Source: Halichondria panicea
Lineage: Eukaryota; Porifera; Demospongiae; Suberitida; Halichondriidae
Direction of reading: 5' to 3'
DNA: 64,000 nt
Assembly (NCBI RefSeq): GCF_963675165.1
Contig: NC_087391.1
Span: forward strand, 3,708,646 to 3,772,645
This document shows positions 1-64,000 of the stretch, piece after piece; positions within the stretch are counted from its first letter, which is position 1; every line of letters begins with the position of its first letter. The position numbers were made by a program, and so were the translations under genes. The notes under the pieces are model-generated. The model saw nothing but the letters and a program-made list of their open reading frames with translations. It searched no databases and had not been told where the DNA came from.

Positions 1-33
1 GATCATGTATACTGACAGTATACTTTCCTCTAG

Positions 34-3000
34 GATCGCTGGACAGTCACACTTTCATTCTTGGATCGCCAGGAAAGCACTCAGATTGGAGACAGCCTGC
101 TTTCGGCAGCGTGTTTAACATACCTGGGTCCTTTCACTGTTGTTCTCAGACAAGCACTAATCAACGAGTGGAAACAACTGTGTAGTGAGAATAAGTTGCC
201 AGCCAGTAAACATTTTAAGTTGAAAGACAACATTGGAGAAGTAGAAGAGGTGCAGTAATTGATGTATTGACGATACATGTAGTACATGCATGTATATACT
301 TCTCATTTTGAGGGCCAGGCTTGAGATTGCCAATTCAATCAATATTGAATTTTGCATATTGCTATGTCTGAGACGGTTGCCCTAGCTGCCAGTTAGGCTA
401 TGGCTACCTAATGGCAGAAGGGAATTAGGCAAATTGATCTCATGCAATAATTTATTGTGCGTGTATAAGTAAAGACTATAATTTATACTGTACATGTATA
501 TACATGTACTTTTCCAGTATTAAAAAACCATGGCAATTATCTTTCTCTGTAGATCCAGCAGTGGCATGTCCATGGCCTCCCAGAGGATCCTCACTCAGTA
601 GAGAGTGCTCTAATCGCTACCCAGTCCACCTCCACCCCTTTTATCATTGACCCCCAGGGACAAGCATCAAGGTGTGTATATTGGTACAATGGACCCCTGA
701 ATATCAGAACTATGCCATTAAATGTACGTATACATGTATATATAGAGAAGCCCTGCCTTGCTTTTGAGTGTCGTTGGAAGTAGGCCGCTGGGAGCGCGAT
801 ATGCATACAGTATAATTATATACAATATAGCCAGTTGTCAATGTCCACAACAAATTACAAACACGATAACACATCCTAGTTAACAGATTTCTTACATCTA
901 GCACGGATTGCTTTGTTGTGTGGTCGACAGTCTACAATGTACTTTACCATATCTGGTGTAAGCTCATCCATGGGAACATCTGTCTGCTTTGAGTATGGAA
1001 CTATGATAAATCCATTAAATGACCGCAAAGTGTCAAAGTATTTGGCCCAGTCTTCTATAGGCATCAACCTTTCCTGGTTCCTATTCAACCATGTGAGGCT
1101 CAAATGGAATACCTACTGCTTCACAAAATAGGTTCATTATTTCTGAAAGATTACTCTGCAGGTCCGAAGCATCAATTACTGTCGGATGTTCATCAAAGTT
1201 TTCTTGTACATAGTAATAGAGCTCATACAATTCCATTTAACCCTGCATCGGTTTCATTATATGTCTCATATCCAGTGGGCTTCTTTTTATTGACCTTATA
1301 TCGTGCTTTTACCGTGAGTATACAACCTGAGCTGAATCTCTGATGAGAAACACATGGTGAGTATGTGCTAACTCTTTCAGTATTGTCGTGTATTCCAGTG
1401 AGTCTTTGGCTGATAGACACTTGGCCATTTCTTTGGTGAACACCACATCGATGTCTTTATAGCCTTGAAGAAGAGCTGTGTTGACAGCAGTGTATGTTGG
1501 CTCTACTGGGAGGCCTGCCGTGGACGTGGGGCATTGGCTTGACTGGCTTCCGAAACAGTATGGGTACATGTAGAGCTCAAAGAAACATTTTATTCTTGTA
1601 CACCTGAGAGTTGTCATTGACTGGTAAATGGCGGAAGACAAGCTCCTAGGGGCCGTCCAAAGAACCAATAGCTTACCCATTGTGAAAGGTCACAGTGTAG
1701 TTCACACTGTGGTAAAATAGGAAATGCTATTCTCTAAATCCACCACAATGGAATTTTATCATAATTATTATCTATTAATTGTGTGTTCTTACGACTGCTG
1801 TAGGTGGTTGAAAAGTTTCTACTCTACGGATGGTTTAAGGGTTCTTCAATTCGACAGTGAAGATTTAGTGAAGAATATAAAAGAGAGTATTACAGAAGGA
1901 ACCACTGTAATTATTGAGGTACAGTTAAAAATAATTTTTATTGCCATTAGGCATTAACCCATGCAAGCAGTAGCTATAATGTGATTTGTATTGCACATAC
2001 AGCAAGTTTCAAGCTTTGGGTGGCTCAAGATGGAGCCTTTTCTGGGAGGACAAAACAGACAGACACACCTCGGTGTTGAAAAAATGGACATTCCGTACAA
2101 TCCATCTTTCAGGTAATAAAAGCTATTGACCTGTTTTGTAGATTTTTCTATGCATTTTGTCTCATTATAGGATGTTTCTTGTGTGCCAAGATGCTCGTGC
2201 AGACTTGACATCAGACATTTGCAATAAAACTATCGTGATCAATTTCTCATGTACAACGGAGAGTCTGCAGGAGCAGTTATTGGCCACTGCTATCAGATTG
2301 GTCAGTTAATTGAGCTTCATTGAAATTGAGTTTTTTTTTACAGTGCTGCCCAGTGTATTTTGTTTGTTATTAGCCAGCGCCCTGCCCTCTACAGCTTCAA
2401 CCAGCCCTAGATGTTTCTCATTCAGAGCTGATTCTTAGGATAGTGAGCAGTAGGAAAGAGCTAAAGTATCTTGAAGGAGAGTTACTAAACATTCTGAGAA
2501 GTAGTAAAGGTACCAAAGTATAGCATGCATATAATTATACGTATACATCTAGTCATAAACATGCATGCCTTATCCTGAGGGCTATTGAGTCAGTAATGAG
2601 AATTGCATAGCGTACATGTAGATTTGATGCAGTGGTAGCTCACGTATGTAGTCCACACCGTGCAGTGTGTAAACTATTCCTCATTGCACGTGTGTTTATA
2701 ATGCAGGGATTTTGGATGATGAAGAGGTGCAGGCAACCTTGCACCAGTTAAAAGAAGTGGCAATTGATGTGCAAACGCAGCTTGAGGATGCACAGGCCAC
2801 AGGGAAAGAGATCAATTTATCCAGACAGCAGTATATTCCGGTGAGCATGCATATACACGTAAAAAACGGAGTATGCTGAGCACACAATCAAAACACTAAA
2901 AAGCATGCTATACGCAAAGTGTGCAATATGTGATGGCCGTGTACTGAGCATACTTTATAGCGGGAAATTTTTGTCAGGTGCAAAATTTCACGTTTTTCTA

Positions 3001-5721
3001 GGGCAGGCAGTTAACGCGAAAATTAAAACTGGGAGAAACTCCCACGCACCGGTATTTCACATGCAAAGCTATTGGTGGGTGTGGTTTCCTGGAATTAAAA
3101 CGCGAATAATTATTAGCGAAAATGTCTTCTGAGGGCTCTCGAGCCAAATACTGAAAATATCTCGCTATATAGCGATGTACGTATGGTACTGTACTTCCAG
3201 CAGATCCATTGTTTTAATCACTCAAGCCGAAGTGTTACCATCTAGTTTGCTTCTTTTGACCAGTATATACGTTACAATGTTTTCATAGAGAAGTGTCTTG
3301 AAGTATCTTAAAGTGTGGTGTTATTATGCCTCGAGGCGTAGCCGCACCAGTGATACGGTAAAGCTGCATGACTGTGTGTGTGTTGGTGTGTGTTGTAACT
3401 GCTCAACAGTTGCAATGCGACGAAAACTAACAGCTTCTATAGGCTTCTAGCCACGTTCTCTTGGATATTGATTCGTGATTCGTGGATTTGCAAACTAAAG
3501 CTTCTTTCTTGAGTTATGGCTAGTTTGACTCACAGTGAAGACTGTTGCAGTCTCTCCAGAATCTTTTGTAGCATCATCTGACAGGAAATACAAAATGATG
3601 TACATGCTTCTATCCTTGAAGATCATTCACTAAGCCATCAGATAGACTCTGTTTCCAACTAAGCTCCTGCTCTATAATCCAAATACCTAATACTTTTTGA
3701 GCGAAACAAAAAATGGTGAGAGGCATCAGCACAGCGCAGCTTGCATCACTCGTTATACGTTCAGGGAGAAAAATCATATATTTGGTTATGACATCATTAG
3801 TGCAGGGGGATCCCAGGGCACCCCAGAGGAGGTACGTACAACATGTAGGCTTGATTGAGAGCTGTAATTACATTTCATTTACGTGTAGGCCTAAGTAGTA
3901 ATACTGAGTCAGCTAATCAAGTCTTATATATGTATAATTGGACTATTGATCTTGCATGTCGTACCTCCTCTGAGGGCGCCCCCCTCTATGAAACCCTGCT
4001 AGCGCTGGCACAATTAATTACAGTACATGATGATAATTATGTTCCACTTCCAGGTCGCTGTCAGGGGATCACTGTTGTACACTGAAATACAGGGTCTGCA
4101 CATATACAGCCCCATGTACCGCTTCTCTATGGACTGGTTCCAGCAAATCTTTTGCGAGTGCTTAACAGGTATTGAACTCACTGAACAGGAAGATGATCTT
4201 GAAGCTCACCTATCCGCAATCAATGAAATGCTTATTAATGTAGTCTTGAGAAGAGCCTCGTTTGCCATATCTGCTAAGCACTATACACCGTTTGTTTTCA
4301 AACTTTGTTGCTCATTATGTACGAAAGGTTCCATCAGTGAGCCAAAACTGTCCCCTGAAGAGTGGAGGGTGATGATGAAAGTTTGTTCTCTTTTCAAGGA
4401 CACAAATGATGACACTAGTGAATTAAGTCAAGAAAGTAATCGCTTGTCTGGCAGTTCAAACTCTCAACCTAACTCTTTTACACCAAAAATATGGGATGTA
4501 CTACGATTCTTTGAGAAGAGGCTTTCGTGCTTTACAGGCCTGCAAAACCACATTTCCAGCCACCTGGAATTATGGCAAAATTTTCAAGCAAATTCAAATC
4601 CCATTGTTTCCCTCCAGAACATGACGGAGCAAAACGGATTTGCCCCTTCAAAACTGACTGCATTCCAACAGCTACTGCTCGTACAAGCGCTTTGTGTCGA
4701 CAAATTTTCCCAAGAAGTCAACCAATTTATTGTCAGTGTATTGGGTGATCAGTACCACGAGAGGCCACTGATTTCATTCCCTGAAGTTCTTAGTACAACA
4801 AAGAATGGAACTCCTATCCTCCTGCTACATTCGGGAGGTACATCTATGTACATGTATGCAAGGAATAATACTCGTGTGTCTAACTTGTGTGTGTTTGTGG
4901 TACTTATTAGTCGTGATAAAAAATCTATGTTCTCGAATTACATTGAACGTTATCATACAAATTACTTTTTATAGACATGGATGCTTACAACTTGCTAAGA
5001 AGTTTGGCTAAAACTGAGCAAATCCCAGGAATTGTGACTGGATACATTGGTGATAGTCAACAAAAGAGAGTATCTGACCTTTTGCACACTGCAATTGAAA
5101 GAGGAAACTGGATTCTCATTGAAAATTGTGATTTGGGATCATTTTGGCTTGAAAAACTTCTTAAAGAAAGGTTTGCTTGAATTATTGCAGGGTATGTATT
5201 ATTATTATAATACTAATTCTCTACAGTTTAAATCGTACGTCACTCCACCAAAACTTCCGAATATTTCTCTCCTGTTCTGCAAACTGTGTGCTACACGATA
5301 GCCTGGTAGAATCCTGTGTTAAGGTAACGTCAATTCTTATGTTATAACTAAAGTACAGTGTACTCACATTTTTTAGATCAATTTGGATGCTCCGAGGTCT
5401 ATACGATCCAACATGTTGCATCTATTCTCTAGTGATAGCTGGCTGAAGGGGGTATTTGAAGGTGGCTCTCACTCACCCCCACACTGGAAACAATTAGTCT
5501 ACGACCTATGTATGTTCCACTCTGCAATCAATACCAAGAGGGTATTCGGCAGTGTAGTAGGTGAAACAACCTACAGCTGCTTTCAAGCAACAGATCTCCA
5601 GGTAAAGAAATGTGTAGTATGCATGTTGGTGTGTATTCATATCTCCTCTATCTCAAACTAAAAGTGTCTTTCGTAGTTTTCTGGCCAAACTGGTGAATGT
5701 CAACGTTAATTTTGCCTCTCT

Positions 5722-5764
<43 letters not shown>

Positions 5765-8700
5765 CCTCTCCCTCTCCCTCTCCCTCTCCCTCTCCCTCTC
5801 CCTCTCCCTCTCTCTCTCCCTCTCTCTCTCTCGGTGTTCTCTCATTAAGATGTCAATATCCCTACTGACTGAAGTCTTTGACGGAGGCCTTAATGAATGG
5901 GAAGTTATAGAACACCTTGTGGGTATGATTTGCTATGGCGGCCGAATAACAAACAAGCACGAGAAAAGATGCAATGATAACTTGCTTCATCTATACCTCA
6001 GTTCTAACTGCCAAGGAGCCGGCATAATCTTAGATGTAAGTGCTGTCAATATTTACATTAGTTCATGAGTGACTGAAAAAGTCGTGCCATTTTATTATGG
6101 GCTTTATGCAGAACCCAGAGATTGCTCCATTAGTTTCATACAAGGAGGCAGTTCTCAGAGCAAGTGAGCTCACACTCCAAGACAAGCCAGAGCAAGTTGG
6201 GATTACCGTAGAGACATTTCTATCATACAAGCAGACTGAATCGAGGCAGTTGCAACAGTTTATTTGTCAGTTGGATGACGACCAAAAAATGTGAGGCTAT
6301 ATAAAGTACTTTTTAAAAACACTTAACATTTGGTGTCTGATCTCTTACAGTACTTTTCAAGAAGATCTGGCCTTAGAAAAGGCCATGTATATATTGGACA
6401 ACCTTCCTTCACTGGAACTTTCTGGACACACGCATGCTCGTTGCTGCCCTGACACAATGATTTTTGTTGACATGATAAATAGAGAGGTGTCAGAATGGGA
6501 AGGCAGGTTATCTGCTATCAGAAACATTCTTCAAGACATTGTCGATACAATACACGGAGGTGGAATACTTTCTGACAGCCAGGATAGCATTTGCTGTTGC
6601 CTGGTGGGAAATTCAACTCCTGAATGCTGGAGTGTAAGTATAATAATTATCTGTATGCAATCACTGTATATGCAGTGCATCCAGTCTATAGAGAGTAGAA
6701 TACCACAAATGTGTACTTAAGGTAAATATCTTATGATTGGAACATTTCTAAGAAAATCTGCTGATAGTATTGTACAGGTGAACGGATTATTATTCTACAA
6801 CATATCCAAAAATGTTTCCATGAAAACATAAGGTGGCGGGTTTGTGGTGATTAGTAAACAATTGTTACCCGAGGCGCACGTGGGTGGCCAAGGGTATAGT
6901 AGTCTGTTGGTTTGTTTGTTTGTTTGTGTATTTTGAATCTACTCACCTGGATATCACAGCACTGCGTTTACAGCATGGATAGTCTTCACACAACTAGTTA
7001 TTAGTTTTAATAGTGGCAAATTTTGATGTTAATTTAAGCTTTTGTTGTCGAATAAGAGAGCTATAAGAAGCTTGAACTTGCACGTTGAGCTAGCCTCGAT
7101 CCCAGGCCGATCCGTCTCCAATTGAAGACCTAGCGTTCAATTGGAGACGGATCGGCCTGGGATCGAGGCTAACGTTGAGCTAGCTACACTGTGGCCTTTA
7201 GTACTTGCAGATGAAGTGATCCCGTACCAGGAACAATTGAAAAGGGTCACTACAATAGAAAGCTAGAATTGTGACTGGATGTGTTGTCTCTGTTAGCTAG
7301 CTGACTCTGGGATCCTACTCCAGGAGCCATACTTCTCTGAGACTCCATGCTTCTTTGCTGTGATCCTAGTCCACAATGCATATATCTATGTACCACTAAA
7401 ACTCTGTTCTCTAATGTTTCAGAAGGTCTCTCTCTCTAGCTCTGTAGTCCCTGCCCAAATAAAAAGTTCTATCTATCTATCTATCTAGTCTGGTTTAGTC
7501 TGAGTCGCTGTGTTAGACAGCTCAGTCACTACCTAGTTCTTCTGGTACCTATAGTTCTTCTGGTTTCTTTGTAATCATGTCACCAGCCGAGGTTTGCACT
7601 TTAGTGCTCTAGTTATAGTGGGTAATTGGTTAGGGAGAGAAAAGGCCAATGGTTTCCGGCTAAGGTTTAGAACTTTGTCACAACATCTATAGATATAGTT
7701 TGGCTATCTTATGAAAGGTTCGATGCTGCTTACATATCTATCTATACACATCCTCCGCAGTGTTCAAAATTGCTTTTTTAGTGCCGTTTCAGTTAGGGAG
7801 AGATTTGAAGAAGATCTTACGGCTAAGTCAAAAATTACACGCAGTAAGCTTGATTGTCTAACTTCCATTTGTCCAGAAATACTTCAGTTCCGGGCGTTAC
7901 ACACATTTTTTTTACAATCACCCCCGTTTCCTATAACAATATTTTTGAATAATACCTACACGTCAGGTATCAGCACAATTTCTTAGAAATGTTCGAGATA
8001 CATCTACAGTACAACTATATACTCACTACTCACACATTTGTGGTTCTATACTCTCTATAGACTGGATGCACTGTATAAAAACTCTGTTATTATATAGTCA
8101 TGTTTTTTCATAGTTTGGTGGAACTCCAAAAATATTCTTGTCTCAGTGGCTTAGTTTCCTGTTGGACAACATCAGCTACATATCCAAGCTTTTCAGTCAG
8201 ATTATGAATTCCACGAAGGAAGATAAGCCACTGCCAACCAAACTCTTCATCCAAGCTTTTGCTTCTCCGAATGGTTAGTATTATTATGTATATAGCCTGC
8301 ATTCCTAGCATAGTATACATGAATACATATAACCTTTGCATGCATGGTGTACTCCTGCATGTAGGTCTGTTCACATTTCTAAAGCAGTATCTCTCTAATA
8401 AGGAAGGCATCCCCCTGGAAAAAGTTGATCTAAAAGCTAGCCTATCATCTAACAGTTCAGTAAGTTGTTCATTTTAATTAATATTGTGCATACATTGTAC
8501 ATGAACTAGATGTACATGAACTACATCAAGCGTTCATTAGTCTTGACTACATGTATATATACAGTCACTGTGCAAGGGTTTTTGTTGCTCATGCAGTCAC
8601 ATACTATTACTCTGGTCGGACTAGCAATGGTAGGAGGTACCTTCCAGGAGAACTGTGAACTAACAACAACCACAGAAACTGATGTTGTTCTCGGAGTGGA

Positions 8701-8983
8701 GCTAGCCTGCCGTCCTATAAATGTGTGTTTGAAGTGAACTGTGTATTTCTCTATGAAAACTGTTACCTTACACATGTATATATTCATATTGGTTTGATTC
8801 AAAATCTGCTAATTGCAGATGGAAAACAGTACAGGTCAAGGCTTGTACTACTGTCCCGTGTACTCCTCAAAGGCAAAATCTGATCAGGTATCATCCATTT
8901 GGATACCTGTTGATACTAGCTTGCTAGACCGTGATGTTAGAACAATCTCCCTTGTCATAAACTCTCACTATAATAGATTCTAG
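34..8983 (+). CDS. Dynein heavy chain, 3' part (stalk end, AAA5, AAA6, C-terminal domain)
   Basis: Microtubule motor heavy chain; the window starts inside the gene. Eighteen exons can be joined in frame: 34-249, 553-671, 1804-1918, 2003-2112, 2171-2300, 2374-2509, 2707-2840, 4054-4837, 4975-5170, 5227-5323, 5377-5601, 5850-6035, 6112-6290, 6351-6633, 8114-8273, 8365-8459, 8597-8722, 8819-8983. They give 1151 residues and a stop. Family landmarks appear in order: GDSLLSAACLTYLGPF, then IQQWHVHGLP and FIIDPQGQA (stalk base to AAA5), ILDDEEVQATL, VAVRGSLLY, GNWILIENCDL (AAA6), a C-terminal LDNLPSLEL region, and a final YYCPVYSS segment near the end. The known family shows these segments in this order in axonemal chains. 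The sequence is divergent and I cannot assign a DNAH subtype. The first listed exon is not the gene start. Two large introns (671-1804 and 6634-8113) host foreign DNA. Confidence 0.9.
876..1680 (-). pseudogene. Sulfotransferase-like P-loop protein, decayed, nested antisense in a dynein intron
   Basis: Reads on the minus strand from an ATG at 1680. The start MGKLLVLWTAPRSLSSAIYQ and the later VFLIRDSAQVVYS match the sulfotransferase-like family often annotated as 'branched-chain aminotransferase-like' (nucleotide-binding TAPRSLS loop near the N-terminus). The protein continues in three other pieces in shifted frames: YKVNKKKPTGYETYNETDAG (near 1223-1310), ELYYYVQENFDEHPTVIDAS (near 1165-1225) and SLTWLNRNQERLMP followed by IEDWAKYF (876-1100). 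Frame changes fall near 1309, 1225 and 1100, and no splice sites separate the pieces. The alignment runs to the family's usual C-terminus, so the copy is full-length but broken and intronless, suggesting a retrocopy. It lies wholly inside the dynein intron 672-1803. Sequencing errors could explain one frameshift but hardly three. Confidence 0.75.
2953..3177. mobile_element. MITE of the GTATAGCGGG...CGCTATACGGTA family (diverged copy)
   Basis: A 'TATAGCGGGAAATTTT' end and a 'CTCGCTATATAGCG' end face each other, with GC-containing 'AAATT..CGCG' motifs inside, like the better preserved copies at 29851, 51212, 53853, 55146 and 60425. It sits in the dynein intron 2841-4053. The rest of that intron (3178-4053) holds a TGCCTCGAGGCGTAGCCGCA-containing repeat near 3327 and no gene that I can support. 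Confidence 0.55.
5717..5833. repeat. (CT)n/(CCCTCT)n microsatellite
   Basis: Pure pyrimidine tract of CT and CCCTCT units in the dynein intron between exons 5377-5601 and 5850-6035. The long Ser-Leu and Arg-Glu reading frames over it are artefacts of the repeat. Confidence 0.95.
6845..7085 (-). repeat. Dispersed repeat with TTTG microsatellite and CTCACCTGG core (inverted copy)
   Basis: The reverse complement contains CCATGCTGTAAACGCAGTGC, then a CCAGGTGAG core, then a tetranucleotide run, then a CCTCGGGTAACAAT-like end. The same order is found in direct orientation near 26100-26300 and 62130-62405 and in part near 25060-25175. It lies in the dynein intron 6634-8113. I cannot name the family. 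Confidence 0.7.
7091..7171. mobile_element. 81-bp foldback (Mutator-like) element with 9-bp target duplication
   Basis: The element begins TAGCCTCGATCCCAGGCCG and ends with the inverse, CGGCCTGGGATCGAGGCTA; nearly the whole length is one hairpin. It is flanked on both sides by ACGTTGAGC (7082-7090 and 7172-7180), a perfect 9-bp duplication. The same termini bound the RecQ-carrying element at 40581-41360. Nine-base duplications are typical of Mutator-like transposons. The remaining intron to 8113 holds a TATC microsatellite near 7470 and no gene that I can support. Confidence 0.85.
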
Positions 8984-9383
8984 CCATGATTATTTTATTT
9001 AGTGATTCTGTCGCTGTAAGTATTAGAATATCTTTAATGTGTGGATAAAGTTCAATCTATATCACACTATATTATCTGCTGTGCTTGCCTACGCATGGGA
9101 AATGCCTGCTTTCCCAGAAGAAAATTTACTGATAGTAAACAGAGGGTTTTGGAATTTGGAATCAGATTGTGCTATGTAGTTTTTGGTGGTTTGGTTAGTG
9201 ATTCCAAGATATTGGTGTATTCCATTCCAAGTATATCTATTATAATTATTGACAAAATTAATATAAAAAGAGAACCATTCCAAGATATTGCATGGTGTAT
9301 TCCATTCCAAGTATTATAAAACGAGAATCATCAGTAAAATTTTCTCATTCTGGATTGAAATTCAGCTGTGAGTTAGTGCAATT
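8984..9383. other. Intergenic spacer between dynein and Ig genes
   Basis: No gene seen. It contains imperfect direct repeats of a TATTCCATTCCAAGTAT unit around 9208-9315 and AT-rich sequence leading into the Ig gene start. Confidence 0.6.
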
Positions 9384-12300
9384 ATGAAGATTCAGCTTTT
9401 CTTCTGCATAGCCTATGTGCTAGCACTAAGTCTGGCAAAAGGTAAGTTGCTAGTATATTTAATATAGTTTGAATGTGTGTGCATGTATCGAGGAAATAAC
9501 GAACTTTTTCTGCAGCATCTCCCTCAGGACACAAACAGAAAGATTTCAAAGTGTACATCAATGTGACATACAGTCCCACTGCATCCTTTCACAAATCCCC
9601 TCCTTACTACCAGGCTGGCACATCCATCACTCTCACTTGCATGGTAGACGGCGTGACTGAGGGTATATTCTTTGAATGGAGTTCTGACTGCAAGGGAGGT
9701 AGTTGTTTCGCAATTGGAGCCTCTACCCAATCTGTTCCAAAAGCTTATTTGGAATCTAAGGACTCTGGAACTCACACTTGCATTGTATATGATAGTCTTG
9801 GCTGTACTGGCAATGCAAGCGTTGCTATCCAAGTTGTTGGTAAGTGAACTCATCCATCAAATTTTGTAGCCTCTACAACTATTACTATTTGACTTACAGG
9901 TGCTGGTATTTATGTGACTGGTGGTCGTCAGTCCTTGCCAAATGATGGTTTGATTATAGCACAAGCTTACTCTAAACGAATCAGCGAGTTTCGATGCTTA
10001 TCTGGAACAAATAAGCACAATGTTGGACAGCTCATTGGAACCAATGGACTTGATATTGTCAGCGATAGCACTGACCCATTCTTCATAACGAGAGGGAGTG
10101 CTTACAGCCCTGGAATGATCCACGTTCGAAATACCCTATCATTTGATGAGGGCTATGATGGAATATACACCTGCAAATTACCTGATGAAAATGGGGCAAT
10201 ATCTTCTGTGAATGTAGGGCTCTATCGCAGTGGTGTTGAAGGTAAGTCAATTGTGTAATTTTAATCGAGACAATTTCTGTTTAAATTATGTTCAGCTCCC
10301 ACTGTCTCGGAGATGGAAATCAGTTCCAAGGATTCAGTGTACACACTCACATGCCTCTCTACTGGCTCCCCTGCCACTGTTGCATTGTGGACGTATGATG
10401 AAGAGCCAATTTCAAACATGAACAGCACCCAATACATATCAAGGAAGGTTATTACAGATCGTCGGAAATCTACATACTCAAATACTCTGGAAATTAGTGG
10501 GAGCTTTGAGGATATTGTCGGAGAGTACACATGCCAGGTGAGGAATCGGCTTGGAATGTCAAACAAAGTAACGAGAGAGATCAAAGGTAACTCAGTGAAC
10601 ACTATACTCACCTGAAAAACCTGTTATTAACCATGCTTTACAGGTCTGTATGTCACTGGTTATGAGAAGCCAATTATAGTTAATCTTCAGCGAGTAATAA
10701 ACTGCTCTACTCATCTAAATGTGAGCAGGATGGAATGGATTCTTGTTGGTATTCGTGATGACCCGGTGGAGGAGACCACCAGCTCTCAATCACTACCCCT
10801 CACTCTCTCCCCTGAGAGCGTAGGGCTGGATGGAGCCATGTTCACTTGCAGAGCTGTGACTGTTGGGGGAAAGGTGTTCGAAGAAACAGTAACAATTCAT
10901 GTGAAAGGTACGTATAATAATTATTACCGCCACGTATGCTGGTGTGCTAAATACTATACTGATTGCATGATGTGGGTAGCTTATCTGAGTCGCCTGATTT
11001 TTTGCTTCTTTTATGGGTAGTTTGTTCCCAGAACATCTGTCTACATGATCAGGTGATAAGGATTTGCTACAATTTTTGAAGAATGTGTGTACAAATGTGT
11101 GTGAATGTGGTTTGCTTGATACATGTCATGCCTAGAGCCTTCTGAGTAGAGCAGGGATTTTTCCTCTTTCAGTGGAATTGTATATTTTCCATAATTATAA
11201 TATTCAGAGTTTGCGAATTCTGTGGCTATCAATGGGAGCAGCGAGAATTCCCTGTTGGCTGGTGGTGCTTACAGCTTTGACTGCATTGTTGAGTCTGATC
11301 TGACCCCTACTGTTATATGGATGGATTCCAACCGGATGAGCATTTCTAATAGCAGTGAATTCCAAATTGAAAGACCGATAAAATCTGGTTTGCAAACCAT
11401 ACTGAGACTAACATTCCCTAACTTGAAGACATCTCTTGGAGGTATCTACTACTGTGAATCTACTGTTATTGAGCCACAGTCCGTCAGAGAAGCATCAAGA
11501 GTCATTAAGGTCAAAAGTAAGTTAGTGATTCTGTGCTTGCTCATTATAATTTTGATCTTTCCTGATTCTTGCAGTTCCAAGCCCAATAGTTAGCATCATC
11601 AGATCGCCATCTGATGATCTACTCTACACAACCACACAGTTGACCATCACCTGTCTGGTAGAGGTGGTGCGAGTAGACAACACAACTGCTATTGCTGTGA
11701 ACAGTGCTTGGACAAGCCCAGACTCAAGCAATGATACCAGAAATGTGGACACTATGATAAATCATATGCTAAATTCTGCACTCACAATACCATCACTTCA
11801 GTCATCTGACTCTGGCAGATACAGTTGCTCCTTTTCAGTCAATTCTTCATCAGCTTACGTTACAACAAGTGATCAAGTTAGTGCTTCTACAACAATACGA
11901 GCAGGTACGCACCAAATACAACTGCATGTTTGGTTGTACTATTAATGATGTAATTTGACATTCTTACTGATCATTTCAGCACTGAAAGTCTCTATCGGAG
12001 TGACGTACCCATCACCTGACCAGTACCCCCACTATAGTCCTCCAAATTTCCGAGCTGCTTCTCTCGTCACGCTCCGTTGTATTGCTGAAGGTGCCTCTGG
12101 GTCTGTTGAGTACCGATGGTCATCAACCTGCCGCTCCTGTTTTGCCTCCAATAGCTACTCAGCAAGCATCAGTGAGCAGTTTCTACGTTCAAGGGATACT
12201 GGAGAGCATACGTGTACTGTAAGGGATAATGCTGGTAATTCAGGAAGCTACACACAGGAAATGAATATCGTTGGTAAGTGCTAATTTAGTAAAGGCCCAC

Positions 12301-14041
12301 ATATATTTATATAGATAGGTTTGTGAGTAGCTGTATATAGCTTCACAAACAAAAACTTATGCCGGCACTTGTATGTCAACGATCCTTGCCATAATATAAA
12401 TTGCAGAATTTTCTGCTAATTTTACTCATTCGTAAAGTTATTGTCTGGTTTGGTTATGAGAACAGCTGATTCTGTATAATTAGGTGCTGGGATCTATGTG
12501 GAAACAGCCAGCTACCATGGAGGATCATCATCATCACAGCCTAACAACTCCTACATTGATTTGCAGAATGCATATTCAGAATCGTCGAGCTATTTTGCTC
12601 TCTACTGTTGCTCTGGGAATAGAGGTGCTAGTGGATCAATTGTTGACTCAAGTGGACTATCAAGAGCATCAAGCTACAGCAATTATGATATTAGGAGATA
12701 CTCCAGCTATGACAGTCATGCTGGTTGCTTACGTTTTGAGGCTACCAAAAAGTGTCGACAATATAACTACAATTATTATTCTAATCGTCATTGCAGCTCT
12801 TACTATAGCAATCCGTCAAATGGTGTGTACACATGCAACATTCAAGATCAAAATGGAGTTTTACAACGTGTAAACTTTGCATTAATGGAAAGTAAGTACT
12901 ATAAATTATAGTGACTCTGAGATAAGTCTGATAGAATATTGCTGCTAATGTATTTTTGTTTGCAGGTCGCACCTATCCCACTATCACAAGTTTCACCCGT
13001 GTACGCTACAGAAGTATCCTAACCCTACGTTGTGTGACCACTTCTGCACCACCCACCTCTTTAACATGGACTAGAAATGGAAGGACTATCAATGTTGACG
13101 GTGATATGTACCGTATTACGCAGACAGTCTCTAGCCGCACTTCCATAGTTTTTGAAAACAAACTGGAAATAGTGGATACCCCTGACAATTTTACTGGAAC
13201 GTATCAGTGTAGGGTGGACAACAATTATTACGGCTTGGCAAGAACTAGTTCTCTTACAGTCAGAGGTAAATAATGTTTCAGATAAGGGTTAAACATGCAG
13301 TGAGAGTATACTGAACGTTTTCCAAGTATTGCTTGAATAAGAAAGGTGGCCGTTGTTGTAATGGGGTTAATTTTGCTCGTTTGGGACGTTCAAGGGTGTC
13401 TGACAACATTTATAATTGTGTTGGTATAATAATTATGTGGCCACTAAGAAAATTTCACTAATATTATATACCAAACCTATGGATAAAGCTCACATGATCA
13501 TCACTTTGATTGTTTGTTCCTATATAGGAATCAGTATAACTACTTCAGCAGCCAGGCTTCGTGTGGGACAAAGAGCAACATTCCAATGCTCTAGTGATCT
13601 AGATCCCACTAGCATCACCTGGTATGAGAATGGTACTGTTGTGCCTAGTTTTAGTGGACAGGTATCAAAGAATCCTGTTTCTTCGAATGATGAGGACAGA
13701 GTATTACGGTGTTTGGTTGCAAGTCCGTATGGTCAACAGGAGAGAAACATCAGAGTTAAGACATATGGTAAGTTAGTGTAAGAGAATGTTGCCTAAGCTC
13801 TTCTGTATCTATATTTATAAACAAGATGCTCATAGAGCATTCACCTCGTGTCTTGAGCTTCATCGCATAGCGACAAACTGATATATAACTTTGAAAGATC
13901 GGTGTGTTTTTTTCGCCTTCGAAGATCGCCTACAAGTTTCAACTATCAGTAGCCTATTATTTTTCAACCACTATCTCATTAGCAGTTAAGCAGTCCATGG
14001 AAGTGTCTAGTTCGCTCAAACAGCTCATTTTCGTGTCCACG

Positions 14042-14074
<33 letters not shown>

Positions 14075-15221
14075 AAACCGACACACATGTATGCCCACCA
14101 CGCACGGGGTAGTAATGATTATGTCCACCGCATCCTTGTGTAAAGGTATGCATACGCATCATTATGTGCGTACGTGCTGCTCATTGATGCATCATTTGTG
14201 CAAGTTCCGGTAATTGGCGTCATGATTCAGTGTCTTATTATCACATTATAGTTCCTGCTTTGTGGGCTACTGTTCAGTTAGGTGGTTACGAAGACACCGC
14301 CCTTCATGGACACAACTACACCTTCTACTGCACAGTGACTGTCATCGCTGGACTAGCACTGCCTGTTACGATGGAATGGTTGCATTCGAATGGGTCTGCA
14401 GTTTCCAATGATCGTGTTGTGATTCATAGCACTACTGTTTCTCGAGTAACAACTCTTACAATGACCGTTGCACCAATTTTGACCACTGATGGTGGAAAGT
14501 ACTCTTGTCAAGCTAGCGTTAATGTGCCCTGGATGGATGAACAGCCACCGAACATTGCAGAGAGTGTACATATTCCAGTTACAAGTAAATCGATCAGTCA
14601 AATATTATTATATAGCCATGCATTGTTATTTGTTTTTTCTCTCTCATAGCTCAAGCCCTATTCCAGTTAATGATGGGCCCAGTTCAATACTGCGTGAACT
14701 GGAAAGTAAGTCACTCATATAAAAGAGTTTCCCCAAATTGTAGTATTTATGCATGCATGCATCCTAACCCCTAAGCATTGGTACTTATACTTACAGAAGT
14801 TTTATGCATTCCACTACAGAATGAACAGAGCCATTCGCTTGAAGAGGACATCAAGCAAAGCATCGAGACTGCTATTCGTGACAGATGTGACTGTAATTTT
14901 GAGAGTTCTGCAATGTTCTCAGGGGAATTTAGCTGTCAGACAACTACAACTCGTGTAACATACAGGGCAACAATTAATGGAACGAGTGATATCCTTCCTG
15001 CCCCACAACTCATTAGCTTGATTGAGGATTGGAGGGTGAAGAGTGGGACCATGCTGTATGGAAAGTTCAGGCTTAGGCTTATGGACAAGAATGAATGCCC
15101 TCTTGAAATTGAATCGTTTGACGACGAAGAATGTGGGGTGAATCAGGACGCATTAATCGGCTCAACTCCTGAAATTGGGGATCATTGCTACAAGATCACC
15201 AGTGCACCGAACAACTGTTGA
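9384..15221 (+). CDS. Secreted multi-immunoglobulin-domain protein with sponge-type C-terminal domain
   Basis: Fourteen exons: 9384-9441, 9516-9839, 9900-10241, 10296-10586, 10644-10907, 11208-11516, 11575-11904, 11980-12273, 12484-12891, 12966-13265, 13528-13767, 14252-14584, 14667-14705, 14797-15221. They encode 1318 residues. Exon 1 is a signal peptide (MKIQLFFCIAYVLALSLAKG). Exons 2-12 each encode about one Ig-like domain with the expected Cys pair (for example TLTCM to THTCIV in exon 2, YTCQV in exon 4, YSCQA in exon 12). Every intron is phase 1, the classic signature of domain shuffling. Exon 9 is Ser/Tyr-rich with extra cysteines. The last exon carries an RDRCDCNF...VTYRA...LISLIEDW pattern that I associate with sponge receptor ectodomains but cannot name. 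No transmembrane segment follows; the protein ends CYKITSAPNNC. An adhesion or recognition role is inferred from the domains only. The choice of acceptor for the 39-bp exon 13 is the least certain join. Confidence 0.85.
14041..14077. repeat. (CA)n microsatellite
   Basis: ACGC/ACAC run inside the Ig gene intron between exons 13528-13767 and 14252-14584. The rest of that intron (13768-14040) includes a CATAGAGCATTCACCTCGTG segment that recurs inverted near 22330. Confidence 0.9.
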
Positions 15222-15342
15222 GACACATTATATTATAAAAATAATTATATGCACTTGACGTTTAGCATATTTGTCGACTCTATAATTATATGCGTATACT
15301 ATAATACATGCATGTATATTATTATTGTTTGCATGTATTAAA

Positions 15343-15763
15343 TGTGACAGGGCCTAGGAAAACAACCCTTATGGAGCAAACTAATAATATTCAGTACACT
15401 ACAAAGTAAAATATTTAGAGCTATTTTAGGATTTTGGTTTTCTTTCATAAGAAGTAACTTCAATATCTCCTCTAACTAAAAAAAAAATTTTTTTATCTGA
15501 AAATTTTTTGTATAGCCGTTACAAGGCAGCCATTGAATTTTTTCATGCTGTTCTTATATGCAGATAGAACTTGGAACATTAGTTTCTCAAAACGGTAGGT
15601 CAATACTGTCCCCCTTTCACCCGAAAATATTTTGGGGTAGGAAGGTGCAAAGTGAGTGATATTGTAATCAATTTGAAGCTTAAGCACTGCTTTATTTAAT
15701 TAAGCAATAAAATACAATTAATTAGTTTGCTCCATAAGGGTTGTTTTCCTAGGCCCTGTCACA
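15343..15763. mobile_element. 421-bp MITE with 43-bp terminal inverted repeats
   Basis: The left end, TGTGACAGGGCCTAGGAAAA onwards for 43 bases, is matched by its exact-looking inverse at 15721-15763 (ending TTTTCCTAGGCCCTGTCACA). The interior is A/T-rich with no convincing protein. It is a non-autonomous DNA transposon; I could not fix its target duplication. Confidence 0.85.
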
Positions 15764-16410
15764 AATTTATATTTACATGGATGATTGTATCAATGTACGT
15801 TGTTGCTATAATTATAGCCTCGATCGTATTTTAATTGGCCTGGAATCGAGGGTATATATAGTGGGTGACAAAACATTTTAATTGACAATACTTATAAGAG
15901 TGGGTGCATGTAAAATAATTTATACATGTAGTAAAATTCACTGGTATAACGTATGTAACTATTTTTGTAGACAGGAGAAGGATTGACTGTCCTATAATTA
16001 AGATATGCCATGGCCAGCCATAACCAATTAGTGTTAATTGAATGAATTACAATGGTGTCTCTTAATACCTCCCTAGCTGCGCTGCTGTCTCAGAACATCC
16101 AAATCTAACATCAGCTGCAAATTAATTAACAAAGCACTTTCACTCGAAATTTTTTACTTTCAGCTAGCCTATATTGACCATAATAATTATGGTCAGTAGG
16201 CTATAATTAATTAAAGCTCTCTCACTAAAATATGGTTGTTAGCTACTGAAGAGACTATTATTTTTGCTTCCTTAAGAATACTGTAAAACAGGGGGATCCA
16301 AAAGATGCTGATGTCTCATAATAGCCCCTTGTACTCTATTCTTGGGTCAATATACTAACGTTGAGCAAGAATGAAGATAACACCGAGAATCATGCAAATC
16401 TATCTTGTGC
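15764..16410. other. Intergenic spacer
   Basis: No gene seen. A short inverted pair near 15817-15855 (TAGCCTCGAT and ATCGAGGGTA) resembles a remnant of the Mutator-like TAGCCTCG termini. A small hairpin ATTGACCATAATAATTATGGTCAGT occurs near 16172-16196. Confidence 0.5.
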
Positions 16411-16950
16411 ATGTGCTTGATCGATATTTTGCTTGCAGCACTAGCGATCCTTACCAGAGCATATCAAATTGAGACACGTGCTCAATTAAATACTTCCGGT
16501 CTACTGCCCTATTGGAATGCCGTGGTAAAGTATAAAGCACCATGGCATGCAATCACTTGCACAGAACTCAACGAAACTCTCTTATCAAGAATGGCAGCCG
16601 TAATGAATTCCCCAGTGTGCTACTCAACTGTCGGTGACCACCAACCAACGTTTATAGCTTCAAAGCTCTTTAAAGTCAAGAACATTGATGATAAAGGAAG
16701 AATCATTCACATTGGCAGTCTGGAAATAACTGACAACGATATTATCTTCACATATGAACACTTTCCATCAGAAGTGACAAGATGGCCTCTAACTTGTATC
16801 AGAAGATATGGCATAGGTGCAGAAGGTGGAGTGTTTGTAGTTGAAACAGGCAGGAGAGCTCCTAACGGTGAAGGACATTATGCATTCAAAACGAACGAAG
16901 CTGAAGAACTGGTAGAAAGACTGGATTATTACACAAGGAATAGAGTTTAA
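16411..16950 (+). CDS. PTB (IRS/FRS2/DOK-type) domain protein
   Basis: A single open exon. From about residue 65 onward it reads FKVKNIDDKG, HIGSLEITDNDIIF, WPLTCIRRYG, FVVETGRRAPNGEG and HYAFKT, then a final amphipathic helix AEELVERLDYYTRNRV. This is the order and spacing of an IRS-type PTB domain as in FRS2 and DOK adaptors. The two Arg positions that bind phosphotyrosine in this class (RRYG and GRR) are present. Such domains dock on receptor tyrosine kinases at the membrane. The start is uncertain: the ATG at 16411 gives a short hydrophobic N-terminus, while a good acceptor (TTGCTTGCAG ending 16439) suggests this may instead be the last exon of a spliced gene. No further domain follows the PTB, so the protein would be about 179 residues. 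Confidence 0.7.
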   Translation: MCLIDILLAALAILTRAYQIETRAQLNTSGLLPYWNAVVKYKAPWHAITCTELNETLLSRMAAVMNSPVCYSTVGDHQPTFIASKLFKVKNIDDKGRIIHIGSLEITDNDIIFTYEHFPSEVTRWPLTCIRRYGIGAEGGVFVVETGRRAPNGEGHYAFKTNEAEELVERLDYYTRNRV

Positions 16951-17175
16951 TTGTTTTGTAATTGCTGTCTATGTTCGTTTGTCTTTAATACACAACACAC
17001 CTGTTCTTTTTGTACTCTTCTAATAACTTGTTCTTTCAAAACAATTCACAACCAACAGTGCAACGATCGATGCGTATAGCTAAAAGTTTCAGGCAATTTT
17101 ACAACACTAGATGCATTGTGTAAAAAAACAAATGGTCTCATGAATGACATGAGAGTGGGATCCTATACTGCATGT

Positions 17176-19052
17176 TTATAGTTTAGCTCTGTGCCACTCT
17201 GGTTTCTTGTAGATTGTGACCACAGCTGCCCCTCCGATGCCAAAGTTTTGTTGCATTCCCACTCTGGCTCCATCTACTTGTCGCTTCTCGGCAAGTCCAC
17301 GTAACTAGGAGAAAGTAGGGCATGTGTAATTAACCACCTATTATATAATTCTCACTTTGAGACTCACAAGTTATTAGTGCCTTCAAAAGTCCAATGGTAT
17401 AGGTACAAAATTAATGTGCACAGATTAACACCAGAGGTGTACATAATTATAGTGTAGCCCTAGTGTTTGTCACATCATAGTTGCTGCCTTAGACACCTAA
17501 CAGCTGCAAGCACAACTCAACTTTATCCCCTACACCAAGTATCCCCCCCCCTTTCAAAGTCAAGAGAGACTAGAAAATTGGGTGGTAATCCTATCCAAAA
17601 ACTTGACAGATTTCTGGTTAGCTAGCTCGCCACCACATGTGCTGTGGTTGACCAAGGAAAACACACTTGCAGACTGAGGCTGGTACATAATTAGGTTACA
17701 CAACCCCTACATGTACCTACCTGCCAACAGATCTCAGCACATTGACCAAGGCCTGTAGCTCCAATGGGATGACCTGTGGTTGGAAGCAGTAGTTGCATGC
17801 TCAATAGACACTAGACAGACTAGGTTAATCACACACAGTCATGCAATCATTTGGGCAAAAGGAGTTAGAGTATAAAGAGGTACAGATTTCCAACTAATGG
17901 GAATGGTGTTGAAACGTATACGTACAATGTGGAGACTGACAGTTTGAAAGAGCATCAACTTGTTAACATAACAAGAATGCAAAACGTGACAGGTTGTATG
18001 TTTCAATATCAATCATGTTGACAAATGAAGCATCAAGACATTGTGAAGCATGCGACCCCATATGCTCTGTTTCCATTGCAGTGACTCACAATAAGGAAGG
18101 TACCCTTATGAACTAGCTGCATGACAAACCAACAACTATACATTGCAATGCTCAATGTATGTACCATCCTAAACACCATTTAACAAGTGCAATATTGAAA
18201 AGAAAATGCTAATTTCAATGTATGACCAGGTATACCCCTTAAAATGTTGAGGGAAACTTCACACTCAGCAAGTAAAAAAAATTAGCAATACACATCAAGC
18301 GCAGTAAAGGGATTCTGCTTAAACACAGTTCACTACAGAGCCCACTCAAATGTCCACTCTGTACATGCACTCAATGAAGGCATTGGGACTACAAGTCAGC
18401 ACGCCGGTCTTGTTGGGTCAACACCTGTACTGCCATGGTACACAGACCATGCCCCGTGTGTCAATAAAAGGTCAAATGCAAAAGCACTGAAACCAGCTGT
18501 CAGGATGCTCCATGTACTGATGATAAACAAACAAACAAACAGAGCTTACCTTTCGACTCCAGTCCACCACTAGCATTGACCACCCACCTCTGCCCAAGTT
18601 TGTACAGCCTGCCGCCTGTGAATAAGTGCATACATGTACATTGATCTATATTGATAGCAAAAGTAGTCACGCAATTACATCCTAGCCTAAACACGAGGGA
18701 GGCGGAGCAATTAGAATGGCGCCTACATACAACATGATCATATGAATAGACACTGCAGAAGCCTGCTAACTTGAGGCTTCAGTGTTGCTGAGGGAATTCG
18801 GGGTTTTCTTAATCTCAGATTAGTCCCACAGTGGTCTTCATGGACACAATACTATAATGAACTCACCCCATAGGTCTCTGACCCAACCAAACAATGTCAG
18901 TCTAATCTAGGTTATCAAGCTTGCCCAGTTCATTCTACTGCCTAATGTCCCCCCACACCACTACTATACCCGCACACAATATAGGACCCACTGAAGCCTT
19001 GGAAATACATGTATGTTGTTAGGTTACCTAAAACGCTGCATGAATGGCACAT

Positions 19053-19093
<41 letters not shown>

Positions 19094-22000
19094 TAACAAG
19101 GAAGTAACGTAACAGGGAAGTAAATAATGTAGAGCAAGGGATTCAATTATTACATGCATGTTAGAATTTTAGGTTCCATTAGCAATTATTTTTATGTGTA
19201 TATACATGGTTCATGTTGAGTCTCTTGGGCAGTTACAGTAAAGGGAGGTGGGTACACAGTCTATCATGTACTACTATAATAATAGTAGCCCCCTCTTTTT
19301 CGATAATTTGGGCTCTCTTTGTGGTGATGGGTGTATATAGTGGGAGGAACGGCATAATGTGATTCTACTTGCCAGAGCCAATAACTGTCAGCAGCTATAC
19401 CTAATACAGACATAAACATTACCATACATGCCATCTCTAGACTCAAAGTGAATTAACATTGGGTGGTAGCACAAATTACACAAGTTATTGTTTTTTTACT
19501 CAGACCAACGAAGCATTCATTATGCAATGCCTTAAATACACACAAACCAGCGTTCACATTATGCAATGCCTTAAACACACACAACCACCATTCACGTGAA
19601 ACAAATCAGGGCTACCCACAACTGAAGCTGTCAATAGCACTTCAACTGAAAGTAAACCACAGTCAATACTGAACATGAGATTTCATTCACTGCTGTATGG
19701 CATTATCAACCAGTATTGGGTAGCATCATTTAATTAGCTATGAAGTCATGTGGCATATACCTACAACGTACTTGACCTCTGAGATCAAAGGAAACACTGT
19801 GCCAATATCTGCTATATGACAAGGAAGTAACATAACAGGAAAGTAAATAATGTAAAGCAAGGGATTCAATTATTACATGTATGTTAGAAAATGCTGAATT
19901 TCCGTAGGTATAGCCTATACTGTGCCAGCCTATGCCTATGGTGCAGTATATGGATATTGGCATAGCAGTTAGATACTGGCACAGTATGGCACAAGTTACC
20001 TAAAGTCCACCAAGTCCACCCACCTACCCAACAACCTGAAACGGTCCCTTTTAGTTACTTGTGGTACAAGTAGTTGTAAACTAGTTGTCCTATAAAAGGA
20101 GTGATGTGTACACGGAAAGGAATGCAACAAATCTGTTGTTACACAGCTTCACTCCTGCGCACATTGGATATAATTATTATTTGCTCAGTAGTGCCTTTGC
20201 CCTCGGGCCTAAGTCACTACTGAGCCAATATATCCCATGTGGCACTGTGCATGTGTCACAACTATTACGTACAAGTGATATAAGTATAAGGCTTTCTACA
20301 TTCACGAGAGCCAATCAATATTTTGTAGGGTCGCGAAAACAGTGATTTTGAAACACCTTGCCCGTGAATTGACATTAATTATAACACTTATACACGCAGG
20401 GTAGTTCAATCATTGGCAAGACAGCCAGCTAGAAAAATAGGTAGGCTGAGGTAGGAAAAATTTCATGGAAATGGAACTACAAAATGTTTTATAGAGCTTC
20501 CGATATGAAACAATACTTTCCTACAGACCTAATAATATTACACTGAAACTCAGTTGTCTAGCTCCAGCGAGCCCAGCGGGTGCATTGTGTACTACAATGC
20601 TGTGGGTGTGTGGTTATGCCCAGAGTAGTAGATGGGGTCAGAAGATTTGTAGCGCTGGTTATTGCTTACCAAGCAAGTGGCTTCCTAAACAAAGCTAAAT
20701 ACTTTTGTAAGATGGGTACAGGTGTTGTGGTATCTTCCCCAGGGGAATTTGTCTCCATATTGACAATAACCAAGTCCTCCATTGAAGACAGGCCAGAACA
20801 CCCACACACCCACATACATGTGTTGGACCTACCATTTCTGTTGTGTATCCAATGTCCAGAATCAACCAAATCTCCACCTTTGCCCTCAGGACACAGCCCA
20901 AGTGCCTCATACTGGAACAGCTGCGCACAGGTAGTATAACAGTTACACTCATACACAAAACATTTATGTTTTAAATTACAAAGAGCGTATTCCAATTTAG
21001 AATAGTGTTGCTTGCTTACTTCACTCCACAGGGGAAATGGGACATCTAGATACACACATTGCCAGTTTCAACATAGACTAGTTTCAACATAGATTATATG
21101 CATGCATGGACTCCATACATGACTGTGCTAGCGAAACGCAAACAAATCAAATCGTCATGCAGCAGGTGCTGGATTCATAGCACTGGGAATAAAGTGAGGG
21201 ACAGGCAAGAAGGATGTTCAACATCCTTGTTGAATGTTAAATCACTATGTGACTCATACCCAAGTAAGCACCCACAAATTGGTTGCCTCACAGGGGGTGC
21301 AATGTAGGCCAGACACAAAGCTAAGAAACCACACTAAGTGCTCCCCTGTCTACAGACTGGACCACAAACCACACTATTTTAATATTCATGAATATCAAAT
21401 ACCAGCTCAAAGGGGTTGCCAACCACTGTCACTTTAGAGGACCTTTGTTTCACCTCCCCATTAGGGGTGGTTCACATATCAATGGTCAGTCTCTATAGAT
21501 GCACTGCCAAACCCAACCATTGTGCATGTGCCACTAAGGTAGTTACCCCATGTGTGCGCAACAGGGGTAGAGTGATTGGTGTGTGTATGGACACAAAAAC
21601 GACACTTTCATGACAGTAGTTGAAAAATACAGTGGAACCCCTCTATAACGGACACCTTTGGGGAACAATGTTTTGGCCTTTATACAGAGATGGTCTTTGT
21701 TGAGAGGTTATTTTGTACACAAACTGTTCATTAGGGACCTGGGTGCCTGGCCGTTATATAGCAACTGGCCTTTATTCAGAGGTAGTCAGGGTTTCATCTA
21801 GGATTTTAAGTTTGGGGAGGAAAACTGCGTGCGCCAGCGTGAAAATTTGGAGGCCACGCCAACTTCTGGTTACCACCCCCCCTATATTGTTTGTTGTTGG
21901 TGCCTATTAGCGATATACTCCTGGCAATGTGCATTGACAGGCAACTCCATGTAACTTGATATGCTGGTTTGTAATTGTCCATATACAACACTAGAAACCA

Positions 22001-25000
22001 CACGTACCAAAAGCAGATTTGTGGTAAAATCATCCTCTAGCAAAAGACTTGTCTATAGATCCTATTTTCCCCTTTCTTTTGGGGGGGAAGCTTCCCCCCG
22101 CCCCCCCCCCCCCCCACTAGATGAAACCCTGGTAGTTGTTAACTGAGGTTCCACTGTAATAGGCTAGTTATAGTTGAACTTGTAGGTGATTTTTGAAGGT
22201 GACAACAATCGATCCAATCGCGTCTTTACAGATTCATGACCTGATAATGTTATAATAACAGCAAAAAGTTGTTGTATCCGTTTTGCCCCTGTGCAATCGT
22301 AGTGCAATGAAGCTCAACGCACGAGGTGAATGCTCTATGAGATACAGTTGGGAGCCAGACACTATAACAAGCATACTGCCATGGAGCTCAGGTATGTATG
22401 TGTCTAGTGTGTCTAGTGTTACGTCATTGAGTGGCTGTGCAATATACACAGGATGTTTAGGGAGAGATCAAGACATGGTGTCAATAGAGGAAGTCATGGC
22501 ACTGTCACAGCATTTTGTTGAATGGGTATCACTTACATCGTTGGAGCATGGGTCACACTCTTAGTGTAGATCTCCATGCACTATGATTCAAAACATGTGA
22601 TCGTGTCACGGGTCTACAGCAGGCATATTTGCTATAATCATTACAGCAACTACAAATTCCAAAATAATTGCATTGGAAATATTTATTGTACATTGCCCTG
22701 CAATTAGGGTAACTAGTAACATGTGGTACAACGGTACATACGTATACTAGCGGTAACAGCTAATCGAGCAACATTACTGAAAATGGATTTTGTAATACAA
22801 TACCGATAATGTTTACTGTATGGTGACATATTCAATACAATGTATCCTATGTACATGTACATAGCCATCTAGATGACTTACGCGGAAAAGGACACAATAA
22901 AACATAAGTTACTTGGCTAGTATACATGTAGTATCTACACAAATTCATGCACACAAGTACAGTGTAATGGCAATGCCTTGGCCGGTGCTTATTATTATAT
23001 AGGGCTATTGTTGTTCGGCCACATGAAACACTCTATTTTGTATAGTGAGCAGAATCATTCATGTGTGTACCTCATTTGGAGCAAAGCAGTCGTGTACTTC
23101 AAACAAGTCAACGTCACTGGCAGACATGTGGGCGTCACGGTAACACTGCTCCGCTGCTCTCTTGCTCATGGAGTAGCCACACAATCCGAGGAAGGACTGA
23201 CCAAATGAGTCAGGCAGGTCCGTACACATATGCTGCGCTAGTATCTCCACAGCCTTGTCCTGCACAATGAATAGCAATGAACATTTTAATGTAATGATCA
23301 TTACCATACGTGTACATAAATACATTCTCCATTTTCAACTGTGACCATCTTTGCCATTTACCTAGCAATATTATATTGATTATTTAGCCGAATTTTCTGA
23401 GAGATAGCTAGTGACTAACAGGACCACCTATGCATGGTAATGGTGACGGGTGAGAGATAAGATAATAGATGCACTATAAGCAAATTTCATCTACGACAGG
23501 GTCAAACTTCAACCAATAATAAGAACAGGTGTCCCCTCTCATCTCATTTTGCACATGCACAGACGATTATATGCCCTAGTCTAGTTATACATTTGCACTC
23601 TGCTGTTTATCAATTAAGTGGGCGATCAGAGGCGTGGTTTATCCATTCGCTTATCCGGCATAATTATTCAATTATCATAATAATACCTGGCTCTGAACAA
23701 TTAAAGGGGTCCGAATAATCGAGGTTCTATTCATACTGATAGCATTCACAATAATAAAGTATACACTAAAGTACAGAACCCTCTGCATAAGTATAGGATA
23801 TACCACACCTACGAGGAGGATATGCACCCTTACATACCCTTTGGTTACACCTCGGAGTAACCACTGTAGCGGAGGATATACATGAGTGCATATCCTCTGA
23901 GTAGGTGTGGTATATCTGACTTATACCATGTGATCGCAGCACTATAAAATGACCTCCCCCTAGCAACGATTCAGTGCACGATGCATACTGCAAAAAGAGC
24001 AAGCTATGCCTGATTTTGCAGTAGTCAAAGAGCTACATGTAGTAGAGCAACACATCGCCTCCTACAGATGCTCAGGAGCTTCTTTAGTCCAAGCGTTGTG
24101 CATTCGACGTCCTTTACTGGAGTTGCAAACTCTTCTTGTATCTAAACCACGCCAATGGCCATGGACCCATGGAGGCTTAGCCATCTTGTTGGAGAGCAGC
24201 TTCTGTGTTTCTGCTGTCACTTGGAGTCTTAGTACCGTCAAGCATGGCTTCTTTACTTTCTTGAACAAATGAAAAACTTGAAAAACACATTGGAAACTGT
24301 GCATGCCTATGTTATTTTTCTATGTATCATACAGCTGTTGACCAATGAGATCAATTATTGGTGACGAAGTGTGGTATAAGTCGGGGTTGTCATATGAAAA
24401 CAAAGCACATAGATGGGCTCCACATGGTAGACAGAGTGCGTTAGCCTCGTCCCCACACCCACTTCCGCTCCTTGTTATTGCTTGGTCGAGAAGAGGCCCT
24501 AATATCGACTGCTTGTGCATGCACTACCTATTCACCAAAATCTGGGGAATTCTGATAACAACGTACACGCTCAGTAAAACAATGATGTCTTATTATGTTA
24601 ATAACGTCTCTGTAATCTCTAGCAATTGGTAAATTATACGTAGATCTACAGTTCAGGCCGTATTCACTACTCCGATATCTTATCGTATCTTAGCTTGCTT
24701 TTCAATCTGCCTACAACAATTAACAGTGAGAATGACCATCATCTGAACGCAGCTGACACTAAACAACATCTCAGTGTGAAGGTCCTGCAACAAACCTACA
24801 TTTGATTGAATTATTCCTCTTTATTCAGGATATTTTGGATGAAATGTTCAGTTTTACAGTACGAGAAAATATCCAATAAGCTTGCACGTGCGCAATGTAC
24901 AGTCAGTGGCAGGATTTTCTTTCCTCGCATCCTGTGGAGGGCTAAAAGTGCGTATATATAATTTGATATCTCGAATCAAAATTAAGTGCCTCGAATAAAG

Positions 25001-28000
25001 ATCATGTATAAGGTAGTAGCCTTGCAGCCAACGTGACACTTCAAGCTTCTTAGGTTGCTCGGTTTTATTTATGTTTATGTTGAGGCTATCAATGCAAACG
25101 CACTTCTTTGGTCATCCAGGTCAGCAGACTCAGAATCACAAACAGACAGAGAGACAGACCAGACGGACTACTATCACCTACATGTATACATGCATGTACA
25201 CCATTACTGAAGGCTACCCCGTTCATAAAATTCACATGTCACCCTATCAACCATCTCGAATGATAAATTGCTCCATTGATCTCCATTATCATGCTCCATT
25301 TCACTTCACTATTTTAGCTACCGTATTACTAGAATATTTTGCGGGTGCGAATGAGCCAAATCAGCAGAAAATTTGACCCTTTGCGATCTAACTATTGCGT
25401 TCGTGTGTATTTACTAGTTAGGTTTTGCAGATTTTATTGTTGGGATCATCCACCGCAAAGTTCGAAAATGTTTGATGCTCGCAAAACATTCTAGTAATAT
25501 GGTAGTACAATAAATAATACACACATGCATACATACGTTCTGGAATCCACCATCAAAAGCAACTACAAAAGGAAAACACACTCTCTACAACCAGACGACA
25601 AAAGGGCACTAAAATAATTAATAATCAAAACTACAATCGAGCTAGGAAACATTAATATCACACATAATAATTATTAGCTGCATGTTGTACAGCAGCTTGT
25701 ATGAAGATAATATACCAAAGCCTAACGTAACTAGAGAACTGAAGTGCTAAACCCTCGGAGATCGTATTATAGCATAAGTACATAGATCTCACAACCAGAA
25801 TGTTGTACTGAAAAGCAGTAGTATCACTATTATGTACGAAACCAGGAGTGAATGAATATTCATGCACTCCTGATGTAACCTAGTAGCAACTAACAGGGGC
25901 AATGAAGCTAAGCTATTATAGAGCAAAATCAAGATTTGAAGGCTATTGCAAAACTTTGAAAACGTGCGTGGTGCATATGGTCAGACATGCACTGGGACTA
26001 GGATCACAGCAGAGGCAGCAAAGAAGGCTTGAAAATAACTATGGCTGTAGTGCGCATGCGTAATGGTGTGCCTCGAGTTACTGACTCTTATATAGCTAGC
26101 TCTAGCCAACATGCAAGGTAGCTTTTGTTCGCTTTTTTCAATAAAGTTTTAAATATGCCACTAATAAAACTAATAACTTGTTGCGTTAAGCCTATCCATG
26201 TTGTAAACGCAGCACTATGGCATCCAGGTGAGCAAACTCAGAAGACACACACACACAATAACCCGTATGGAGCTGCTTCGGGTTAATTATGAGCCCGATT
26301 ACTTTCAGTACCACATGTACCCTCACCTCTAAGTGGTGCTTCCTGACAAACTCTTCGCTGCACAAGACAGCAGCTGCTCCTCCATCCCCAGTTGGGGCGG
26401 TCATCGCTATGGTGATAGGACCACAGACGATCCGCTTAGAGAGCACTTCCTCCGGAGTAATGGATTTCTAAGCAAATACAAAATAGCCACTAGTCCGCAT
26501 GTACCAAAACACCAACCAAGCTCAGGGTTGGAAAATTAACCAGAGGACAATTTAGAGCCAAGGCCGCATAGAAACGTCAGTAACTTTTTAAGCCAGAAAT
26601 TGCACACGTACCCAGTCTGTCACTGCTTACCTGGGTGGCTGCCCTGGGATTTTGGGTTCCCTGGGTCCTATTTTTGCTGGCAATCTTAGCGAAATGTTCT
26701 TGCTTGGTACCATATTTATGGCAATGGTCCTTTGCAGCATAGGCAAACATCTGTATGGTAGATATAAAACGTGAATGGGTAAGCCAATATCAAGGATACT
26801 GTATGTTTCTTTATACAAAGGCTAAATCACCACATTGCTATTTTATGTTTTTATAAACCACAATCGTAAATAGCTGTTACTTTGACGACATCGGAGGTGA
26901 CAGCGTTGACGTGAGGGTTGAGAGGGCCTGGCTCCACTCCAAGAATTTTGAGCCCTTCCACATGTTGCTGGAGGGGAGACACACGATCTGGGAAGTTCTC
27001 AGAGAGACCACTATTCATCTTCTCAAACCCTACACACAAGTTGAAACATACATGTACGAGTAACAAGTATGGTAAGTATAATGTGCGGTACTTTATAAAC
27101 TGAAGTTAAAGATAATATCAGTACCAATACAGATATATAACATATCTGCTACTACCTAGAGGCCCAAAATGTTTTAGTTTGAGATCCAGCAACTTAAGTT
27201 GAAGTCTCATGCGGCTACAAAGACACCGCAATGCTCTCACCTACAGCGAGAGTGCAGCCGTGCCCTGCCTGAATGAGAATACGAGCCATCATTAGAGCAG
27301 TGGAACCTGACGAGCAGTTATTATTCACATTGAACACTGGCACTCCAGTCAGACCGAGACCTAACAGGATAATGAGATGAGAGCATTGCTTTATAATAAG
27401 AGGTTGTGGGTTGTGGTCACTTACCATACACCGCCTTTTGACCTGCAGAAATAAATATAGCAACTTGTTAAGTAAACGTACTTGCATCACAACACACACA
27501 AGGTACAAGGAAAAAAAGCAATGACTGGAAAAACAATATACATGTACCTACCATAAAACCTTATTTATGAGCCAGGGGAAAATGAACTCCCCCATATGTA
27601 CTTATAAGAGGGTTAACATACAGTTACCCGGCCATTAACAATCTAGAAGAAACAAAACGTTGGCTATAAATGATCATACCACAAGTTGGATCGCCATAGC
27701 AATAGCTAGCAACGACTGCTTCCACTTTATCATATGGTATTCCTGCGTCCTTGAGAGCGTCAGTGGCAGCAAGCTCCCCCATTTCTGTGTGTAGATCGAG
27801 TACTATTAATCTAACACCATGTCTGAACGTGTGGACATGCATCTTACCAGGATAATCCCATTTACGCTGGTGGGGACGCTCAAACCTGTATTGAAAAGCA
27901 CGAATAGTAAATACACACACCATAATTATACCAGTAGTGCTAGTGCAGTTAGGGGGAGATCGTCTTTCTGTAGATGGCATGGATATAAATTCCTTCCCTT

Positions 28001-28365
28001 TGGTGTATTAGATCTACTCGATTTAAGGCGACATTTACATAAGGCCACACCAAAGTAATCTTATGTTTCACAGATTTTCCGGGTCATATTTTTGCAGAAT
28101 GTCCCTAAAAATCAATCAATTAGTGGTCCAGGTCAGAATATAATGGCCACGTGATCTAGCAAAACGTAGTCATGTTTACACGACATTACAGTTGTCGCTA
28201 CTTTCAGAGGTCAGAAGTTTGCCTGAGCTTGGAGCTAGGGTGTCGCATATTTGGCCTTTTTTGGAGGGTCGCCTTAGGCTTATTAAATTGATCGATCTTA
28301 TGGTCTAATAATTCAACTTACTTTGTCATTCCAACACCAACAACAAACACTTTTTTCCCAGACAT
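17176..28365 (-). CDS. SCP2-type 3-ketoacyl-CoA thiolase with C-terminal PTS1 (-AKL)
   Basis: Thirteen minus-strand exons: 28322-28365, 27848-27885, 27680-27784, 27425-27442, 27241-27360, 26881-27029, 26631-26750, 26327-26467, 23071-23259, 20833-20920, 18550-18615, 17721-17773, 17176-17304. They give 419 residues. The start reads [15 protein letters not shown]. The nucleophile lies in [15 protein letters not shown] (Cys84), followed by the thiolase motifs [36 protein letters not shown] and [11 protein letters not shown]. This is the thiolase half of SCPx, which cleaves branched and bile-acid-like 3-oxoacyl-CoA in peroxisomes. The protein stops right after the thiolase domain, so there is no SCP2 sterol-carrier domain, as in nematode DAF-22-like enzymes. 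It ends HRAKL, a canonical peroxisomal signal. Exon 4 is only 18 bp. The gene is spread over 11 kb because several introns are full of repeats. Confidence 0.92.
18616..20832. other. Large thiolase intron with microsatellite and direct repeats
   Basis: Contains a (CA)n run at 19055-19090. A roughly 73-bp segment at 19098-19170 (beginning AACAAGGAAGTAACGTAACA) recurs in direct orientation at 19818-19890 with a few changes. A CATTATGCAATGCCTTAAA unit occurs at about 19517 and 19557. No coding exon is supported inside. Confidence 0.7.
21630..22156. mobile_element. TA-flanked MITE (CAGTGGAACC termini), split by a second MITE
   Basis: The left end CAGTGGAACCCCTCTATAAC is flanked by TA (21628-21629); the right end GGTTCCACTG is followed by TA (22157-22158). 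These termini are of the pogo/Tigger type. Its interior is interrupted by the element at 21787-22131. It lies in the thiolase intron 20921-23070. Confidence 0.8.
21787..22131. mobile_element. Nested MITE with CAGGGTTTCATCTAG termini
   Basis: CAGGGTTTCATCTAG at the left end is mirrored by CTAGATGAAACCCTG at the right end. GTAGT flanks both sides (21782-21786 and 22132-22136), a 5-bp target duplication. It inserted into the older CAGTGGAACC element. A C-rich homopolymer is near its right end. Confidence 0.8.
23786..24385. mobile_element. Dispersed repeat element, copy 1 (GGATATACCACACC ... GTGTGGTATAA)
   Basis: Begins TATAGGATATACCACACCTA and ends GTGTGGTATAAGTC, an inverted pair. The interior aligns along its length with 47305-47945, including an internal hairpin around GGTTACACCTCGGAGTAACC and an open stretch reading PDFAVVKEL...[13 protein letters not shown] and RRPLLELQ on the plus strand. 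It lies in the large thiolase intron 23260-26326. Not assigned to a named family. Confidence 0.7.
25060..26300. repeat. Two partial copies of the CCAGGTGAG-core dispersed repeat
   Basis: 25078-25165 contains TTGAGGCTATCAATGCAAAC, CATCCAGGTCAGCAGACTCA and a CAGACAGAGAGACAGAC run. 26188-26290 contains GCCTATCCATGTTGTAAACG, GCATCCAGGTGAGCAAACTC, a CA run and CTTCGGGTTAATTAT. Both match the copies at 62130-62405 and, inverted, 6845-7085. The 25400-26090 stretch between them is AT-rich and holds no gene that I can support. Confidence 0.65.
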
Positions 28366-28622
28366 GTTTGGTAGACCTGGCAGGCTAGTCTAGCTAGGCT
28401 CTCAGTCTGCACAGATATCAAAAATGGACAAAAAGTGACCTTTGCCTGCTCACCAGATGGGCCAATTGGGTGTGTCCAGGGATGTGTGTCTTTTTATATG
28501 CGCATGCATGTAGATCTAGATCTAGCTCTGCACATGTATTAATTTAAAATAAGTCTACACGTACGTACACGTACACACAGAGCAAGCTAGCTAGACTAGA
28601 CTCTGTGAATTAAAATCTAGGC
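28366..28622. promoter_or_regulatory. Bidirectional promoter of thiolase and carotenoid oxygenase
   Basis: Only 257 bp separate the two divergent start codons, so both promoters must lie here or in first introns. TGACCTTTGCCTG at 28436-28448 resembles a DR1 site, the type bound by HNF4/PPAR-RXR nuclear receptors. No TATA box is obvious. Function is inferred from position and motif. Confidence 0.55.
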
Positions 28623-31600
28623 ATGGCCACCTCAAATCCTGACTTCTCTGAGCCTATTCACTACAGTAAGCTGAGGAAAGGATGGCATGCCTCCCCTAAG
28701 GAGTATGATTACTGGGTACCAGAGGTTGACATTGAAGGCTCCATTCCCAGAGATCTGGAAGGCACACTGTTTAGAAACGGACCAGGATTGCTTGAAGTGT
28801 ACGGCAGTGAACTGAAACATCGTAAGTGCAATGCAAGCACATTGTTTACTTGTGATATCCTGAACTGCCTGAACTATTATATAAAAATCCATAATGATAT
28901 CTACATGTAGATATATCTAGCTAGCTTGCAAACTTCAATTATTAGCTATGCACAAACTAGTTTTGGTTATCACCACTTATTTTATTACCAAGTTATACTT
29001 CAGCTTAACAAGGATTACTTGTTATCTTTCTCCTAGCGATTGATGGTGATGGCATGGTAGTCGCACTGTCATTTGTGGACGGGAGGGTCCACCTACGCAC
29101 TCGGTTCGTGGCCACCAAAGAGAGACTGGAGGAGCAGAAAGAAAGAAAGCTTCTCTATCGGGGACAAATGGGCACCAACCCTCACAGCGCCATCAGAGAC
29201 ACAGCTGTACTCCTCAAGAGCTTCTTGACTCTCTCTTGGCCCACCTTGCGTTACCGCAACCCGTCCAACACCAATGTATTCTACTGGGGTGGAAAGGTAA
29301 TCAATGTGTTTGGATACGTGTAAAGTAAATCAACTTTGAGTTAGATCTAGCTGATAATTATTTAGGACACCATGGCCAATTAACTGTAATTTGCTTCACT
29401 CTCATTCATTTTGTGTTCCGCAAAAGCTTTGAATTGGCATACTAGAAGATAGTTACACTATAATTATCTGCACACTCAGATAGCCAGCTAATGATCGTGC
29501 AGGTTTTGACTGTGTATGAGACCAAGTATCCTCACTGTCTGGACCCTCACACACTGGAGACACTCGGAGTGGAAACACTGAATGGAACACTCAAACTCAG
29601 AGCCTTGGCTGCACACTTCAGGCTGGACATGATCAACAATGTGAGTATAATTGTGTTCTGGCTATTGAGTTCAACAAGCAATCTTGTATCTTATTCAGCA
29701 CTAGTGTTAGGCTATAACACTGTGAATTGCCGTGTGTCACTAGCTATATACCCAGTTAATGTGTGTACATGATGGTTAAGTCATAAGTTCGTGTGAATTA
29801 GTTTTGTAGTAGTCTCAGCTGATCTCCCGAAAAAATATCTCCTTTTTATACCGTATAGCGGGTAATTTTCGTGGGGTAAATATTCGTTATTTTCGTGAGC
29901 AGGCTGACCTCCACAAAATTTTATCGTAGGCATGGCTTATCTGAACGTAGGAATGCCGTGCAGCCACGAGACTAAACACAATTTTTACTCACGAAAACTA
30001 CCATTTCTCGAGTTGAACGAATTTTTTACCCCACAAACTTACTCGCTATACGGTACTCTAACATTTTGTCAATTACATGTACTTATGGTGTAGGGAATAT
30101 ACACACATACGTTATAATGAAATTGAAGAATTCCTTTTTCCATTCCTCACACAGCGATTGGTCTGTTTCGGGTTAACTCCTGGAGTGGGGAGTCGCGAAC
30201 CCTCTCTGGCCATCTATGAGTATGATGACAAGTGGAACCTTGTGCAGCATCAGTTGCACCACATTGATGGTCTCAACTATGCCCACGACTTTCTCCTTCT
30301 TCGAGATTACTACGTGTTTCACATGACACCATTTGCTGATATGACCCTTACTGCTGCTCTGAAGGTGTTTACTGGGCTAAGCTCTCCCGGAGAGCTGATG
30401 AAGTACCACTCTCACCTCCCATCACGATTTGTGGTCATTCCCAGGCACAAGAAAGCTCCGTACCAGGAGGTCAAGCTACTCGACACTGAGCCTTTCCATG
30501 TAAGTGCTTGTGCTGTGTATATGATAAAAATTCAGTCACCTTTGGAAAATTATTTTTATCTCACCACTGAAGGCTGTCAAAGCAATTCATAGCTTATAAA
30601 ATAGTGTACATTTGGAGCATGAATACCAATTTATTAGCATATTCACAGTGTGTTTGTAAACCACAAAAGGTCATTAGCAGCAGGTGTTTACAATTATAGT
30701 GTGCAGTGGCAGCAGTACCCATAGCAAACGAGGTTTATTGAGGCGTGTTTATTGTTGGTTGAACCGCTACGACAACGTGAAATATCGTTGGCATTTTTCA
30801 GTATTGAAAGCCACAAAGTGGTCGCTGAAAATACACAATCAGACTCCATGGATGTGTGTTATATAGTACTCGTAATGGTAGTGTTTTTTACTTCAATGCT
30901 CTATACACATTTTCGCCAATGCAGCCTATAAAAATTTCTGTAGTGCACCGAATGCAAAATCAAATTGACTTAATTGGTCTGTTAATTATTGCAGATATTC
31001 CATTTTGGGAATGCTCAACAAACTGATTTGGACACAATTTCCTTCAATGCTGTATGCTTGGGTCCAAAGTTCAACATGAGTTTTGACAAGAAGATATGGC
31101 TGGGCAACTCATCGGTTACCCCTGGCAACATGTGCAAATTCACCCTTCATCTCGACAGAGACAAGTGCGATCAATCCCTGAAACCTTCTGACCCCGCTAA
31201 CGTTGAATTCCCCACCGTCCACCCATACAGGTGTGTCTATGTGTCATTGTGCTCCTCTCTTCTGGAAATTGATTAATCCGTGTACTAAATCAATTAGAGC
31301 AGCATGCACTTTTCCCCCTTGTGCCGGTGCTACGTGTAGAGTGTTAATCGAGTGAATAATACGCATTTGAACACACATTTGTGGTAGAGAAACCCTTGTT
31401 TGAATGTATGTGACCATGACCACTGATATTTTGTATGCAGGCATGGGTTGTCCACCTCAAGGTACTCGTACCTGATGTCTAGTGACCGGGAGGGGTACAA
31501 GATGCCCTACAGGGATGTCGTCAAGGTATGAATGCTTGTCTGGGTTTTCATGCCTTATACCTCATAACGAAATTTTTGTTTTCAACCAAAGCTCTCAAAC

Positions 31601-32030
31601 CTCTGTTTTGTAGTAGATCTAAAGTCAACAATAATAATTATACCAATCGGCTGCTACTAATGTTCTTAATTAAAATTTTAAAAGTGCAAAATGTGCTCAA
31701 ACCCCCCCCCCCTTATAGCATGACCTGAAGGGTGAGAGTCGCCAGGTGTGGTACTCTCACGGATGCGTGGGAGAGCCTGTTTTCGTCCCTCGATTGGGCT
31801 GGGCCTCCATTAACCAAGGAGATGATGACGATGGCTATGTGCTGGTCATGCTCTATATCCCTGACAAGCATGTTAGTGAGTTTGCTGTCCTCGATGCCAA
31901 GCATGTGGATCGAGGCCCTCTAGCTAGGATCAAACTCAAGCACCATATTCCCTATGGCTTTCATGGAACTTTCACTCCTCACGTCTTTATCAAAAATGAC
32001 AGTGTACCCAAGCCAGCTGCTAAGCTGTAG
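28623..32030 (+). CDS. Carotenoid cleavage oxygenase ending in -AKL
   Basis: Seven exons: 28623-28821, 29037-29296, 29503-29640, 30155-30499, 30995-31230, 31441-31525, 31719-32030; 524 residues. Non-haem iron enzyme that cleaves polyene double bonds with O2. The N-terminus has LEGTLFRNGPGLLEVYG followed by HPIDGDGMV, the family signature. All four iron-binding His are visible: His191 (AAHFRLD), His243 (YAHDFLLLRDYYVF), His317 (IFHFGNA) and His503 (PYGFHGTFTP). The vertebrate BCO/RPE65 PDPCK motif is not seen, and the overall feel is closer to plant, algal or cyanobacterial CCDs. The C-terminus KPAAKL is a plausible peroxisomal PTS1. It shares a 257-bp divergent promoter with the thiolase, which has the same C-terminus. 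Substrate cannot be told from the sequence. Confidence 0.9.
29851..30053. mobile_element. MITE of the CCGTATAGCGGG family
   Basis: CCGTATAGCGGGTAATTTTC at the left and CTCGCTATACGG at the right, with TA on both sides (29849-29850 and 30054-30055). It lies in the carotenoid oxygenase intron 29641-30154. Confidence 0.85.
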
Positions 32031-32210
32031 AAAAACTGAACTTTATTGTTGTAAATTACAGTACCAACATGTTTGTAAGTTTTATATTATGTCACACGTT
32101 TTTGTCATTGAGGATACCTTCATTTTTTGAAAATTTAAGTTCCTTTGCCATGAAAAAAAAGACCTGTATGGAACACACACACACACACACACTTGTACAA
32201 ATACACACTA

Positions 32211-33982
32211 CTAGCAAGAGCATGAATTGGGTGGTTTATCAGTGGAGTCATTGGGAACCAGCCCGATGAGTCGTTTGGTCTGTGATGCACTGGAATAACT
32301 GCCTCCGTATAGTTTGGAGTGTGTACCGACAGTTGTGCTGGATTCTTGGTCAATATTCTCTAGCCCCAGATCCACAAAATCCTCGTTTTCAACCTCCTCC
32401 AATCTACGACTGGCCAGCTCAAGAATCCTCTCAACAATGAAGTGCATTGCTTCAGCTGTAGTCAAATACAAAGTGACAATCAGTGATGTACCTCTTTAAC
32501 AATAGCAACACATAATTGTACTATACATTATTTTAACTAGACATACTATAGCGCCGATAAAATTAACAGCATGGGAATTTTCCGATTGATTGTTTCTACA
32601 AATCCTGGGAACATTTGAACTTACTGATATTTGTGTTATCTTTGGCGGAAGTAGCAAACCTATAGAAATAGAGTGTTCATGCATTTTATTAAAAAAATAC
32701 CTCAACATACCATCCAGCTATATCATATTTGGAGCAGAAATCGTCCAACTTTGAAGTGTCTACTTGGCTATTATCAGCATCATTCTACACATCAAATAAA
32801 GACTGTATTACTAAACATTTCAGAAGAAAGTCTATAATTGACGTACTTTGTTTGCAAGCAGTAAAACTGGAACAGGGTGTCCATTATCAAGTAACACGTT
32901 CTCATTTACATCGCTCAGCCACTATATAGGAAAAAGGTTGTGTACATGGTGGCTTGCTTCTAATATATTTACTCTGAGAACTGAGTCGAACGTCACTTGT
33001 CTGCATGGGTGTAGAGAGGAATAGAGTGCATGAGGTCACCATCAAAAGCTATTACTTACCTCGTTAGGTCAAACACAATGATTGCAGCAATTCTGCATGT
33101 TTGTGAAATACAATATAAAGTAAACTTTCTTTAAAGAATTGATGCTTACGCATATCTGTAGTAAACTCGAGTCATGTGCCAGAACCGTTCATGTCCAGCT
33201 ATGTCCCTATATAGATTAATGAGTTAATAGACTGCATGTATAGTCAGTCATATTAAAAAACCCTCTAGATCATATAGTAGCATTGACACAATAATATAAA
33301 GGATAAAGATATTCATTCATCATGTGACTGTACATATTAGGCCAAACATGTACATGTACTGACTAATTAGTTACCATAACTGCAAGCTGATTCTTGTTTC
33401 GTCTGCCCATTGCAGGGTCTTTAGAGAGAAATCGACTCCAATAGTGAGCTTGTAGTTTGGTGAGAATACGTCTGCAGAGAATGAATTCTATGCATGATAG
33501 TGGATCTAGCTTCCAACTGTGTGGGAGCCCAATCAATTAATTTTATGCTACCACATTACAGGCAACATGCATCAACGTTATATAATAAGTACTATATACA
33601 TGTACAATGCTCATATAAAGTGCTCAATGCCTCACTTTCCGTGTATCTCCTGATGATGGATGTCTGCAAGGAAGGAAAATATGTGGTGATTGAGATCTAT
33701 TGAAGAGCTGGATTTAGCTAGCTATAAATGAATAGGCTGACATCAGCTACTCACCTTGCCTATTGGAGGTTGTCCACACAGTGAGCAGTTGAAATAAATG
33801 ATAAACAATTATTATTAATTAATACACAGTCTACATGTAAATCTGCTCAGTATTTGCTTACCAACTCCAAAGTCTCCAATTACCAGCACTTTGTAGAGCT
33901 GTTCCTTTGGACTGTCTTCTTGAGGAGTGTCCAATACCGATCCATCATTATCATGTACCTCACTAACACTAGCACTAGCCAT
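32211..33982 (-). CDS. Rab32/Rab38-like small GTPase with Gln-to-His change in switch II
   Basis: Eleven minus-strand exons: 33862-33982, 33755-33759, 33636-33663, 33375-33471, 33150-33206, 33060-33092, 32973-33000, 32847-32921, 32711-32784, 32625-32659, 32211-32455; 265 residues. The core reads KEQLYKVLVIGDFGV-GK-TSIIRRYTE (P-loop), YKLTIGVDFSLKTLQW (switch I), LQLWDIAGHERFWHMTRVYY (switch II), LLLANKND (G4) and FATSAKDN (G5), with C-terminal CSC for prenylation. The pattern fits Rab32/38, regulators of lysosome-related organelles and mitochondria. The usual DIAGQERF has His at residue 89. The GK of the P-loop is supplied by a 5-nt microexon (33755-33759). N- and C-terminal extensions are longer than in typical Rabs. 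It is head-to-head with the iPLA2 gene. Confidence 0.88.
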
Positions 33983-34219
33983 TCTTACCTACCAGTGTAC
34001 ACTGACACTGTGCAGAAAGTGGGGGTGTGGCTGCTCTGAGCTAACTTCACCACAGACTTCACCACAACTCGACTCCCACGCACGACATAGTCTCGAATAC
34101 CCGCCTCAACCCAAGCTTTTAGGTTGATGCAGGTATTCTAGACTACACACAACATGTGATCTATGGAAGAAAATATACCCAAGAGCTAGCAGACAGTATT
34201 CTGAGGCAGACAGAAGCAA
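33983..34219. promoter_or_regulatory. Bidirectional promoter of Rab32-like and iPLA2 genes, with hairpin
   Basis: Only 237 bp separate the two start codons. An imperfect palindrome at 34092-34141 pairs CGAATACCCGCCTCAACCC with GGTTGATGCAGGTATTCT around an AAGCTT-containing loop. Shared control is inferred from the spacing. Confidence 0.5.
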
Positions 34220-37200
34220 ATGGCGAAGTTGGTGAGGTCCCTGTTCGATTGGTCCAGCTCAGGCTCATCTCAGGACGGTATGGTAAGTGTATGACGGATC
34301 TAGATCTAGACTGTTATAGATCTGTCTATTAGCCACCTACAATAATTATGTATTATAAATGACCTGGTTCCTATTAAACTACAATTTTTTTGGAATGCTT
34401 TGTGAGTGATTACGATATTACCTATAATTTGTGTATGAAATCGCCTTATTGCAAAACTTAGACAGCCAGACTGTCTGATTTGCAACGACTATAGTGATAC
34501 GGTCTATGTTTGTCCAATCGTTGCGTAAAATACAGCCTGGTAGAGTCAATCTAGTGACATTATCAAATTCATCTCAACTAATTTGCTGGTATGGGAGAGG
34601 GTACTGGGTAGGGAGGGAGTAAAACCCTGTAGTGCCACAATGTGACTTTAAGATCGCCACAAATAGTTTGGGTATCCCGCTAAGTAAAGATTCAAATCTT
34701 GTACTCTGCAGGAAGGAACTCGTGTCCCACAAGGAGATGAGATACAGCAGCTTCATGCTCCAAAAAATGCCGAGGTAGGCATATCTCTGTAGGTGATATC
34801 ACATCCACTGTTTGTAAATATCATGCAGGCATTGAAGAGAATTCTTGTGGAGAATCCATCACTAAACTTGAATGCTATTGAGCCAACTCTGTCAAAGGCT
34901 CCAATACATTCTCTCCTCCTTGGTAATCGTCCGCAAAGAAACAGGTTATTAGAAGTATTTCTCACCTACGGAAATGTGGATGTCAACCTACAAGATCTCG
35001 ATGGTTCGAGACCACTACATTTGGCTATCAAGGTAATACCATGAAAATAACAATAACTAAGTATGTGCCAGATTTGTATTTACATTATATGCTATTATAC
35101 TACTATTTCCCACAGAACAATGACATCCCCAGTGTGAAAATGCTGACAGTGTTTGGAGCCAATGTGAATGCCGTGAATAGTGATAACCAGACACCGCTTG
35201 GTCTAACAAAATCCAAGGCCACAAGATTTTTTCTGAAGAAAATGAATTCTTGGACTGGAGTATCGGTAGAGGAAAGCAGTGATTTTGGATTTACTCTTGT
35301 TCCCCACGCTCCCCCTCCCTCAATGCTAGGGGCGATCGGTGAAGCAGTAGACACAGAAACCATTTTAACACATGGAAATGCAGTGGATTCTTCTATGGAA
35401 TCCAGTAGCAGCCTTACCAAGAACTACGGGGAAGTTTCTCAGTCTCTAGTACGAGAAGAGGTTGAGAGTGAGCTAGCACAACTGCTGAGATCTGTGGAGG
35501 GAAGTGTTTCTCCCGATAAAATCTATCCGAATGTCGCTCATTTACCTCAAAAACATGTTCTGTATGAGGACAATTCCTCAGCAAGGAAACTCTATATGCA
35601 GCTGGACGTTGCGCTAAAGAAGCAAACTGACAACCTTAACTCAATTAGCAGCCAAGACGAGATCGTGGCCTGTTATAAACAGCGAAAAGAATTGGCCGAA
35701 TTCAAGAAAACTGGAAATCGTATTCTGTGCCTGGATGGTGGAGGAATGAAGGCACTGGTGGAGTTGGACATACTATGCAGTATTGAGAAGCACACTGGAA
35801 AGAAGATTACTGAGCTATTTGATTGGATTGTCGGGACCTCAACTGGCGGTATTCTTGCTCTGGGACTGGTGTATGGTGAGGTTTTGTTAAAGCATTTGTA
35901 ATGTTGTTATGCCTTTGAGATGCGTGTACACGCAGTACTCTGCTTCCTTTTGTGGCCCTGGTTTTATTCAAATTCCGCCCAGGATTTTAGACAGGAAGCA
36001 GGATGCAGGGGATGCTATATACCCTTGAGAAGCCAGATTCTATTCAATACATAAGTTTTTGCCGAATGTTGTGTGCAATAGTATTTTATTTGTGTTGTAT
36101 GGTGGCTTTGTATGTCTCCATTTTTCAGCTAAGAAATCTGTTGAGGAGCTTCGTCAGATTTGCCTGCAGCTCAAGGATGAGGTGTTCGCTAATCCAAAGT
36201 TTGGTATATCATACAACTCAGAAGCACTGGAGAAATTTCTCAAAAAAACGGTTGGTACAAAAATGAGAATGAACGACATTAAGCATCCAAAGTGAGACAG
36301 CATATATTTTTGAGTGGACGAAAATGACATTGTGTGTTGTTGCAGGGTTCTTGTTTCAGCGGTGTACAAAGGCTCTACACCTCTCCAGATTCACCTTTTC
36401 AATAATTGCTTTGATAATGAGCTCAGTAACGGTAAATGAAGTGTTACTATAGGCTATGGGAAAGAAAATTGTATATGTCCTGATTTTGTTAATTTTATGT
36501 TGGCATAGAGACCATTCCTCAAATTACCATGCACTTTCATCAAGTCCTCTAAATTTGTGTAAATGTGTGAGTAATTAAGGTTCCCATGCAGAGCTGGTCT
36601 GGAAGGTAGCAAGGTCCACCTGTGCTGGGCCTATGCTATTCTCTGAGTTCAACAACTACGTTGATGGAGGTGTCCTTTGCAACAACCCCACTGAAAAAGG
36701 TGTGACAGCAATTCAAAACTACCATTCGGAAAAAGGGGAGAGGCTGCCTATCTCACTGGTGGTGTCAGTGGGTAGTGGAATGTACCCAGAGGAAAAGCTG
36801 GGTAATGTTGACGCTCAAGACTGCATATCTCTGACTAAAATGTCTGCCTTGAAAGATCGGGTCGGCAACCTCATGGGATTGTTTATGAATGCCGTAAGTC
36901 TGCCAAACACTTACGCTCATAAACTTTTGAAATGCCCTAAATTAGCTACTTATAAATAATTATTATATAAGTGTAGCCTAAGGATGGATTTTATCTCGTC
37001 GTTTCTCATTTTTCCGTGTACAGCTTGTGGAATCTGAAACTGTGGCTGAGACATGTGATCGTAACTTCAAGGAGCAAGGAATTCCTTACTACCGATTCAG
37101 TCCTCAACTCAAAGAGACTATTTCTGCAGGGGAGACAGATTCACGAAAACTAATTGATATGGTCATTACCACACGGCAGCAAACTATAGTGCGAATTAAA

Positions 37201-37221
37201 GAAATAGCATCAGACCTTTGA
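34220..37221 (+). CDS. Ankyrin-repeat calcium-independent phospholipase A2 (PLA2G6-like)
   Basis: Eight exons: 34220-34282, 34712-34774, 34829-35032, 35116-35875, 36129-36291, 36346-36431, 36592-36893, 37024-37221; 612 residues. The enzyme hydrolyses the sn-2 acyl chain of phospholipids, releasing polyunsaturated fatty acids. The N-terminal part has ankyrin-type repeats (DLDGSRPLHLAIK and a following ANVNAVNSDNQTPLGL). The patatin domain shows the oxyanion loop LCLDGGGMKAL, the nucleophile elbow GTSTGG (Ser352) and the dyad Asp in YVDGGV (Asp471). It is shorter than vertebrate PLA2G6, with fewer ankyrin repeats. It is tail-to-tail with a lipoxygenase, 182 bp apart, and shares a divergent promoter region with a Rab gene. 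Confidence 0.92.
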
Positions 37222-37403
37222 TCTTCATTTTTGTGTTGCACTTTCAAACGTTCACTTTAGTAAATTTTGATGTTCTCCATGCAAGTGCCTACATCTATAA
37301 TTATAGCTAATTAAGTCATAATTGTATCTTGGCATAGTTTTAATGCACTGACTACACATTCAATTGTTCAAGAGTATCTACTGGCGGCGTGGCATCACAA
37401 AGT

Positions 37404-40400
37404 TTATATAGTGATGCTGTTAGGAATTTTCTCAGGTAGCATTGCAGTGTACTTCACTTTCAAGCCCTTGTTTCGCTTCTCAATATCTTTAGAGACATCA
37501 TTCAGATCCTTTCGGAAATTTTCCATTACTTGAACTGCTTTCTTTTCCGTGAAACGAGCTTTCAGAGTACCAAGAAATTCCTACGAGACAGAATGATTAT
37601 TGTGAGTAAACACAGACGTACTACATCTAAGGGTTGGGTACGCTCTCTGTGAATAATTGAGCAAAAAGGATTCTTTAATATAAATCTCCCTATTGGTGCG
37701 GACTTACATTCAATGATATAACTATAGGTTCACACAACGAAACTACAAGATTAAGAGCAATATGCAAAGCATACCTCATTTTGGCTGTACTGTGATAGAA
37801 GATGAACTGTGCCAATAGTGCTGATGACGCTTTCCTCCTCTGGCAGTGCTGCAATGAGAGCCTCATCATCGGTAGCCCCTTTCTTGACAGGTGGTGGCTG
37901 GCGTACACCAAACGGAGAATTTGGCACAAATTTGTAGAAGGAATACTGCAAAAAATTCACGGAGGCATGTTGGGCCGATCCAGTGAACATGATCAGAGTA
38001 CAGTAGAGCTTCAGCTCTTCTTTAGAACTCATTTTATCGGGGAAGCCATGTCCGACTGGAGCACCGTGGTAACCAGGGAAGCCATTGGTGTGAATGTCTT
38101 GTGCCCATGCTTGTAGCTCCTCGTCTTCCACAACATCTTCGTCTGTCTGGTAGAACTCGTCGATGATGTCGCCGGCATAGCTCTCCAGAGCATCCCACAC
38201 TTTGATCCCATCATCTCGATAGTAGTAGCCAGGCAGCTGCTCGGCATTGTCCACCCCTCGCTCCTTGGCCCAACGCTTGATGTTGCTGGTGTGAACATTG
38301 TAGGTTGCTCCACAACGTTTCCATTGTTCAGTCAAGCCCTCACCACCGATGCCAAAGAAGGTATCAATGATTCCTCCAGGATTGATAAGACTGTTTCGAG
38401 CACGAGTATTGATAGCCATGGTGTAGCGAAAGTGTGGACGAAGGAGTTTGAAGATCGGATGTGCATCAGGAAGGTTACGATTAGTGCCCATAGAGTATGC
38501 TTCCATGGTAGCGTGGCACGCAGTATAGTGGGTGAACGTCTGATGATACTGTTACGAGTAATACAATTTTATATAGAGTGCAAGTTTGTATACAGGGAAT
38601 GTGTAATGAATAGTATATAATGCAATTCAAGCATAAACGTTGTTTTACAATTAGACATAATAACTCTGTAATGAATCACTAAGGCCACTATTCTACTATG
38701 CAGGTCAACTAAGAGGTGGTGGGCCTATATTTTGTATGGATTTAATTTCATGAATACATTTAACGCTTCACTAATTGATTTGAACAATAGTTTTTGCGGA
38801 TTCAACTCCTCCCCTGCTCAATTTTACAACACCAAATTTGTTGTGCATGCCTTACATTCCATTGCAAACCATTCTATGTTCAGGAATTTTGAAAATGTCA
38901 ATGCAGTGAACCACAAGTCACTTTTAGGCAAATGGCCAATCACTGTACACATACAGACATCAAAACTTCATATATAGCATTATTAGTGGATGAAGAAAAC
39001 ATTTATGTTCACAAATTTTGCACAGATGGTACAGAGAACGAGTTTTGACATAGTTTAGGAGTGGGCGTGGCCTAACATTCGTTTGGACCAACCTTTTGTG
39101 CCATTTTTAACGCCTTCCATAAGATATTTTTTTCAGAAATAAGCTCCTACACTCCTAATAATTATGTAAGTAATCACTAATGAGCCTTCAATGAAGCTGT
39201 TGTAGAATACTCCATTTTGGAGTGCAAATACAATTTTGGAAGTTTATGCTGAATTGCACTATACTTATAGTCTATATGCTTCACGTAGAAGTTACATATA
39301 TAGGAAAATTTGATATTCGAAGAGCTCGGACTAGAATTTCTTGCAAATGTGTATAGATCTACTCACCTGGCTGTGTGCACTCTGATAGTATATTTTTGCC
39401 AGGAGCCAGTCATTTGAGCTGTCACTCGGCAAGAAGATTGGATTGTTTGTCTTTTCTTCCTCCCTCACACCTTGCTTCAACTGGATAGCAATGGGAACCA
39501 GTTCCTTGCTTTTGTTAACATAGAGCAGGCAGATTGGGGCAACGCTGACATAGTTCTCTCGTGGCTTCAGATCATCCATGAACTTCATGTCACACGTGTA
39601 AATGTGTCCAGCCTGAAATAAAAATCATGGTGCTCTATGTTTGGTTTGATCAAACATGCATGGATAGCTAATTAATTATAATGCTTGAGATAAGAAAGTA
39701 GAAACTTGATGAGGCATACCTCCATTTCCTGTTGGAGAGAGAGACCTCTCTCAAGGAATGGATGAACCATCTCGTTGGTCACGGGAAAATTGGGAGGGAT
39801 GTTCTCACACTTCCTAATGATGATCGGACTAACTGCATTGAGCATCTCCCATCCAAACTCTGCATCGGTCTTCCAGCGATCCGTTTCATAGAGAGACGAA
39901 TCTCCACCCAGTTTATCAGCAAAAATCTTGAAATCATCAAGTTGGTGGATGTTGTTGAAAACTCCCGTAATTTTCATGGAACTAACGCTCTTTAAAGCAC
40001 CGACAGTGAAATCTAAGTTCTTGACGGTCCCAAACTGTTCGTCTGTAGGTAAATCGACTGTGGTGTCGTCAATTGCAGAGGGGAGCCCTGAGTCTGGAAA
40101 ACTCCGCCACTTGTATACTTCCTTGCGTCTGGTCAGCTGGCTAGCTCTTTGCTTCAACAATATATTATTACCAGTCACATCCTTCTTTGTGGCTATAGAA
40201 AAATAAAACAGAGACTCCTATACACTTTGTGCTAGACAGAGTTACACAAATTTTAAGCATTCAGTATAAATGATGTATAAGCATATGAAAATATTTGCAG
40301 CTGTGCATACTGGTTGTAAGTTCCCACTCTATCTTCCCCTTCCCGAATCAGTGTGTTTAGGGAAGTTAAGGAACTCACCAAATATTTGCAGCTGTGCATA

Positions 40401-43290
40401 TTATTGGTTGCAAGTTCCCAGTTAATTAGTGGTTTACTGAATGTGTTTACTAGTTTAAGGTTAAGATGCAGTGTTGATTTATTTTTTGTTTTTATGAGAA
40501 AGGAAGACATTGTTACGTGTCTATACTGTTGCACTGCTCATAGGTAACTATTACAGCGCGCTAGCTATCAGTACGCTAACTAGCCTCGGTCCCAGGCCGA
40601 TTTTTTTTTAATATAACGAAGTTGAAAAATACAGCCTGGTATTGATTGTATCTGGGTGTGGCAGGAACCGGATACAAAAGCAGAGATTCTTCACACTTTG
40701 TTTCCTGCTTTTTTTCTGTAATACTAAAGGTGTACGTAGAGGCATTTTACTCCCGTAAAAGTTACAGTAATTTAGTTCCGTGTCATGTTCTCAATTTATA
40801 GCTAGCTAGCTATGGCATGCAATGCGTTGTCTTGTTTGAAGCAAGATGGCCTCACTCTCATGGCAGAACAGGCCCAGGCTCTCAAGCTCCTGTTTGAGGG
40901 AAGGGACGTGTTTATCTGGTTCCCAACGGGGTATGGCAAGTCTCTCTGCTATATCAGTTGCTACCCTTTTTAATGGACTACAAGCTAGGTAGGACCAAGG
41001 CTCCTCCTGTTGACGAAAGTGTTGTTGTCTCTCCACTTGTATCTCTCATCATGAGACTCATGATTGACCAGGTCAGGAGTCTAAACAATGTGTTTCTGCT
41101 GCCATCCTCAGTAGCAATAAAGGAATCGACAAAGATTTGGTTGCCACTGCCAAAGAAGTGTCTTCTGGGAAGTATTTCCTGCTGTATACTGCCCCAGAGG
41201 CTGTTGTTGAGGACCACTGTTGGAGGATTCATTTTTTGTTGTACCAGAGTCAATTTATTAAAAAACCACGCCCAGATCACGCCCAAATACAATCAATACC
41301 AGGCCTATAGTAGGCGACCTAGCGTTCAATTGGAGACGGATCGGCCTGGGGTTGAGGCTATACGCTAACTAGATGGAAAAAATTGCTCGTGTGGTCATAG
41401 CCGATTTTAGTCGTCAAATATTAGAGAAAGAAAGACTCTAACAACTAAATAGTGACCTACCAGCAGTTTATGCATGATATTCCTGAGGGCGGCTCGAAGA
41501 GTTCTTGCTTCTGTCTATCTACAAACTGAAGATAAATACCAGAGTTTACTAGCTGGTCGAGTATTTTTCTACTTCTGCACGAGCTAACTCGATGACTGTT
41601 TATGGCTTTGAAGAAATTGTTTCGAGTCACCCTGCCCCTTTCATTGTTTAAATAGATAATTGCCTTCCTGGCAGAGTATGCACTATCTAGCATATAAAAT
41701 GACGACTATAGTGTACACAGTCAAGACAGCTTGATTTTTACTACTAGATAATTACTGCGTGGGCAAACACTGCATCGTAACTGTAGTATCCACTGGAACT
41801 ATCTAGAAGTAGCTGTAATGTATCTGTAATGATCTAGAACAATCTAGCTAGAATTGGAACTGTACTTAGTGGTAACATCTAGAAGTTACTTAATTAGCTT
41901 TGTATATAAGAAGGTTCTGTACTTTGCTCTGTGTGTGTGTTCTATTCTACCCTTGCTGCAATCAAGTATTAGTTAGACCATGTGTAGTAGGTTTCTTGAA
42001 GCCGTACTACACATGGTCTATCTAGGTTTCTTGAAGCCGTACTACATATGGTCTATCTCGCTTAGAAAATGCATTTTTGTGAGTAACTAGTTAGAGCCCT
42101 GCTAGCAGGTCACTAACTCAGATAGTGACCTGCTAGCAGGTTTCTTAGTTGGATAGACACCTCATTAGCAGTGGCCACTTTAAAGCTTGAATATGCAAAT
42201 TTTTTCTAAGAAGTGTTAAAGTGAAGACAATTAACAGTAACCTTAAAAAATTCACCAAAATATTTGCAGCTGTGTCTGATTGCAATTTCCCAGTTGGTGG
42301 TTTACTCATGAATGTAGCTTACAAGACATAGTGGGTAAATTGGACAATTAGCTGACCTCCACGAAAACTTTACTGAAACGCATGCAATGTAGTGTAGGCA
42401 ATGAAGTCAAATAAACTTTTTTACTCACGAAAATCTCTGAATTCAAGGTAAACGAAATTTTATCCCACGAAAATTACCCGGTATACTCGCCGCTATACGG
42501 TATGCAGTATAAAGTGATTTACACGTGCTTGCAATATAATTATTTAGATCTAATTATGTGATTGGGGCGGTTAGCCACGCAATGCTATATTATCACCAAT
42601 TCTTATGGATATGATGAAGATTACCATAGATCTAGCCTGTAAAGTGACTCATCTGGCTACCAAAACTTACTTGTCTTTGCAGTTAGAGTGATAGAATCGT
42701 CTCCACCGATCCAGTGGTAGCAGGGAAATTGCCCTATGTCCTTTGTTTGCACATCAGCCACAGAGACAGAGCTCACATACCACTGATCTTCAAGCCAGCT
42801 ACCATCACAACCAACAACCACAACCAGCACATTCCCCAAATCATTGTCGGATACAACAACAAGATTGTCGTAGGTGTCCCTGGAGATAGGATTCAAGAAA
42901 TCAAACCAGCCTCGCAGTGATAGTTTTCCAGTCTTCCCCTTGTCTCCTACCAGCATCACATATGCATCGGCTCTTGTCCCAGCTCCCACTTGTTTGCCTG
43001 TTACAATCTGCACACCATAGTAGCATTTGCCATCTGAAAAAAAGACTATAAATGAAAATGTGCACAATCATCATAACACATAAAAGGGCTAGATCTATAG
43101 CTTGGTCCACACACAGTTTAAACGTTGTTTAAACAGATTTACAGTTCATAAATTTACCCTTCATAGAGATTGCCTGTTCCACCTTGGAAGGAGAAATCAG
43201 CTCATGCTCTTTGATTTCATTTGCCAGCTGCCTGCTGTTGGAGTCAATCTCAGCAGATGACTCTGGAACGCCATAGTCAATGTTAGCCAT
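37404..43290 (-). CDS. PLAT-domain lipoxygenase 1
   Basis: Six minus-strand exons: 43158-43290, 42671-43033, 39720-40192, 39367-39612, 37775-38548, 37404-37580; 721 residues. It oxygenates polyunsaturated fatty acids to hydroperoxides. The PLAT/LH2 membrane-binding domain is in exon 2 (YYGVQIVTGKQVGAGTRADA, then WLEDQWYV). The catalytic domain has the WLLAK segment, iron ligands His407 and His412 (HQTFTH), His599 and Asn603 (AQHASVN, as in 5-LOX type), and the C-terminal Ile721 (NSITI). Gly471 lies at the Coffa site (GGIIDTFFG). The intron 40193-42670 hosts a RecQ-carrying transposon. Its closest visible relative is the lipoxygenase at 49739, with identical intron positions. Confidence 0.95.
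40581..41360 (+). mobile_element. Mutator-like element carrying a RecQ helicase fragment
   Basis: The termini TAGCCTCGGTCCCAGGCCGA and the inverse GGGTTGAGGCTA-type end (TCGGCCTGGGGTTGAGGCTA) are those of the 81-bp element at 7091. It is flanked by perfect 9-bp duplications TACGCTAAC (40572-40580 and 41361-41369). The interior is mostly a helicase gene fragment, so the element looks like a transposon that captured a gene piece. It lies in a lipoxygenase intron, in antisense to that gene. Confidence 0.82.
40813..41230 (+). pseudogene. RecQ-like ATP-dependent DNA helicase, broken N-terminal fragment
   Basis: Starts MACNALSCLKQDGLTLMAEQ and reaches the Walker A region VFIWFPTGYGKSLCY. A two-base insertion then shifts the frame; the next piece reads LPFLMDYKLGRTKAPPVDES and VVVSPLVSLI. 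A second shift leads to GIDKDLVATAKEVSSGKYFL and TAPEAVVEDHCWRIHF. These follow RecQ helicases from motif 0/I through the region before motif II. It ends at the transposon boundary without DEAH-box or later motifs. It is a non-functional relic inside a Mutator-like element. Confidence 0.78.
41370..42329. other. Lipoxygenase 1 intron remainder with short tandem/inverted repeats
   Basis: A GTTTCTTGAAGCCGTACTAC unit with ATGGTCTATCT occurs twice in tandem at about 41990-42056, and the first is also partly palindromic with the preceding CCATGTGTAGTAG. CCTGCTAGCAGGTCACTA and its inverse lie near 42098-42140. An antisense open frame at 41457-41693 has no recognisable motif and is not called. Confidence 0.6.
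42330..42500. mobile_element. MITE of the CCGTATAGCGGG family (diverged copy)
   Basis: The right end CGAAAATTACCCGGTATACTCGCCGCTATACGG is followed by TA; the left end is eroded (GTGGGTAAATTGGACAATTAG). Same internal 'CTCACGAAAAT' motif as the 29851 copy. Confidence 0.65.
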
Positions 43291-43347
43291 TTAGAACACT
43301 TCAACAGTAGTTTAGTGTAGTGCACTCCAAGTCATGCAAGTCCCCCA

Positions 43348-43357
43348 CTTTTATACC
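43348..43357 (-). promoter_or_regulatory. TATA box of lipoxygenase 1
   Basis: Minus-strand GGTATAAAAGTGG lies about 60 bases before the start codon, which leaves room for a short 5' leader. Confidence 0.6.
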
Positions 43358-43527
43358 TAAAGAAACAGGATGTAAAACAGGAAACTGTTCTGCACTGAGG
43401 AGTACAGACATCCTCGTGTCAAAGGAAGTGGTTTAGACTCACATTCCTTAGGTCAAAGTTCAATTACGTGTTACCTGTCAAACCTGTCAAACCATAGATA
43501 GTACAGGGATTTGAGGAGTTCTTTATA

Positions 43528-44675
43528 GTGCCAAAATTAGAGTATATACGTATTTGTATCTAGGGGGTACTCTTTTTGTAAACTGGTATAGAAAATAAAC
43601 ATTCAGGGGTACACTTTTTAGTGTAGACTATCACTTGGAGGTAATCTTATCACTTTAGGTACACAAATAATTCTTTTGAGGGTACCTGCTCTTCCATGAG
43701 TACCCTAAAATATATTTTCCGTACTGAACTAAAAAGAGTACCCTCAAATAAAAAGAGTACCCCAAAATAAAAAGAGTACAAATAAAAAGAGTACCCTCAA
43801 ATAAAAAGAGTACCCTCAAAATAAAAAGAGTACCCTCAAATAAAAAGAGTACCCCCAAATAATTTTGAGGTTAAAGTTCACGTACTTTAACCTCTACTTG
43901 TATTTCTATTTAGAGCACATCCTTAGACTTTAAGTACCTTTTTGTCCATGTAATAATTATTACTTAGCACCATAATTATAATTTTTTTATCTAGTCTCAT
44001 AAAAATTAATAATAAACATCAATTTTTGGTAGTCCCTTAGAACACTTATTGTAATCAATCATAAGGGATCTGATGAAGGCCTTCCTACTTCTTCAGAAGC
44101 TAAGGTAGGTGTACAAAATCTGCTCGCAACTGTATGGTCTTGCCACCAGCATGTCCTCTAAAGACAGCGTGTGCTACATAGCCCAGGGCTTCGGCCTCTG
44201 TTTGACACAACGAGCCATCAACAATATCAGTCAACAGTTCTCTATAAATCAGCTATCAGCAGCTTCCACACCAGACTTCCAAGGGACTGTTCAATAACCT
44301 TAATAATAATTGCTCACAATTCTAAGGGGCGCTCTAAATAGAAATACAAGCCACACCTCTAAGTAGAGGTTAAAGTGCGTGTACTTTAAACCTTAGAAAT
44401 TATTTGGGGGTACTCTTTTTATTTGGGGGTACTCTTTTTATTTGATGGTACTCTTTTTATTTGAGGGTACTCTTTTTAGTTCAGTACTCTTCAGGTCATT
44501 ATAATATGGAAGAGTAGGTACCCTCAAAAGAATTATTTGTGTACCTAAACTGATAAGAGTACCCCCAAGTGATAGTCTACACTAAAAAGTGTACCCCTGA
44601 ATGTTTATTTTCTATACCAGTTTACAAAAAGAGTACCCCCTAGATACAAATACGTATATACTCTAATTTTGGCAC
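43528..44675. mobile_element. 1.15-kb foldback element with ~350-bp inverted arms and TA duplication
   Basis: GTGCCAAAATTAGAGTATAT at the left is mirrored by ATATACTCTAATTTTGGCAC at the right; TA flanks both sides (43526-43527 and 44676-44677). The arms contain tandem AATAAAAAGAGTACCCTC units (43735-43860) and their inverse (44400-44480). The unpaired centre (about 43930-44310) holds no recognisable gene. TA duplication suggests a Tc1/mariner-type origin. Confidence 0.85.
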
Positions 44676-45407
44676 TAATATTGCGCCATAGTTCTTGCAA
44701 CTGTAATGTCGAGAGCGGAAGTATGGCGCTCCATTTGTTTCATTATTCAATAGTGAAAAATATTGTCAATGGCGAAATATGTTAACAATGATGTAATGTG
44801 ATTGTCAATACTTGGGTTACCTATTGTCAATGATTATCCGATTCATTGTCAATAACTATCGTCATGTTTGTCAATAATTGGGTGCCTATTGTCAATAATT
44901 ATCCGATTCATTGTCAATAAACTATCGTGATGTTGTCAATAATATTGGGTTGCCTGTTGTCAATGATTATCTGATTCATTGTCAATAATATCGTCATGTT
45001 TGTCAATAATTGTTGGAATTATTGTCAATAATTATCATCATTATTGTCAATGATTGCTCAATTTTATTGTCAATAATTATCATCATTATTGTCAATGATT
45101 GCTCAATTTTATTGTCAATAATTATCATCATTATTTTATTGTCAATGATTGTTCAAAGTATTGCCAATAATTATTCACCCGTTTTTATTCGATGTCCCTG
45201 CTCCATTCCGGAATGGGTCACCATATTTTACTGCGCATGCGCATGAACTACCAAGAGCCACGTGGCAGGAGTTGACTCACTTACACAAAAAGACCAGAGA
45301 TTAAAGACTTACTGCAATTAACTCACGACCTCCCCAGAACACGTACTGCAGGAAGCTTTAGCAAGGGTCTTGAAGTCGAATGGCAGCCAACGAGCAGGAA
45401 GCTCAGG

Positions 45408-45607
45408 NNNNNNNNNNNNNNNNNNNNNNNNNNNNNNNNNNNNNNNNNNNNNNNNNNNNNNNNNNNNNNNNNNNNNNNNNNNNNNNNNNNNNNNNNNNNN
45501 NNNNNNNNNNNNNNNNNNNNNNNNNNNNNNNNNNNNNNNNNNNNNNNNNNNNNNNNNNNNNNNNNNNNNNNNNNNNNNNNNNNNNNNNNNNNNNNNNNNN
45601 NNNNNNN
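45408..45607. other. Assembly gap (200 N)
   Basis: Runs of N lie at the centre of the inverted repeat, with a copy of AGCCAACGAGCAGGAAGCTC on both sides. The true length is unknown; palindromes of this kind often break assemblies. Confidence 0.98.
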
Positions 45608-47204
45608 AGCCAACGAGCAGGAAGCTCAGGTAAAATAACTCTGATATATATAAATTAAATTATACTACACTAGGCCAGCTAGCTATGTACATATATAGTA
45701 AGCTTTCTGCTCGTTGGCTGCCATTCGACTTCAAGACCCTTGCTAAAGCTTCCTGCAGTACGTGTTCTGGGGAGGTCGTGAGTTAATTGCAGTAAGTCTT
45801 TAATCTCTGGTCTTTTTGTGTACGTGTACAGGGAGTCAACTCCTGCCACGTGGCTCTTGGTAGTTCATGCGCATGCGCAGTAAAATATGGTGACCCATTC
45901 CGGAATGGAGCAGGGACATCGAATAAAAACGGGTGAATAATTATTGGCAATACTTTGAACAATCATTGACAATAAATGATAATTATTGACAATAAAATTG
46001 AGCAATCATTGACAATAATGATGATAAGTTATAGATAGTACATGGGCATGAGGTATCTATGTGTTATAGTGTCCCATATCACGAGGGCTTTGCCCGAGGG
46101 ATGAGGGACACTAACCATAGATACCGAATGCACATGTGCTAACTGATTTAGATCCCACTTTTCATTGGCTGCCTCAGGCAAGAAGTGTATCTATAAAAGC
46201 AGCAAGCCTTAGCAACAGCTTTATTTTTGAAAATGTCCTGTTTTGATAAGCTAGATGATTTCTGCTTCTCTGCTAAATAACCTTTCATTGGCCTTGCTTC
46301 AACATTGGAATGGAAAACTAGTGACTCCACCTTGTGCAGGAAGCACTCTGCAACAAATGAGCCCAGCCTCCTCTTTTCTCTGCACTCAAGCCCCACCCCC
46401 AGCTCAGTAAACTGTTCTGATGTACAGCTAGCTAGCAAGGAACAGCTTGCAGCAATGCTACAGCGCACTATCGTTCCCAAAAAGACACAGGAGTCTACTG
46501 TTTGAAACATGGCTGCAGGATAGAAACAGAAGTCAGGAGGACGAAGTTGACAAATGCTACAAGTTGAAGACATGCTTTCATGCTTGTGACAATGGACCCA
46601 GAATTGTTATAATCATTGGCTCTTAGTGTTCCTCGTAGAGACAAGAAAAGATACTGGTGAACCCTACCATCAACCCAGCAAACGCTATAGAAACTGGTAG
46701 TGAAAAAACTGAACAGCCATAGCTAATTATCATGCAGCTAGCTACAGCTTTATTATCATTTCTGTGCATTCAAAAAAATTATACTTGTACTTTATACCCT
46801 CAAGCTTATAATTCCCTGGGAAACTATGAGATTATGGCTCATAATTCCCTGCTAAACACACACAAGTGGGATCTAATTGACAATAAAATTGAGCAATCAT
46901 TGACAATAATTCCAACAATTATTGACAAACATGACGATATTATTGACAATGAATCAGATAATCATTGACAACAGGCAACCCAATTATTGACAACATCACG
47001 ATAGTTTATTGACAATGAATCAGATAATTATTAACAATAGGCACCCAATTATTGACAAACATGACGATAGTTATTGACAATGAATCGGATAATCATTGAC
47101 AATAGGTAACCCAAGTATTGACAATCACATTACATCATTGTCAACATATTTCGCCATTGACAATATTTTTCACTATTGAATAATGAAACAAATGGAGCGC
47201 CATA

Positions 47205-48340
47205 CGGAAGTACCTGTCACGTGAACAGTTACGTAATTATGGCTCATTTCAAACCAATTTTTCTCCAATAAAGCCTTTAGGCCTGTTTATTTTAGGGGAA
47301 AATCGACCTATACGTATAGGATATACCACACCTAAGAGGAGGATATGCACCCATATATCCTCCGCTACCGTGGTTACTCCGAGGCGGAGCCGAGGGGTAT
47401 GTAACCACGGTAGCGGAGGATATATAGGGTGCATATCCTCCGAGTAGGTGTGGCATATCTGACTTATACCACGTGACCGCAGCACTATAAAAGGACCTCC
47501 CCCTAGCAACAATTCAATCACGATGCAGACTGCAAAAAAGAACAAGACTATGCCCGATTTTGCAGCCGTCAAAGAGCTAGTTGAGCAACATGTTGACTCC
47601 TACAGATGCTCAAGAGCTTCCTTGGTCCAAGCGTTGACCATTCGACGTCCCTTACTGGAGTTGCAAGCTCTTCTTGGATAAAATGTATCTAAACCGCGCC
47701 CATGGACCCATGGAAGCTTAGCCATCTTGTTGGAGAGCACCTTCCGTGTTTCTGCGGTCGCTTTGAGTCTTAGTACCGTCAAGCATGGCTCTTTTCTCTT
47801 TGCTTACTTTCTTGAACAAATGAAAAAACTAAAAAACAACTTGAAAAACTGTGCATGCCTGGGGCTGTATGCTAATATTCTATATATCCTACAGCTGTTG
47901 ACCAATGAGATCAATTTGTGGTGACGTAAGTGTGGTATAAAGGAGGCTTTGCTCTGCATATAATTATCTGCAAGCCTTTGCACCACAGCTAAAGCTAACC
48001 TTGAGCCCAATCGTGAGCTACTACTATTAGTCTGTCACACAAACTGTGTATCCAGCTGGAGCTAGCCTAAGAGAGATTTTACTGAGACTAGTGATACACT
48101 TTCAACAGCTTACGGGCAGGCGCAGGCTGGGGCAAGTAGTAGCTCACAAAACTAATAGAATCTCAAGGATAGCTTCAGCTGACAACCTGCTGTGGTGCAA
48201 AGCCTTTCCAAAGGCTCTTAGCTTTCTGATGTAAGTCGATGTTTTCCCAGTTTAACAAAAATGAATAGGCTCTATTGGAGAAAAATTGGTTTGGAATGAA
48301 TCTCTTTACCAAGGTTCACGTGACAGGTACTTCCGCTCTC
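47205..48340. mobile_element. Inverted-repeat element enclosing copy 2 of the GGATATACCACACC repeat
   Basis: Ends GGAAGTACCTGTCACGTGAAC and GTTCACGTGACAGGTACTTCC are inverted, followed inward by CAAACCAATTTTTCTCCAATA and its inverse. Inside, 47305-47945 matches the repeat at 23786-24385: TATAGGATATACCACACCTA, a GGTTACTCCGAGGCGGAGCC hairpin, and a small plus-strand frame from 47523 reading MPDFAAVKELVEQHVDSYRC and [16 protein letters not shown]. Confidence 0.7.
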
Positions 48341-48399
48341 GACATTACAGTTGCAAGAACACCTCAATCCCTGTAGAAAGACTATCTATGGTACCAGCC

Positions 48400-49650
48400 C
48401 TGATTAAAAATTGTTGTTGACGTAGCGTTCAAATAGAGGCTGGATGCGCGAGACTAAACACAAGCACTGCGCTATTTTTAGCTGCCTAGAGTCTGATTCG
48501 TGCACTGTCTGATCTAGGTTATAGCTATTAGCTTAATCAACCATCGTTTCAGCTTCAGAATCTTCAGGAGGGATGCCTGGAGTTGCTATGAGCATCACTT
48601 CGTCACGTTGATGTGCTATTGAACTTTGACCCGGATATAATAAGGAATGTGGGTCGGACACGCGGATGTCGTACCTCCTCAGATATTTGTTTCTTGCAAT
48701 AATTATGATAATTATGGTGTATGCATGATGTTTGTCAACAGAGTCTTATACTAGCTATAGATCTATACAGTATAGATAATGCACTCTCGAGTAAATAAAG
48801 TACTACTCCAGATTCCTAGATTGCGCATACGCACACCAATGTATAATAACTATAACATATTAATACGTGCTGAATTCTGAATTCTACAGCCATGCATAAA
48901 TGGCACATGTATAAGGTGTGCTGATTTCAAAGGCTTTGTTTTGGCTGAATTCTGAATGGCTACAAAGCACACTCATCCTCCAGCTATATAGTAATCCAGC
49001 CAATTACCTTGCGTTACTAACCTGGGACTGAATGTGCAGATAATCGAGTTTATATAGTTGTAGGTATATGTTTGTTATTTTCGACTTGTTGATATATTGT
49101 GTCAAATACTCTAGTTTATCTGCAGGTCTATAATAATTACAAGTCACACAAAAACACTTGCTGGCAATGTGACACAGACACACAGGCACACAGACAGGCA
49201 CACAAACACACTACCGTATACCTCGCTTGCGCATGCGCACGTAATGACAATAAAGTTAGGTTAATGTCAATTGTGTCATTGCCATGCATGCAGCAACCTT
49301 GCATGAGAAGCATGTATATACGAACGTAATCTTCTGTACAGTTATAGTTGCATCATTACACATCACATGATCCACACATATTAAATTTCTATTTCATAAG
49401 AGGAAGTAATGAATACCTAAAGGATGTGTACCTATAAATATAATTGTTGCATGGACTGAAAGCCTGCATCCTCATCTCTTTCAACTATATGCCTGTGTAC
49501 ATTCCATGTGGAAGTTAGGGTCATGACCTCATATACCCCTGAGGAGGAAGGAGTCCTGTATCGTGCACAATCAAAGTGAAGTGCAACTGTAGTTCAGTGA
49601 TGCAAAATGTGCTGCAGGATGTGCGCCTTGATCTTCAATACTATCTCAGT
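48400..49650. other. Spacer upstream of lipoxygenase 2
   Basis: A GACGTAGCGTTCAAATAGAG segment near 48419 resembles the loop of the Mutator-like foldback. A CACAGACA/CACACAAACA run lies near 49170-49212. No gene supported. Confidence 0.5.
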
Positions 49651-49660
49651 GTATAAAGGG
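49651..49660 (+). promoter_or_regulatory. TATA box of lipoxygenase 2
   Basis: GTATAAAGGG lies about 80 bases before the start codon, similar in placement to the TATA box of the paralogue. Confidence 0.55.
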
Positions 49661-49738
49661 CTAGGCTGAACTGCAGTACATTATGCAAAGATCGCTGAAG
49701 TACATATTATATTAACAAGTTCGGCAACGAGTATAAAG

Positions 49739-52514
49739 ATGGTGGATGTCAACGTTTATGATGTTCCAGAAACACCAGCTCTTATTGAAAAGAAACGAAA
49801 TGGCAGCAGAAATGGAGGAAGCGAATTAATCACACATTCTCATTTCAACATTTCTCAAGGTAAGGGAGTGGACGTATGTAGAGCTGCATGTAGGCAAAAC
49901 ATGTAGGGTAAAACTATATAGTCTTAGATGATAAATCTATATATTAATGGAGTGTCATCATAATTATGTATACAGGTGGAAAATACTACTATGGTGTGCA
50001 GATTGTCACTGGCAAGCAAGTGGGAGCTGGGACAAGAGCCAATGCATATGTGATGTTGGTAGGAGACAAGGGGAAGACTAGAAAATTGTCACTGCGTGGC
50101 TATTTTGACTTTCTGCAACCTGTTTCCAGAGACACCTATGAGACCCTGACTGTCACCACTGACATTGAATTGGGAAAGGTGCTGGTTGTGATTGTTGGAT
50201 GTGACGGCAGCTGGTTGGAAGATCAGTGGTATGTGAGCTCAGTGACTGTTGTCAACTTGCAAAACAAGGAAATAGACCAGTTTCCCTGTCATCACTGGAT
50301 AGGAGGAGACAGCTATGTCAGCATTACAGCACACACAAGTATGTTATACTGCCTTTGATTTCCTTATAATTTAATCGAAAAATGTGTGCACAATATTACT
50401 GCAGCTACCAAAAAAGATGTTCTCGGCAATGAGCTATTGTTGAACCAGCGAGTCAGCCAGTTGAGTCAACGACAAGTAATGTACAAGTGGCAGAAGTTTT
50501 CGGAGACAGGGATCCCTTCTGGAATTGACGATTCAAGCAACCAATTGCCCGCAGATGAGCAGTTTGGAATTGTCAAAAATATCGATTTTACTACTGGAGC
50601 TTTGGACAGTGTTGCTAGTCTAAAATTTGCCGGTCTCTTTGTGACAGCTGACAATCTTCATGCCTACGAGGTACTTGCGGATAAACTGGGAGGAGAGAGG
50701 AAACTCTATGAGGCTGGTCGCTGGACAACGGATGTGGAGTTTGGACGACAAATGATGAACGGAGTTAATCCAATCATTATTAGAAAGTGCGAGAGTATAC
50801 CACCCAATTTCTTTGTGACCAATGAGATGGTTCAGCCATTACTTCAAGTCAGTCTTGAGCAGGAGATGAAGGTTTGTGCGCAGTTTTCACATCATGCTTG
50901 CTCTATATAAATCTACAATGAATATATTTACTCATTATTTTTAGGCTGGTCGCATTTACATATGTGACATGAAATTCATGGACGATCTGAAGTCAAGAGA
51001 GGGCTACTTCAATGTTGCTCCAATCTGTCTGCTCCATGTCAACAAGAGCAAGCAACTGGTTCCCATTGCTATCCAGCTGAAACAAGGTGTGAGAGAGGAA
51101 GAAAAGATAGATAATCCGATCTTCTTGCCCAGTGACAACTGGATAGATTGGCTCCTGGCTAAAATATACTATCAGAGTGCACATAGTCAAGTAAGTTGAA
51201 ACATTCAGTTACCGTACGCATAGCCGGTAATTTTCGGGGGACAAAACATTCGTGGTTGAGCAATATTTAGTCACTTCGTAAATAATATTTTCGTGGTTGC
51301 TGCTTGCACTGCAGGTAAAGGTAGGCAAGGTCGCTTTATTCGTGGGTAAAATATTCGTGGTTTGAGCTCCAACCACGATAACCACGAATATTTTGTCCCT
51401 GGAAAATTACCAACTACAATGTATACGGTATTATAGGCATGCATTTGTGATGAAAACTAAAATCATATCAACTCTGTATTCACAGTTCCATCAACTTTTC
51501 ACCCACTACACTTCCTGCCACGCAACTATGGAAGCATACACTGTTGGCACTCAACGCAACCTCCCAGATCCACATCCCATATTCAAGCTCCTTCGACCAC
51601 ACTTCCGCTACACCATGGGTATCAATACCCGTGCACGAGCCACCCTTATCAATCCTGGAGGAATCATTGATCAATTTTTTGGCATTGGAGGAGAAGGTTT
51701 AGCTACTGCATTCAAAAGGTGTGGATCAACCTACAATGTTCACACCAGCAACATCAAGCGTTGGGCCAAGGAGCGAGGGGTGGAAAATGCCGAGCAGCTG
51801 CCTGGCTACTACTATCGAGACGATGGGATCAAAGTGTGGGATGCTCTGGAGAGCTATGCTAGCGATATCATCAACGAGTTCTACCAGACAGATGAGGATG
51901 TTGTGAATGACGAGGAACTGCAAGCATGGGCACAAGATATTCACACCAATGGCTTCCCTGGTTACCATGGTGCCCCTGTCGGACATGGCTTCCCCGAAAA
52001 AATGAGTTCCAAGGAAGAGCTGGCACTTTACTGCACTCTGATCATGTTCACTGGATCAGCCCAGCATGCTTCTGTTAACTTCAAGCAGTACTCCTTCTAC
52101 AAATTTGTGCCAAATTCTCCGTTTGGTGTTCGCCGACCACCACCTGCCAAGAAAGGTGTTGCAGATTATCAGTTCCTCCTGGACACTCTACCAGATGAAG
52201 ATACTGCTATCAGTAGCATTGGTACAACACACCTCCTCTCTCAGTACAGCCAGAATGAGGTACGTATGTGTATACTACAACTGTATAATATATTATAGCT
52301 TTATTAGGGAATATTTAGTTATATTCATAAATTTCAGGAGTTCCTTGGTGATTTCAAGCAGCGCTTTATGGAGAAGCAAGCTTCAAGAATCACAGAAAAA
52401 CTTAAAAACACCCTTCACAGTGTATCAGGTGATATTGAGGTGCGGAACAAAGGCCTGGATATGGAGTATACATCAATGCTACCTGAGAAAATCCCGAACA
52501 GTATCACTATATAG
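49739..52514 (+). CDS. PLAT-domain lipoxygenase 2
   Basis: Six exons: 49739-49859, 49976-50338, 50405-50871, 50945-51190, 51486-52259, 52338-52514; 715 residues. The exons equal those of the paralogue at 37404-43290 in number and phase, and exons 2, 4, 5 and 6 in exact length. The PLAT domain is in exon 2 (YYYGVQIVTGKQVGAGTRAN). Iron ligands are His401 and His406 (HQLFTH), His593 and Asn597 (AQHASVN) and C-terminal Ile715 (NSITI). Gly465 is at the Coffa site (GGIIDQFFG). Exon 1 is unlike the paralogue's exon 1, so the N-terminal tail has diverged most. No lesion is seen and the gene should be functional. It points away from the paralogue across the 6.4-kb repeat block. Confidence 0.95.
51212..51428. 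mobile_element. MITE of the CCGTATAGCGGG family
   Basis: CCGTACGCATAGCCGGTAAT at the left and a GTATACGG end at the right, with TA on both sides. It lies in intron 4 of lipoxygenase 2. Confidence 0.8.
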
Positions 52515-53145
52515 GGCATAATTATAGAGTTCAGATTGTAATCATAGAATATCATACTTTCCGGCTAACGTAGTTTCAACTGTACAAGTATAATTAATTT
52601 TTGTACAGATGCCATGGTATAATTATTTTGAAAAGTCAACAACAGAGATGCTAGTGGTCGTGGAGGAATTGAGAGAGTGCATGCATGGTATATTTATGCT
52701 TTGGTTTGAGCAAGCGAGGTATATTATAAATATACGGTAGTGTGTTTGCGAGTCTGTGTTGTGTCTGTGTGTCTGTGTCTGCATGTCTATGCGTGTATAC
52801 TGCTATACAGCTGCTCAAGAATCAATGAAGTGCAAGTAAGATACATGTATATAGCCTCAGCCTTCCCGGCCCGTCTTTTTTCTATTGTAGGTAGAAAAGA
52901 GGACCTGGTTGGTATTAGTGCACATACGCATATTCCCCAGATTCATGCCACAGATACGCTACATTCGCGGCACTACATAGCCTCCCTCTGCAATAAATAC
53001 TTCTCTTCACGGATCATATAACACCTCGCATGATTCCCCCCGACCATAATTATGTATAGTGCTGTAGGTGGTCCCCCTAGGAACCAATTACAAATTATAG
53101 TTCATCCAATCCATGCATGATATATACTTCACTGAGTCTTCAATA
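52515..53145. other. Spacer downstream of lipoxygenase 2
   Basis: A TGTGTCTGTGTG-type low-complexity run near 52740-52790; no gene seen. Confidence 0.5.
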
Positions 53146-53365
53146 CCGTATAGCAGGGGGGGTCAAAATTAATATTTGTAGTTGAGCAATTTAGTCAGTT
53201 CTCGGATATCACTGCATGCAGGTATAAAGGTATAGTCAAGATCACTTCATTCGTGGGTAAAGTATTCGTGCTCAGAGATTCAACCACAAAAACCACGAAT
53301 ATATGCCCCCCCTTGGTGCTTCAGAGCAATAATTTATTATGCCACACCCCAAAAATTACCAGCTA
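53146..53365. mobile_element. MITE of the CCGTATAGCGGG family (diverged)
   Basis: CCGTATAGCAGGGGGGTCAA at the left after TA; AAAATTACCAGCTATAT at the right; shares the TTCGTGGGTAAAGTATTCGTG core with the 51212 copy. Confidence 0.65.
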
Positions 53366-53852
53366 TATTATAATTATATATATACAAGACATAAAGGTTG
53401 AATAAGTGATGCCATAAAATTAATGTTTGGAGGACCAAAACTATAGTGGGAAATCAGTTTCTTGTGCAATCGTATGAAACCAGTCAAACTTTCTGACATC
53501 CCTTTCCCGTTTCCTGCATGTTCTGTGCATACTTGCCTACAAAGTATATAGATTCACCAAAACCCGGTTAGATATACCATTAACGACCACCTCCGCGAAG
53601 ATCAACCACACAGTGTGAAATGGCCAAGAGCTCATGCAGGTCCGGATTGAAACTATAATGAAAGCAACCTCTCAGGAACGGCCACCTCTCTATTTCGTAT
53701 AACGGCAGCTTTCTAGTCCTCGATCAGCTTTAGCATCGAAACCAACCTCCCAGAACGGACAGCCAAATCCAGAATATTTATAATTATATATAAACAATTC
53801 GGCAATGCCAGGATAAGCAAAAGCTAATAAGTTAGCACCCTAAAAAAATATA

Positions 53853-54086
53853 CCGTATAGCGCGAAATGTTCGAGGGGCTTAATTTTCGCGGATTTCGTG
53901 GGTTAGAATTCTACACGAAAATTAAGTCCACGAAAATTGTTCTTTAATTAGAATTACCTGCTATCGTGCAAATATTTAAAGGCGTGGCTTCCGGTAAGCA
54001 GTCATTCCGCGAACATTGTGCAACGAAATGGTTTTTAGAGGCCAATCCACGAAATATAAGTGCCTCGAAAATTTCGCGCTATACGG
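53853..54086. mobile_element. MITE of the CCGTATAGCGGG family
   Basis: CCGTATAGCGCGAAATGTTC at the left and AATTTCGCGCTATACGG at the right, with TA on both sides. Intergenic. Confidence 0.85.
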
Positions 54087-54159
54087 TATATAATAATAAT
54101 AATAGTGTAACTACGTATTCAAAGCATACTATATAGTACTGAAGGATCATTAAGTATTA

Positions 54160-54800
54160 TAGACTTAAATAATTCTAAGGAATCGAAGTACAAGCGCTAA
54201 GTTCACAATTTGCCACAATCTTGTTCCATAGTTCAATGGTTTTTGGGAAGAAAGAGTTATTATAGACAGATGTTCGGCATAAAACTGGAGCAAGAGACAG
54301 ATTATTAACATGTCTTGTATCGTATGGTAAGTGTCTCTTCTTAGGTGTGTCCTCGTAGTAACTTATATTATACAGAATTTTGAATAGGTGGTACAGGCTG
54401 GCCAATGCCCTTCTCTGACCCAGCGTTGGTAGTTCTGCTTGTTTCAAAATATCCAAACAGCTAATCGAGTAGTCCCACTGCTTTAGGCAAACTTTTATTG
54501 TGCAACTTCTGGACCTTTTCCATATCCTCAATATTGCATTTCAAGTGCGGGTTCCAAACAATCGAAGCATACTCCAGACTTGGTCTAATGAAAGATTTGT
54601 ATAGTTTCAGCATAACAGTAGGGGGAGAATGAGTTGCAAAGTTTCTGTGTATAGCAGTCCAACAGGTTTTCTCGATTTCTTACAAAGTGCCTTAGTGTGG
54701 GAATGCCAAGAAAGATCCGATGAAAATTGGATTCCTAGATACTCTCTAGGGAAAAGCCATTGACTGTAAATGTGGGCGGCTCGAATATTGCTGAGATAGC
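54160..54800 (-). mobile_element. LINE (L2/CR1-like) reverse transcriptase 3' fragment
   Basis: On the minus strand, pieces read REYLGIQFSSDLSWHSHTKA, then LKLYKSFIRPSLEYASIVWN and MEKVQKLH, then AELPTLGQRRALASLYHLFK and NNSFFPKTIELWN. This is the order of the C-terminal end of non-LTR retrotransposon polymerases. Frame changes and stops between the pieces show it is dead. It is 5'-truncated, as most LINE copies are. Confidence 0.82.
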
Positions 54801-54840
54801 ACTATTTTGTACAATCATGAAAGCCTAGCTGTCACGATAT

Positions 54841-55402
54841 TTTTTCAAAAGGCGCTTTCCTAGTTCTTGTGTGGATAATGCTTATAACATCAGCAATATA
54901 TCCTATGCATGTTCACCAAATCAGGAGGTATCAAAACCTATCCTAGGACCAGAGACGTCTTCTGATACCGATTATTGCCTTCATTCCCATATAGCGGGCT
55001 GGCTAGCTGATGTACGGTATGGACACTTTGAAGTGTTAAAATTTGGTGGACTATTATTTGTTGTTTCAGCGGTATTGACCTGCATTTGTGTGATAATTAA
55101 GGAAGATGAAGACTGTGCATGCGCAGTAACAGCTCTCTTCAGCTACTGTATAGCGGGAAATTTTCGCGGGTGCAAATTTCCGCTATTTGGCTTCAGAGCC
55201 CTCAGCAGAAATGTTCGTAGCTTCTAATCTTCGCGGTTCAGTGCCCACCAATAGCTTTGCATGTGAAATTACCAGTGCGTGGGAGTTTATCCCGGTTTTA
55301 ATTTTCGTGTTACTTCTCTGCCCTCGAAAAACACGAAAAATTTGCACCACTATTTCCCTCTATACGGTATAGGCTTGGATCAGATACCAGATGCTATATA
55401 TA
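54841..55402 (+). pseudogene. POT/SLC15-like transporter, decayed copy A
   Basis: Nucleotide match to the N-terminal part of the intact gene at 56988: TTTCCTAGTTCTTGTGTGGA, then a frame reading AGWLADVRYGHFEVLKFGG and LFVVSAVLTCICVIIKE. A MITE (55146-55367) splits it, and a short stub coding for GLDQIPDA follows. After 55403 only the 3' flank is homologous to the region after the intact gene, so most of the coding part has been deleted. Confidence 0.8.
55146..55367. mobile_element. MITE of the CCGTATAGCGGG family inside transporter copy A
   Basis: CTGTATAGCGGGAAATTTTC at the left and CTCTATACGG at the right; TA on both sides. It splits the decayed transporter between the codons matching VTAL and GLDQ. 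Confidence 0.85.
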
Positions 55403-55832
55403 ATTATGTGTTCATTTTTCTTCACATAGAGATAGGTTATTAGCTATATACATGTATTTTTTGTCTTTTCATACAGTTATGCACTGTGTAACCACACATT
55501 TTCAATCAAGATTATTACAGCCAATCTTTCTCTCAGGGTTGCGCCCTCAGGCTCGATGGGTTTACTGCTACAAATATACCTAATACTATAATGTATGTCA
55601 TGCATCCTCCCATTGTGCTATTCTATTCACATGCAAGTGGTTGAAATAACAGAATGTGTTTCAATTTCATTTATGCGAACTTGTAATTCGCAATCAAAAG
55701 AATCTCGCACATCCTCTTCCACACTTTTCTCACAAACTATTGTACAGGTGGTTGAGATAACAGAAGCTGCATGCATGCGTGGATTCCCCCCATTCATACA
55801 CACAATATATACTTGTTTACATGGAAAGTGAT
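55403..55832 (+). repeat. 3' flank of transporter copy A, duplicated after the intact gene
   Basis: ATTATTACAGCCAATCTTTC and the following GTTGCGCCCTCAGGCTCGAT and TTTACATGGAAAGTGA segments recur at about 58607-58830 behind the intact gene. The duplication unit therefore includes non-coding flank. Confidence 0.75.
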
Positions 55833-56882
55833 TGGGGTGCATGGAAAAGCAGGACACGGACACGGACACCGGACATGGTCGCAGAGATCTATAGTCCAAA
55901 AACGATCTACATAATTATTATTATTAAATTTCATTGACGCCCAATGCCAACAATAATTGTTTTATTGATGAGACCAATGCCAACAATAACTTAAACTTAT
56001 GTCAGTATAAAAATAGTTACACACAAAAAACTCAAGTTCAGTAAAAAAACAGTTACACAAACGACATACAAACTCGAAGTTACAAATTCAGACCAAACTC
56101 AGTACAAAGCAAATCCAAATGACAAGGCTGAAGCAATTCTTTGTCCATTATTAATTCAGCTGGGGAGAAATATGGGTGCTTCAAAGTAACGCAAGAAAAT
56201 TTAGCATGGTAGTAGGTGTTTCTTAAGTCATGTGACATCTCCCATCGCCCAGTATGAGGGTTCTGAAAGAGAACATGTTCTTTGTGCTGAATAATAAGAT
56301 CATCAAGAGTGTGATCAATTTTTCCACGGCAGCCCCTTGACACCTAGAGATCCTAGAGTTCGAAAAAAGAATCCGAAATGGTTGACCCACTGAGTGCTGA
56401 GGATGGATGGTATAGTGGGGGTGGCCCAGAAAGAGGACCTTGCCGGCACACTGTTAACAGAAATTGGAGAATAAAGTCCAACTGAATTGTGACCAAAAGT
56501 GGCATACAGAGCACTTATTCCAACAGAGTACACATTCCGTTGTGGTGAAGCAGATGGAGCAGACAATTCATGCTCAGAGCTACCAAAGGGAGAGTTGTAG
56601 AGAGAGGGTGGGCAGGGTGTCCTTGATACTGATCGTTTTTTCACTTCACCAATGTTGTTGTCAGAGTCAGAAACGATGACTATGGGACTATTTACTCATT
56701 TTGAGCCCGGATTCAAGAAGATAATTATAACTATAAATTATGTCTTGTCTACTATAATTATTATCACCATGTGGCTTGAACGCGCATGCGCACAAAAGTA
56801 GTCTACGTGTAAAAAAAGTTCATGTCCGTGTCCATGTCCGGTGTCCGTGTCCGTGTCCGTGTCCAGCTTTTCCATGCACCCT
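55833..56882 (-). mobile_element. 1.05-kb transposon with GGACACGG-rich termini and 10-bp target duplication
   Basis: The left end TGGGGTGCATGGAAAAGCAG plus a GGACACGGACACGGACACC run is mirrored at the right by GGTGTCCGTGTCCGTGTCC and CTTTTCCATGCACCCT. GGAAAGTGAT flanks both sides (55823-55832 and 56883-56892). Two minus-strand frames (56315-56644 and 56080-56343) may form one broken or spliced gene; the second contains RWEMSHDLRNTYYHAKFSCV and HPYFSPAELIMDKELL. I do not recognise its family with certainty. Confidence 0.75.
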
Positions 56883-56987
56883 GGAAAGTGATAATAATGC
56901 CAACTTGAGTATATACATTAACCTACAAATGTACAAATGTTATACAGTTGAGCTTAGCTCTGTTAAAACACTTATACAAGAGAAAAA

Positions 56988-58496
56988 ATGAAGTACAAGC
57001 TGCGATATTTCTACTCAAAGGGAGCTTTTCTAGTTCTTGTGTGGATAATGCTTATAACATCATCAATGACTTTCCTATATCGTATGTTCATCAAATCAGG
57101 GGGCATCCAAACCTATCCTTACTACACGGAGCAGAGATTTCTTCTGATACCGATTATTGCCTTCACTCCTATAGCGGGCTGGCTAGCTGATGTACGGTAT
57201 GGAAACTTCACAGTGTTTAAGTTCGGTGCACTACTATTTTTTGTTTCAACGGTATTGAATTGCATTTGTCTAATAATTAAAGATGAGGGAGTTCATCCAA
57301 CCGTGACTAGGATCACTTCAACTACAGCTGTGTTAGGTGCATATCTTGGAGTAAGTGCATGCATAGTAACAGCTCTTCAGCTGGGCCTGGATCAGATGCC
57401 AGATGCTTCGTCTGACAACATTATAAGTTTTATCAAGTGGTTGGTTGTCTCAGCTCTCTTTGGTGTATGGATTGGTGAGATTATCGTAAATAGTGCAGTA
57501 TATTGTGCTTTAATCGATCCTGACAATAAAGTCATTTTCTTAAGTCTCTACCCAGTGCTTGCTATGAGCATTTTGTGCAGTAGTATTTTTATTTTAGCCC
57601 CTAAATGGGTAATAATTGAGCCAAATTCACCTCAGTCCCTCAAAATCATCTACCAAGTTCTCAAGTTTGCAGCCAAGCACAAAGCTCCCCTCAATCGCAG
57701 TGCTCTCACATACTGGGAGGAATACATACCTTCAAGAATGGACCTGGGAAAGTCGAGATATGGTGGACCATTTACCACAGAGCAAGTTGAAGATGTGAAA
57801 ACGTTCTTTAAGATTGTTGTTATCCAAATACCTTTGTTTTTTGTCTCGTTATCATTTTGGAAGTTATATGTACACCTTGATCAACAACCATCATCATCTA
57901 TCGACAAATGTACTTCTTCACTTATTAGTCTCTTCACTTATCACCCGTGTGTTTGTGCAATACTAGTAACACTTATCTCAGAATTTATAGTCTATCCTCT
58001 AGTTAAAATGGAACCACCAAGTATCTTGAAACAGATTGGATTTGCTTGCTTCATCATTGCGGTAGAAAATATAGGGATATTGAGTGCAGAAATTGTGAGC
58101 TATTTCCATGATATACAAATTTGGATTGAATTAGCTAGTTCAATAATTGGCGGTCTTGTTCATGTTTCATTTTTGACAAACTTGATTTTATTGTTTGCTT
58201 GTGCGCAATCTCCATATAACATGCGTGGTCTCTTGGTGGGATTTGCATTATTACTTCACGCCTCATCATTAATTCTTGGTGAACTTGTCTTTAGTATCAC
58301 GGCCAAGCTTTGCGACAAATGCTACAACTATATAATATATTCGTCAGTCATGGTAGCGATTACATTGTTTGGATTCATCCTGTACTGCCTCCTGGCTTGC
58401 TGGTACAAAAGGAGAGTTAGAGACGAGGAATACAATGCACACAGAGTGGTGGAGGAGGTCTATGATCGATACCTTTCCAACGACATGTATCATTGA
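56988..58496 (+). CDS. POT/SLC15-like (major facilitator) transporter, intronless
   Basis: One 502-residue open frame. Hydrophobic segments alternate through the protein (about ten to twelve). Early loops read AGWLADVRYG, and a central cytoplasmic stretch reads KSRYGGPFTTEQVEDVKTFF, which I associate with the proton-coupled oligopeptide transporter group. The N-terminus lacks a clear ExxER proton-binding motif, so substrate and coupling are uncertain. It is flanked by decayed tandem copies on both sides, and is the only one without lesions. The absence of introns stands out in an intron-rich region and suggests an ancestral retrocopy that was later duplicated in tandem. Confidence 0.75.
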   Translation: MKYKLRYFYSKGAFLVLVWIMLITSSMTFLYRMFIKSGGIQTYPYYTEQRFLLIPIIAFTPIAGWLADVRYGNFTVFKFGALLFFVSTVLNCICLIIKDEGVHPTVTRITSTTAVLGAYLGVSACIVTALQLGLDQMPDASSDNIISFIKWLVVSALFGVWIGEIIVNSAVYCALIDPDNKVIFLSLYPVLAMSILCSSIFILAPKWVIIEPNSPQSLKIIYQVLKFAAKHKAPLNRSALTYWEEYIPSRMDLGKSRYGGPFTTEQVEDVKTFFKIVVIQIPLFFVSLSFWKLYVHLDQQPSSSIDKCTSSLISLFTYHPCVCAILVTLISEFIVYPLVKMEPPSILKQIGFACFIIAVENIGILSAEIVSYFHDIQIWIELASSIIGGLVHVSFLTNLILLFACAQSPYNMRGLLVGFALLLHASSLILGELVFSITAKLCDKCYNYIIYSSVMVAITLFGFILYCLLACWYKRRVRDEEYNAHRVVEEVYDRYLSNDMYH

Positions 58497-58941
58497 ACAA
58501 TTAACTTAAAATTATGCATATTTACATGTTTATTTTCTTCATATAGAGAACTGATACTTTGTTAGGTTTATTTTGTCTCTTAGTACAGTCATGCATGTCA
58601 TTTTAAATCGAGATTATTACAGCCAATGTTGCCCTCATGCAGCGTTGCGCTCTCAAGCTTGATGGAATTACTGCTTTAAATCCCTAATAATTATCAATTT
58701 CATCCACACTGTCCCATTGAGTTATTGTATTCACAGGTGGTTAAAATAACAGAAGACGTATAGTTAGGAAGATTCCTTTTATATACACAATAATAATTAT
58801 AGTTCTACTTGTTTACATGGAAAGTGAAATAATGTCAACTTGAGTAAACAATCACAGTACAAATGTTAAACTATAGCTATAGCTGTATACACAGTTGGGA
58901 GTAGACTTATAGCATAGCTATAGATAGATTATTTAGCTCTC

Positions 58942-59904
58942 TTAACTCTTTCCTCGGCAATCTGTTGTAGAAATTACAACAACGGTAACGAATCGTTATG
59001 ATGAATTAGATGAAGTTGTATGTGAGCTCCTCCCTGACAAACAAACTGTAGTCTAGGTAACGGCCTTGTCAGTCAAGTAGGCTAAAAATCTGTGTCCTTT
59101 GATGTAAGCTTTGATGTCTCTTTGTGCATATGTAGTTATAAAAAAAAAAAAAGAAAAGAAACCTTTGACTAGCTAGGAAGAGTAGCAGCAGTAGTAGTAG
59201 GAAGAGTAGCAGTTAGTAGTAGCAGTGCAAGCAGGACTAGACTAGATTAAAAAGTTGGTGGAACGAATAACTGACCGTTTGGACGTCACCTGGCTGCCAG
59301 ACTTTCATCTCGACTCTTCCCCCTGAGTAGCTCGCCTTTCTCTAAGCCACAAAACTGAGCAAGAAGCTGAAGAAGCAGCTAGACAGAGACATGTACCTAG
59401 CCTTGAGAATTGGGAGGTGTGGCTCAACTAGTTAGCCCAGCCCAGAGGAATTGTTACTGTGGGTACTGAACAACCGTAAAAGTACAGCTACCCCTGGCTT
59501 TACTGAATTAACTAGCTGTGTCTGCTGTCTAGTTGGACCAGATTTAGCTAGATAATGGGGTAGAGAATAGTTGAGCGGTGCTGTGTGTAGCTTGAACTGT
59601 ACTGCGGGCTGGCAAGAATCTAGTAAGCACCCTATGCACTGATAACTCGTCAGAATGGAGGGTATGTTCTAGGGATCTGGACAGCTGTACATCCAAAGGA
59701 GCCAGGGAGTGCCAATCATCTTCTCCCAGTCTCTGACACGCTAAACAAAAGGAGCTAGAACTGGGAGTCCCAGCTAGAATTGCTAGCCGGATCTAGGCTA
59801 ATAGAATGACATGGAGCCGGCGTGGTGAGGCCGGATCCACACTAATTGATCGACCTAAAGACGCTCCTGTTCCAGACTTTCACGAATGGTAAGGAAAGGG
59901 TTAA
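58942..59904. mobile_element. TTAA-flanked element (piggyBac-like, non-autonomous)
   Basis: TTAACTCTTTCC at the left and GGAAAGGGTTAA at the right; TTAA lies at both outer ends. The interior has GTAGTAG/AGCAGT low-complexity near 59175-59230 and no protein that I recognise. TTAA target duplication with short inverted ends is the mark of piggyBac-type elements. Confidence 0.65.
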
Positions 59905-60424
59905 GTAAAATACTACATGTACACTTTTAGAAAAACATGAAGTACAAGCTACGGAGTTTTTCTAGTTCTTGTAGTGTAGATAATGCTTATCATACATCAG
60001 CAATGAATTTCCAATTTTGTATGCTTAACAATTCATGGAGAATCAAAACCTATCATCCCCACAATGATCAAACATTTATTCTGATACCGATGATTGCCTT
60101 TATATCGCCATAGCGGGCTGGCTAGCTGATTTCGGTATGGAACTTCAAAGTGTTTAGTTTCGGTATACACTACTATTATTTGTTTCAACGGTATAATGAC
60201 CTACATTTGTAAAGAAGAAGGAGTTTATCCGACTGTTTACTATGGTTGCTACAACTGCAGCTGTATTATTTGCGTATCTTGGAATTAGTGCATGCGCATG
60301 CAGTAACAGTTATAGGCTTGGATCAGATGCCAGATGCTTCGTCCGACAACATTATATCAAGTGGTTCATTTTTTCAGCTCTGTTTGGAGAATGGATCAGT
60401 GAAGTGATCATAAGAAGTACAGTA

Positions 60425-60611
60425 CCATATAGCGGGTGGGGGGGGTAAAAATCGTCTAACTCGAAAACTGTGATTTTATTTGATTTTATTTCCTGCACTG
60501 CATTCCGGTAAGCCACACCTACGTTTTTGCGGGGGAAATGTTCATAGAGGTAAGCTTACCCACGAAAATAACGTATATTATGTTACCCCACTAAAATTAC
60601 ACGCTATACGG
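60425..60611. mobile_element. MITE of the CCGTATAGCGGG family inside transporter copy B
   Basis: CCATATAGCGGGTGGGGGGG at the left, CACGCTATACGG at the right, TA on both sides. Inserted at a different point of the transporter than the copy in pseudogene A. Confidence 0.85.
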
Positions 60612-60626
60612 TAAATCTAGCACATG

Positions 60627-61344
60627 CAGTAGAACCTCGCTAATCCGGACCCCTTTAGTCCGAAACCTCGCAAACCTGGACAAAATGGCAAACTGAAAAG
60701 AGGAGGGGCTGTCAGTAGTATAGCAAACTTGCTTTGCTGAATCAGCAATAATCTAAACTGCTGCTCTGACAATGGCCACTGCAAAGAAAACGAAGAGAGA
60801 GCTCACAAGACTCACTGTATTGGAGAGAAAGTTGAGATAAAAGACTATTCTAGCTAGCAGCTTCCCTTCTGGCCACAGTAGTATCATAATACATACACAA
60901 GTGTCTTCATTAAGGCCAGGCAAAGTAGATTAGTAGTTTCTCATCACATGATTTTTAAAAATTGAGGTCATGAGGTCATTATTCATTATTCATTATGCTG
61001 ACAGTGCAATATTTCGTTACACAAACAACATTACGTCATCAGTAATTGAACTGTTTGGTTTCTACTGTAATAATTTGCCATGTGGGCTGGGTGTAACTCA
61101 TTAATTATAGGCCACTCCCTAATATACAGTGGGTGTGGCTCATTAATTTAGACCATACCTAAAAATAATGAATAATGAACTTTTTGGGGGGAAGGCTAAA
61201 AGTGACGAGGGGGCTGATGAGAAACTACTAATCTAGTTTACCTAGCCTAATGATATTCATAATCAATATGACATCCGTTAATCCGGAAATTTCATGTATT
61301 CGGATGGGGTCTGATCCGGCTCTATATTCGGATTATCTATACTG
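60627..61344. mobile_element. 718-bp element with CAGTAGAACCTCG...CAGTATAG termini
   Basis: The left end CAGTAGAACCTCGCTAATCC and the inverse of the right end (CAGTATAGATAATCCGAATA) share the 'GAACCTC/AATCCGGA' pattern of pogo-type elements. The centre has a GGGTGTAACTCATTAATT and GGGTGTGGCTCATTAATT pair. A single-end remnant of a similar sequence lies near 23700-23735. Confidence 0.65.
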
Positions 61345-61790
61345 TATGTACTTCTGTAGATTCAATTATCAGTCTCTATATCCAGTGTTGGCTATGACCA
61401 TTATTTTTATGCTGTAGTTAAGTAAAATGGCTAATTAGAGAGCCAAAATCAACTCAGTCCCTCAAAATCATATATCAAGTTCTCAAGTTTGCAGCCAAGT
61501 ACAAAGCTCCCCTCAATTGCAGTGCTCTCACATACTGGGAGGAAGATATTTCTTCAAGAATGGACCTGATATCGAGCAAGTTGAAGATGTGAAAACGAAA
61601 ACGTTCTTTAAAATTATCAAATACCATTGTTTATTGTCTCATTATCATAGGAAATTTATATGTACATCTAAATCACCAACAATTACTGCCTATTAGCAAA
61701 TGCACAGCTTCACTTAATAGTGTTATTATAGTCTCTTCACTTACGACCCGTGTGTCTATGCAATGTTATTGAACGCTTCTCTCACAGAAT

Positions 61791-62329
61791 GTCTATAGTA
61801 GACTGAAAAAACATTTGCAAGGTGTAATGTTGCTAGGATTGCCAGAAAAAGCACGAAAAAGCAAAGAAACAAGAAATTCGGCGAGTGCATAATTCCAATC
61901 CGTTACAACGTCATTCATAATTATGTACAGTTAGTTTTAGTGGTACATAGATATGCACTGTGGATCACAGCAAAGAAGCCTGGCGTCTCAGAGAAGTATG
62001 GCTCCTCATGGAGTAAGGACCCAGAGTCATGCTTATACAGAGACAGCAATTCTATAGCTTTGTATTGTAGTGACCCTTTTCCATTGTTCCTGGTGCGGGA
62101 TCACTTCAGCTGTAAATACGTAGGGTGCCTCGAATAAAGGCCGCGTGTATAGTTAGCAGCTGCCAACGTGCAACGTGCAATAAGTTTTTAGCATTTGCTC
62201 GCTTTTATTCGACAACGAAGCTTTATTATCATTAAAATCTGCCAAATTAAAACTACTACCTTGTTGTTTTGAGGCTATCCATGGCATAAACACAGTGCTA
62301 TCGCATCCAGGTGAGTAGACTCAGAATAC

Positions 62330-62367
<38 letters not shown>

Positions 62368-63095
62368 TACTGTATCCGCTGGCTGTGGCACAGCCTCGGG
62401 TAATTATTATATGATCCCCATGGTGGATTGGTGGGTGGCTTAAGTTAGAACCATCCACCAATCCACTCATGGGGATCATATAATTTCTGCCATGTATGAT
62501 CGATCTAGGGGAATCCATCTACGGTGTGACAGTACTCTACATACATAGATCTAATTATGATAAAAAGAGCCCAATGTGAATTAACCTACGTCTACCTTGA
62601 GACATCAACCTTACTTGCTATTAATGGTAGCATGCACATCTAGTTTCCAGTGAAGCTGAAAGCCTAAGCCTTGTAGGGTACAGAAGTCATTGCACTACAC
62701 ATTTTCTGATGTATAGATTTATAGTGTAATACCTAACTTACATGTACGAGCTGGAACAACAGGTAGACCGGTGTACGTGTCACTGTGCTATCCATTCCTT
62801 CGGTTCTTCAGGTTCAGTAGATCCAGTAGGGTGTATCTATGTATCATTGTATAATGTATGTATCTAGCTAGATCTACTGGATCTATTAATTAATACTAGA
62901 TATATGTATAATAGTACAGTGTCGTGAGCAGAGACAGAGTGAAGTAGGTGAGCCAAGAGACAGAGTCTCTAGTGCGCATGTCACAGCTTTGTCATCAGGC
63001 CGTGTTTTGTCTAATCTAATTCTTTATTGTCAGGCGCTAGGCGCTATAAACAGATAAAAATCGGCAAACTTAATTAAAAGGTGAAATCGAACAAG
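61791..63095. other. Spacer with dispersed repeat and hairpin
   Basis: 62130-62405 is a full-looking copy of the CCAGGTGAG-core repeat: GTGCCTCGAATAAAGGCCGC, TTGAGGCTATCCATGGCATA, GCATCCAGGTGAGTAGACTC, an (ACAG)n run and CAGCCTCGGGTAATTAT. Immediately after, 62406-62482 forms a hairpin: ATGATCCCCATGGTGGATTG pairs with CAATCCACTCATGGGGATCA. No gene seen. Confidence 0.7.
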
Positions 63096-63880
63096 ATGAA
63101 TCGTGAGGTGATCATCTATGGTTTTGCTGGTGCCGTAGGTCTCACTGCAGCAGCTACTGGGGTCTACTTTCTCAGAAAGAAACTGCTGCAAAGATGCTCA
63201 AAGGTTGCACGTTGCACGAGTAACAAGTAGCTGTGTAGACTATGTTGATTGTTCTATTCTAATAATTTTCCTGTCTCGTTGCCATTTCCAGAATCCTTAT
63301 GAAGATTCTAAGATGGTTAATGAGTACCTGGGTCTTCACTACTGCCCCCCTGAGGAGTATATGAGCTATGAAGAAGGGCCAAAGAGTGCTCTTGACTTTC
63401 CTCTACGCTGTGCCCAGCTTTGTATCAAGCATAAACCCGTGAGTTAAGTTAGAGTGGCTGCTTGTTTCTGTCCAGCTATTGCTAGTTGGTACGTCTACAG
63501 TATTGGTCCTAGCTAGTTAATACCCTGACCAGAAGACGAAAGATTGGACAAAACAATGCCCTGAGTTCCATAAAGTAGCGAAAGCTGAAGTTCTATGTAT
63601 TTATCCCTAACTTTTCATCAGGTGTTCTTTGTGCACAAACAACATTCCCACCCAAACATTGCAGGAAGATGTCCCCAGTCGAGCACTGGACATTGGCTGT
63701 GCTGTCGGGCGGTCCACCTTTGAGCTGGCCACAGAGTTTGAAGAGGTAGTGGGCATCGACTACTCTTCTGCATTCATTGCCAAGTGTCAGCAGCTCAAGA
63801 TCACTGGAGAGTCTGAGTATTCACTCACTGTGGAGGGGGATATAGTCGAGAAGAAAAATGCTCAGGTTCATCCAAACATT
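63096..63880 (+). CDS. Membrane-anchored SAM methyltransferase, OvoA C-terminal-like (partial, continues past window)
   Basis: Exons 63096-63203, 63292-63438 and 63665-63880 join in frame to 157 residues; the donor at 63881 leads out of the window. Residues 1-36 hold one transmembrane segment (IIYGFAGAVGLTAAATGVYF) followed by RKK. Then come NEYLGLHYCPPEEY, GPKSALDFPLRCAQLC, and the SAM-binding motif I ALDIGCAVGRSTFELA with VVGIDYSSAFI. The pairing of an EYL-HY segment with DFP-RC and DIGCAVGRS is, to my knowledge, that of the putative 4-mercaptohistidine N-methyltransferase domain of ovothiol synthase OvoA. The DinB and sulfoxide-synthase parts of OvoA are absent, replaced by the anchor. The N-terminus is clear; the C-terminus is not visible. 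Confidence 0.75.
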
Positions 63881-64000
63881 GTAAGTTTTAGAGCTACGCA
63901 TTGAATGCCCATTTAGCTACATGATGTTGTATTCATATTGTATAACCTTCTAGCCTGGAATAAATATGCTGGTTTTAAGTATTAAATGTACCTCCAACTT

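Follow-up and report, generated by a model that had tools for sequence, protein, structure and literature searches.

A 2020 paper describes the ACO-like (ACOL) family of carotenoid oxygenases in cnidarians, fungi and a single amoebozoan, and its available part also assigns two Suberites proteins to the family (PMC7221588). The Suberites domuncula proteins rBCO1 and rBCO2 are 533 aa long, with a pI of 8.5-8.6 (available text of PMC3280542). ACOLs retain the catalytic residues, yet the sponge member that was tested, rBCO2, cleaved neither β-carotene nor lycopene in the same account (PMC3280542). The location of ACOLs is described within PMC7221588 in two ways that do not agree: the abstract speaks of "strictly cytosolic" ACOLs, and according to the discussion they are "predicted to be secreted". 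The cytosolic label comes from Acropora ACOLa, which was expressed in HEK293F cells from pcDNA3.1/V5-His TOPO and detected with anti-V5; in the available sections of that paper, it is recorded in no fraction but the cytosolic one (PMC7221588). In the literature searched, no peroxisomal animal carotenoid oxygenase was found described, although other papers, among them subscription ones, could hold one, and no paper joining "carotenoid oxygenase" with "PTS1" was found in an open literature search.

The thiolase SCPx is characterized as exclusively peroxisomal, with a function in branched-chain β-oxidation; DAF-22 of C. elegans has no SCP2 domain, and the C-terminus of Hc-DAF-22 is AKI (excerpts of PMC4966567).

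The window (the whole stretch of 64,000 nucleotides of Halichondria panicea DNA that was analysed) contains a gene for each of these two kinds of enzyme, placed head to head. Its animal-type genes and short gene spacing, together with the known distribution of ACOLs, are consistent with a sponge source. The ACOL family and the peroxisomal SCPx/DAF-22-type thiolase are already known; what stands out here is that an ACOL carries a canonical PTS1. Judged from the protein sequence, it is likely that the oxygenase both belongs to the ACOL family and is imported into peroxisomes. If this is true, its peroxisomal address would narrow the search for ACOL substrates to molecules that are handled in peroxisomes, and the label "strictly cytosolic", which comes from a V5-tagged construct, would be overturned.

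Gene models and the thiolase

The thiolase gene runs from 28365 to 17176 on the minus strand and the oxygenase gene from 28623 to 32030 on the plus strand. The features of the locus are as follows.

28623..32030, plus strand: carotenoid oxygenase gene of the putative ACO-like (ACOL) kind, 524 aa encoded in 7 exons, C-terminus -PAAKL (PTS1)
17176..28365, minus strand: SCPx/DAF-22-type thiolase gene, 419 aa encoded in 13 exons, without an SCP2 domain, C-terminus -HRAKL (PTS1)
28366..28622, no strand: intergenic spacer from start codon to start codon, 257 bp
17176..17187, minus strand: thiolase C-terminal AKL codons and stop
31992..32030, plus strand: oxygenase C-terminal extension KNDSVPKPAAKL and stop, reaching beyond the most similar cyanobacterial C-termini

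The oxygenase exons lie on the plus strand at 28623-28821, 29037-29296, 29503-29640, 30155-30499, 30995-31230, 31441-31525 and 31719-32030, and the protein that they encode terminates in VPKPAAKL (fuller ending, IKNDSVPKPAAKL). Both spliced models are open and in frame, and every intron is GT-AG. The endings HRAKL and PAAKL and the gap at 28366-28622, which had been proposed in an earlier sequence-only reading, are all borne out by these models. It is very improbable that either gene has been given a false last exon and that the real transcripts end elsewhere. For the oxygenase, five poly(A) signal variants were looked for in about 270 bp after the stop and no copy was found, as might be expected if the true end lay elsewhere. 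However, the last exons of both genes carry the family alignment to near its conserved end and then a tail. Furthermore, on the thiolase strand ATTAAA is present at 16989 and at 16951, and the reading frame of the convergent neighbour ends 225 bp past the thiolase stop.

Other genes were also read in the window.

about 9893-16950, plus strand: apparent receptor-like gene or genes, several Ig-like exons by eye, terminal IRS-type PTB domain (PF02174)
32211-33982, minus strand: gene for a Rab32/38-like small GTPase (219 bits to Rab32), start at 33982
34220-37221, plus strand: patatin-like phospholipase gene, PF01734 on one exon, start and ankyrin-like repeats by eye
about 37404-43067, minus strand, and 49948-52514, plus strand: two oppositely oriented lipoxygenase genes, each with PNSITI at its end
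56967-58496, plus strand: 509-codon open stretch, many apparent membrane spans, no Pfam match at 0.001

To read the P-loop of the Rab32/38-like gene, which was done by eye, a micro-exon of 5 bases is required (GCAAG, 33755-33759), and AG and GT border it. The PLAT domain of the lipoxygenases was identified by Pfam on the minus-strand copy and by eye on the plus-strand copy. By eye, the 509-codon stretch resembles a POT/SLC15 peptide transporter, and a partial similar stretch is present at 54829-55227. With two lipoxygenases, a patatin-like phospholipase, the SCPx thiolase and the ACOL, the neighbourhood has many genes of lipid oxidation, a concentration that may be due to chance.

The best solved relative of the thiolase is SCP2-thiolase type 1 from zebrafish (6hsj; 428 bits, residues 5-411). 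The protein also scores 489.6 bits against NCBIfam PRK08256 (lipid-transfer protein), for which the cut-off is 436. A Pfam search (E 0.001) returned thiolase-fold families only, and an SCP2 domain was not found. These matches place the thiolase in the SCPx/DAF-22 group, with the DAF-22 layout that dispenses with the SCP2 domain. Since this family is peroxisomal, a PTS1 on the thiolase is expected, and the earlier description of the enzyme as peroxisomal holds, both from its PTS1 and from its family membership. Therefore, it is the PTS1 of the oxygenase that is informative.

Family of the oxygenase

The oxygenase (524 aa, pI 8.07) matches Pfam PF03055 with a value of 5.7e-103 over residues 32-508. 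Among solved structures, its best relative is the apocarotenoid-15,15'-oxygenase (ACO) of Synechocystis, at 280 bits; the next distinct solved enzyme scores 105 bits. Chains of the animal type score 65-66 bits (β-carotene 15,15'-monooxygenase) or 53 bits (RPE65), with a range of 53-66 bits for the RPE65, NinaB-type and BCO1 enzymes as a whole. The protein is 38% identical to ACO, and His 191, 243, 317 and 503 together with Glu 159, 385 and 440 are invariant. These four His and three Glu correspond to the iron site of ACO. The sequence PDPC does not occur in the oxygenase, which accordingly has no PDPCK motif of the animal BCO/RPE65 enzymes.

A relocated enzyme of the BCO1/BCO2/RPE65 type was considered and rejected, given these scores and the absence of PDPC. 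Thus, the earlier proposal of a peroxisomal animal carotenoid oxygenase is partly retained: the gene model is complete and the PTS1 canonical, but the enzyme resembles an ACOL and not the BCO/RPE65 group.

Relatives outside animals were sought in three collections. Prokaryotes were scanned with one genome for each species, using patterns derived jointly from the window oxygenase and ACO, and all ten relatives were cyanobacterial, at 33-40% identity. A tblastn search of 72,556 plasmid records, which was made without such patterns, matched 62 of them, and the best 15 of the 62 are 25.7-28.3% identical to the oxygenase. In the viral contigs scanned, no relative was found.

A tree of 17 rows was built from the window protein, ten cyanobacterial sequences and six sequences from other prokaryotes; one outgroup row (L012) comes from a record that has no annotation and consists of the stretch that matched. 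One cyanobacterial locus (L010), whose reading frame is broken, was excluded both from the tree and from the count of C-terminal tails given below. The window oxygenase is placed near the cyanobacterial ACOs on a long branch of its own (1.48), and positions nested within them or alongside them are not separated. Because the tree lacks clear nesting and the branch is long, nothing firm follows from it about horizontal transfer. By its scores and residues, the oxygenase fits an ACOL that is, among the sequences searched, closest to cyanobacterial ACO.

The C-terminal signal of the oxygenase

A PTS1 is a C-terminal tripeptide with a consensus of the kind [SAC][KRH][LM], which the AKL of both window proteins matches. 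AKL is itself counted as a PTS1, within a near-identical consensus, in the available text of PMC8140964. In the six frames of the window, 5,789 tripeptides directly before a stop could be read. Of these, 21 (0.36%) matched [SAC][KRH][LM] and three (0.05%) were AKL, two of the three being the ends of the genes described here; the expectation from amino-acid composition is 0.28% and 0.04%, respectively. Only one open stretch of at least 60 codons in the window ends in a PTS1-like tripeptide, and this is the last exon of the oxygenase; the last exon of the thiolase, which is shorter than 60 codons, lies outside this count. None of the five other gene ends that could be read in the window, partly by eye, is a PTS1 (ITI for both lipoxygenases, CSC for the Rab32-like gene, SDL for the patatin-like phospholipase and NRV for the IRS-PTB gene).

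The signal is carried on a tail. Past the last iron-binding His, the oxygenase has 21 residues, compared with 6-14 in each of the nine cyanobacterial relatives whose C-terminus could be read. When these are aligned, HGTFTPHVFI of the oxygenase matches ends such as HGNWTSEVFI, and KNDSVPKPAAKL, which follows it, has no counterpart in the nine cyanobacterial relatives. None of the nine terminates in a PTS1-like tripeptide. At the other end of the oxygenase, no N-terminal presequence is obvious by eye.

The -AKL of the oxygenase could nevertheless be coincidental and the enzyme cytosolic, as is reported for Acropora ACOLa in the available part of PMC7221588. Chance alone gives a PTS1-like tripeptide at the end of about 0.3-0.4% of readings, and genomes hold many genes; the tripeptide may be an accident of one species. 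However, what is found is the exact canonical tripeptide, situated on an extra tail. In addition, in the vector pcDNA3.1/V5-His TOPO the tag follows the insert, placing it at the C-terminus. Since such a tag would hide a PTS1, the published localization, if obtained with a C-terminally tagged protein, could not have revealed this signal. Coincidence is rather unlikely, and the oxygenase is quite probably imported into peroxisomes.

Under the reading preferred here, the ACOL would enter the peroxisome through the PTS1 (-AKL) on its added tail. Once inside, it would most likely cleave apocarotenoids or other non-carotene polyenes, as cyanobacterial ACO does, and these substrates would be derived from food or from symbionts. 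Apocarotenoic acids in which the carboxyl lies beside a methyl-bearing carbon are α-methyl-branched, the type of substrate on which SCPx-type β-oxidation acts; the acids resulting from the activity of a peroxisomal ACOL would be of the kind that this pathway handles. That apocarotenals can be oxidized to apocarotenoic acids in animals is stated in the available text of PMC9003029. A joint pathway linking the ACOL to the SCPx thiolase is plausible only, and somewhat doubtful.

The shared spacer and the described relatives

In the sequence-only reading, the two genes were taken to share a promoter and to be co-regulated. The arrangement, head to head across 257 bp, is as described, but co-regulation is weakened by what surrounds it. 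A second head-to-head pair, formed by the Rab32/38-like and patatin-like phospholipase genes, is present in the window 5.4 kb away and has a gap of 237 bp. In the sponge Amphimedon, 45% of genes are arranged head to head, and for 11,379 of these the starts lie no more than 1 kb apart; intergenic distances have a median of 587 bp (available text of PMC4773876). Because of this nearby pair and the Amphimedon rates, the 257-bp spacing carries little information. The divergent layout was rejected on the same grounds as proof of co-regulation, and the closeness of the two start codons is best explained by a genome that is compact in general, not taken as evidence that the genes are controlled together. 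Co-regulation of the thiolase and the oxygenase is unlikely.

The spacer contains one TGACCTTTG at 28436-28444, an extended nuclear-receptor half-site. This is the only copy in the 64 kb, for which 0.70 are expected. The motif was picked post hoc from among twelve short patterns that were looked up, and no match to a fuller DR1-like pattern lies in the 257-bp spacer. For these reasons, and with 0.70 expected per window, the motif is a lead only.

If the pairing does have a function, the divergent promoter would co-express the ACOL and the SCPx thiolase, and the two would act in sequence in the peroxisome: the product of apocarotenoid cleavage would be oxidized to an α-methyl-branched acid, which after CoA activation would undergo β-oxidation with loss of propionyl-CoA or acetyl-CoA. 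The close head-to-head spacing and the presence of a PTS1 on both proteins are consistent with such a joined pathway, as is the single TGACCTTTG if it acts as a nuclear-receptor half-site. So are the role of SCPx as a branched-chain thiolase (PMC4966567) and the ability of animals to oxidize apocarotenals to apocarotenoic acids (PMC9003029), as far as the available parts of these papers go. However, another short head-to-head spacer lies nearby, and Amphimedon has many of them (PMC4773876, available text), and the motif was chosen after looking, at a frequency that chance would supply and with no DR1-like pattern beside it. A joined pathway under shared control is unlikely.

There is about an even chance that the two genes are simply neighbours in a compact genome, with an ACOL that is truly peroxisomal and a thiolase whose work is unrelated to it. 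SCPx-type thiolases have other roles, in the breakdown of pristanic acid and of sterol side chains, which could occupy the thiolase here. The 237-bp divergent pair nearby agrees with this explanation, as do the base rates for Amphimedon (PMC4773876, available text). On the other side, two of the seven gene ends read in the window carry a PTS1 and belong to immediate neighbours, a result that is somewhat unlikely if genes for PTS1 proteins are scattered. In its widest form, the peroxisomal reading would hold that early-branching animals cleave carotenoids or apocarotenoids in peroxisomes, using a PTS1-tailed oxygenase of cyanobacterial type that is paired through a divergent promoter with a branched-chain thiolase. 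This would provide a compartmented route to short retinoid-like or fully degraded products, and the cytosolic location of ACOLs would be an artefact of C-terminal tagging. This wide claim is improbable.

Among described systems, a peroxisomal location has been predicted for members of the carotenoid cleavage family in plants, namely copies of CCD1 in Bixa orellana (PMC13386687) and NCED6b in Brassica napus (PMC7470270). In the available text of these reports the locations are software predictions, and the enzymes belong to another subfamily than the window ACOL (PMC13386687, PMC7470270). Synechocystis ACO (PDB 2biw) shares its identity of 38% with the window oxygenase along most of the length, together with the His and Glu of the iron site. 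It differs in being bacterial, with no organelle signal; its solved chain has 490 residues and is aligned to residue 487, leaving no long tail.

The thiolase resembles SCPx and DAF-22 in belonging to the same SCP2-thiolase type 1 family and in its terminal PTS1, and the SCP2 domain is missing as in DAF-22 of C. elegans. In vertebrate SCPx, which ends in -AKL, the PTS1 is carried by the SCP2 domain. That domain comes after the thiolase domain in the vertebrate protein (available text of PMC4966567), whereas in the sponge thiolase the PTS1 comes directly after the thiolase domain.

The window oxygenase also resembles the published ACOLs, including rBCO1 and rBCO2 of Suberites. Like the window gene, these are eukaryotic, have the four iron-binding His and no PDPCK, are closest to cyanobacterial ACO, and are about 524-533 aa in length (available text of PMC7221588, PMC3280542). 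In the portions of those reports available, the published ACOLs are called strictly cytosolic or predicted to be secreted, with no mention of a peroxisomal signal (PMC7221588, PMC3280542); in contrast, the C-terminus of the window protein is a canonical PTS1.
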